Source of the DNA: Chloroflexota bacterium
Lineage (GTDB): Bacteria; Chloroflexota; Limnocylindria; P2-11E
Assembly (NCBI GenBank): GCA_005889295.1
Contig: VBEY01000232.1
Span: 1-40,789 of the forward strand
DNA: 40,789 nt
Reading direction: 5' to 3'
Shown here: piece after piece, positions 1-40,789 of the stretch
Layout: each line of letters opens with the position of its first letter
How positions within the stretch are numbered: the first letter of the stretch is position 1
Program-made: the position numbers and the translations under genes
The notes under the pieces: generated by a model
What the model was told of the DNA's origin: nothing
Database searches by the model: none
The model's input: only the letters and a program-made list of their open reading frames with translations

Positions 1-708
1 AGCGCCGAGCGCAGCGAGCTCGCGGAGCTGCGCGTCGCTCAAGATGTCGCCCCGTCGCTCGAGCACGGCGCCCGATCGCGTGTTGACCGTGTAGTGGTCT
101 GGATTCACCGCACCCGAGACGAGCTGCTCTCCGAGGCCCCGTACCGCCTCGATCGCGGCGCGACGGCGGCGCCCGGTGATCGGGTCGGCCGTGAAGAGCA
201 CGCCCGCGCTCTGTGCCTCGACCATTCGTTGCACGACGACCGCGAGCCGGAGTCCACGCGCCGAGACCTCGTGTGTTTGGCGATAGGCGACGGCGCGGTC
301 GTTCCAGAGAGACGCCCAGCAGCGGCGGACGGCATCGAGGACCGCGTCCGTTCCGGCCACACCGAGAACCGTGTCCTGCTGGCCGGCGAAGCTCGCATCG
401 GGCAGGTCCTCGGCCGTCGCCGAGGAACGGACCGCGACGTGAGGCGCGCCAAGCGCGCGGTACGCCTCGCGGACCGCGTCCGCGATCCCGGCCGGGACCG
501 GTGACCCGGCGAGGCGCACGCGTGCGCTCGCGGGCGTTTCACCGGTGGCCCCGGAGGCCTCGGCGGCGAGGGCGTACGCCGCGGTCGTGATCACGAACCC
601 GTCCGGGACCGGAAAGCCGGCGCGCCGCAGCTCGCCGAGGTTCGCGCCTTTGCCGCCGGCGTCAGGCAGATCCGTGGCGGTCAGCTCATCGAGCGACCGA
701 ACCAGCAT
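1..708 (-). CDS. PEP synthase / pyruvate phosphate dikinase-type protein, N-terminal part (cut by window edge)
   Basis: The 236 visible codons form the N-terminal ATP-grasp (PPDK_N, PEP/pyruvate-binding) domain. The start reads MLVRSLDELTA, followed by the glycine-rich GGKGANLGEL, then AVRSSATAEDLPDASFAGQQ, the ATP-binding signature of PEP synthases, and TADPITG further on. PEP synthase makes PEP from pyruvate and ATP. Rifampicin phosphotransferases share this domain, and the missing His-swivel and catalytic domains would separate the two. The glycolytic neighbours (gap, pgk, eno) favour PEP synthase or PPDK. The ATG start lies 9 bases after the enolase stop. A TAGCAT box overlapping that stop leaves 6 bases before ATG, so the gene may also be transcribed separately and leaderless. 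The C-terminus lies beyond base 1. Confidence 0.88.
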   Translation of the reverse strand, partial: MLVRSLDELTATDLPDAGGKGANLGELRRAGFPVPDGFVITTAAYALAAEASGATGETPASARVRLAGSPVPAGIADAVREAYRALGAPHVAVRSSATAEDLPDASFAGQQDTVLGVAGTDAVLDAVRRCWASLWNDRAVAYRQTHEVSARGLRLAVVVQRMVEAQSAGVLFTADPITGRRRRAAIEAVRGLGEQLVSGAVNPDHYTVNTRSGAVLERRGDILSDAQLRELAALGA

Positions 709-717
709 GCCGTGATG

Positions 718-3112
<2,395 letters not shown>

Positions 3113-3119
3113 ACGGGTG

Positions 3120-4148
3120 CTAGCGGCCAGCGGCGACCGGGACGCGCATCTTCGAGGCGACGAACTCGGTGATGTCGGCGAGACGGCACGCGTAACCCCA
3201 CTCGTTGTCGTACCACGAGATGATCTTGACCATGTTTCCGAGGACGACCGTGTCCATCGCGCTGACGATCGTGGAATGCGCGTCGCCCTTGAGATCGCTC
3301 GATACGAGCGGTTCCTCGGTGTAATCCATGATTCCCTTGAGCGGTCCCTCCGACGCGCGCTTGAACGCCGCGTTCACCTCGTCCTTGGTCACCTCACGCT
3401 TCAGCGTTGCGGTGAAGTCGACAACCGAGACCGTCGGCGTCGGTACGCGGAAGGCCATACCGGTGAAGCGGCCCTTCAGCTCAGGAATGACCAGCGCAAC
3501 GGCGCGCGCGGCACCTGTCTCGGCGGGCACGATGTTCTCCGACGCCGCGCGCGCGTCTCGTGGATCGCCGGCGACCGTATCGAGCAATCGCTGACTCAGC
3601 GTCTTCGAATGGATCGTGGTGAGGAAACCCTTCTCGATTCCGAACTCGTCGTTCAGCACTTTCGCGACCGGAGCCAGGCCGTTCGTGGTGCAGGACGCGT
3701 TCGAAATGATGTGGTGCTTCTCGGGATCGAACTCCTTCTCGTTGACCCCGAGCACGATCGTCTTGTCCTCGTTCTTCGCGGGCGCCGAGATGATCACGTA
3801 TTTCGCGCCCGCGTCGAGGTGCGCCTTGGCCTTCGTCGCGTCGGTGAAGAATCCGGTCGACTCGACGACGATGTCGACTTCAAGCTGCTTCCACGGGAGC
3901 TTCGCCGGATCGCGCTCCTGCAGCACCTTGATGGTGCGGCCATCGACGACGAGCGAGTCCGCCGTGGCCGAGACGTCGCCCGGGTACTTCCCGTAATTCG
4001 AATCGTGCTTGAAGAGGTGAGCGTTCATCTTCGGGTCGGCGAGGTCGTTCAGCGCGACGATCTCGACCTCCGGATGCCGCTCGAGCGACGCCTTCAGGAA
4101 CTGGCGGCCGATCCGGCCGAACCCATTGATCGCGACACGAGCTTTCAT
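3120..4148 (-). CDS. gap: Glyceraldehyde-3-phosphate dehydrogenase, type I, with atypical substrate-loop residues
   Basis: The protein has 342 residues with the Rossmann start [13 protein letters not shown], Asp35 in ALNDL (NAD-type), the nucleophile Cys153 in [12 protein letters not shown] and His180 in [15 protein letters not shown] oxidises glyceraldehyde-3-phosphate to 1,3-bisphosphoglycerate with NAD+ and phosphate. Catalytic Cys and His are present. The normally near-invariant H(A/S)YTNDQ reads HSKTLSQ, SCTTNC reads SCTTNG, and the phosphate-binding PTSTGAA reads PAETGAA. These differences may mark a divergent lineage or altered substrate use. A Shine-Dalgarno GGGGAGG (4154-4160) lies 5 bases before the ATG. 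First gene of the gap-pgk-eno operon. Confidence 0.95.
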
Positions 4149-4168
4149 GTGCGCCTCCCCAGGGGTAG

Positions 4169-4191
4169 GGGCCCTGACGGGGCAAGGGCCC
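4169..4191 (-). terminator. Short hairpin between the ROK kinase and gap
   Basis: GGGCCCT (4169-4175) and AGGGCCC (4185-4191) form a perfect 7-bp stem with a 9-base loop, in the 71-base spacer between the ROK kinase stop (4220) and the gap start (4148). There is no U-tract. It may end the upstream operon or be part of the gap leader. Confidence 0.35.
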
Positions 4192-4219
4192 GAAATAACC
4201 GCAGAACCGCGCTAGAAGA

Positions 4220-5155
4220 CTAGAGGAACCATCCACTCCGGCCGGCGAGCCGTTCTCGCACGCTGATCACCGCACCCAGCATGCCGACGTCGCGGCCGAG
4301 GCCAGGCGGAACCAGGCGCACGGCGTCCGCGGCGACGCGGAAGGCCCGGGTCGCGATCGCCCGGCGCATCGGCTCGATCGTGTGGGCGGGTTCGTGCTCG
4401 GCGATGGAGCCACCGATGACGATGAGCGCCGGATTCAGCCCGTTCACGAGGATGATGGCGAGGTTGCCCAGCGCAGCTTCGGCGCGCGCGATGATCGCGA
4501 CGGCTTTGGACTCTCCCGCGGCGGCAGCCGCGTACACACGCGCGGCGTCGTCCACGCCGTAGGCCTCGGCAAGAAATCGCCCAGCGGCGAGGGACTCGAC
4601 GCAGCCGTAGCTCCCGCATCCGCAGCGTGGGCCCTCGAGCGCCACCGGAAGATGGCCGATCTCGCCCGCGATATTCGTCACTCCGCGAAGCATCCGGCCG
4701 CCACTGACGAGCCCTCCGCCGATGCCGGTCGAGATCGTGACGTAGACGTAATCGCGGACGCCCTTCGCCGCGCCGGCGACGCCCTCGCCGATCGCGGCCA
4801 TCACGGTGTCTCGATCGACGAACACCGCATCGATCCCGAGTGCGCTCGCGAGGCCGGCGGCGAGCTGGACATCCGCAAAGCCGTTGATGTTCGGCGCGTC
4901 GTGAACGATCCCGCGCACATGATCGAGCGGACCGGGCGCCGAGCATGCGGCACCCGCCAGCTCACGAGGCGACGTGCCCAGGGAGGCGAGCGCTGCCTTC
5001 GCGCTCCCCGCTATGGCCGCGATCACGTCGGCCGCCCCACTCCGCGGCGTCGGACGCTCGTCCCGCGTGAGGATGCGCGGGATCGGCTGCTCGTCGCGCG
5101 CGATCACGCTACGGATGTTCGAGGCGCCGAGATCGATGCCGAGGAAGAGGCTCAG
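4220..5155 (-). CDS. ROK-family sugar kinase (glucokinase-like)
   Basis: This 311-residue ROK protein would phosphorylate a hexose, most likely glucose, with ATP. It opens with the phosphate-1 motif LGIDLGASN. It has TISTGIGGGLVSGG, GEIGHLPV and the ROK zinc signature CGCGSYGCVE near residues 155-170. There is no DNA-binding domain, so it is an enzyme and not a NagC-type repressor. The catalytic-Asp segment reads VDRDTVMAA where ENDANAAA is usual, so the Asp is kept but its neighbours differ. No ATG, GTG or TTG occurs at the expected N-terminus. CTG at 5155, overlapping the upstream stop as CTGA, fits best. Last gene of the ABC ATPase-DUF4388-ROK operon. Substrate not determinable. Confidence 0.85.
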   Translation of the reverse strand: MSLFLGIDLGASNIRSVIARDEQPIPRILTRDERPTPRSGAADVIAAIAGSAKAALASLGTSPRELAGAACSAPGPLDHVRGIVHDAPNINGFADVQLAAGLASALGIDAVFVDRDTVMAAIGEGVAGAAKGVRDYVYVTISTGIGGGLVSGGRMLRGVTNIAGEIGHLPVALEGPRCGCGSYGCVESLAAGRFLAEAYGVDDAARVYAAAAAGESKAVAIIARAEAALGNLAIILVNGLNPALIVIGGSIAEHEPAHTIEPMRRAIATRAFRVAADAVRLVPPGLGRDVGMLGAVISVRERLAGRSGWFL

Positions 5156-6881
5156 ACCTTGGGGAGCTTGCCGGCGAGCTCCGGCGACTGCAGGGCGTTC
5201 GGGTCGCCGCCGAACACCTGCTGCTGCGCCGCTTTGTAACCCTTCTTCGCTTTGTCCTTGCCGAACGCGCGCTCGGCATCCTCGTAGATCTGTCGCACCA
5301 GCGTGGCGAGGTACGGGACGGCCTGGTGTTCGTCGAAGCCCTCGCGCTCGAGCGCGGCCGCATCGATGAGGTCGTCGACGACCGGCAACGGGCGATCGAT
5401 CGGGTCGGCCTGTTCGTCGACCCGCATGAGCAGATTCGAAAGGCGTGTCTCGATCTTCCCCTTGCCGTAGCCGCCGCTGTTGTATTCCATGAGCAGCGCG
5501 TTCGAGAGCGAAGCGAGCTTTCCCGTCTTGCTCGCCGCGGGCGACACCGGTTCGATGTGGGCGATGGCCGTCGGCGTTTCCTCGCGGCGGAAACGACTCA
5601 GGAATCCCCCGGTCTTCTTCCTTTCCTTTTCCGCGACAGCATCGGGGCCGGCAGGCTGCTGCGCCGGCGGTGCCCACTCGTCCGTCCGCGATGCGGGCGT
5701 TTCCTGTTGCGGCGCGAGCGGCCCTCCCCACGGATCGGCGGTCGGGGGCGCCTCTTTGGGTTTGGCGCTCGGCGCCCAGGCGTTGGCGGGCGTTTCGGTT
5801 GAGGCTGGAGGCGGAGTCGTCCACGACGTCGCTGGCTTGCCGCCGCCTGGCGCGCGCCACCAGTCCGTCGGCTGAACTTCCTGCTTCGGTGCCTCAGGGG
5901 CCGGGGTCGGCGGCACGTTCGCCGCGGGCCCCGGTGCGAAAAGACCCGAAAGCGACGACAGACGGTCGTCCACCCCGGGCGGCACCTCGACGGACGGAGA
6001 CGACTCCGGTGCGGGACCGAAGCCACCCATCCGCTGCTCGATCTCAGCGCGTAGGTCCTCGCGCACCTCCGGTGCCGGTGCAGCCGACTCCTTCACCGCG
6101 GGCGGCTCGGGTGGGGTCCAATCGGGCGCGCTTGCCGCCCGCTCCTGCGGAGGCGCTTCTTTCGTTGGTTCAAGTGCCTCCGGGGCCGGCGGGGCGCTGC
6201 TCGGCCAGTCTGGCTCTGCGGACGACTTCTCCGCCGTCTGCGGAGGCGACCACGCCTGGGGTGGCGGGACTGGCTCGGGCTCCGGTGGGGCGCTCGGCTG
6301 GGGCGCCGAGTGCGCCCGTGGCGGCTCCGCCGGCGCCGTCTCGGGCGCAGGGACCGCTTCGATCACGCCATCCTTTACCAGGCCCACGAGAAGGGTCAGC
6401 GTCTGCATCTTTCCAAGACGGAGCTGTTCGGCGATCGCTGTGACATCGCGCTCGCCGTTGACGGCAAGGAGCGCGCGCCAGCGGTCGGGCGTGAATGTGA
6501 CGGCCCCCTGGTCGGCAGCCTTCTCCGAAAGACGAAACCGCATGCGGTCGTCGGGTATCGACGTCCGGATCGCCGAGATGCGGTCGCGCGCTTCCGCGGC
6601 CCGCTTCAGGAGCGTGACAAGATCCCCGCCCTCTAGGTTCGCTTCCGGCGCCGACTCCCACGCGGTGAAGACGAAGTCGGCCTGCGGGATGGCGAAGATG
6701 GCGCCGAGGGCGTTCTCGCCCCCCTCGCCGTCCATGACCGCGGCCACCAGTCGGCCGCTGGCAAAGCCGAGCGCGCCGACCTTGGCGTCACCGCGTACCT
6801 GTAGCTCCCCTGTCTTCGATGTTCCCGCGAGGAGCCCTATGACCGATTCGAGCGGAAAGTCGCTCGTGGAGCCGCGAAGGG

Positions 6882-6885
<4 letters not shown>
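5152..6885 (-). CDS. DUF4388 (PATAN-type) domain protein with long proline-rich linker
   Basis: This 577-residue protein begins with a DUF4388 domain (about 1-115: LRGSTSDFPLESVIGLLAG, then GALGFASGRLVAA). A winged-helix-like segment ending VGLVKDGVIEA follows (about 130-180). Then comes a 240-residue Pro/Ala/Glu-rich, probably disordered region and a conserved helical C-terminus (about 430-577). DUF4388 domains are associated with signalling and surface-motility regulators, but the function here is unknown. The linker and the charged C-terminal helices suggest a scaffold tethering two modules. The GTG start overlaps the ABC ATPase stop (GTGA) and the stop overlaps the ROK kinase start (CTGA), so all three are co-translated. 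Confidence 0.75.
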
Positions 6886-7967
<1,082 letters not shown>

Positions 7968-8018
7968 CTTTCCGCAAGTATGTCCCAGCGCGCCCCGGCG
8001 GGCACATCGCCTGCCAGT

Positions 8019-8048
8019 GCGCTCCGGGCGGGCGAGCGCCCGGAGCGC
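8019..8048 (-). terminator. 12-bp perfect hairpin after the secreted-protein gene
   Basis: GCGCTCCGGGCG (8019-8030) pairs perfectly with CGCCCGGAGCGC (8037-8048) around a 6-base loop. It begins 2 bases after the stop codon at 8051 on the minus strand. There is no U-tract, as is common in GC-rich genomes. It probably separates the secreted-protein gene from the ABC operon. Confidence 0.6.
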
Positions 8049-8050
8049 TC

Positions 8051-8572
8051 CTAGGGCAAAAGTCGCGTTGGCGTAAACCCAGAGGGTCGGAAGAACGCCA
8101 CGGACAGCCCGACCCGGACCGCGTCGGCGCTTGAGAGCGCCTCCGGCGTATGGAGCCGGGCCAGGACGCGCACCCGGTACGCGACGGCGCCGGGCGGTGG
8201 ATCGAGCGCCACATCGAACGTGGCATTTTCCCCCGCACGAACCAACCGCGCGTCGCTCAGCGCGAACTGCCGCGGTCGTCCGGTCGCGTGGTCGTACCAG
8301 GCGACACGGATGAAGGCTTCGCGGACCTCTGGATCAATGACCTCGACCGTCGCGTGAAAGCCCATCGGCTGGTCGGGCACCGGGATGAGCGCGCTCTCGA
8401 TCCCCCACGCGCGACCACCCGGGACGCCAACGAGAAACTCGGGACCATCCGCACCAAAAGATCCGCGCGGCGTCGTGCGGCGGTACGGAGGCCCTCCATC
8501 GGCGCTCGTCGAGAGGGCGAGCGCCAAAGCGACCACGAGCGCGCACAGGAGGCTCGCGATGGTCTTCGACAC
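8051..8572 (-). CDS. Small secreted protein of unknown function
   Basis: The protein has 173 residues, with an N-terminal signal peptide (KTIASLLCALVVALALALS then Ser/Ala-rich) and a mature region of alternating hydrophobic residues suggesting a beta-sandwich, with segments such as FIRVAWYDHATGRP and AYRVRVLARL. I recognise no family. The GTG at 8572 is chosen over the GTG at 8581 because a TAGGGT -10 box (8580-8585) sits 7 bases upstream of it and would overlap the other. Upstream are three roughly 22-base tandem repeats with GTGCG/CGCAC half-sites that could bind a regulator. It lies downstream of the GH38 fusion but seems to be its own transcription unit. Confidence 0.6.
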   Translation of the reverse strand: MSKTIASLLCALVVALALALSTSADGGPPYRRTTPRGSFGADGPEFLVGVPGGRAWGIESALIPVPDQPMGFHATVEVIDPEVREAFIRVAWYDHATGRPRQFALSDARLVRAGENATFDVALDPPPGAVAYRVRVLARLHTPEALSSADAVRVGLSVAFFRPSGFTPTRLLP

Positions 8573-8579
8573 GCGCGAC

Positions 8580-8585
8580 ACCCTA
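8580..8585 (-). promoter_or_regulatory. Putative leaderless -10 box (TAGGGT)
   Basis: TAGGGT on the minus strand lies 7 bases upstream of the GTG at 8572. No Shine-Dalgarno sequence is present. It decides the start chosen for the secreted protein. Confidence 0.4.
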
Positions 8586-8614
8586 GTCGTCCAAGGACAC
8601 CGTGTCTGTCCTCC

Positions 8615-8679
8615 ATTCGTGCGAAGACGTCGCACGTTCGTGCGGGAGCCGTCGCACATTCGTGCGCACGCCGTCTCAG
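8615..8679. repeat. Three tandem ~22-base repeats with GTGCG/CGCAC palindromes
   Basis: Units at 8615-8635, 8636-8657 and 8658-8679 share the pattern TTCGTGCG-N5/6-GTCGCAC (the third ends GTCTCAG). Within units GTGCGA faces TCGCAC, and between units CGCACG faces CGTGCG, so there are overlapping dyads. The array fills the spacer between the GH38 stop and the secreted-protein promoter. It looks like a multi-site operator, though the binder is unknown. Confidence 0.6.
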
Positions 8680-11678
8680 GCCAGCTGCACGATCCATGTC
8701 CCGATCTCGTAGGGCGCAAGACGCGCTTGCGCGACGTCCCCCTCGACCTCGAGGGGAGCCGCGGTCCGAACGACGTCGAGCCCGGTGTTACCGAGACCGA
8801 GCTCTCCTTCTCGCAGGTCAACCGGACGCGATGCGCGGATGGCCCGGTCGAAGCGGAGCGCTCCAGACGCCTCCTCGCGCCGGGGATTGGCAAGGCGCAG
8901 AACGAGCCCTCCGTCCGGTCCGGCCCGCAGCGCACTGAGGACGAGCGGCGTGGCCGGATCGATGAACGAGACGAAGCACTGGGAATGCCCATCGCCCAAG
9001 AGCGGGAGAGGCGGCGACAACCACTCACGGATCTGGCGCGCAGCGCGCGCCAGGTCCGTCCGGTCATCGAGCGGGACCACGGTGTAGCGGTAGGCGCGCT
9101 TGCCGATGGACTGCGCCGATGGCGTCGCGAGCTCGGGACCGGCATGCCCCCGGCGCTCTGGCAGGTCTCCCCGCGACAGAAAGCCGACTGCGCGCAGCAG
9201 CGTGATCGCGATCGTGCCGCCGTCGTGCAGGACGGAGTACTCCCGCAGGCCGTCCACTCCGACCGCCAGTCCCTTGGTCGCGCCCATCACCCCGACGAAG
9301 TCGTGCAGGCAGGCCTCCGCCGTGGGTGGCTCTATCCACCGGGGACGGAGGCCGAAACGATTCGACCGCTCGAGGAACGCGAAGGCCGCGCCGCTCTGGT
9401 GCGTTAGGGCGCGAGTGCCGGTCTCGCAGAGGACGCGCAGGCGCTGATCACTCGCGCGGTTGTCGACCTCGAGCCGCACGTCGACTCGCCGCTCGCCCGC
9501 GTCGAGCGAGACCTCGATCCGGACCGGGCAGTCCACGAGCTCGGGCGAACGCGCGAGGCGATCGTCACGAAGGCGCGCCGGCAAACGGAGCACGAGGTCG
9601 ACGGTCGCGGTCGCGCGGTCGCCCGCGACGGACGCGGCGCGAGTCCCGCTGGCGCCTTCCGATCCCACGGTGGGTCCGGCATAGGAGTAGGTGTATTCGT
9701 CGCCGCGGTCGCCTTCGGAAATGAGTCGGTTCTGGCGGCCGCCCCGCTCTCCGGTGGCCTTGTCGACGATCACGAAGCTCCCATCTGGCGCGACCTCCAC
9801 GCGCAAGAGGCCGTTCTCGATAGCCGAGTCGCCGTCCACGCTCACCGCGGCGCTTTCCGCCGCAGCCAGCGGCGAGAGTCCGAGCCCCCCTGCGTGCACC
9901 CGGGTTGGGCGTCCGTCGACAGAGACGACCGCGTCGCGAGACCACGGCAGCGGATTCCAGATCATCGGCGCATCGCCGGGTCCCGCGAGCTCGGAAAGCA
10001 GCTTGTCCGCGAGAGCGCCGCCGCGTTCGCGAACAAAGGCGAAGCGCGGCGCCATGTCGATGTCGTGCACCGCGTCGATGGAGCAGCCACAGATCGAGTC
10101 GTGCGGGTGGTTCTGCAAGAGCATCCGCCAGAGGATCCGCAGCTCGTCGCGAGACCGTCCACCGGTGAGCGCGTCGAGCGGCTCGCACCACTCCAGAAGA
10201 AGCCGCTCACACGCGACGTTCTCCTGCTTGATCCAGACCCGCGTCGAATTCACGCCGCGGAGGATCGGGCGGTAGCGACCGCTCACGATCTCGCCGTTCA
10301 CCTCGTGCTCAAGCGGCGGCATGGCCGCGGCGAATTCTTCGAGGCTCGCGATCCGTGCGTCGACGTTGCGGAACACCTGCCGCATCTCGCGCACCGCCTC
10401 GGGCAGCCGCGCGTACGCGTCGACGTGGTCGTCGCCGACCATGAGGAGCAATGCGTCGCCGTTGGCGTACGGCGTCAGCCGGTCGAGGATGCGCGTGGTC
10501 TTCGCCCGGACGCGGCGGCGGAGGGCGGCGGGATCCTCGTCCGGGAGACCGACGAGCGAAAGCGCGTTCGAGTAGTGGTCGACGAGATGAGCGGCGCGGA
10601 CGCGGTCGCCCGACGGCGCTTCCCACCAGAACTCACTGCCCACTGACTCGCCCTGGTCGCCCATGCCGCGCGCGAATACGTAGGTGTCGTAACCGAAGGC
10701 CCGCAGGATCTGAGGCAGCTGAGCGGGATGGCCGAACGGATCGGCGACGTAGGCCACGCGCGAGGCTCGGCCGAGCTCGCCCGCGCTGCGCAGTCCCTCC
10801 TGGAGGTTGCGGAGGATCGATTCACCGGACACGAGAAGCAGGTCCGCGAGGACGTGCCACGGCCCGATGAAGAGGCGCTCGGCCTTCACGAGCGCTTCGA
10901 CCCGTGGCCGGTCGGCGGGTCGTTTCTCCAGGTAATCCTGGATCGCGATGGTCTGTCCGTCGAATGTGAACGAGCGGAACTCAGCGTCGCGCTCGAGGAT
11001 GTCGAGGAGGCGCGACACCATCGGGACGAGCCGCGCGCGGTAACCCTCGAAGCGCTCGTACCACTCGCGGTCCCAGTGCGTGTGCGGGATCACGAATGCG
11101 CGCCACCGGAGCCGGCGCCGCAGAAGCGCGACGGCGCGCGGCGCGAGAAGGCCCGCGGCGATGCCAACGGCCATCCCGCCAAGCACATCGAAGGGGTAAT
11201 GGACCCCGACGACGACGCGCGCGAGGGCCGCGGAGGCCCCGAGGAGAAGGATCGGTGCGCGATATTTCGGGGACACCTGGGCGAACGCGATGGCGGCTCC
11301 CATCGCCAGGGCGGCGTCGCCCGAAGGGAACGAGAACGACGAGGGATGCGCGATGACGGTCTCCGGTGCCGGGAGGAGGCCCGGCGCGTTCGCGAGCGCG
11401 TCAAACGGGCGCGGCCGCCGGACGATCAGCTTCAGGATCTCGGTGAACCCCCACGCGGCGAGCATCGCGAGGACGACAGTGCCGGTCGCCGCGATCCCGC
11501 GCCGGTTCAGGCCGCGCGAGCGAAGGAGAAGGAACGCCAGGATCCACCAGAAGAAGCCGTTCCAGTTCAGATACGTGAGCGCGACGGCGATGACCGAGGT
11601 GACGAGGTTTCGCTGCGCCGCGATCGCGAGGTAGAGCTGGGTGTCGAAGTTCCCGAGCGCGGCGAGAAGATCGTTCAA
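8676..11678 (-). CDS. PAP2 lipid phosphatase - GH38 alpha-mannosidase fusion protein
   Basis: One uninterrupted 1000-residue frame. Residues 1-190 are a membrane PAP2/BcrC-like undecaprenyl-diphosphatase domain with about five or six hydrophobic helices, KLIVRRPRPF (83-92), SFPSGDAAL (115-123) and RVVVGVHYPFD (154-164). The usual PSGH His is Asp121. From residue 191 a complete GH38 mannosidase follows: PHTHWDREWY (198-207), FDGQ, GPWHVLADLLLVSGE, YVADPFGHPAQLPQIL with the nucleophile Asp313, and NHPHDSICGCS with a likely Zn-binding His. GH38 enzymes remove alpha-mannose. No stop or convincing internal start separates the domains. The TTG start overlaps the DedA stop (TTGA). Inference: the mannosidase is tethered to the cytoplasmic face and may act on polyprenol-linked glycans. 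A mis-joined assembly must be excluded. Confidence 0.85.
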   Translation of the reverse strand: MNDLLAALGNFDTQLYLAIAAQRNLVTSVIAVALTYLNWNGFFWWILAFLLLRSRGLNRRGIAATGTVVLAMLAAWGFTEILKLIVRRPRPFDALANAPGLLPAPETVIAHPSSFSFPSGDAALAMGAAIAFAQVSPKYRAPILLLGASAALARVVVGVHYPFDVLGGMAVGIAAGLLAPRAVALLRRRLRWRAFVIPHTHWDREWYERFEGYRARLVPMVSRLLDILERDAEFRSFTFDGQTIAIQDYLEKRPADRPRVEALVKAERLFIGPWHVLADLLLVSGESILRNLQEGLRSAGELGRASRVAYVADPFGHPAQLPQILRAFGYDTYVFARGMGDQGESVGSEFWWEAPSGDRVRAAHLVDHYSNALSLVGLPDEDPAALRRRVRAKTTRILDRLTPYANGDALLLMVGDDHVDAYARLPEAVREMRQVFRNVDARIASLEEFAAAMPPLEHEVNGEIVSGRYRPILRGVNSTRVWIKQENVACERLLLEWCEPLDALTGGRSRDELRILWRMLLQNHPHDSICGCSIDAVHDIDMAPRFAFVRERGGALADKLLSELAGPGDAPMIWNPLPWSRDAVVSVDGRPTRVHAGGLGLSPLAAAESAAVSVDGDSAIENGLLRVEVAPDGSFVIVDKATGERGGRQNRLISEGDRGDEYTYSYAGPTVGSEGASGTRAASVAGDRATATVDLVLRLPARLRDDRLARSPELVDCPVRIEVSLDAGERRVDVRLEVDNRASDQRLRVLCETGTRALTHQSGAAFAFLERSNRFGLRPRWIEPPTAEACLHDFVGVMGATKGLAVGVDGLREYSVLHDGGTIAITLLRAVGFLSRGDLPERRGHAGPELATPSAQSIGKRAYRYTVVPLDDRTDLARAARQIREWLSPPLPLLGDGHSQCFVSFIDPATPLVLSALRAGPDGGLVLRLANPRREEASGALRFDRAIRASRPVDLREGELGLGNTGLDVVRTAAPLEVEGDVAQARLAPYEIGTWIVQLA

Positions 11679-12310
11679 CGCGAACGGACGTGGCGCCAGA
11701 CGAATAGCGCGACACCGACGACGATCAGGCCTGCCACGATGTAATCGAGACCGCGAAGCTGGTGCTTCAGGTCCTGCCAGTTATCGCCAAGAACCATCCC
11801 GGCCCAGACCAGGAGCATGACCCAGGGCACGGCGCCGACGATCGAGAAGACAAGAAAACGCCAGAGCGGCATGCGCGCGATGCCCGCCGGGACGGAGATA
11901 AAGGTGCGGACGATCGGGAGCATCCGGGAGAAGAGCACCGTCAGATCCCCCCAGCGAGCGAACCAACGGTCAGCGGTCTCGAGATCGTGGGCGCTGATCA
12001 GCACGTAACGTCCGTAGCGCTCGAGGAGAGGACGACCGCCGAACGCCCCGACCGCGTAACTGACCAGTGAGCCGACGGTGTTCCCCAGCACACCGGCGAT
12101 GACCGCGCCCCAGTAGGTCCACTGCGCGCCGGTCAGAGGCTCCACGACCCCTCGGGAGACGCTCCAGCCGGCGAATGGGAGGATCAGCTCGGACGGGATC
12201 GGAATGGCCGCGCTCTCGATGGCCATCGCGATGACCACGCCGACGTAGCCGAAACGGCCGTACAACGAGTCGATGAAGGGAAGGACGAATTGGTCGACGG
12301 CCTCGATCAA
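11675..12310 (-). CDS. DedA-family (SNARE-associated/VTT) membrane protein
   Basis: The protein has 211 residues and about five or six hydrophobic segments. Family signatures are ESAAIPIPSELILPFAGW near residue 32, the G-N-T-V-G-S stretch near residue 76, FSRMLPIVRTFISVPAGIAR near residue 127 (the conserved re-entrant segment with Arg) and GAVPWVMLLVWAG. DedA proteins are proton-coupled membrane proteins. Several translocate phospholipids or undecaprenyl phosphate across the membrane. It is translationally coupled (TTGA) to the PAP2-GH38 fusion, so a role in polyprenyl-phosphate recycling is plausible, although this is inference. The TTG start is 8 bases downstream of a TACGAT -10 box shared with the divergent glycosyltransferase gene. 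Confidence 0.9.
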   Translation of the reverse strand: MIEAVDQFVLPFIDSLYGRFGYVGVVIAMAIESAAIPIPSELILPFAGWSVSRGVVEPLTGAQWTYWGAVIAGVLGNTVGSLVSYAVGAFGGRPLLERYGRYVLISAHDLETADRWFARWGDLTVLFSRMLPIVRTFISVPAGIARMPLWRFLVFSIVGAVPWVMLLVWAGMVLGDNWQDLKHQLRGLDYIVAGLIVVGVALFVWRHVRSR

Positions 12311-12317
12311 GTCTCCG

Positions 12318-12324
12318 TATCGTA
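12318..12324. promoter_or_regulatory. Bidirectional overlapping -10 element (TATCGTA)
   Basis: Only 22 bases separate the divergent starts at 12310 (minus) and 12333 (plus). On the plus strand TATCGT (12318-12323) lies 9 bases before ATG. On the minus strand TACGAT (12324-12319) lies 8 bases before TTG. Both match TANNNT and occupy the same seven bases, so both transcripts would be leaderless or nearly so. Their -35 regions would lie inside the opposite gene. Inferred from sequence. Confidence 0.5.
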
Positions 12325-12332
12325 GTCAAGCC

Positions 12333-13550
12333 ATGTCAGAGACTTCCGCGCTCGCGGCCGACATGCGCCGTGCCCTGCGCGCGCAGGACCGCGCCGACCT
12401 CGTCGTCGGTATCCCGAGCTTCCGCAACGCGGCCACGATCGGCCACGTAACGAAGGCGGCGGCGGAGGGGTTGCGCCGCCACTTCCCCGACAAGCGCGCG
12501 GTGATCGTGAACGCCGACGGCGGCTCCGAGGACGGCACACCCGATCGGGTGCGAGCGTCGGCGGACGGCGTGCCGACGGTCGCGGGCCGCTACGAGGGTC
12601 GGTCCGGCAAGGGCTCGGCCTTCCGCGCGATCTTCGAGGCGGTCGTCCTGCTTGACGCGAAGGCGTGCGCGGTGGTCGACAGCGATCTTCGGAGCATCAC
12701 ACCCGAATGGATCGCGCGCTTGATCGGTCCGGTGGTCCGCGGCGAGGCGGACTACGTCACCCCGCTCTACGCGAGGCACAAACACGATGGGACGATCACC
12801 AACACGATCGCGTACCCGCTCACCCGTGCGCTGTATGGCGCGCGCGTGCGGCAGCCGATCGGAGGCGAGTTCGGTTTTGCTGCCGAGCTCGCGAAGGTCT
12901 ACCTCGGTGAGCCCGTGTGGGACACGGACGTCGCGAAGTTCGGCATCGACATATTCATGACGACGACCGCGCTTGCGCGCCGGGTACGCGTTGCGCAGGC
13001 GTTCCTCGGCGCCAAGATCCACGACCCCAAGGACCCCGGCGCCGACCTCGGGCCGATGTTCACGCAGGTTGTGGGGACCCTGCTGACGCTCGCTCGGAAG
13101 TACGCCGACATCTGGCGTCCGGTGACGGGCTCGCACGATGTTCCGGTGATCGGTGAGATCTCCGCGGTCGAACCTGAGCCGGTGAACGCGAGCGTGCGGG
13201 TGCTGGTCGAGAAGTTCCGCGCCGGCGCGGCGGAGCAGGACAAGGCCTGGGCCGACATTCTTTCGGCCGACACCCGCGACGTCGCGAGAAAGGCCGCCGA
13301 GAGCGGCAACGCCAGCGCGATCGGAGCCCGGTTCTGGGCGAAGGCCGTATACGAGATCGTCGCCGCGGCGAAGAACCGCGACGACACCGAGGTCCTCGCG
13401 CGGGCCATGCTGCCGCTCTACTTCGGGCGCGTCGCGGCCCTCATCGGCGAGGTGCAGGGGCTGGATCAAGCCGGCGCCGAGCGTGTCGTCGAGCAGCAGG
13501 CGCTCGCCTTCGAGCAGACGAAGCCGTACCTCCTGGAGCGCTGGGCCTGA
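12333..13550 (+). CDS. GT-A-fold glycosyltransferase, glucosyl/mannosylglycerate synthase-like
   Basis: This is a 405-residue protein with a nucleotide-sugar-binding start (DLVVGIPSFRNAATIGHVT, near residue 22), NADGGSEDGT, a donor-loop SGKGSAFRAI and the metal-binding DSD at 116-118 in VVDSDLRSITPEW. IGGEFGF and DTDVAKFGIDIF follow. This arrangement resembles retaining GT2/GT78/GT81 enzymes such as mannosylglycerate and glucosyl-phosphoglycerate synthases. The C-terminal 150 residues are helical and unassigned. A GpgS-type enzyme lies in the same operon, so this one may add a second sugar or use another acceptor. The substrate is inferred only. The ATG gives a leaderless transcript from the shared -10 box. 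The stop overlaps the next gene's proposed CTG start. Confidence 0.75.
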   Translation: MSETSALAADMRRALRAQDRADLVVGIPSFRNAATIGHVTKAAAEGLRRHFPDKRAVIVNADGGSEDGTPDRVRASADGVPTVAGRYEGRSGKGSAFRAIFEAVVLLDAKACAVVDSDLRSITPEWIARLIGPVVRGEADYVTPLYARHKHDGTITNTIAYPLTRALYGARVRQPIGGEFGFAAELAKVYLGEPVWDTDVAKFGIDIFMTTTALARRVRVAQAFLGAKIHDPKDPGADLGPMFTQVVGTLLTLARKYADIWRPVTGSHDVPVIGEISAVEPEPVNASVRVLVEKFRAGAAEQDKAWADILSADTRDVARKAAESGNASAIGARFWAKAVYEIVAAAKNRDDTEVLARAMLPLYFGRVAALIGEVQGLDQAGAERVVEQQALAFEQTKPYLLERWA

Positions 13551-15649
13551 CGGCCTCCTTAAAGGAGGACCAGGTCGTCCTCGTCACCGAGGAGGATGGG
13601 GGCCTGCCGCTCGGCGCGATGAGCCCGCTCGGCCTCTACTACCACGACACGCAGTACCTCTCGGGCTACGCCCTCCGCGTGAACGGGTCCCGGCCCCTCC
13701 TGCTGTCGGCGAACACCGAGCAGAACTACGTCGCGACGTTCCAGCTCATGCATTCCGAAGGCGCCGTGCTCGGTACCGCGCGGCACGCCGCCGACACGCT
13801 CTCGATCCGGCGGACGCGTTTTCTCGCGGACGGCCTTCGTGAGCGGATCGGCGTCCTCAACGCAAACGCGCATCCGGTCGACGTGAGCGTCGAGCTCGAA
13901 TTCGAGGCCGCATTCCGGGACATGTTCGCGGTGCGCGCCTACCGCGATCTGAGCCTTGCCCCGCTCGCCTCGACGCGCGGCCCGCGCGAGGGCGGGCTGG
14001 TCTTTGAGCGCGTCGGCCGGGACGGAGTGCGACGGACGACCGAGATCACCCTGCGGCCCGCGCCGGACGCGATCGAAGGGAACATCTTTCGCGTGGCACG
14101 AACGCTCGGGCCGCAGCAGTTCCTGCAGCTGGAGCTTGCGGTCATCCCGCGCGAGGACGGTGCCGCCCCGGCGGCGTCGCCCGATCGGTTCGACGACGCG
14201 ATCGACGCGCTCAACGCTCGTTACCGGAGATTCCTGCGGTCGTGCTCGCGGTACACGACGAGCTCGGAGATGCTCGACGAGGGTCTCATCACCCGGAGCG
14301 CGCTCGACCTGCGGGCGCTGCTCGAGTTCCACCCGAGCGGACCGTATCCGACGGCCGGCATCCCCTGGTACGCGGTGCCCTTCGGTCGCGACGGGCTCAT
14401 CTCGGCGTACCAGACGCTCGGGTGGAATCCCGACATCGCGCGCGGGACGCTCCGCCTTCTCGCGAGCTACCAGGGCCACAAGGTCGACGACTTCACCGAA
14501 GAGGAGCCCGGGAAGATCTTCCACGAGCTCAGGCGAGGCGAGCTCGCGCGGCTTGGCGAGGTCCCGCATCACCCCTACTACGGGTCGGTCGACGCGACAC
14601 CGCTCTTCGCACTCGTCTTCGCGGAGACAGTGAAATGGACGGCCGATCGCGCGCTGTGGCGGGATCTGCTTCCCGCGGCGGAGCGGGCCCTCACGTGGTG
14701 CGACACCTACGGCGATCCCGACAAAGACGGCTATGTCGAATATGGCCACCGCCCCGGCGAGATGCGCAGCCAGGGTTGGAAGGACTCGGCGCAATCGCTC
14801 TCGGATCCCGACGGGAAGTGGTCGAAGCTTCCTGCCGCGCTCGTCGAGGTGCAGGCGTACGTCTACGCCGCGAAGATGGGCGTTGCCGATCTCTACGAGG
14901 TCGACGGCGACCGGACGCGCGCCGATCGCCTTCGCGGCGAGGCGAATGAGCTGCGGATCCGTTTCGAGCGCGACTTCTGGATGGAAGCCCAGCAGTGCTA
15001 CGCGCAGGCCCTCGACGGCGACAAGAAGCAGGTCCCTGCTGTGACGAGCAACGCCGGGCATGCCCTCTGGTGCGGGATCGCGAGTCCCGAGCGCGCGGCC
15101 GCAGTCACCCGACGGCTCATGGAGCTCGACATGTACACGGGTTGGGGCATCCGGACGCTCTCCAGCAAGTACCCGACGTACAACCCGATGAGCTATCACA
15201 ACGGGTCGGTCTGGCCGCACGACAACTCCCTGATCGTCCAGGGTTTCGCGCGTTACGGCCACCGCGAGGAGGCCGCCGAGGTCGTGGGCGCGCTGATCGA
15301 GGCCGGTCGCCGCTTTCCGAACTCGCAGCTTCCCGAGCTCTGGTGCGGTTTTCAGAGGGACCTCCGCTTCTCATCGCGGCCCGCCGACTACCTGGTCTCG
15401 TGCATCCCCCAGGCGTGGTCTGCCGGGATGGTCTTTCTCTGTCTGCGGGCGCTTCTCGGGATGCAGCCGGACCTGAACACGCAGCAGCTGCTCCTCGATC
15501 CCGCGCTCCCACCATGGCTCGATCGCATCGACGTCCGGGACATGAGGATCTTCGATTCGCGCGTCACCTTCCGCGTCCGGCGGAGCCAGCGCGGCGACCG
15601 CATCGTGGGCGGTCGTGGCCGAGTCACGAGGGCGGCTGCCACCGCGTGA
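13547..15649 (+). CDS. Glycogen-debranching-type glycosidase (GDE N-terminal domain + (alpha/alpha)6 barrel)
   Basis: This is a 700-residue two-domain glycosidase. The N-terminal GDE_N-like beta domain (about 1-210) starts LKEDQVVLVTEEDG and continues GLYYHDTQYLSGYALRVNG. The (alpha/alpha)6 toroid has GIPWYAVPFGRDGL, SQGWKDSAQSL (likely acid Asp), EVQAYVYAAKMG, GHALWCGI and NPMSYHNGSVWPHDN. Relatives include amylo-alpha-1,6-glucosidases and GH63 glucosyl/mannosylglycerate hydrolases. In this operon it could trim a glucosylglycerate-type product. The first ATG (13619) would cut off 24 conserved residues. The CTG at 13547 keeps them and overlaps the upstream stop as CTGA. A strong AAAGGAGG lies at 13561, inside the reading frame. 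The true start is therefore uncertain; the stop is firm. Confidence 0.82.
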   Translation: MTASLKEDQVVLVTEEDGGLPLGAMSPLGLYYHDTQYLSGYALRVNGSRPLLLSANTEQNYVATFQLMHSEGAVLGTARHAADTLSIRRTRFLADGLRERIGVLNANAHPVDVSVELEFEAAFRDMFAVRAYRDLSLAPLASTRGPREGGLVFERVGRDGVRRTTEITLRPAPDAIEGNIFRVARTLGPQQFLQLELAVIPREDGAAPAASPDRFDDAIDALNARYRRFLRSCSRYTTSSEMLDEGLITRSALDLRALLEFHPSGPYPTAGIPWYAVPFGRDGLISAYQTLGWNPDIARGTLRLLASYQGHKVDDFTEEEPGKIFHELRRGELARLGEVPHHPYYGSVDATPLFALVFAETVKWTADRALWRDLLPAAERALTWCDTYGDPDKDGYVEYGHRPGEMRSQGWKDSAQSLSDPDGKWSKLPAALVEVQAYVYAAKMGVADLYEVDGDRTRADRLRGEANELRIRFERDFWMEAQQCYAQALDGDKKQVPAVTSNAGHALWCGIASPERAAAVTRRLMELDMYTGWGIRTLSSKYPTYNPMSYHNGSVWPHDNSLIVQGFARYGHREEAAEVVGALIEAGRRFPNSQLPELWCGFQRDLRFSSRPADYLVSCIPQAWSAGMVFLCLRALLGMQPDLNTQQLLLDPALPPWLDRIDVRDMRIFDSRVTFRVRRSQRGDRIVGGRGRVTRAAATA
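13561..13568 (+). promoter_or_regulatory. Strong Shine-Dalgarno AAAGGAGG without a canonical start nearby
   Basis: AAAGGAGG lies 14 bases after the proposed CTG start at 13547 and about 50 bases before the first in-frame ATG (13619). No ATG, GTG or TTG follows at the normal 5-10 base distance in the conserved frame. It may drive initiation at a non-canonical codon or simply encode Lys-Glu. Confidence 0.3.
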
Positions 15650-16863
15650 CGCGCCGGCGTCGACGCGTCGTCCTCGTCCACTACACCGCTCCCTCGATCC
15701 TCGGCGGTGTGGAGCAGGTGATGGGTGCGCATGCGACCGCGCTGCTTGAGGCGGGCGCCGACGTGACCATCGTCGCCGGGCGCGGCCGCGCGCCGCGCGG
15801 CGTGCGTATGACCCGCATCGGAGAGGTCGACTCCAGGAACAAGCGTGTGCTGCGCGACTTTCGATCTCTCGCGCAGGGCGAGCGCACGAAGGCGCACGAC
15901 GCTTTGGTCGAGAGGCTCGTGCGCAAGCTACGACCGATCGTCGCGAAGGCGGACCGGGTTGTCGTCCACAACGTCCTGACCATGCACAAGGACCTCGCGC
16001 TCACGGAGGCGCTCGTCCGACTTGCGCGCGACCGCCCCGGCGTCGTGATCGCGTGGACGCATGACCTCGCCTGGTCCGACCCGCAATACGCGAACGAGCG
16101 CCATCCCGGCGACCCGTGGGGTCTCATCGCCCGCGCCCACCCAGGTATTCGCTACGTCGCCGTGTCGGACGAGCGGGCGGACCAGCTGGCCGCGCTCGCG
16201 GGTCTGCGGCGCGAGGGTGTGGCGGTGGTCCCGAACGGCGTCGACATCGCGGCGGCGCTCGGCCTTTCTTCGGCCGGGGCGCGGATCGCCGAGCGGCTCG
16301 ACCTCTACCGCGCCGATCCGCTTCTCGTGCTGCCCGCCCGGCTCACTCGACGAAAGCGCATCGAGGCCGCCATCGCGGCGACGGCCGCGCTCCGGGGACG
16401 AGGTCACGCCGCGATGCTCGTCGTGACCGGCCCACCCGGACCGCACAACCCGGCCAACGCTGGCTACCTCGCCGAGCTCAGCGCGCTCGCCAAGCAGGTC
16501 GAGGGGGTCCACCTCTTTCACGAGCTCGGGCTCAGGGCGCCGTATCGAGTCATCGCGGACATGTACGCACTCGCCGATGCGCTTGTACTGCCCAGCCAGA
16601 GCGAGGGGTTCGGGATCCCGTTGCTCGAAGCCGCACTCCATCGCCTGCCCATCGTGTGCAGCGACCTCGCCACGCTGCGCGCGCTCGCCGGCGATGCGGC
16701 GACCTACGTGCCGCCGGACGCGTCGGGCGAGGTGATTGCGGACGCGATCGAGCGATCGTTGGGTGAGCCCGGACCTCGCTTTCGCGCGCGGGTGCGCGCG
16801 ATGGCCTGGTCGCGAGTCCTCAAAGAGCGCGTGGTCCCACTCGTGCTTGAGGGAACCGCATGA
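15646..16863 (+). CDS. GT4-family glycosyltransferase
   Basis: This 405-residue GT-B enzyme has an N-terminal Rossmann domain with GGVEQVMGAHATALLEAGADV near residue 20, a linker with VVPNGVD, the C-terminal donor domain with LLVLPARLTRRKRIEAAI, and the EX7E signature SEGFGIPLLEA near residue 325. GT4 enzymes are retaining and commonly use GDP-mannose or UDP-glucose. The gene overlaps the debranching-type glycosidase (GTGA) and the GpgS fusion (ATGA). A role adding mannose or glucose to the GpgS product is plausible by analogy with mannosylglucosyl-phosphoglycerate synthesis in Petrotoga. Specificity cannot be read from sequence. GTG at 15646 is chosen because it gives a normal N-terminus (VTRRRRRVVLVHYTAP) and the standard coupling overlap. 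Confidence 0.85.
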   Translation: MTRRRRRVVLVHYTAPSILGGVEQVMGAHATALLEAGADVTIVAGRGRAPRGVRMTRIGEVDSRNKRVLRDFRSLAQGERTKAHDALVERLVRKLRPIVAKADRVVVHNVLTMHKDLALTEALVRLARDRPGVVIAWTHDLAWSDPQYANERHPGDPWGLIARAHPGIRYVAVSDERADQLAALAGLRREGVAVVPNGVDIAAALGLSSAGARIAERLDLYRADPLLVLPARLTRRKRIEAAIAATAALRGRGHAAMLVVTGPPGPHNPANAGYLAELSALAKQVEGVHLFHELGLRAPYRVIADMYALADALVLPSQSEGFGIPLLEAALHRLPIVCSDLATLRALAGDAATYVPPDASGEVIADAIERSLGEPGPRFRARVRAMAWSRVLKERVVPLVLEGTA

Positions 16864-18683
16864 AGGTCCTCGTTGCGATCACCGATCCCGAGCGCGAGAG
16901 CGGACTCCTCGAGACGGCGGCCGCGCTCGCCTGCGAGGGCGAGGTCGTGGTCGCCTCGGCGATCGAGGTCACCGGTGACGCGACGCTCGCCTCCGCGCAA
17001 CCCGAGGCACGCGCTCGGCGCCGAGCCCTCGACGCCCTCGCGGGCGAGCTCCCGGGCCGGCACCTCCGAAGCCTCGTGACGGTCGCGCGCGTCGGCTGGG
17101 ATGCCATTCGCGAGGCCTGCGCGACCGAGCGGCCGGACCTGCTCGTCATTGGTTGGCGCCGCCCCGGATGGGACGTGCTCGGGACCACGATCGAGGAGAT
17201 CCTGCGCCTGCCGCCGTGCGACCTCGCAGTGGTGAAGGGTCGACCGGCGCACGCCAAACGCATCCTCGTGCCGGTCCGCGGCGGCAGGTACGCGCAGCTC
17301 GCCGCGCGACTCGGGATCGAGCTGGCGCGATCGCAAGGCGGTTCGGTGACTCTGCTTCACGTCGCCGAGCGGGGCGGCGGCAAGAAGCCGCAAACGCTCT
17401 ACCAGCTCCTCGGCGAGCGCGCGTACGACGAGCGCGTGGAGCGGCTTGTCACACGATCGGGCGATCCCGCGAAGGTGATCCGGGACGAGCTGTCCGAGCA
17501 CGACGCGATCGTGTTTGGCGCCACCGGTCGCGAAGGCGCTCGTGACCCGCTCGGCCCCGTCGGCCAGGCGATCATCGGTGAAGCCCGCAACGCGGTTGTC
17601 GTCCGCACCAGCGCGCCGCTCGCCTCGCCGGTGTTCGTCGAGCGGACTCGTCTGCCGGCGGAACGTGCCGAACGCAGTCGCGTTCTGGGGGAGATCGTCG
17701 ACAAGTGGTTCGCCGAGAACACATTCAGTTCCACCGAGTTCGCAGACCTCCGCCGGCTCGTCGAGGCAAAAGAGCGGCAGGGGATCCGGATCTCGGTCGG
17801 CCTCCCGACGCTCAACGAGGAGGCCACGATCCGCAAGGTCATCCGGGCCATTCGCTCGCGTCTCGTCGAGCGTTTTCCGCTGGTCGACGAGCTCGTCGTG
17901 GTCGACTCGCGCTCGGATGACCGCACGCGCGAGATCGCGAGAGAAGAGGGCGTGCCTGTCTTCATCCACGACGAAATCCTCCCGGAGCTCGGGAGTTACC
18001 GCGGGAAAGGCGAGGCTCTCTGGAAGAGCCTGCATGTGCTGACTGGCGACATCGTTGTGTGGATCGATACCGACGTCACCAGCGCCCATCCGAAGTTCGT
18101 TTACGGCATCGTCGGTCCCTTGCTGATGCGGCCGGATCTGCAATTCGTGAAGGCTTTTTACCAGCGACCACTCCATATCGGAGACGAGCTGCAGGCGACC
18201 GGGGGCGGCCGCGTGACCGAGCTCGCGGCGCGCCCGATCCTGAACCTGTTCTTTCCCGAGCTGTCGGGGATCGTCCAGCCGCTTTCCGGCGAGCAGGCCG
18301 GACGACGGACGTTGCTCGAGCAGCTCCCCTTCTTCTCGGGCTACGGCGTCGAGACCGGTCTTCTCGTTGACACGTTGCAGCGCACAGGTCTCGGTGCGAT
18401 CGGGCAGGTGGACATGAAGCAGCGCATCCATCGGAACCAGTCGCTCTACGACCTGTCGAAAATGAGCTTCGAGATCCTTCAGGTCGCGATCAAACGAGTG
18501 GGCGAGGCGCACGGTGCGAATCTGCTCGAGGAGGCCAACTTCACGATGAAGCTCATCGCGGCGGGCGGCGGCAAGCTCCACCTCGAGATGCACGACATCA
18601 TCGACGTGGAGCGCCCGCCGATGGCGACGATCCCGGCATATCAGGCGAGGCGTAGCGCCGCGCTCGATACTGCCACCGGTTGA
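16860..18683 (+). CDS. Usp-Usp-glucosyl-3-phosphoglycerate synthase fusion
   Basis: The protein has 607 residues. Residues 1-128 and 132-258 are two universal-stress-protein domains (MKVLVAITDPE; KRILVPVRGG; VFGATGREG near 218-226; GQAIIGEARNAVVVRTSAP at the second domain's end). Residues 308-545 match GpgS: VGLPTLNEEATIRKVI, DELVVVDSRSDDRT, RGKGEALWKSL, the metal-binding DTD at 403-405, KAFYQRPL, TGGGRVTELAARPIL, QPLSGEQAGRR, GYGVETGLLVD and the RIHRNQSL histidine. GpgS transfers glucose from an NDP-glucose to 3-phosphoglycerate, the first step to glucosylglycerate or methylglucose lipopolysaccharide. The Usp pair may sense ATP or stress and regulate the synthase, which is inference. It overlaps both neighbours by 4 bases (ATGA, TTGA). 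No separate phosphatase (GpgP) is visible. Confidence 0.87.
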   Translation: MKVLVAITDPERESGLLETAAALACEGEVVVASAIEVTGDATLASAQPEARARRRALDALAGELPGRHLRSLVTVARVGWDAIREACATERPDLLVIGWRRPGWDVLGTTIEEILRLPPCDLAVVKGRPAHAKRILVPVRGGRYAQLAARLGIELARSQGGSVTLLHVAERGGGKKPQTLYQLLGERAYDERVERLVTRSGDPAKVIRDELSEHDAIVFGATGREGARDPLGPVGQAIIGEARNAVVVRTSAPLASPVFVERTRLPAERAERSRVLGEIVDKWFAENTFSSTEFADLRRLVEAKERQGIRISVGLPTLNEEATIRKVIRAIRSRLVERFPLVDELVVVDSRSDDRTREIAREEGVPVFIHDEILPELGSYRGKGEALWKSLHVLTGDIVVWIDTDVTSAHPKFVYGIVGPLLMRPDLQFVKAFYQRPLHIGDELQATGGGRVTELAARPILNLFFPELSGIVQPLSGEQAGRRTLLEQLPFFSGYGVETGLLVDTLQRTGLGAIGQVDMKQRIHRNQSLYDLSKMSFEILQVAIKRVGEAHGANLLEEANFTMKLIAAGGGKLHLEMHDIIDVERPPMATIPAYQARRSAALDTATG

Positions 18684-19534
18684 AGGTCCTTCGCTCCGTC
18701 GCAGAGGCCCGCGCGTTCCGCACGGCGTCGGCCACGGCCTCCATCGGGTTTGTCCCAACCATGGGTGCGCTCCATGAGGGACACGCCTCGCTCATCGCAC
18801 GTGCCGTCCGGGAGAACGACCTCGCGGTGGTCTCGATCTTCGTGAATCCCACGCAGTTCGGCCCGCAGGAGGACTTCGGGGCGTACCCGCGCGATGAGCC
18901 GGCCGATCTCGCAGCGTGCGAGCGCCTCGGGGCCACGATGGTCTTTGCGCCGACCGTCGACGAGCTGTACCCCGCGGGCGACGCGACCCGCGTGCAGCCC
19001 GGCCCGATCGCTGCGCGTCTCGAGGGCGCCGCGCGACCGGGGCACTTTGTAGGAGTGGCGACCGTTTTGACGAAGCTGTTCGCGATCGTGCGTCCCGACG
19101 TCGCGTACTTCGGCCAGAAGGACTTTCAGCAGCTCCGCGTGGTCCAGACCGTCGCCCGCGATCTCCGGCTCGCCGTCCGCATCGCCGGATGCCCCACCGT
19201 GCGGGACCCCGATGGACTCGCGATAAGTTCGCGCAACCGCTACCTCTCGGCGGAGCATCGCCGGAGCGCTCTCGCGCTCTCGCGGGCGTTGCGGGCGACG
19301 GAAGAGATGTGGTCTCGCGGCGAACGCGATCCCGCGAAGCTGCGCGAGCACCTCAAGCGCCTCGCGGCGGGCCCGGGCGTTGGGCTCGAATATGTGTCCG
19401 TGGCCGATCCGCTCACCCTCGACGAGCTCGACCGTCCGGCCGACCGTGCTCTCATCTCGCTCGCGGCGCGTGTCGACGGGACGCGGCTCATCGACAACGT
19501 GCTTGTCGGTATCGCGCTCGAGGCGCTCCCGTGA
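18680..19534 (+). CDS. panC: Pantothenate synthetase
   Basis: The protein has 284 residues, the usual PanC length. It condenses pantoate with beta-alanine using ATP via a pantoyl-adenylate. Motifs are FVPTMGALHEGH (24-35, the HIGH-like ATP site), VSIFVNPTQFGP, RPGHFVGVATVLTKLF, YFGQKDFQQ and AISSRNRYLS (KMSKS-like). No key residue is missing. It starts at TTG (18680), overlapping the GpgS stop as TTGA, and MKVLRSVAEA matches the normal N-terminus. It lies in a glycoside operon and not beside panB/panE, which are 4 kb away on the other strand. Confidence 0.97.
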   Translation: MKVLRSVAEARAFRTASATASIGFVPTMGALHEGHASLIARAVRENDLAVVSIFVNPTQFGPQEDFGAYPRDEPADLAACERLGATMVFAPTVDELYPAGDATRVQPGPIAARLEGAARPGHFVGVATVLTKLFAIVRPDVAYFGQKDFQQLRVVQTVARDLRLAVRIAGCPTVRDPDGLAISSRNRYLSAEHRRSALALSRALRATEEMWSRGERDPAKLREHLKRLAAGPGVGLEYVSVADPLTLDELDRPADRALISLAARVDGTRLIDNVLVGIALEALP

Positions 19535-20754
19535 CGACGATCGCCGAAGAGCGGATGGCCGTCCCGTCGGAGCCCACGGTCGAGCAGGTCTCGCTAAAGG
19601 AGAGGCGCGGCCAGGCGCTCCTCGGAACGATTACGGCGGCGCACTTCTCGCATCACGTCACGAATTCGCTTCTCAACCCGCTGCTGCCGCTGATCCGCAA
19701 CGCCTTCGCATTGAGCTATGCCGAGAGCGGCTTCGCGGTATCGGCGTTCTCGATCGCCGCGGGTCTCGCGAACGCGCCGTGGGGGTTGCTGGCCGACCGC
19801 ATCGGGTCGCGCGTGGTCATCGTCGGCGGTCTTTTCCTGATGGGAGCGGCGAGCGTCGCGCTGGCGACGGCGGGCTCGTACTGGCAGCTCCTCGCGCTTC
19901 TGGTGCTGCTCGGGATCGTGTCCGGTTCGTACCATGGACCCGCCGCCGCGCTCATCGCGCGCATCTTTTCCCCGCGAGTGCGCGGAACGGCGATGGGCAT
20001 CCACATCACCGGCGGCCATCTCTCGTTCTTCGCGGCGCCCGCCGTCGCGGGTCTTCTCGCGACGGCGACGGGCACCTGGCGCACGCCGTACGTCTGGTTC
20101 GCGGCGGCGCCGATCGTCTTCGGTGCGCTCCTTTGGTTCGTGGCGCCGCCGGTGCACGAGCGTGCGGCGCCCGGGGATCGGTTCGCGGCCTTCCGCGAGA
20201 TCGGCCGGGTCTTCCGCGATGTCGGACCCCTGGTATCGCTCTCTATCGCCTTCCAGTTCGGCATCGCCGCACTGCTCGCGTTCCTCGCGCTCTATCTCGT
20301 CGACGCGCGCGGCCTCTCGCCGGCGCTCGCCGCCGTGTTCTTCGGCGTGCCGCAGCTGGTCGGCGTGATCGGCGCGCCACTCGGGGGCTTTCTGTCCGAT
20401 CGCTTCGGCCGACGCCGCGTGATGCTCGGCGGTCTCGCGCTCATGGGTCCCGCCGTGTACGCCGTCACGGCCGTGCCGAACGAAGCTCTTCTCGTCACGC
20501 TCGCCGTGTTCGGCCTGCTCTGGTCGATGCGCTCGACGGTGACCGAGACGCTCGTCATGGACAGCGCCGCGCCAGGCCGACGAGCGACGGTACTCGGCGG
20601 GTACTACCTGTTGAACGCGCACGTCGGCGGCATCGGGGCCCCGCTCTTTGGTTTTCTCGCCGAGGCGGTCGGTCTCGCGACCGCGTTCAGCTGGATCGGG
20701 ATCGCGTTCGTCGCGATGTCGGCCGTCGCACTCCTCGTAGGGCGGCGTTTGTAG
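19531..20754 (+). CDS. MFS transporter
   Basis: This 407-residue protein has about 12 hydrophobic segments. The typical loop 2-3 motif appears as GLLADRIGSRVVIVGG near residue 90 and again in the second half as GGFLSDRFGRRRVMLGG near residue 290, marking the two six-helix halves. Drug, sugar and metabolite exporters or importers share this form, so the substrate is unknown. It is the last gene of the six-gene operon, and export of the glycoside product or precursor uptake are possibilities only. GTG at 19531 overlaps the panC stop (GTGA). An ATG at 19555 would also leave the first helix intact. Confidence 0.85.
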   Translation: MTTIAEERMAVPSEPTVEQVSLKERRGQALLGTITAAHFSHHVTNSLLNPLLPLIRNAFALSYAESGFAVSAFSIAAGLANAPWGLLADRIGSRVVIVGGLFLMGAASVALATAGSYWQLLALLVLLGIVSGSYHGPAAALIARIFSPRVRGTAMGIHITGGHLSFFAAPAVAGLLATATGTWRTPYVWFAAAPIVFGALLWFVAPPVHERAAPGDRFAAFREIGRVFRDVGPLVSLSIAFQFGIAALLAFLALYLVDARGLSPALAAVFFGVPQLVGVIGAPLGGFLSDRFGRRRVMLGGLALMGPAVYAVTAVPNEALLVTLAVFGLLWSMRSTVTETLVMDSAAPGRRATVLGGYYLLNAHVGGIGAPLFGFLAEAVGLATAFSWIGIAFVAMSAVALLVGRRL

Positions 20755-20765
20755 CGGGCCTGGCG

Positions 20766-21245
20766 CTAGAGGGCGCCGATCACCTGAACGCCGCGCCGCT
20801 GGATGAAGTACGTACCGCTCGAGGTGCTGAGCTGCAAGACCACGTCAACTTTCGCGCCAGCGTCCCACGTGGGTCCGTCGCGAACGCTGAGCGATAGGTG
20901 ATTGCGGCGATCGGCGGCGAACGTTTGCAGAGGCTGCGGCACGGTCTCCCAAATCTCGGCACCGTTCACCAGCCATGCCTTGTCGGCGCGCAACCCTTGC
21001 GGCGGGTCACTTTCGGCATCGGCCCGTAGGAAGATCGTGCCGCCAACGCCGCGCTTCGGAGTGGGAGCGGGCCCAGGCATGAGGTCGCGATACAGGTCGA
21101 CCTGAAGCGTGTACGAACGACCGTCGACGTAGATCTGATCGAGGGCGCCGCGCGCCTCCGGCCGGAGCGTCGACGAGGGCCCCGGCGAGCCGACGGCACC
21201 GCCGCAGGCGACGACCAGTAGGACGAGCGGGAGCAGGAGCCTCAC
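20766..21245 (-). CDS. Small lipoprotein of unknown function
   Basis: The protein has 159 residues. The N-terminus MRLLLPLVLLVVACGG is a short lipoprotein signal with lipobox LVVAC (Cys at position 14), followed by a Gly/Ser/Pro-rich tether and a compact mature domain (GRSYTLQVDLYRDLMPGP, later VDVVLQLSTSSGTYFIQRRG). It is predicted to be anchored outside the membrane. I recognise no family. It converges on the MFS gene with 11 bases between stops and diverges from the adenylate cyclase gene, with 74 bases between starts. The GTG start is chosen because it yields the signal peptide directly. Confidence 0.6.
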   Translation of the reverse strand: MRLLLPLVLLVVACGGAVGSPGPSSTLRPEARGALDQIYVDGRSYTLQVDLYRDLMPGPAPTPKRGVGGTIFLRADAESDPPQGLRADKAWLVNGAEIWETVPQPLQTFAADRRNHLSLSVRDGPTWDAGAKVDVVLQLSTSSGTYFIQRRGVQVIGAL

Positions 21246-21319
21246 GCCTGTCTAACGCACAGCTGCTCCAAAGGTTCCCATGGGGGTCGGCTCGCGGTCG
21301 GGAGCTGCGCGAGCGGAGA

Positions 21320-22564
21320 ATGCACCCGGTGCGAGTACTCGACCGGCTGCTTGGAATCGGAACCAAACCGACCGATCCGGCCGAAGACCGAAGACGAAAG
21401 CGCCTCTTGGTCGCGTTCGCGCTCGCGGTCATCGTGGTGGTCCCGCCCTGGGCGAGCATCTACTACGCCTACGGAGAATTCGTCGCCGCGATCTTTCCGC
21501 TCGTCTACGTTCCGCTGACGCTCGCGAACCTTGCCGTCTTCGCGCGCACTCACGACTTCGAACGTGCCCGCCAGATCCAGAGCCTCATCATCCTCACGCT
21601 CCCGTTCGGCGTCCATGTCGCGCTCGGCGGCTTCCAACCGTCGAGTGGCGTGGTGCTCTGGTCCGTCCTCGCGCCGTTCTGCGCACTCGTCTTTGGCGGC
21701 ATCGGCGCCGGGGTTCGCTGGCTCGTGGCCTTCGCCGCCGTCGTGGCGCTCGCAGCGCTCGTTCAGCCCCGCGAGGCAAATGGCCTGCCTGGCTGGGTCG
21801 TGACGGCCTTCTTCGCCGCGAACATCGCCACGATTTCGGCGGTCGCGTTCGCTCTGCTCGCCGGTTACGCGCGGCAGCTCGCGACGGAGCGCGCACGCTC
21901 GGAGCGGTTGCTCCTCAACGTGCTGCCAGCGCCAATCGCGACGCGGCTGCGGGAGCGCGAGGAGGTGATCGCCGACGCCTACGAGGAGGCGACCATGATC
22001 TTCGCGGACGTCGTGAATTCGACCCCGCTGACCGCCGAACTCACGCCCCGGCAGATGGTCGCGCTGCTCGACGAGTACGTCAGCGCCTTCGACGGTCTAG
22101 CCGATCGTCACGGAGTGGAAAAGATTCGCACGATCGGCGACAACTGGATGGGCGTCGCGGGCGTGCCGCGGCCGCGGCCCGACCACGCCGAGGCGGTCGC
22201 GCGGCTCGCGCTCGGGATGCTCGAATTCGCCGCTGAACGCTGCCGCTCCGGGTTGCGTTGCCTCGACTTCAGGATCGGCATCAATTCGGGCGCGGTCGTC
22301 GGTGGAGTCATCGGACGGCGCAAGTTCGTGTTCGACATCTGGGGCGATCCTGTCAACACGGCGGCGCGAATGGAGTCGCACGGCGAACCGGGGAAGATCC
22401 AACTGACGGAATTGACCTACGAGCTCCTCAAAGATCGCTTCGTCTGCGAGCCGCGCGGGACGATCGAGGTCAAAGGCAAGGGCCCGATGCGCACCTGGTG
22501 GCTCCTCGCTGAACGCGATCAACCCGGTCGGGGCGCGGAGACAAAGACCGCCGTCGCGACCTAG
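21320..22564 (+). CDS. Membrane-bound class III adenylate cyclase
   Basis: The protein has 414 residues: an N-terminal membrane domain with about five or six helices (29-183), a short helical linker (ATERARSERLLLNVLPAPIA) and a class III cyclase domain (about 218-395). Metal-binding Asp230 is in MIFADVVNST and Asp274 in RTIGDNW. Lys268 (VEKIRTIGD) and Asp339 (FDIWGDPVN) are the adenine-specifying pair, and Asn346 and Arg350 stabilise the transition state. It should make cAMP from ATP. The membrane domain resembles other MASE-like sensory regions but is not assigned. The gene's stop and the panE stop share the four bases CTAG (22561-22564). Two cyclic nucleotide-binding proteins lie within 14 kb and are candidate effectors. 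Confidence 0.88.
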   Translation: MHPVRVLDRLLGIGTKPTDPAEDRRRKRLLVAFALAVIVVVPPWASIYYAYGEFVAAIFPLVYVPLTLANLAVFARTHDFERARQIQSLIILTLPFGVHVALGGFQPSSGVVLWSVLAPFCALVFGGIGAGVRWLVAFAAVVALAALVQPREANGLPGWVVTAFFAANIATISAVAFALLAGYARQLATERARSERLLLNVLPAPIATRLREREEVIADAYEEATMIFADVVNSTPLTAELTPRQMVALLDEYVSAFDGLADRHGVEKIRTIGDNWMGVAGVPRPRPDHAEAVARLALGMLEFAAERCRSGLRCLDFRIGINSGAVVGGVIGRRKFVFDIWGDPVNTAARMESHGEPGKIQLTELTYELLKDRFVCEPRGTIEVKGKGPMRTWWLLAERDQPGRGAETKTAVAT

Positions 22565-23391
22565 GCGCGCGCAAGCGAGGCGATGAGCAGCGTCATCGCC
22601 TGGTTGAGGGGCGCCGCGACGCCCCGGCGCTCGCCTTCGCGCGCGACCGCACCGGAGATGGCATCGATCTCGGTCGGCCGGCCAGCCTCGACGTCCTGAA
22701 GCATCGACGAGCGATTCGCACCCGTGAGCGCGGCCATGGCGCGCCACTGCTTCACGGCCTCGTCCTCGCTGATGCGCACACCTGATGCCGTCGCGACCCG
22801 CGCGACCTCTCGGGCGATGCCATCGGCCACGCGCGAGGCGGGTGCGTCAGCGAGGAGCTCCGCGTTCGTCCGATGGATGAATGCGGTAAGCGGGTTGACC
22901 GCCGCGTTCGTGACGACCTTTCGCCACACCGCCGGCCACGCATCGTCGACGACGGTCACATCCATGCCGCCCTCATGAAGCGTTCGGCCGAGCTCGTCGA
23001 GCTTCGTCCGCGAGGTCGCGGCGGTCGGCCTCCCGAGCTCGACCTTGCCGGGTCCCGTCGCGCGGAGCTCGCCGTTCAGAAGCTGCGCCCCGACGTAGAT
23101 CACGCCGACGGCCGCGCGCTCGCGGCCGACGTGTTCCACGAGGATCTCGTAATTGCCGAGGCCGTTCTGGATCGTGAGGGCGACGCCGTCGGGCGCGAGG
23201 ATCTTCGCGGCGATCGCGGCCGCCCATGCGGTGCCCGGCGTCTTCGTCGTAAGAATCGCGGCGTCGACCGGTGTCTCATCGTCCCGGAGCGGCGCGCGGG
23301 TGCGGTCGACCTTCACGAGCTCGGCGCGACCCTCGAGCGCACGCGCGATCACGTGCCCGATCGCGCCCATGCCCAGGATCGCGACACGCAT
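22561..23391 (-). CDS. panE: 2-dehydropantoate 2-reductase (ketopantoate reductase)
   Basis: The protein has 276 residues. It opens with the NADP-binding MRVAILGMGAIGHVIARAL (GxGxxG at 7-12). TIQNGLGN near residue 94 is typical of ApbA/PanE, and WRKVVTNAAVNPLTAF near residue 162 holds the catalytic Lys and Asn of the C-terminal domain. The GANRSSMLQDVEAGRPTEID stretch near residue 230 is the conserved substrate-site segment. It reduces ketopantoate to pantoate. It directly follows panB with a 1-base TAATG overlap, so panB-panE supply pantoate for PanC. All expected motifs are present. Confidence 0.95.
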   Translation of the reverse strand: MRVAILGMGAIGHVIARALEGRAELVKVDRTRAPLRDDETPVDAAILTTKTPGTAWAAAIAAKILAPDGVALTIQNGLGNYEILVEHVGRERAAVGVIYVGAQLLNGELRATGPGKVELGRPTAATSRTKLDELGRTLHEGGMDVTVVDDAWPAVWRKVVTNAAVNPLTAFIHRTNAELLADAPASRVADGIAREVARVATASGVRISEDEAVKQWRAMAALTGANRSSMLQDVEAGRPTEIDAISGAVAREGERRGVAAPLNQAMTLLIASLARA

Positions 23392-24284
23392 TAGGAAGCC
23401 TTTTGCTGTGCCAGGCTCCGCTGCAGCGAGAGCAGCTCGCTGTCCTTCATCGTGAAGCTGTGCTCGTCAGTCGGGAACGAGCCGTCGCGCACCTCGCGGT
23501 CGAATTCGCGCAGCGCGGTCGTTACGGCGGCGCCGATGTCGGCGTAGCGCTTCGCGAACTTCGGCTTGAACTCACCGTACAGGCCGAGGACGTCGTGGAG
23601 CACGAGCACCTGGCCATCGCAGTCGACGCCCGCTCCGATCCCGATCGTCGGGATCGAAAGACGCTGCGTTGCGAGCGCCCCGACCGGCGCCGGTACTGAC
23701 TCGAGGACGATGGAGAACGCACCGGCATCCTCGAGTGCGAGGGCGTCCTCGATCAGGCGGCGCGCGGCCCGCGCGGTCTTCGCCTGCACCTTGAAGCCGC
23801 CGAGCTGCGCGACGCGCTGCGGCGTGAGACCCACATGCGCCATGACCGCGATGCCGTTCGCGGTGAGAGTGCGAACGGTCTCGACCACCTCGGCGCCGCC
23901 TTCGACCTTGATCGCGTCCATGCCCGCCTCTTTCAGAAAACGCGCCGCATTGCGGAGGGCGTCGGACGGGCCGGCCTGGTAGGAGCCGAACGGCATGTCG
24001 CCGATGAGGAGCGGCCGCGTCGCGCCGCGCGAGACCGCCGCGGCGTGCCGAACCATGTCGTCCATCGTCACCGGCACGGTCGTGGGATAACCGAGCACCA
24101 CCATGCCGAGCGAGTCGCCGACCAGGATCACGTCTATGCCGGCCTGCTCGACGAGACGCGCGAACGCGGCGTCGTATGCCGTCATCATCGTGATGCGCTT
24201 GCCGTCGCGCTTCATCGCGACGAGGTCGGGGACGGTGACTTTCTTCGGGGCCGGCGTGGATCCGCCGCCGTACTGATCGCTCAC
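23391..24284 (-). CDS. panB: 3-methyl-2-oxobutanoate hydroxymethyltransferase
   Basis: The protein has 297 residues, slightly longer than usual. PanB adds a hydroxymethyl group from methylene-tetrahydrofolate to alpha-ketoisovalerate. Motifs are TMMTAYDAAFARLVEQAG, ILVGDSLGMVVLGY (Mg-binding Asp), LIGDMPFGSY, AIKVEGG, VMAHVGLTPQ, IVLESVPA (catalytic Glu) and TIGIGAG. The frame stays open far upstream, but GTG at 24284 is the start because a clear GGAGG lies 6 bases before it and the conserved domain begins 20 residues later. A TACGAT -10-like box occurs about 45-50 bases upstream. First gene of panB-panE. Confidence 0.96.
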   Translation of the reverse strand: MSDQYGGGSTPAPKKVTVPDLVAMKRDGKRITMMTAYDAAFARLVEQAGIDVILVGDSLGMVVLGYPTTVPVTMDDMVRHAAAVSRGATRPLLIGDMPFGSYQAGPSDALRNAARFLKEAGMDAIKVEGGAEVVETVRTLTANGIAVMAHVGLTPQRVAQLGGFKVQAKTARAARRLIEDALALEDAGAFSIVLESVPAPVGALATQRLSIPTIGIGAGVDCDGQVLVLHDVLGLYGEFKPKFAKRYADIGAAVTTALREFDREVRDGSFPTDEHSFTMKDSELLSLQRSLAQQKAS

Positions 24285-24290
24285 TTCGAA

Positions 24291-24295
24291 CCTCC
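24291..24295 (-). promoter_or_regulatory. panB: Shine-Dalgarno GGAGG that fixes the panB start
   Basis: GGAGG on the minus strand lies 6 bases upstream of GTG (24284). The frame remains open for 150 codons further upstream, so this site decides the start. Confidence 0.65.
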
Positions 24296-24388
24296 GTCCA
24301 GGCCGGCTGCGTGCCGGTCCCGGCGTCAACGCAATCGTAGCGCCCGCTTGTATGTCGCAGGATTCATTCCAGATTCGGATCGAAGGCA

Positions 24389-25045
24389 CTAGCGAAAGCG
24401 GGTTGCAGCCACGACCACGACCCCGGTGATAACGACGAGAGGCAGCGCGGGTGCGAGTACGGCTGCCGCCACGAGGACGAGAGCGCCACAGACCGCGCCA
24501 AGACCGAGGGCGACCACGATCGCCGCGCGGCGAAACGCGTCGGGGCCGATCGCGCCGAGGGCGCTGAGCTCGCTCAGAAGTGCGGTGAGCGTGCCGGTCA
24601 CGTACGTTGTCGACAGAGCGGGTGCCAGGGTGCGCGCGGTCACGGCTTGAATGCCCATCGCCACTCCGGAGACGGCGATGAGCGATGCCGCCGCGAGGCC
24701 GTCGGGTCGCGCGTCGGTGAGGATCCACCCGCCGAAGAACGCGGCTTGCAGGACGCACTCGACGCCGAGCGCGCGGGTGGCGTGCGCCGGCCAGACGGTT
24801 TCGCGCGGTGCCGCGCCGATGAGGCGCGCCCCGGCGAGGACCCCGCCGGAATAGGCCGCGAGGGCAATGAGCGATCGGAGCGCGTTGCGAAAAGCACCCT
24901 GTCCGATCGCGAGGCCGAGGAGAACGATGTTCCCGGTCATCACCGCCGTGAAGACTTCGAGGCGCAGGAAGACGACCGCGTCGACGGCGCCCGCGGCGAA
25001 CGTGAGAGCGACGAGGAGCAGGTCCCGCCGCCGCGCGTCGTCCAC
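24389..25045 (-). CDS. DUF1275 (YoaK-family) membrane protein
   Basis: The protein has 218 residues and about six hydrophobic segments. The family hallmark VMTGNIVLLGLAIGQG lies near residue 36 after LTFAAGAVDAVVFLRL, and GIQAVTARTLAP with TTYVTGTLTALLSEL repeats the pattern in the second half. The function of DUF1275/YoaK proteins is not established. Some are listed as putative transporters. GTG at 25045 lies 2 bases past the HAD stop, so it is the last gene of the coaD-to-DUF1275 run. The conserved region begins about 8 residues after this start, which supports the choice. Confidence 0.85.
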   Translation of the reverse strand: MDDARRRDLLLVALTFAAGAVDAVVFLRLEVFTAVMTGNIVLLGLAIGQGAFRNALRSLIALAAYSGGVLAGARLIGAAPRETVWPAHATRALGVECVLQAAFFGGWILTDARPDGLAAASLIAVSGVAMGIQAVTARTLAPALSTTYVTGTLTALLSELSALGAIGPDAFRRAAIVVALGLGAVCGALVLVAAAVLAPALPLVVITGVVVVAATRFR

Positions 25046-25047
25046 GA

Positions 25048-25713
25048 TCAGCTCGCGGCGAGCTCGGCTACGACTTCGGGCAGCGTCCCCAGATCGGGCA
25101 GGACGCGCGTGGGCGCGGTTTCGAGGGTCTCGCCATGGCGGTCGATGAAGACGGTGCGGAATCCGAGCGCCGCCGCCGGCCGCATGTCGTGGTACTGGCT
25201 CGCGCCCACGTGCACCGTCCGTCCCGCGGATGCGCCGCTGCGCTCGAGGAAACGGCGCCAGTGCCCAGGTGCCGGCTTGTAGCTGTGGCAGTCCTCGGCG
25301 GTGATGGCAAGGTCGGGCCGGATCCCGAGCCGGCCGATCGAGAGCTCGAGCAGGTCCCGATCGACATTGGAGAGGATCGCGATGGAGCGACCCTGGTCGA
25401 CGAGCGCACGAAGCGCCGTCCGCACCTCCGGGAAGGGCCGCCATTCCCCGAGCGACGCCGGTAGCGGCGACGCCTTGTCCTCCGGTATCGAGGCATCGAG
25501 CGAGTGGAGAACACGCCGACCGACGCGATCGAGCACGTCCTTGTAGAGGTGATAGCCCTCAGCCTCGAACTCCGCCTCCATAGCGATGTACCACTCGGCG
25601 AGCGCTCTCCGATCGGTCTCCGGCGGCAGAAGTGGGAGAAGGGCATCAGTGATCCCGCGCTCCCAGTCGATGAGCGTTCCGTAGCAGTCGAACGTCACCC
25701 ACTCCACCGGCAT
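25048..25713 (-). CDS. HAD-superfamily hydrolase, haloacid dehalogenase type II-like
   Basis: The protein has 221 residues. Asp9 in VTFDCYGTLIDWE is the nucleophile of motif I. AILSNVDRDLL is motif II, SYKPAPGHW holds the motif III Lys, and HVGASQYHDMRPAAALGF is motif IV. The cap is the short helical type of (S)-2-haloacid dehalogenases, but many such proteins are general phosphatases, so the substrate is unknown. A TAGCCT box (25720-25725), overlapping the stop of the preceding gene, lies 6 bases before the ATG. HAD and DUF1275 may therefore be transcribed separately from the CoA genes. Confidence 0.85.
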   Translation of the reverse strand: MPVEWVTFDCYGTLIDWERGITDALLPLLPPETDRRALAEWYIAMEAEFEAEGYHLYKDVLDRVGRRVLHSLDASIPEDKASPLPASLGEWRPFPEVRTALRALVDQGRSIAILSNVDRDLLELSIGRLGIRPDLAITAEDCHSYKPAPGHWRRFLERSGASAGRTVHVGASQYHDMRPAAALGFRTVFIDRHGETLETAPTRVLPDLGTLPEVVAELAAS

Positions 25714-25719
25714 GGCGCG

Positions 25720-25725
25720 AGGCTA
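25720..25725 (-). promoter_or_regulatory. Putative leaderless -10 box (TAGCCT) for the HAD gene
   Basis: TAGCCT overlaps the stop codon of the upstream hypothetical gene and sits 6 bases (CGCGCC) from the ATG at 25713. No Shine-Dalgarno sequence is visible. Confidence 0.38.
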
Positions 25726-26343
25726 GCGGAGCTGGGGGAGGATCGACGTCGCGAAGTACGCGCTGTCCTCAAACTTGCCGAGTGCCTCCCGAGTGGGAGT
25801 CGGCGCGGCCTGGTGCCGCTCGGGATTGGATCGCGCGGCGATCCGCTTCAGCACCGGCGACGGGTCGAGGTGCGCCGCGTGCGCGCTCAGGTACAGATCG
25901 CCAAGCGACATGAGCCAGTCGCGATAGTCGCGCCGTTGATCGTCTATCGACGCGGCCACGACGCCTCGTTCGAGCCACTCCGGCCGGCCGCCTTGTTTCA
26001 GGATGCCTGACGCGTAGGCGACGTAGTCCTCGAGAAGGACGCGTGCCTCGCGCTCGTGCACGATCCCTCGGATGATGGCGCAGTGCGGCGGATCGGAGCG
26101 GGCGTACAGGTCGAAGAGCTCATCGAAGATGGCGAAGACCTCGTCGCGCGGACCGAGCCCGAGTGCCGCCGCGGCGCTCGCGGCTTGCGGTAACCGCGCC
26201 ATGAGGTTGGACAGCCTTCCTTGCTTCGGTCCGAACGCGGCCGCGAACGAACGCTCGCGGGCTTCACGCCACTTTCGGATCGGGGTGTCGAGCCGCTCCA
26301 GCCTGTCCTGAAACGAGCGGAGCGAGGGCTCCTCGTCGGTCAC
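25723..26343 (-). CDS. Conserved-looking hypothetical helical protein in the CoA operon
   Basis: The protein has 206 residues with no signal peptide or membrane segment. Composition and spacing suggest an all-alpha cytosolic protein (LRSFQDRLERLDTPIRKWR; DEVFAIFDELFDLYAR; YRDWLMSLGDLYLSAHAAH). His, Asp and Glu residues recur in the helices, but no catalytic motif is evident and I do not recognise the family. GTG at 26343 overlaps the coaBC stop as GTGA, so it is made with CoaBC. Its position after coaD-coaX-coaBC raises the chance of a role linked to CoA synthesis, such as the missing coaE or regulation. No P-loop is present, which argues against CoaE. Confidence 0.65.
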   Translation of the reverse strand: MTDEEPSLRSFQDRLERLDTPIRKWREARERSFAAAFGPKQGRLSNLMARLPQAASAAAALGLGPRDEVFAIFDELFDLYARSDPPHCAIIRGIVHEREARVLLEDYVAYASGILKQGGRPEWLERGVVAASIDDQRRDYRDWLMSLGDLYLSAHAAHLDPSPVLKRIAARSNPERHQAAPTPTREALGKFEDSAYFATSILPQLR

Positions 26344-27548
26344 CGCGCCAGCCGCTCCGCCAGCTTCGCGACGAGCCGGCGTGCCACCTCGCTTTTCTTT
26401 AATAGGGGCAGCGTCTCGATACCGTCCGCGCTCACGAATGCGACCTGGTCGTCGTCCGAGCCGAACCCCGAGCCGGGACTCACCACATCGTTGGCGACAA
26501 CGAGATCGAGCTGCTTGTCCCGGAGCATGCGGCCCGCCTCGGAGGTCGCATCGCCGGTTTCGGCCTTGAACCCGACGACGACTGTGCCCGGACGGCGTGC
26601 CGCGACGATGGCCTTGAGCAAGTCGGGGTTCTCGGTCATCCGAACGGTCATTTCGTTGCCGAGGTCCTTCTTCTTCAGCTTTGTCGTGACGCGCTCGACG
26701 GGCCGGTAGTCCGCGACAGCCGCGGCCATGATCACGGCGTCCGCACGAGGGAGCTGCGCGACCACCGCGTCCTTCATGTCGTCCGCGCTCTCCACCGGAA
26801 AGGTGCGCACGCCCGCCGGGGGGACCAGGGCCGTGGGGCCAGTGATGAGGATCACCTCCGCACCGGCGTCGCGCGCCGCCGCCGCGATCGCGTAGCCCAT
26901 CTTGCCGCTCGATCGGTTCGACACGAACCGCACCGGATCGATCGCCTCGAGGGTCGGACCGGCGGTGACGACGACCAAGCGTCCGGCGAGCACCTGCGAC
27001 CCGCCGAGCGCCTCATCGATCGCGGCCTCGATGCGCTCGAGGGATGCGAGGCGACCCGGGCCGATGTCGCCGGACGCCAAAGGTCCAGTCTCCGGGTCGA
27101 TCACGAGCACGCCCCGGGCGCGGAGCGCGCTCACGTTCGCCTGCGTCGCGGCGTTCTGCCACATGTGCGTCTCCATCGCGGGCGCCACGATGACCGGCGC
27201 CGACGTCGCGAGAACTGTCGTGGCGACGAGGTCGTCGGAGAACCCGTGGGCAAGGCGCGCGAGCACGTGCGCGGTCGCGGGCGCGACGACGACCACGTCG
27301 GCCTGCCGGCCCATCGCAACGTGTCCTGCGGCGCGCTCGTCCTGCATCGCGAACATCTCGATCTCCACCGGCCGATGCGTGAGCGCCTGGAAGGTCAGAG
27401 GAGTAACGAACTCGGCCGCGCTCTTCGTCATGACGACCTGGACCGTCGCGCCCGCCTGCACCAGGCGGCGTGAGAGCTCGACCATCTTGTACACCGCGAT
27501 CGAACCGGTCACCGCCAGAACCACGAAGCGACCGCCCGCGCGACTCAC
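26340..27548 (-). CDS. coaBC: Bifunctional phosphopantothenoylcysteine decarboxylase / phosphopantothenate-cysteine ligase
   Basis: The protein has 402 residues. The CoaC half (1-180) is a flavoprotein decarboxylase with LAVTGSIAVYK, His76 in AGHVAMGRQAD, APATAHVLARLAHG and APAMETHMW where PAMN is usual. The CoaB half (186-402) has VTAGPTLEAIDPVRFVSN, SSGKMG, MAAAVADYRP, KLKKK and GFKAET. The segment LASGDIGPGR has Ser159 where E. coli CoaBC has its catalytic Cys. Cys-less variants exist, for example in mycobacteria. It joins cysteine to 4'-phosphopantothenate and then decarboxylates the product. GTG at 27548 overlaps the coaX stop (GTGA). Longer upstream extensions of this frame lie antisense-like within coaX and are rejected. 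Confidence 0.94.
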   Translation of the reverse strand: MSRAGGRFVVLAVTGSIAVYKMVELSRRLVQAGATVQVVMTKSAAEFVTPLTFQALTHRPVEIEMFAMQDERAAGHVAMGRQADVVVVAPATAHVLARLAHGFSDDLVATTVLATSAPVIVAPAMETHMWQNAATQANVSALRARGVLVIDPETGPLASGDIGPGRLASLERIEAAIDEALGGSQVLAGRLVVVTAGPTLEAIDPVRFVSNRSSGKMGYAIAAAARDAGAEVILITGPTALVPPAGVRTFPVESADDMKDAVVAQLPRADAVIMAAAVADYRPVERVTTKLKKKDLGNEMTVRMTENPDLLKAIVAARRPGTVVVGFKAETGDATSEAGRMLRDKQLDLVVANDVVSPGSGFGSDDDQVAFVSADGIETLPLLKKSEVARRLVAKLAERLAR

Positions 27549-28318
27549 GTGTTGAGCTCCCACAGGAGACGAAGACCTTCGAGGGTCAGGTCGTCGTCGA
27601 CGCGCTCGATGCCCCTGGCGAGTGGCGCGATCGTCGCCGCCAGTCCGCCGGTCGCGAGGACGCGCGGTGGCGCGGGCCCGAGCTCGGCGACAAGGCGCGC
27701 GAGCAGACCTTCGACGAGCCCGACGTACCCGAAGACGATTCCCGAGCGAATGCAATCCGCCGTGTTCTTTCCGATCGCATTCGCCGGTGGCGTGAGCGGG
27801 ACGCGGAAGAGACGAGCGGCCCGTCCAAACAAGGACTCCGCGGAAACCTCCAGGCCCGGCGCGAACGCCCCGCCGAGAAAGTCGCCCTCGGCGCTCACGA
27901 CATCGAAGTTCGTCGTTGTCCCGAAGTCGACGACGATCGCCGGTCCGCCGTAGCGCCGATGCGCGGCGAGCGTGTTCGCGATGCGATCCGCGCCGACCTC
28001 CGAGGGGTTGTCGACCCGCAGACGAACACCGGTCTTCACGCCGGGGCCGATGACCAGCGCGGGCTGATCGAGGTAGCGCTCCGCGAGCCGCATGAACGAC
28101 GCGGTGAGCGGCGGGACGACCGAGCCAAGAACAAGCGCATCGACGTCATCGAGGGACAGGTCCTCGCGGCCGAGCAATGCGTCGATCATGACCGCGAGCT
28201 CGTCCTCGGTCTGGTCCTGCCGCGTCGCGGTGCGCCAGGTCGAGACGAGCTTCGCTTCGTCATACACACCGAGGACGACGTTCGTGTTCCCGACGTCCGC
28301 GGCGAGCAGCGTGGTCAC
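27545..28318 (-). CDS. coaX: Type III pantothenate kinase
   Basis: The protein has 257 residues, the standard CoaX length. It is an ASKHA-fold kinase that phosphorylates pantothenate. LLAADVGNTNVVLGVYD holds the phosphate-1 Asp8. PSEVGADRIANTLAAH is the type III pantothenate-binding signature. IVVDFGTTTNFDVVSAEG is the phosphate-2 region, and LATGGLAATI is the adenosine-motif segment. CoaX is not inhibited by CoA in characterised members. GTG at 28318 overlaps the coaD stop (TAGTG). Together with coaD and coaBC it forms a CoA assembly operon. Confidence 0.96.
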   Translation of the reverse strand: MTTLLAADVGNTNVVLGVYDEAKLVSTWRTATRQDQTEDELAVMIDALLGREDLSLDDVDALVLGSVVPPLTASFMRLAERYLDQPALVIGPGVKTGVRLRVDNPSEVGADRIANTLAAHRRYGGPAIVVDFGTTTNFDVVSAEGDFLGGAFAPGLEVSAESLFGRAARLFRVPLTPPANAIGKNTADCIRSGIVFGYVGLVEGLLARLVAELGPAPPRVLATGGLAATIAPLARGIERVDDDLTLEGLRLLWELNT

Positions 28319-28836
28319 TAGTCCTTCGCTTCCGTTGCCCCGGTGCGCATGCCGCGCTTCCCCATCGCCTTGAGGCGCTTCGCGACGTTCGCCGGTACGT
28401 ACTTGTCGATCGGAGCGCCGAAGGCGGCGAGCTCCTTCACGCGCGATGCGGAGACGAAGAGGAACTCGGGGGCCGTCATGAGGTAGACCATCTCGATCTC
28501 CGACGCGAGCGAGCGGTTCATGTTGGCCATCTCGAACTCGAATTCGAAGTCCGAGAGCGCACGGATTCCGCGCACGATGAAGCTCGCGCCACAGGCGCGC
28601 GCGAACTCCACCTGCAGGCCGTCGAATGCGCGGACTTCGACGTTGTCAAACCGGGCACATGCCTCGCGCATCAACTCGATGCGCTCGTCCGCCGTGAAGA
28701 CAGTCTTCTTCGCGAGGTTGCGCCCGACGCCGACGACGACGCGATCGAAGAGGCGTGACGATCGCTCGACGATGTCAACGTGCCCGTTCGTGGGCGGATC
28801 GAAGGATCCCGGGTAGATGGCGACGCGATCACTCAT
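28318..28836 (-). CDS. coaD: Phosphopantetheine adenylyltransferase
   Basis: The protein has 172 residues. It transfers AMP from ATP to 4'-phosphopantetheine, making dephospho-CoA. The N-terminal nucleotidyltransferase motif AIYPGSFDPPTNGH has TNGH at 16-19. RGIRALSDFEFEFEMANMNR is the substrate-site helix, and FVSASRVKELAAFG stands for the usual ISSS(L/M)VKE. The last 15 residues form a basic tail. AAGGAGG (28849-28855) lies 12 bases before ATG, slightly long but clear. First gene of coaD-coaX-coaBC-hypothetical. The 55-base spacer to the cNMP-binding gene upstream holds TAGGGT and TACCCT boxes that could serve as promoter. Confidence 0.97.
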   Translation of the reverse strand: MSDRVAIYPGSFDPPTNGHVDIVERSSRLFDRVVVGVGRNLAKKTVFTADERIELMREACARFDNVEVRAFDGLQVEFARACGASFIVRGIRALSDFEFEFEMANMNRSLASEIEMVYLMTAPEFLFVSASRVKELAAFGAPIDKYVPANVAKRLKAMGKRGMRTGATEAKD

Positions 28837-28891
28837 GCGGTCGCGATACCTCCTTGGCGTGCACGCCGCACGCGCAGGGTATCGAGAAACC

Positions 28892-29329
28892 CTACCCGGT
28901 GGCTAGGGGGGTGGCTGCGCGGAGTCGTTCGGTGACCGCGCGCAGGATCTTGACCGCGATCTCGCCGTTCTGATGGAGAACGTCTCGGAACTGCGCGTGC
29001 CCGAGGACGAGGCAGCGCATCGGCGTTGCCGCTTTCACCGTGGCCGTGCGAGGGCCGTTGTCGATCAGCGCGATCTCGCCGAAGAAGTCTCCGGCTCCGA
29101 GGGTTCGCTTTCCCGGTGCCGCGTCCACCTCGGCGCGGCCGTCCAGGATGATGAAGAAGTCTCCGCCGCTCTTTCCCTTCTCGGTGAGGACCCGACCCGC
29201 CGGAATGTCGACCTCGTCCGCGCGCGAGGCGATGAAGGCGAGCTCCTTCTCGGTGCAGCTGCCGAAGAGCGGCACCGAGCGCAGCCGTTCGAGGCGCGGG
29301 TCGGCCACGGCGCGGAGTTTAGCCCTCAC
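28892..29329 (-). CDS. Stand-alone cyclic nucleotide-binding domain protein
   Basis: The protein has 145 residues, almost entirely one CAP_ED/cNMP-binding domain: LRSVPLFGSCTEKELAFIA, FFIILDGRAEVD, then the phosphate-binding cassette GDFFGEIALIDNGPRTATV with Glu and Arg for cAMP ribose-phosphate contact. There is no helix-turn-helix, kinase or channel domain, so it is not a Crp transcription factor. It may be a regulatory subunit for a partner protein. GTG at 29329 overlaps the hutI stop (TAGTG), placing it in ftcD-hutI-cNMP. Adenylate cyclases at 21320 and 31494 are the obvious cAMP sources. Confidence 0.9.
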   Translation of the reverse strand: MRAKLRAVADPRLERLRSVPLFGSCTEKELAFIASRADEVDIPAGRVLTEKGKSGGDFFIILDGRAEVDAAPGKRTLGAGDFFGEIALIDNGPRTATVKAATPMRCLVLGHAQFRDVLHQNGEIAVKILRAVTERLRAATPLATG

Positions 29330-30579
29330 TAGGCGACACGCCTTCCCGACGAGTAGACCTCCGCGATGAGGGGAGCGCCCATGCGGTAGGCAAGCTCGCG
29401 CTCGTCGTCGGTATCGAGCACGACAATGTCCGCGCGGCGTCCCGGCACGAGCGCACCGACGCGACTGCCCCGACCGAGCGCGTGTGCCGCGTTGATCGTC
29501 GCGGCGACGATCGCCTCGTGGGGCGTGAGCCCGCAGAGGGTGACGCCCAAAGCGATCGCGGTGGGCATTCCTTCCAGCGGCGAGGTTCCCGGGTTGTGGT
29601 CCGACGCGAGCGCGACCGGCACCCGTGCCGAGATGAATCGGCGCGCATCCGGCGGCGGGTAACCGACGAAGAACGCGCTGCCCGGGAGAAGGACCGCAGG
29701 CACTTCGGCGCGCGCAAGGGCGCGGATACCCTCGGCCGACGCATGGGCGACGTGATCGGCAGAGCGCGCGTGCGTCCGGGCCGCGAAGACCGACGCACCG
29801 ACGTCGTTGAGCTGGTCCGCGTGCATCGTGACGGCAAGGCCCGCCTTCTTGGCCGCAGTGAACAACGGTCGGACGTCCTCGACGTCGAAGACGCCCTTCT
29901 CGACAAACGCATCGACCGCCTCAGCGAGGCTCTCTTCGACGACGGTCGCGACCGCCTTCGTCGCCTCGCGGATGAAGCGCTTGCGGTCGTCGGTGTACGG
30001 CGTGGGCAACGCGTGCGCCGCGAGATACGTCACCGCGACGTCGATGGGCGCATCCGCCTTCGCGCGTGCGAGAAGCCGAAGCTGCCGCAGCTCTTCGCCG
30101 GGCTCGAGACCGTATCCGCTTTTCACCTCGATCGTCGTCGTGCCGAGCTCGGCGGCGTCGCCGATGCGTCGCATGAGCAGCGTGAGGAGCTGGTCATCGG
30201 TCGCATCGCGCGTCGCCCGGACTGTCGCGTGAATGCCCCCGCCTGCCGCGAGCACGGCGAGGTAGTCCGCGCCGCTCCGCCGGCTGGCGAATTCTTCCCA
30301 GCGCTCACCCGCGTAGCACAGGTGGGTGTGCGGGTCGACGAAGCCTGGCATGACGACGCGTCCCTCGACATCGATATCGATCGCGCCGTCGACACGCTCG
30401 ACCGTCTCATGGGCGCTTCCATGGCCTGTTGCGACGATCGCTCCGTCGCGTACCGCGACGAAACCGTCCATCACCGCGCGAACATCTCCCGCGGCCGGTC
30501 CGACCCGAGGCCGCTCGTCCTTCAGCGGCTCCAGCGTCAGCAGTCGCGCGCCGTGAAGGATGAGGTCCGCGGCGGTCAC
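29329..30579 (-). CDS. hutI: Imidazolonepropionase
   Basis: The protein has 416 residues. It is an amidohydrolase-fold metalloenzyme of histidine degradation that opens imidazolone propionate to N-formimino-L-glutamate. VMPGFVDPHTHLCYAG carries the metal-binding HxH, TTIEVKSGYGL and VTMHADQLND follow, DHVAHASAEGI has further His ligands, and LASDHNPGT holds the catalytic Asp. Length and motif order are typical of HutI. GTG at 30579 overlaps the ftcD stop as GTGA. hutH and hutU are not in the window, so the pathway is completed elsewhere or only the last steps are used. Confidence 0.96.
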   Translation of the reverse strand: MTAADLILHGARLLTLEPLKDERPRVGPAAGDVRAVMDGFVAVRDGAIVATGHGSAHETVERVDGAIDIDVEGRVVMPGFVDPHTHLCYAGERWEEFASRRSGADYLAVLAAGGGIHATVRATRDATDDQLLTLLMRRIGDAAELGTTTIEVKSGYGLEPGEELRQLRLLARAKADAPIDVAVTYLAAHALPTPYTDDRKRFIREATKAVATVVEESLAEAVDAFVEKGVFDVEDVRPLFTAAKKAGLAVTMHADQLNDVGASVFAARTHARSADHVAHASAEGIRALARAEVPAVLLPGSAFFVGYPPPDARRFISARVPVALASDHNPGTSPLEGMPTAIALGVTLCGLTPHEAIVAATINAAHALGRGSRVGALVPGRRADIVVLDTDDERELAYRMGAPLIAEVYSSGRRVA

Positions 30580-31469
30580 TCCAGAAAGTGGCTCTCGATG
30601 ACGCGGTCGCGTGTGAAGCCGTCGAGCTTCAGAGATTGCGCCGCCACCTGCAGCACCGCGTCGAGGGGTATGAGCCCGATGAGCTCGCCGCGCAGCACCT
30701 TCGCGCCGGCCGCGTTCGCGCGGGTCGCCACTTCAGTCCAGACCGTTGCGAGTGACGTGACCGTGTGATCGAGAAGGTTTATGGACACCTGCGCACGCGG
30801 CGGATCTGTCAGCATGAAGCCCTTCGCCTGGACCGCCGGAAGGCCGCCGGAAGATTCGCGGATCTCCTTGGCGATCCGCTGCGCCAGCTTCAGATCCGTG
30901 GAATCGAGCTCGATGTTGAACGCGATGAGGAATGGCCGCGCGCCCACGACGATCGCGCCCGCGGTCGGATGCATGCGCTTCGGACCCGCATCGGGGACGT
31001 GCGTGCTCTCGAGGAATTCCGCCAGTCCCTCGTACTCCGGCTTGCGGATGTCGGGGAGCCGAACGCGCTCCGGCCGTATGGCAGCCTTCGCGTAGAAGTA
31101 CACGGGCACCTCGTGGCGCTGCGCGACCTCGCGGCCGAACCGGTGCGCGAGCGCGACGCACTCGTCCATCGTCACGCCCGCGAGTGGGATGAACGGGACG
31201 ACGTCGACCGCGCCCAGCCGCGGGTGTTCGCCCTTATGCGTCTTCATGTCGATCTCGCGGTACGCGAGGTCGATGAGGGCGTGCGTCGCGCGGGCAACAG
31301 CGTCGGGCTCGCCCGCGTATGTGAAGACCGAGCGGTTGTGGTCGACATCACTCGTGCGGTCGAGAAGACGAACGCCCTCGGTCGCGCGGATGGCGTCGGC
31401 GAGGCGATCGATGACGTCGCCGCGCCGTCCTTCGCTCACATTCGGGACGCATTCGACAAGCTTTGGCAC
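30576..31469 (-). CDS. ftcD: Glutamate formimidoyltransferase
   Basis: The protein has 297 residues, the size of the single-domain formiminotransferase without the cyclodeaminase half. Motifs are LVECVPNVSEGRR at the N-terminus, DVDHNRSVFTYAG, DMKTHKGEHPRLGAVDVVPF (catalytic His and folate site), GLPAVQAKGF and AQVSINLLDHTVT. It passes the formimino group of formiminoglutamate to tetrahydrofolate, using the product of HutI. GTG at 31469 has a TAGCCT box 8 bases upstream that shares its CTAG core with the box of the divergent PAS-cyclase gene, so the transcript may be nearly leaderless. Head of the ftcD-hutI-cNMP operon. Confidence 0.95.
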   Translation of the reverse strand: MPKLVECVPNVSEGRRGDVIDRLADAIRATEGVRLLDRTSDVDHNRSVFTYAGEPDAVARATHALIDLAYREIDMKTHKGEHPRLGAVDVVPFIPLAGVTMDECVALAHRFGREVAQRHEVPVYFYAKAAIRPERVRLPDIRKPEYEGLAEFLESTHVPDAGPKRMHPTAGAIVVGARPFLIAFNIELDSTDLKLAQRIAKEIRESSGGLPAVQAKGFMLTDPPRAQVSINLLDHTVTSLATVWTEVATRANAAGAKVLRGELIGLIPLDAVLQVAAQSLKLDGFTRDRVIESHFLE

Positions 31470-31477
31470 CGCGCGAG

Positions 31478-31488
31478 AGGCTAGCGTA
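31478..31488. promoter_or_regulatory. Bidirectional overlapping -10 element around CTAG
   Basis: The divergent starts at 31469 (minus) and 31494 (plus) are 24 bases apart. Plus-strand TAGCGT (31482-31487) lies 6 bases before GTG. Minus-strand TAGCCT (31483-31478) lies 8 bases before GTG, and TACGCT (31488-31483) is a second option. The arrangement copies the 12318-12324 element. Confidence 0.5.
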
Positions 31489-31493
31489 GGCCG

Positions 31494-32492
31494 GTGAGCC
31501 TCAGCTTCGCCCTCCTCCAGTTCAATCCGTCGTCGGTCGTCGTGATGGACATCGAGGGTCGGATCCGATCACTGAACGCGAATGCGGAGCGGCTGCTTTC
31601 GACCACTGAAGCCAAGGCGCTGGGCCAGCCGTACACGGACGTGTTCGGCCCATCGCTGTCGCAGCGCGTCTTTTCGCTCGTTCTGAAAGCAGGGAAAAGC
31701 GGCGAAGTGAGGGCGATCGAGGCCACACTCCCGGACGGTCGCCGCGCGAAGCTCCGCGCGACCGCGGGACCGGTCCGCGACGACGGTGGAAATGTGAGCG
31801 GCATCGTCTTCGTCGCCGACGAAGACACGTCATCGCCCAAGCTCGAACAACTCGCGGTGCGGGAGGCGCGCCTACGCGACGCGTTGAAACGCTACCTCGG
31901 TGACACCGTGGCCGACATGGTCGATGCGCGACCATCCTTCGTCGATGTCGGTGGACAGACGCAGACGGTGAGCGTGCTGCACGCCGATGTGCGTGGGTAC
32001 ACGCAGCTCGCGGAAGATCTCGCACCCGAGAAGGTCGCGTCGCTCCTGCTTCGCTATCACGGTGTGGCCTCGAAGGCGCTGCGTGATTCGGGCGCCGTCA
32101 TCGATCGGTTCGCGGGCGACGCGATCCTCGCGCTCTGGAACGCGCCCGAGCCACAGGTGGGTCACGCTCGGCTTGCGCTCCATGGCGCGCTCGCCCTGCA
32201 GGGCGCGGCACGCGAAGCCGGCCGAGACCTCGGGTATGGCGTCGGCGTGCACACCGGCGAGGCCATGGTCGGGAACCTCGGGTCGAGCGAGTACCAGAAC
32301 TTCACGGCCATCGGCGACACGGTGAACGTCGCGGCGCGTTTGCAGGGCCACGCCAAGGCCGGCGAGGTGATCTGCTCGGCCGCGGCCCTCGCGGCGGCCG
32401 GCGAGGGCGTTCGCGCGACGCCGCTCGGAGCCCTCGAGCTCAAGGGCAGGCGTGCGCCGGTTGAGGCTTATCGCGTGGAAGGCGTTTCGTGA
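31494..32492 (+). CDS. PAS domain-adenylate cyclase (class III)
   Basis: This 332-residue soluble protein starts with a PAS domain (about 1-110: SSVVVMDIEGRIRSLNANAERLL ending in GIVFVADE), then has a coiled linker (115-140) and a class III cyclase domain (about 155-328). Metal ligands are Asp165 (VLHADVRGYT) and Asp209 (DRFAGDAI). GDTVNVAARL holds Asn278 and Arg282. The position that is Lys in canonical adenylate cyclases (KTIGD) reads RFAGD, as in the bacterial DKFxGD subgroup, so cAMP is likely but unproven. The PAS domain probably senses a ligand or redox state. The stop overlaps the Ser/Thr kinase start (GTGA), tying the two signalling proteins together. Confidence 0.88.
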   Translation: MSLSFALLQFNPSSVVVMDIEGRIRSLNANAERLLSTTEAKALGQPYTDVFGPSLSQRVFSLVLKAGKSGEVRAIEATLPDGRRAKLRATAGPVRDDGGNVSGIVFVADEDTSSPKLEQLAVREARLRDALKRYLGDTVADMVDARPSFVDVGGQTQTVSVLHADVRGYTQLAEDLAPEKVASLLLRYHGVASKALRDSGAVIDRFAGDAILALWNAPEPQVGHARLALHGALALQGAAREAGRDLGYGVGVHTGEAMVGNLGSSEYQNFTAIGDTVNVAARLQGHAKAGEVICSAAALAAAGEGVRATPLGALELKGRRAPVEAYRVEGVS

Positions 32493-33994
32493 CGCTCACG
32501 CCCGGAGCGACACTCGGTAATTACCAGATCACCGAGAAGATCGGCGCCGGCGGAATGGGCTCGGTCTACAAGGCCTACCAGCCCGCACTTGGGCGGTACG
32601 TCGCGATCAAGGTCCTGCCGCCGCAGACCGCCGGCGACCCGAGCTTCGCGGAGCGCTTCGCCCTCGAAGCGCGGGCGATCGGAAAGCTGCGCCATCCGAA
32701 CATCGTTACGGCATACGACTTTTCGACGAGCGGCGACCTCGCGTATCTCGTGTCGGACTTCATCGACGGAGGCACGCTCGCCGATCAGCTCGGTGCTCCG
32801 CTCCCGCTCGAGTATGCGTTGACGATCCTGACGCCGATCGCATCGGCTCTCGATTACGCGCACGCGCGTGGTGTCGTTCATCGCGACATCAAGCCCCAGA
32901 ACATCCTCCTCACGCACGACGGCACGCCAGTGCTCACCGACTTCGGTCTTGCGAAGATCGTCGGTCCGGGCTCCGGCGTCACTCAGGCGGGCGCGCTCAT
33001 GGGAACGGCCGAGTACATCGCGCCGGAGTGCGCGAGCGGCGCCGAGTCGGCCGGCCCGGCCTCGGACCAGTACGCGATGGCGATCGTCGCCTACCAGATG
33101 CTCGTCGGGCGGCATCCGTTCCCATCGGAGAATCCGCTCTCCGCGCTCATGGCTCACGTCCACAAACCGGTACCTGTCCCGAGCGCGATCGGGGTGCCGC
33201 TCCCGTCGAACGTCGAAGCCGCGTTGCTGCGCGGTTTGGCGAAGAAGCCCGAGGAGCGGTTCGCCCGCGTCGGCGATTTCGTGCGAGCGCTATCGGGAGC
33301 CACAGCGTCGTCGCCGTCGCAACCGACGGTCCAGGGAGCGGTTCCGGCGCCTTCGGCTCAGGCGCCGATACCCTCTCTACCCGCCGCGGCCCAGCCCTCC
33401 GTCGGCCTGGGGTCCCCCGCCCGTTCGCTACGCGCTCAGATGCCCCTACCCCTTGGGCCCTCGGCGTCTGAACCGCCCTCCAAGGATCGCCTCCCGCCCG
33501 CGAGTCCATCCCTCTCCGTTAGCACCGCAACGCCGGCGCGGGCTTCCTGGTGGAGAAGGCGGCGCACCATCGTCCTCGTCGCTGGCGTCGTCGTCCTCTT
33601 CGTCATCCTCTCCGCACTCAACAACCGCGACCGGGCCGGCGGCGGAAACACGACGACCACCGACGATCACGGCAATACGATCGCGACCGCGACTCCCATC
33701 ACCGCTGGTACCCACAACGGGACGCTCGCACCCGCGGGAGACGTCGACATGTTCCGCCTGAACGCGCCGGCGAACACGAACATCGTCGTCGAGCTGCACT
33801 TCGGCACGCTCCAACGGGGAGCCGTCGCGATCGTGAGCAGCACGGGGCAGGTGCTCGACGAGGCGAGCGACTCGGCCCCTCGGGTCGCGCGCGCGAACTA
33901 CAACGCGAAGGATGCCGGCGCTTACTACATCCGCGTCGGATCCGATCGAACCGACTCGACCGGGAGCTACTGGATCGTCGTTACCGCGCGCTAA
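32489..33994 (+). CDS. Membrane Ser/Thr protein kinase with extracellular PPC-like domain
   Basis: The protein has 501 residues. The Hanks-type kinase domain (12-270) has the glycine loop IGAGGMGSVYKAY, Lys41 in VAIKVL, HRDIKPQNIL (131-140), DFGLAKI (151-157) and GTAEYIAPE. A Pro/Ala/Ser-rich juxtamembrane stretch (about 275-350), one membrane helix (about 358-378, TIVLVAGVVVLFVIL) and a roughly 110-residue external domain follow. The last begins TATPITAGTHNGTLAP and contains DVDMFRLNAP and GAYYIRVGS, which resembles bacterial pre-peptidase C-terminal (PPC) beta-sandwich domains. It is PknB-like in topology but without PASTA repeats. It is co-translated with the PAS-cyclase and converges on a SnoaL gene with a 4-base CTAA overlap. 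Confidence 0.93.
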   Translation: MTLTPGATLGNYQITEKIGAGGMGSVYKAYQPALGRYVAIKVLPPQTAGDPSFAERFALEARAIGKLRHPNIVTAYDFSTSGDLAYLVSDFIDGGTLADQLGAPLPLEYALTILTPIASALDYAHARGVVHRDIKPQNILLTHDGTPVLTDFGLAKIVGPGSGVTQAGALMGTAEYIAPECASGAESAGPASDQYAMAIVAYQMLVGRHPFPSENPLSALMAHVHKPVPVPSAIGVPLPSNVEAALLRGLAKKPEERFARVGDFVRALSGATASSPSQPTVQGAVPAPSAQAPIPSLPAAAQPSVGLGSPARSLRAQMPLPLGPSASEPPSKDRLPPASPSLSVSTATPARASWWRRRRTIVLVAGVVVLFVILSALNNRDRAGGGNTTTTDDHGNTIATATPITAGTHNGTLAPAGDVDMFRLNAPANTNIVVELHFGTLQRGAVAIVSSTGQVLDEASDSAPRVARANYNAKDAGAYYIRVGSDRTDSTGSYWIVVTAR

Positions 33995-34443
33995 CGGCTC
34001 GGAGGCGCTCCCGCCATCTGGGGCATCTCGAGAGCGCCGGCTTGCATCGCGATCATGAAGCCGTCGTTCAGTCCCCAGTGCTCGACGATCTTGCCGTCCT
34101 TGAGGCGATAGACCGACCACGACTCGATGTCCTTGATCGGCGTGCCATTCGACGGCGCCGGAATCCCCGGTACGCCACCCATGTACTGGGCGCTGAAGGT
34201 GCTGCGAACAAAGACTCTGTCGCCCCCGGCGAAGATGTCCTTCATCACGAGCTTCCGGTCTTTGAACGACTGCATCGCGCCCGTGTGCGCCATCTTCGCG
34301 CCGGCGATGCCCTGCGGAACGCCCGGTGGGCGGTCGTGGGAGCGCTCGTCCTGAAAGTACTGATCGAGCTGCTCCAGCTTGTTATCGATCCAGAGCTGTT
34401 CGACCTTGCGAACGATGTCCGTGTTGCGTTGTTCGTCGCCCAT
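33991..34443 (-). CDS. SnoaL-like / ester cyclase family protein
   Basis: This 150-residue single-domain protein has an NTF2-like (alpha+beta cone) pattern: VRKVEQLWIDNKLEQLDQYF, a central FKDRKLVMKDIFAGGDRVFV, and the typical IESWSVYRLKDGKIVEHWGL ending of SnoaL-type proteins. Members are cyclases, isomerases or proteins of unknown substrate. No function can be assigned. An upstream GTG at 34461 exists, but AGGGGAGG (34450-34457) sits 6 bases before the ATG at 34443, which is therefore preferred. Confidence 0.8.
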   Translation of the reverse strand: MGDEQRNTDIVRKVEQLWIDNKLEQLDQYFQDERSHDRPPGVPQGIAGAKMAHTGAMQSFKDRKLVMKDIFAGGDRVFVRSTFSAQYMGGVPGIPAPSNGTPIKDIESWSVYRLKDGKIVEHWGLNDGFMIAMQAGALEMPQMAGAPPSR

Positions 34444-34449
34444 GGCTCG

Positions 34450-34457
34450 CCTCCCCT
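34450..34457 (-). promoter_or_regulatory. Shine-Dalgarno AGGGGAGG deciding the SnoaL start
   Basis: AGGGGAGG on the minus strand is 6 bases upstream of ATG at 34443 and lies inside the longer alternative frame. Confidence 0.6.
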
Positions 34458-34470
34458 TCACGGCCGCGCT

Positions 34471-34914
34471 CTAATGCCGGGCGGCCTCCGGCAACCTGCC
34501 CTCAGCGTTGCGGATCCGACGCGTGAGCATCGGGAGCAGCGCCAGTGCGATCTGTGGGTGGCTCTCGAGGATCCCGCGGAAGTGCCAGCGCTGGATCCCG
34601 AGCGCCGTGGTCGGCTCGACGGCGCGGGCGGTCGCCGAACGAGGGAACTCGTCGAGGAGGGCCATCTCGCCGAATACCTCGCCGGGTCCAAGCGTCGCGA
34701 TCTTCTGCTCCTTGCCATCGCGGTCCTGGACGATGTCGACCTTGCCCGACCGAATGATGAACGCGCCGACGCCAGTGTCGCCCTGCCGCACGATCTCCTG
34801 CCCGATTTCATAGCGCTGCTCGACCGCGGCATTCGCGATCGCCTCGAGCGAACGCTGATCAAGGTCCTCAAACATCGAGACCCGCTTCAAGAAGTCGACG
34901 CTTGTGGTCGGCAC
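34471..34914 (-). CDS. Second stand-alone cyclic nucleotide-binding domain protein
   Basis: The protein has 147 residues. The cNMP-binding domain covers FLKRVSMFEDLDQRSLEAI, IVRQGDTGVGAFIIRSGKVDI and the phosphate-binding cassette GEVFGEMALLDEFPRSATA. It ends in a helical tail with LLPMLTRRIRNAEGRL. Like the protein at 28892 it has no DNA-binding or enzymatic domain. GTG at 34914 is chosen because a TAGCAT box (34922-34927) lies 7 bases upstream, again a leaderless arrangement, and the domain begins at once. It sits behind the kinase and SnoaL genes and may read cAMP made by the nearby cyclases. Confidence 0.88.
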   Translation of the reverse strand: MPTTSVDFLKRVSMFEDLDQRSLEAIANAAVEQRYEIGQEIVRQGDTGVGAFIIRSGKVDIVQDRDGKEQKIATLGPGEVFGEMALLDEFPRSATARAVEPTTALGIQRWHFRGILESHPQIALALLPMLTRRIRNAEGRLPEAARH

Positions 34915-34921
34915 GGGCGGG

Positions 34922-34927
34922 ATGCTA
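34922..34927 (-). promoter_or_regulatory. Putative leaderless -10 box (TAGCAT) for the cNMP-binding gene
   Basis: TAGCAT on the minus strand is followed by 7 bases (CCCGCCC) and GTG at 34914. It lies in the 30-base spacer to the divergent GNAT gene. Confidence 0.42.
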
Positions 34928-34944
34928 GCCGATACTCCACAGCG

Positions 34945-35796
34945 ATGCCCGAATTCCGCATCGAGGTGGCGCACGACATAGCGGGCTGCGCGGCGACCGT
35001 TGCGCTGCAAGAGGACACTTGGAGCGGGGACGTGGTGGTCCCCCCGCAGCTCATGCTCGCCGTGGTGCACAACGGCGGGTTCGTCGCGCTTGGGTACGCA
35101 CCCGACAACCCCAAGCCGGCGGGCTTCGTTTTTGGATTCCTGGGCATCCACGATTACCACTTCAGGCACCATTCGCACATGCTCGCGGTCCGAGATCCGT
35201 ACCGCGGCAGCGGGCTCGCGCAACAGCTGAAGGAGGCGCAGCGGGATCACTGCCTGGATCAAGGGATCGAGATCGTCGCCTGGACGATGGACCCGCTCGA
35301 AGCGCGCAACGCCCGCTTCAATTTTGGGAAGCTGGGCGCCTACACGCGCACGTATCACCGCGACTTCTACGGTGCGATGCCCGACAAGCTGAACCAGGGA
35401 CTTCCGTCCGATCGGATCTACGTCGAGTGGCCGATCGGTCACGAGCGCACCTACAAACGCCTTCGTGGCGAAGACCAGCCGGCGCCGCTCGAGGACGCGG
35501 AGAGCGAAGGGATCGCGTATCTGCTTCGCGCCGACGGCGACCGCCCGGGAGGGCTCGCCGAAACGACGAGCGCATCACATCTCCTCGTCGAGATCCCGCG
35601 CGCGTTCCAGGAGTTGAAGGCGCGCGACCCGAAGCTTGCCCTGCAGTGGCGACTGGCGGGGCGCGACGCTTTCGAGCGCGCGTTCGGCGAGGGCTACGCC
35701 GCTGTCGAATTCCTGCGCGCGGCCGACGGTCGAGGCGCGTATCTCCTCGTACCCCAGCCGCGTCGCGACCTCACGCTCGACACGGACGAGCAGTGA
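34945..35796 (+). CDS. GNAT-family N-acyltransferase (COG3375 type)
   Basis: The protein has 283 residues. The GNAT core spans about residues 1-150: FVFGFLG then HSHMLAVRDPYRGSGLAQQL, where the RGSGLAQQL loop is the acyl-CoA pyrophosphate site, and TMDPLEARNARFNFGKLGAY. The long C-terminal extension (YVEWPIGHERTYKR onward) is typical of the COG3375 group often found beside MenC/NSAR genes. In Geobacillus such a GNAT N-succinylates D-amino acids for conversion by the racemase. The following MenC-like gene overlaps by 4 bases (GTGA), supporting the same role here, though the amino acid is unknown. ATG at 34945 begins the domain directly. Confidence 0.85.
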   Translation: MPEFRIEVAHDIAGCAATVALQEDTWSGDVVVPPQLMLAVVHNGGFVALGYAPDNPKPAGFVFGFLGIHDYHFRHHSHMLAVRDPYRGSGLAQQLKEAQRDHCLDQGIEIVAWTMDPLEARNARFNFGKLGAYTRTYHRDFYGAMPDKLNQGLPSDRIYVEWPIGHERTYKRLRGEDQPAPLEDAESEGIAYLLRADGDRPGGLAETTSASHLLVEIPRAFQELKARDPKLALQWRLAGRDAFERAFGEGYAAVEFLRAADGRGAYLLVPQPRRDLTLDTDEQ

Positions 35797-36905
35797 GACT
35801 CGAACGCGTCGAGCTGTTTGTCGTACGGCTTCCTTTGAAGAACGCGTACGAGACGAGCGGTGCGCGCGAGACCCACATGACTCGCGTGCTCTGCCGCGTC
35901 GAGTCGGAGGGCGCGGTCGGATGGGGCGAGAGTGTCGCGGGAGAGCTCCCGTGGTACTCCGGCGAGACCTGGGGCACGGTCCTCTATGCACTCGAGGAAT
36001 TCATCCTCCCGGAGTTACTCGAGGCTGACCTCGCGGTGGCCGGGGATGTCGACCGGAAGCTGGCGTGGATCCGCGAGCATCGGATGGCGAAGGCGACGGT
36101 CGAGATGGCGGTGTGGGATCTCTTCGCCAAGCGCGCGAACAAGCCGCTCTCGGCGCTGCTCGGCGGGACCCGCGACCGGATCCTCTGCGGCGTCGCGATC
36201 GGCATCCAGCCTTCGATCGAGGCGCTGATCGAGACCATCCGTCGCGAGCTCGAGGGCGGGTACCAGCGCGTGAAGCTGAAAATCAAGCCGGGGCTCGAGG
36301 TTGAGATCGCCGAGGCCACGCGGAAGGCCTTCCCTGACCTCGCATTTATGGTCGACGCCAACTCCGCGTACACCCTCAGGGACGTCGGCCTCTTCAAGCG
36401 GATCGACCCGACCAAACCGACGATGATCGAGCAGCCGCTCGCGCACGATGACCTCGTGGATCATGCGACGCTGCAGCGGCAGATCACGACGCCGGTGTGC
36501 CTCGACGAATCAATCCACACCAGCGAAGACGCGCGCAAGGCCATTGAGATCGGCGCGACCAGGGTCATCAACATCAAAGCGGGCCGTGTCGGCGGCCTCG
36601 CGTCGGCGAAGCGCGTCCACGATGTCTGCGCAGCGCACGACATTCCGGTCTGGTGTGGCGGGATGCTCGAGATGGGCATCGGCCGTGCACACAATGTGCA
36701 CCTGGCCTCACTCCCGAACTTCCGCCTGCCCGGCGATGTCTCGGCATCGGCGCGCTACTTCGAGACCGAGATCATCGGCGAACCATTCACTGTCGAGAAA
36801 GACGGAACGATGAAAGTGCCGGCGAAGCCGGGAATTGGAGTGACTGTCCTGGAAGACGTGATTCGGAAGCTCGCGCTCGATCACAAGGAGATTCGCCCGA
36901 CCTAG
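35793..36905 (+). CDS. o-Succinylbenzoate synthase / N-succinylamino acid racemase-type enzyme (enolase superfamily)
   Basis: This 370-residue muconate-lactonizing-subgroup enzyme has an N-terminal capping domain (1-125, with WGESVAGELPWYS) and a TIM barrel. The catalytic Lys pair is VKLKIK (161/163), metal ligands are Asp188 (MVDANSAY), Glu213 (IEQPL) and Asp238 (CLDES), and Lys262 (INIKAGRVGG) is on the opposite face. These are exactly the residues of MenC2/NSAR proteins. OSBS acts in menaquinone synthesis. No other men gene is here and a GNAT overlaps, so N-acylamino acid racemization is the likelier role. GTG at 35793 overlaps the GNAT stop. The gene ends at the edge of a large palindrome. 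Confidence 0.9.
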   Translation: MRLERVELFVVRLPLKNAYETSGARETHMTRVLCRVESEGAVGWGESVAGELPWYSGETWGTVLYALEEFILPELLEADLAVAGDVDRKLAWIREHRMAKATVEMAVWDLFAKRANKPLSALLGGTRDRILCGVAIGIQPSIEALIETIRRELEGGYQRVKLKIKPGLEVEIAEATRKAFPDLAFMVDANSAYTLRDVGLFKRIDPTKPTMIEQPLAHDDLVDHATLQRQITTPVCLDESIHTSEDARKAIEIGATRVINIKAGRVGGLASAKRVHDVCAAHDIPVWCGGMLEMGIGRAHNVHLASLPNFRLPGDVSASARYFETEIIGEPFTVEKDGTMKVPAKPGIGVTVLEDVIRKLALDHKEIRPT

Positions 36906-37062
36906 CTAGCCGAAGTCTCGGCGGGGCCTGTCCCGGGGTCGGGGTCGCGCGCTCACCTACCGGTCCGCTCCGCCGCGCTGCCATCAGCGGTCGATGCGAC
37001 GCGGCCGGTCAACGGCTCGCGCGCAACCCGCTCCCCCGTGCCACCCGCCGGCCTTCGGCTAG
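36906..37062. repeat. 157-base near-perfect palindrome between convergent genes
   Basis: The ends CTAGCCGAAG (36906-36915) and CTTCGGCTAG (37053-37062) are inverted repeats. Inward, CGGCGGG (36919-36925) faces CCCGCCG (37044-37050), CGCGCGC (36946-36952) faces CGCGCGC (37018-37024) and ACCGG (36959-36963) faces CCGGT (37005-37009), all nearly symmetric about 36984. The right arm supplies the stop codon of the minus-strand gene. It could be a bidirectional terminator, a structured RNA or a MITE-like element. No transposase or clear target duplication is seen. Confidence 0.65.
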
Positions 37063-37547
37063 CGAGCGGCTTTCGCCTCAGTTGGCTTGGTTTCGCCCGG
37101 CTTTTCCTCCGGCCACACGACGACTTCGTCGATCACCGTGCCGAATGCGTCGACGAGCCGGACGTAGTCGCCTTTCTTCCAAATCAGGCGGGCGGCCCCA
37201 ATCGGTCCGGCGGCGTAGACGTGCTTGCGGCCCGGTGCGAGGTCGTCGGCGACCGGATGCGTCGCCGCGCGCGCGCGTGAACCGGAGTGGATCCGATAGA
37301 TCTCGCCGGCGCGGACGAACGACGGCGAGCCCCAGGTGTAGATCCACTCCCACTCCACCGGCTTGGCGACCTCGGGCTTCCAGAGCCCGCGCAAATGCTG
37401 CAGGCGCCAGTTCGCGAGATCGCTCGACAGGTCGGCCAGGATCTCGACCCATTCCGCGTTGGCGTCCTGGATCGCGGTGCCGACGGCCGCCGGACGGATC
37501 ATCAGGATGTGCCCTTTGTTCGCCTCGACCGGGCGGAAGTCGGCCAT
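37059..37547 (-). CDS. Lamin-tail-domain (LTD)-like protein
   Basis: The protein has 162 residues and no signal peptide. The pattern matches a lamin tail beta-sandwich: NAEWVEILADLSSDLANWRL (about 29-48), WIYTWGSPSFVRAGEIYRIHSG in the middle, and IWKKGDYVRLVDAFGTVIDEV (about 122-142), which corresponds to the ...WNNSGDTVTLYDSNGNLVD... ending of LTDs. The last 20 residues are Lys/Glu/Pro-rich. Bacterial LTDs usually occur in secreted proteins. A free cytosolic one is uncommon and its role is unknown. A TATTCT box (37554-37559) 6 bases before the ATG suggests leaderless expression. Identification rests on pattern only. Confidence 0.65.
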   Translation of the reverse strand: MADFRPVEANKGHILMIRPAAVGTAIQDANAEWVEILADLSSDLANWRLQHLRGLWKPEVAKPVEWEWIYTWGSPSFVRAGEIYRIHSGSRARAATHPVADDLAPGRKHVYAAGPIGAARLIWKKGDYVRLVDAFGTVIDEVVVWPEEKPGETKPTEAKAAR

Positions 37548-37553
37548 GTGTGC

Positions 37554-37559
37554 AGAATA
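37554..37559 (-). promoter_or_regulatory. Putative leaderless -10 box (TATTCT)
   Basis: TATTCT on the minus strand is followed by 6 bases (GCACAC) and ATG at 37547. It lies in the 20-base spacer between divergent starts (37547 and 37568). Confidence 0.45.
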
Positions 37560-37567
37560 GCCGCCGC

Positions 37568-38269
37568 ATGACCGGTCACCTCCGCGCGCTCGTCGCCGAG
37601 GTCGCGGGGACGTTCCTCTTCTTCTTCGTCGGCGCCGGTGCGATCGTCGCGACCGGCGGGGACAACCTCGTGGCCATCGCGCTGGCGCACGGGCTCGGGC
37701 TCTCGGTGGCGGTCTCTTCGTTCGGCGGGCTCTCGGGCGGCCATTTCAACCCGGCGACGACATTTGGCCTCGCGATCGCGGGCAAGCACCCATGGTCACG
37801 CGTGCCGACCTACTGGATCGCGCAGAGCGTCGGCGCGCTCATCGCCGGATTCGCGCTGCGCTACGCATTCGAGTTCGACCCGAGCGCGCTCGCGCGCACG
37901 CACATCGGAACGCCGTCGCTTGGTGGCGGCGTGACCGTGACCGCGGCGATCGTCGTCGAGGCGATCCTCACGATCTTCCTGCTCTGGGCGGTCTTCGGCA
38001 CCGCGGTGTCACCGCTCGCGCCGCGTATCGGCGGGTTCGGGATCGGACTCATGGTCGCTGCCGACATCCTCGGCGGAGGCGCGATCACCGGCGCGGCGAT
38101 GAACCCTGCGCGGTGGCTCGGTACCGCGGTCCCGGCTGGCTTCTACGACAACTGGTATGTGTACTTCATCGGTCCTTTGGTGGGGGCCGCGATCGCGGCG
38201 CTTTCGTACCGTTACATATTCGCGCCCGAAGATCTGGCGCCAACGAAGTCGGTGGCCCCGAACCCCTAG
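37568..38269 (+). CDS. MIP-family channel (aquaporin/glycerol facilitator type)
   Basis: The protein has 233 residues and six membrane helices with two half-helix NPA boxes: GGHFNPATTFGLAI near residue 60 and GAAMNPARWLG near residue 178. The Arg of the selectivity filter follows the second NPA (NPAR). EVAGTFLFFFVGAGAI at the N-terminus is the MIP signature. It passes water or small neutral solutes. The lack of the larger glycerol-facilitator loops suggests a water-type channel, with limited certainty. The start is only 20 bases from the divergent LTD gene. No Shine-Dalgarno sequence is seen before the ATG. Confidence 0.93.
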   Translation: MTGHLRALVAEVAGTFLFFFVGAGAIVATGGDNLVAIALAHGLGLSVAVSSFGGLSGGHFNPATTFGLAIAGKHPWSRVPTYWIAQSVGALIAGFALRYAFEFDPSALARTHIGTPSLGGGVTVTAAIVVEAILTIFLLWAVFGTAVSPLAPRIGGFGIGLMVAADILGGGAITGAAMNPARWLGTAVPAGFYDNWYVYFIGPLVGAAIAALSYRYIFAPEDLAPTKSVAPNP

Positions 38270-38369
38270 GTCACTGCGGCGCGCATCGAGCCGCCGCGTG
38301 AAAACCCTTGACCGGCTGGGACCCGACGAACATCATCCGCTCGCGCTCGCCAACCTCGCGGCGCGCGCA

Positions 38370-38376
38370 GGGGAGG
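38370..38376 (+). promoter_or_regulatory. Shine-Dalgarno GGGGAGG deciding the S33 peptidase start
   Basis: GGGGAGG lies 6 bases upstream of ATG at 38383, which directly begins the signal peptide. The alternative ATG at 38308 would add 25 unrelated residues. Confidence 0.65.
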
Positions 38377-38382
38377 ACTCGC

Positions 38383-40098
38383 ATGAGTGTTCGTTCACGG
38401 TCGTGGGCGCTCGTTTCGGCCACCGTGCTTGTCCTGTCCGCGGCTATCGCAGCACTCGGCCCCGCAGCGGCCGTCGCATCGGAAACCGGAAAGATCGATT
38501 GGACGCCCTGCCACCAGGAGCTTGGCCCTACGTTCGAATGCGGGACGTTGCAGGTACCGCTGGAGTACTCGAGCCGCGGAAACCAAGATTCGAACTCGAA
38601 TGAACCGCAGCAGATCTCGAACTCGAGAGACGGACGGCAGATCTCGATCGCCGTGGCCCGACTGCTCGCCACCGATCAACGAAATCGGATCGGATCGATC
38701 TTCATCAACCCGGGCGGTCCCGGAGGATCCGGCGTCGATTTCGTCCTCTTCGCCGGTCCGTTCCTCTTCTCGGCGGACGTCCGAGCGAAATTCGACATCG
38801 TGGGTTTCGATCCCCGCGGGATCTTCCGTAGCACGCAGCTCCAATGCTTCGGCAGCCCGGCGGAGTGGGCGCCGTTCTTCCTACCGTTTGCCTTCCCGAG
38901 CAACGCGGCTGAGGAAAAGTTGCAGAAGGCGGCCGACGCTTTTCTCGCCGGCGCGTGTGCGGAGCGGGGCGGAAGGATCATCGATCACATGTCGACGGCA
39001 AACGTCGCGCGGGACCTCGACATGCTCCGCGCGGCAGTGGGCGACACTCGGCTCACGTACGCCGGCTACTCGTACGGGTCGTACCTCGGCGTGACCTACG
39101 CGAACCTGTTTCCCGGCCGCGTACGCGCGCTGATCGTCGACGGGGTGTTGGACCCGATCGCGTGGTCTACGGGCACCCGACGAGAGGGAGACACCGTGCC
39201 GTTCTCCACACGGCTGCGCAGCGACCAGGGCGCCCAGGCAACTCTGCAGGAATTCTTCCGCCTTTGTGACGCCGGCACCGGCTGCGCCTTCGCGCCGAAC
39301 TCGGCGCAGCGATTCGCCGCGCTTGGCGAGCGGCTCAAGGCGAGTCCCCTCCAGCTCATCGATCCGGCGACAGGCCAGGTCATCGAGTTCAACTACTCGC
39401 TCTTGATCCTGAACACCCTCTTTGCGATGTATGCCTCCGAATCGTGGCCATTCCTCGCCGCTTTCCTCGCGGATCTCGAGGCGATCGTCGGCCCGGCGCA
39501 GCTCGGCGCGTCACTCGACGCGCTGCGTGAGACGATCGGCTTGAATCAGAGGTTCGCCGACCCCACATATCGCAATAACCTCGAAGGCTTCCCTGGAGTC
39601 GCCTGTTCCGATTCGGATAACCCCGATTCGTACAAAGCATGGTCACGCCAGGGCGCGCTGGCCGACGAACAGTTCGGCTACTTCGGCAGGCTATGGACCT
39701 GGGTTTCGAGCATCTGCGCGGTATGGCCGGGTACGGACAGCGGTCGGTACCTCGGACCGTTCACCCGGACAACCGCCAATCCAGTGCTCGTGATCGGCAA
39801 TCAGTTCGATCCGGCGACCCGATACCAAGGAGCTGTCACCGTCAGCGGTCTCCTTCCACGGTCACGGCTGCTGACTGTCCATGGCTGGGGACACACGTCC
39901 CTGTTTCGGTCGCAGTGCGCCGACGCGGCCGTCGCCGCATACCTGCTCAGGATGACGCTGCCGGCGACGGGCACAGTCTGCGAGCAGGACTTCATCCCAT
40001 TCGTGCCAACGACGCTCGCGCTCCAACAGAGCTCTTCCAGCCAGGCGCGGGTTCGCGGCCAGCTCATACCAAGCGGGCTCGCACGATCAGGTCACTGA
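38383..40098 (+). CDS. Secreted alpha/beta hydrolase, S33 tripeptidyl aminopeptidase-like
   Basis: The protein has 571 residues. A signal peptide (1-33, SATVLVLSAAIAALGPAAAVAS) precedes the hydrolase fold: FINPGGPGGSGVDF (oxyanion loop, about 108-120), FDIVGFDPRG (138-146), the nucleophile Ser230 in AGYSYGSYLG, and a C-terminal TAP-like segment with NQFDPATRY (Asp) and VHGWGHTS (His). It should cleave N-terminal peptides or esters outside the cell, like Streptomyces Tap/SlpD enzymes. Residues 65-86 are a polar Asn/Ser/Gln-rich insertion with a short internal duplication, absent from typical relatives. A strong hairpin follows the stop. Confidence 0.92.
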   Translation: MSVRSRSWALVSATVLVLSAAIAALGPAAAVASETGKIDWTPCHQELGPTFECGTLQVPLEYSSRGNQDSNSNEPQQISNSRDGRQISIAVARLLATDQRNRIGSIFINPGGPGGSGVDFVLFAGPFLFSADVRAKFDIVGFDPRGIFRSTQLQCFGSPAEWAPFFLPFAFPSNAAEEKLQKAADAFLAGACAERGGRIIDHMSTANVARDLDMLRAAVGDTRLTYAGYSYGSYLGVTYANLFPGRVRALIVDGVLDPIAWSTGTRREGDTVPFSTRLRSDQGAQATLQEFFRLCDAGTGCAFAPNSAQRFAALGERLKASPLQLIDPATGQVIEFNYSLLILNTLFAMYASESWPFLAAFLADLEAIVGPAQLGASLDALRETIGLNQRFADPTYRNNLEGFPGVACSDSDNPDSYKAWSRQGALADEQFGYFGRLWTWVSSICAVWPGTDSGRYLGPFTRTTANPVLVIGNQFDPATRYQGAVTVSGLLPRSRLLTVHGWGHTSLFRSQCADAAVAAYLLRMTLPATGTVCEQDFIPFVPTTLALQQSSSSQARVRGQLIPSGLARSGH

Positions 40099-40113
40099 GA
40101 GTTAGTAACGGGC

Positions 40114-40143
40114 GGGCCGGGCGTCCAGCGCGACGCCCGGCCC
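40114..40143 (+). terminator. 12-bp perfect hairpin after the S33 peptidase gene
   Basis: GGGCCGGGCGTC (40114-40125) pairs perfectly with GACGCCCGGCCC (40132-40143) around a 6-base loop, 16 bases after the stop. There is no U-tract. It resembles the hairpin at 8019-8048. Confidence 0.62.
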
Positions 40144-40159
40144 CCTGCGAGTTGAGTCG

Positions 40160-40583
40160 GTGACAAGCGACGAGATCGATCGGATCCTCGAGCGGCACTT
40201 CGCGGCGGAGCAAAAGCGTGACATCGGCGCGATCCTCGCGACTTACACCGATGACATCGAGCACGACGCCGTGGGCCGGGAACCGAACCCCATCCGCGGC
40301 AAGGCTGCGATTGGCGTCTTCTCCCGCGAGTTCCTGAACGACCTCGAGCACGCGCGGGTCATCCCGGTGCGTCGCCTCCACGGCGATGCGTTCGCCGTCG
40401 ACGAATCGATCGTTGAGGGGGTACGCCCACGGCAGGCCATACGACCTCGAGGGATACGGCCGGCCGGTTCGCTTTCGGCTGTTGCACCTCTTCGAGTTCC
40501 GTGACGGCCTGATCTCACGTGAGAACGCCTGGCTCGACATGCTCGCGATCCAACGGCAGCTCGCGCCGCCGCGGCACGACTAG
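40160..40583 (+). pseudogene. SnoaL-like (NTF2-fold) protein with a +1 frameshift in a G5 run
   Basis: The first frame encodes ERHFAAEQKRDIGAILATYTDDIEH and continues to VDESIVEG near 40420, then degenerates. A second frame continues the same fold with YAHGRPYDLEGYGRP, FRLLHLFEFRDGLISRENAWLD and stops at 40581-40583. Removing one G from GGGGG (40417-40421) restores a normal roughly 140-residue SnoaL protein. Both halves are well conserved, so a homopolymer sequencing error is as likely as a true mutation. GTG at 40160 is the probable start. The function is unknown. The stop shares CTAG with the convergent FIMAH gene stop. Confidence 0.78.
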
Positions 40584-40789
40584 ATCCGCGCCACTAGATC
40601 CAGGAGCACGTCGGCATTGTCCGGCGAGAGCGACTTGCCCCGTTGCGCGTTCACCTCGTTCGCGAACGCGTTCAGGATGTTCCGCTCCGCTTTTCGATTC
40701 CCACGGTCGCGCGCGGCCACCGCCGCATCAAGCTTGGCGCAGAGAGAGTCACCGATGCGCTCCTTCGTGGCGAACCGCTTCGCGAGGAC
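40580..40789 (-). CDS. C-terminal end of a FIMAH-domain protein (cut by window edge)
   Basis: The last 69 residues of an open minus-strand frame end in a three-helix segment typical of FIMAH domains. It has ERIGDSLCAKLDAAVAARDR, then NILNAFANEVNAQRGKSL and SPDNADVLLDLVARI at the C-terminus, the pattern KLDxAxAAxxRGNxxxAxNxLxAFxNxVNAQxGKxLxxxxAxxL. This domain usually caps large secreted bacterial proteins and is thought to mediate binding. The rest of the protein lies beyond the window, so its function cannot be told. The stop TAG shares bases CTAG with the convergent SnoaL gene. Confidence 0.8.
   Translation of the reverse strand, partial: VLAKRFATKERIGDSLCAKLDAAVAARDRGNRKAERNILNAFANEVNAQRGKSLSPDNADVLLDLVARI

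Follow-up and report, generated by a model that had tools for sequence, protein, structure and literature searches.

A PAP2 lipid phosphatase fused to a GH38 alpha-mannosidase in one order of Chloroflexota

A stretch of 40,789 nucleotides from a Chloroflexota genome, here called the window, carries on its minus strand an open reading frame (8676-11678, TTG start at 11678) for a protein of 1000 amino acids, in which a PAP2 lipid phosphatase is continued, in one frame, by a complete GH38 alpha-mannosidase. PAP2 phosphatases have a central part in recycling the lipid carrier of cell wall precursors, and GH38 enzymes are known as soluble or lumenal mannosidases. The fusion combines known enzyme families in a new domain architecture that is fixed within one order, and we infer its function from its parts and its gene neighborhood. 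An earlier note on this DNA knew of no described PAP2-GH38 fusion, and our literature search likewise turned up no relevant description of one.

The fusion gene and its junction

Pfam searches with the 1000-residue protein placed PAP2 at residues 67 to 183 (66 bits), Glyco_hydro_38N at 194 to 453 (118 bits), Alpha-mann_mid at 474 to 563, and Glyco_hydro_38C at 620 to 831, all above the curated cutoffs. The reading frame and these domains bear out the substance of the earlier note, which had described a single frame joining a PAP2 phosphatase to a complete GH38 enzyme and had left the strand unstated; it is the minus strand.

8676..11678, minus strand: PAP2::GH38 fusion gene, 1000 aa, TTG start, identical one-frame junction in 25 genomes
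11109..11678, minus strand: PAP2 lipid phosphatase domain, residues 1-190 (Pfam PF01569; seven helices, five of them membrane spanning by analogy with LpxE)
11106..11114, minus strand: junction, residues 189-191, between the end of the last membrane helix (188) and the first GH38 strand (192), without a conserved start codon
8679..11105, minus strand: GH38 alpha-mannosidase, residues 192-1000 (N, middle, and C-terminal domains; Pfam, profile, and structure matches)

The junction is in one frame without a stop in 25 of the 26 genomes of the order that have a match, the window's own included; the 26th is cut by a contig end. The spacing between the PAP2 histidine and the GH38 motif HTHWD is exactly 39 residues in all 21 loci compared, and no conserved start codon was found at the junction across these 21 loci. 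The records of the fusion stem from several independent MAG projects, and all those that are named are labeled Chloroflexi. Misassembly, read-through, and chance are ruled out by this recurrence of an identical one-frame junction in 25 genomes and several independent projects. The earlier note had considered a misjoin near 11100, or relatives in which the two domains are always separate genes; we found neither. Separate translation of the GH38 part from an internal GTG codon (V196) in the window was also rejected, as the codon is GTC in most relatives and a start there would truncate the first GH38 strand. In one genome (G012), the fused gene is split over two frames near residues 449 to 477, probably by an assembly frameshift.

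On the opposite strand, an unnamed open reading frame (8150-8938, plus strand) overlaps the 3' end of the fusion gene. It is 30 to 48% conserved in relatives, a Pfam search with it gave no match, and it may be a gene or an antisense shadow.

Distribution and origin

The fused protein was found in all 11 sampled genomes of the genus, with some copies cut by contig ends, and in 26 of the order's 29 genomes; these 26 come from two families and seven of nine genera. Eighteen fused proteins are 49 to 85% identical to the window protein. Outside the order, no fusion was seen among the matches listed, either in 177 genomes of the class or, with a query spanning the junction, in 400 sampled genomes of the phylum; the contig search covered the best 80 of 461 relatives, which leaves room for a divergent fusion of this kind elsewhere. 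In both the class and the phylum searches, the GH38 matches outside the order align from about the start of GH38 and have no PAP2 part, which agrees, for the phylum sample outside the order, with the earlier statement that GH38 enzymes normally stand alone.

A tree of 78 GH38 domains sets the fused ones on one side of a fully supported branch (support, 100). Since they form one supported clade, a single origin, in the common ancestor of this Chloroflexota order, is the simplest reading. No re-split halves were found in the 29 genomes of the order. One genome (G011) carries both the fused GH38 and a separate, stand-alone GH38, and in ten loci no stand-alone GH38 was found beside DedA, PAP2, or GpgS.

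The PAP2 half

The tripartite motif of the PAP2 superfamily, KX6RP-PSGH-SRX5HX3D, is present as KLIVRRPRP, PSGD, and ARVVVGVHYPFD, and PF01569, above its cutoff in the window protein, is matched in 18/18 fused proteins.

11406..11432, minus strand: motif C1, KLIVRRPRP (K83-P91); R90 and P91 invariant, K83 in 17/18
11316..11327, minus strand: motif C2, PSGD (118-121); D121 invariant in 18/18, His replaced by Asp as in Aquifex LpxE
11187..11219, minus strand: motif C3, RVVVGVHYPFD (R154-D164); R154, H160, and D164 invariant

R90, P91, P118, S119, D121, R154, H160, and D164 are invariant in the 18 fused proteins. Only 23 of the 190 columns of the PAP2 half are invariant (12%), and all 8 of these residues, which were picked for testing from the known motifs, are among them (hypergeometric, 1e-8). 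K83 and G120 are altered in one genome alone (G022), where the lysine of C1 is replaced by glycine and C2 reads PSSD (locus L106); this may be phosphatase decay in one species, and judging from these two losses PAP2 activity may be dispensable there.

Inactivation of the PAP2 half by its PSGD motif is ruled out, as an active LpxE bears the same aspartate: Aquifex LpxE, with Asp for His in C2, is active on lipid A and C55-PP and complements Escherichia coli deficient in C55-PP phosphatase activity (PMC6581854). Among membrane PAP2 structures, a profile built from the fused proteins matched LpxE (6ebu, E=2e-17) and Bacillus YodM (5jki) best. With these the fused protein shares the PAP2 fold and motifs, an integral layout of seven helices (one amphipathic, one half, and five spanning) that places the site at helices 4/5 and 6/7, a likely outward-facing site, and C55-PP as a possible substrate; with LpxE specifically it shares PSGD instead of PSGH. 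Unlike LpxE and YodM, which stop after the last helix, it continues into a GH38 enzyme of 809 residues. Models for undecaprenyl-diphosphatase equivalogs score below their cutoffs (SepP, 57 versus 250 bits; PRK11837, 31 versus 229), and we do not class the PAP2 half as a member by this score test, although it may act like one. The earlier label "BcrC-like" is right as to a PAP2 phosphatase and loose as to BcrC, the C2 motif here being FPSGDAA, with Asp for the His of PSGH.

The GH38 half

The GH38 part has the N, middle, and C domains of the family together with its HxHxD motif, nucleophile aspartate, and distal histidine metal ligand.

11070..11084, minus strand: metal-ligand motif HTHWD (199-203), invariant; ligands H201 and D203 by homology
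10740..10742, minus strand: nucleophile and metal ligand D313, invariant; aligned with DTFG of 3lvt
10425..10430, minus strand: D417-H418 (GDDH), invariant; probable acid/base region
10101..10103, minus strand: metal ligand H526 (NHPHDSICGCS), invariant

H201, D203, D313 (which sits within VADPFGH), D417, H418, and H526 are invariant in the 18 fused proteins, in keeping with the full-length GH38 enzyme with catalytic Asp313 and metal ligands that had been proposed earlier. By family precedent, D417-H418 is probably the acid/base region and H526 a metal ligand. In a Foldseek search the soluble part is closest to the GH38 enzymes of Streptococcus pyogenes and Enterococcus faecalis, and in NCBIfam the sole GH38 model matched, in 18/18 members and below its cutoff, is the mannosylglycerate hydrolase MngB (NF007331; 369.6 bits in the window protein, cutoff 1138). 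These best structural and NCBIfam matches have in common with the fused GH38 the complete domain set and the catalytic residues; unlike it, they are stand-alone enzymes that lack a membrane domain. The fused proteins form a distinct clade, about 22 to 24% identical to the GH38 structures 2wyh, 3lvt, and 5kbp. From the conserved catalytic residues in PAP2 and GH38, both halves look active.

Membrane topology

The AlphaFold2 model (pTM, 0.79) was built on 18 sequences, with parts of the GH38 active site (275-282 and 527-537) below a pLDDT of 50. It has helices at residues 2-21, 25-37, 39-55, 59-83, 120-135, 137-157, and 162-188. The PAP2 motifs fall where helices 4 and 6 end and where helices 5 and 7 begin. 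The published description of LpxE (PMC6581854) gives it one amphipathic helix, one half helix, and five that span the membrane, and sets the active site at the periplasmic surface; the helices of the fusion match this description one to one, in order and in motif position.

GH38 starts at residue 192, three residues past the opposite end of helix 7. Since the PAP2 motifs lie at one end of this helix and GH38 at the other, the two active sites should sit on opposite faces of the membrane whatever the absolute orientation, as judged from sequence, model, and analogy. The GH38 side is bordered by Arg-rich stretches (53-60 and 180-193) and would, by the positive-inside rule, be cytosolic; the LpxE-like character of the PAP2 half (its PSGD motif and seven-helix layout) suggests that its site should face outward. 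No description of such an arrangement was found in the literature.

An adjoining DedA gene

Directly upstream lies a gene of the DedA family, whose TGA stop overlaps the TTG start of the fusion gene.

11675..12310, minus strand: DedA/VTT protein, UptA-like; 4-base overlap (TTGA) with the fusion gene, adjacent in 18/18 extended loci

The protein matches VTT with 81 bits, above the Pfam cutoff, and is the strongest VTT match of its genome. Its best NCBIfam match is UptA, at 164 bits against a cutoff of 250; this is in keeping with the earlier note, which assigned the coupled gene to DedA as a family with undecaprenyl-phosphate translocases. It resembles the UptA-type flippases in this top match and differs from them in scoring below the cutoff; its flippase role is predicted. 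No DUF368 flippase, the alternative, was found in the genomes of the order.

In the accepted recycling scheme, PAP2 in the outer leaflet and then DedA across the membrane act in sequence (PMC12826051), and COG0586 DedA-PAP2 fusions are on record (PMC10127716). As in those fusions, a DedA protein and a PAP2 phosphatase are joined physically or by operon; in contrast to them, the DedA gene here stays separate and overlaps its neighbor, and the fusion partner of PAP2 is a glycosidase. BacA is present in 29/29 genomes of the order, so the fused PAP2 would be an additional rather than the sole candidate for C55-PP hydrolysis, and a role as the only C55-PP phosphatase is ruled out. In G011, a stand-alone PAP2 gene is the direct neighbor of BacA on one contig (C3, 4461-5776).

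A divergent, probable glycosyl-glycerate cluster

Head to head with DedA, a cluster of four genes, which the earlier note leaves out, runs on the plus strand.

12273..13550, plus strand: GT2 glycosyltransferase, distant GpgS relative; true start possibly 12333, as 12273 falls within the DedA gene
13619..15649, plus strand: GDE_N plus GH63/MGH1-like glycoside hydrolase; nearest solved structure 7vma, an amylo-alpha-1,6-glucosidase
15646..16863, plus strand: GT4 glycosyltransferase; weak similarity to mannosylglucosylglycerate synthase among general GT4 models
16860..18683, plus strand: Usp domains fused to glucosyl-3-phosphoglycerate synthase (GpgS); NF010496, 379 bits, above the cutoff of 262

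Mannosylglucosylglycerate and glucosylglycerate are products of solute pathways, the former made with GpgS plus MggS or MggA. A solute of this kind is known in Petrotoga and Rhodopirellula (PMC3694870). The cluster resembles these pathways in having GpgS and a weakly MggS-like GT4 (62 bits against MggS, cutoff 640; other GT4 models score higher in some relatives) and is unlike them in its extra GT2 and GH63-like genes. We know of no described link of these pathways to PAP2 or DedA.

The cluster adjoins the DedA-fusion pair in one family of the order, as far as its contigs reach, and lies about 5 kb off in the other. Ten loci from other orders of the class have the GpgS and GT2 pair without a GH63-like gene, GT4, DedA, or the fusion nearby. 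The pair is ancestral in the class, and among the loci examined it is accompanied by the GH63-like gene, GT4, and DedA-PAP2::GH38 in this order alone. The three genomes here without the fusion also lack GT2, at a completeness of only 66 to 76%; neighborhood and co-absence are correlations within one clade. The pairing of Usp-GpgS with a GpgS-like GT2 is itself widespread in the class. The cluster is followed by pantothenate genes (18680-24758), with PanC after GpgS and PanE and PanB on the minus strand; PanC and GpgS are neighbors in many relatives as well.

The neighboring cluster, the MngB match, and the weak MggS similarity together make a mannosyl-glycerate-type glycoside the likeliest predicted substrate of the mannosidase, where the NCBIfam matches that suggest substrates (MngB, SepP, UptA, and MggS) are all below their cutoffs and MggS is outscored by other GT4 models in some relatives.

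Possible functions

Our leading explanation, held tentatively and at somewhat less than an even chance as a whole, is a two-headed integral membrane enzyme, formed when a PAP2 phosphatase of the LpxE/YodM type and a bacterial GH38 alpha-mannosidase were joined. The outward PAP2 site would dephosphorylate a lipid diphosphate, most likely C55-PP, and the coupled DedA protein would flip the product back inside. GH38, held at the cytosolic membrane surface where the last helix ends, would hydrolyze an alpha-mannoside. Its likeliest substrate would be a mannosylated glycoside of the glucosyl-glycerate type, either soluble or lipid carried, that the divergent cluster of GpgS, GpgS-like GT2, and GT4 may make. 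The fusion would thereby keep turnover of the mannoside at the membrane, in a fixed ratio to lipid-carrier recycling. To our knowledge, no biochemical link between lipid-carrier recycling and glycosyl-glycerate turnover is on record. A bolder form, which we consider unlikely, is an enzyme working on both faces, where outward hydrolysis of a polyprenyl diphosphate, served by a dedicated flippase, is tied to inward removal of mannose from a glycerate-primed or polyprenol-carried glycan, in a lipid-carrier cycle for an unknown Chloroflexota glycoconjugate.

The earlier note had placed both reactions on polyprenol-linked glycans at the inner face, which conflicts with a PAP2 site that should face outward and with neighbors that suggest glycosyl-glycerate metabolism. 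Amended so that GH38 works at the inner leaflet, removing mannose from a polyprenol-linked mannoside, and the carrier is regenerated from the outer leaflet by PAP2 and DedA, its idea of one lipid-glycan turnover machine fits the membership of PAP2 and DedA in the lipid-carrier cycle (PMC12826051) and the tethering of GH38 three residues from a membrane helix. However, the neighbors are glycosyl-glycerate genes with no recognizable lipid-linked polysaccharide cluster, and sites on opposite faces do not allow sequential action on one face. We regard the amended proposal as unlikely; lipid-linked mannan as the GH38 substrate is possible but unsupported.

Two unrelated activities could also have been joined by chance and kept through shared operon expression, without functional coupling, as no known pathway requires both and the fused GH38s form one clade, as from a single event. 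Yet the junction length and the operon have been maintained at 49 to 85% protein identity with no re-split found in the order, and we find a chance joining quite improbable. Slightly less probable still is that the PAP2 part serves mainly as a membrane anchor or localizer and GH38 alone matters catalytically. The PAP2 half does diverge faster (35 to 57% versus 52 to 75% identity for GH38, closest relatives left out), K83 is lost in G022, and BacA occurs in all 29 genomes, but the remaining PAP2 motif residues are invariant and the UptA-like DedA is adjacent in every locus examined. That PAP2 is instead the phosphatase step for the glycosyl-phosphoglycerate of the neighboring pathway, with both halves serving that pathway, is very improbable: the GpgS product is phosphorylated and no separate phosphoglycerate phosphatase was recognized among the cluster genes scanned, but GpgS products are cytosolic whereas the PAP2 site should point outward, and in other orders GpgS occurs with no PAP2 of the fusion type alongside.

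The two-headed enzyme acting on a mannosyl-glycerate-type glycoside is thus the reading that we prefer. The fixed fusion, the probable flippase in its operon, and the glycosyl-glycerate cluster beside it suggest that these uncultured soil bacteria tie mannoside turnover to lipid-carrier recycling in a way that has yet to be described.
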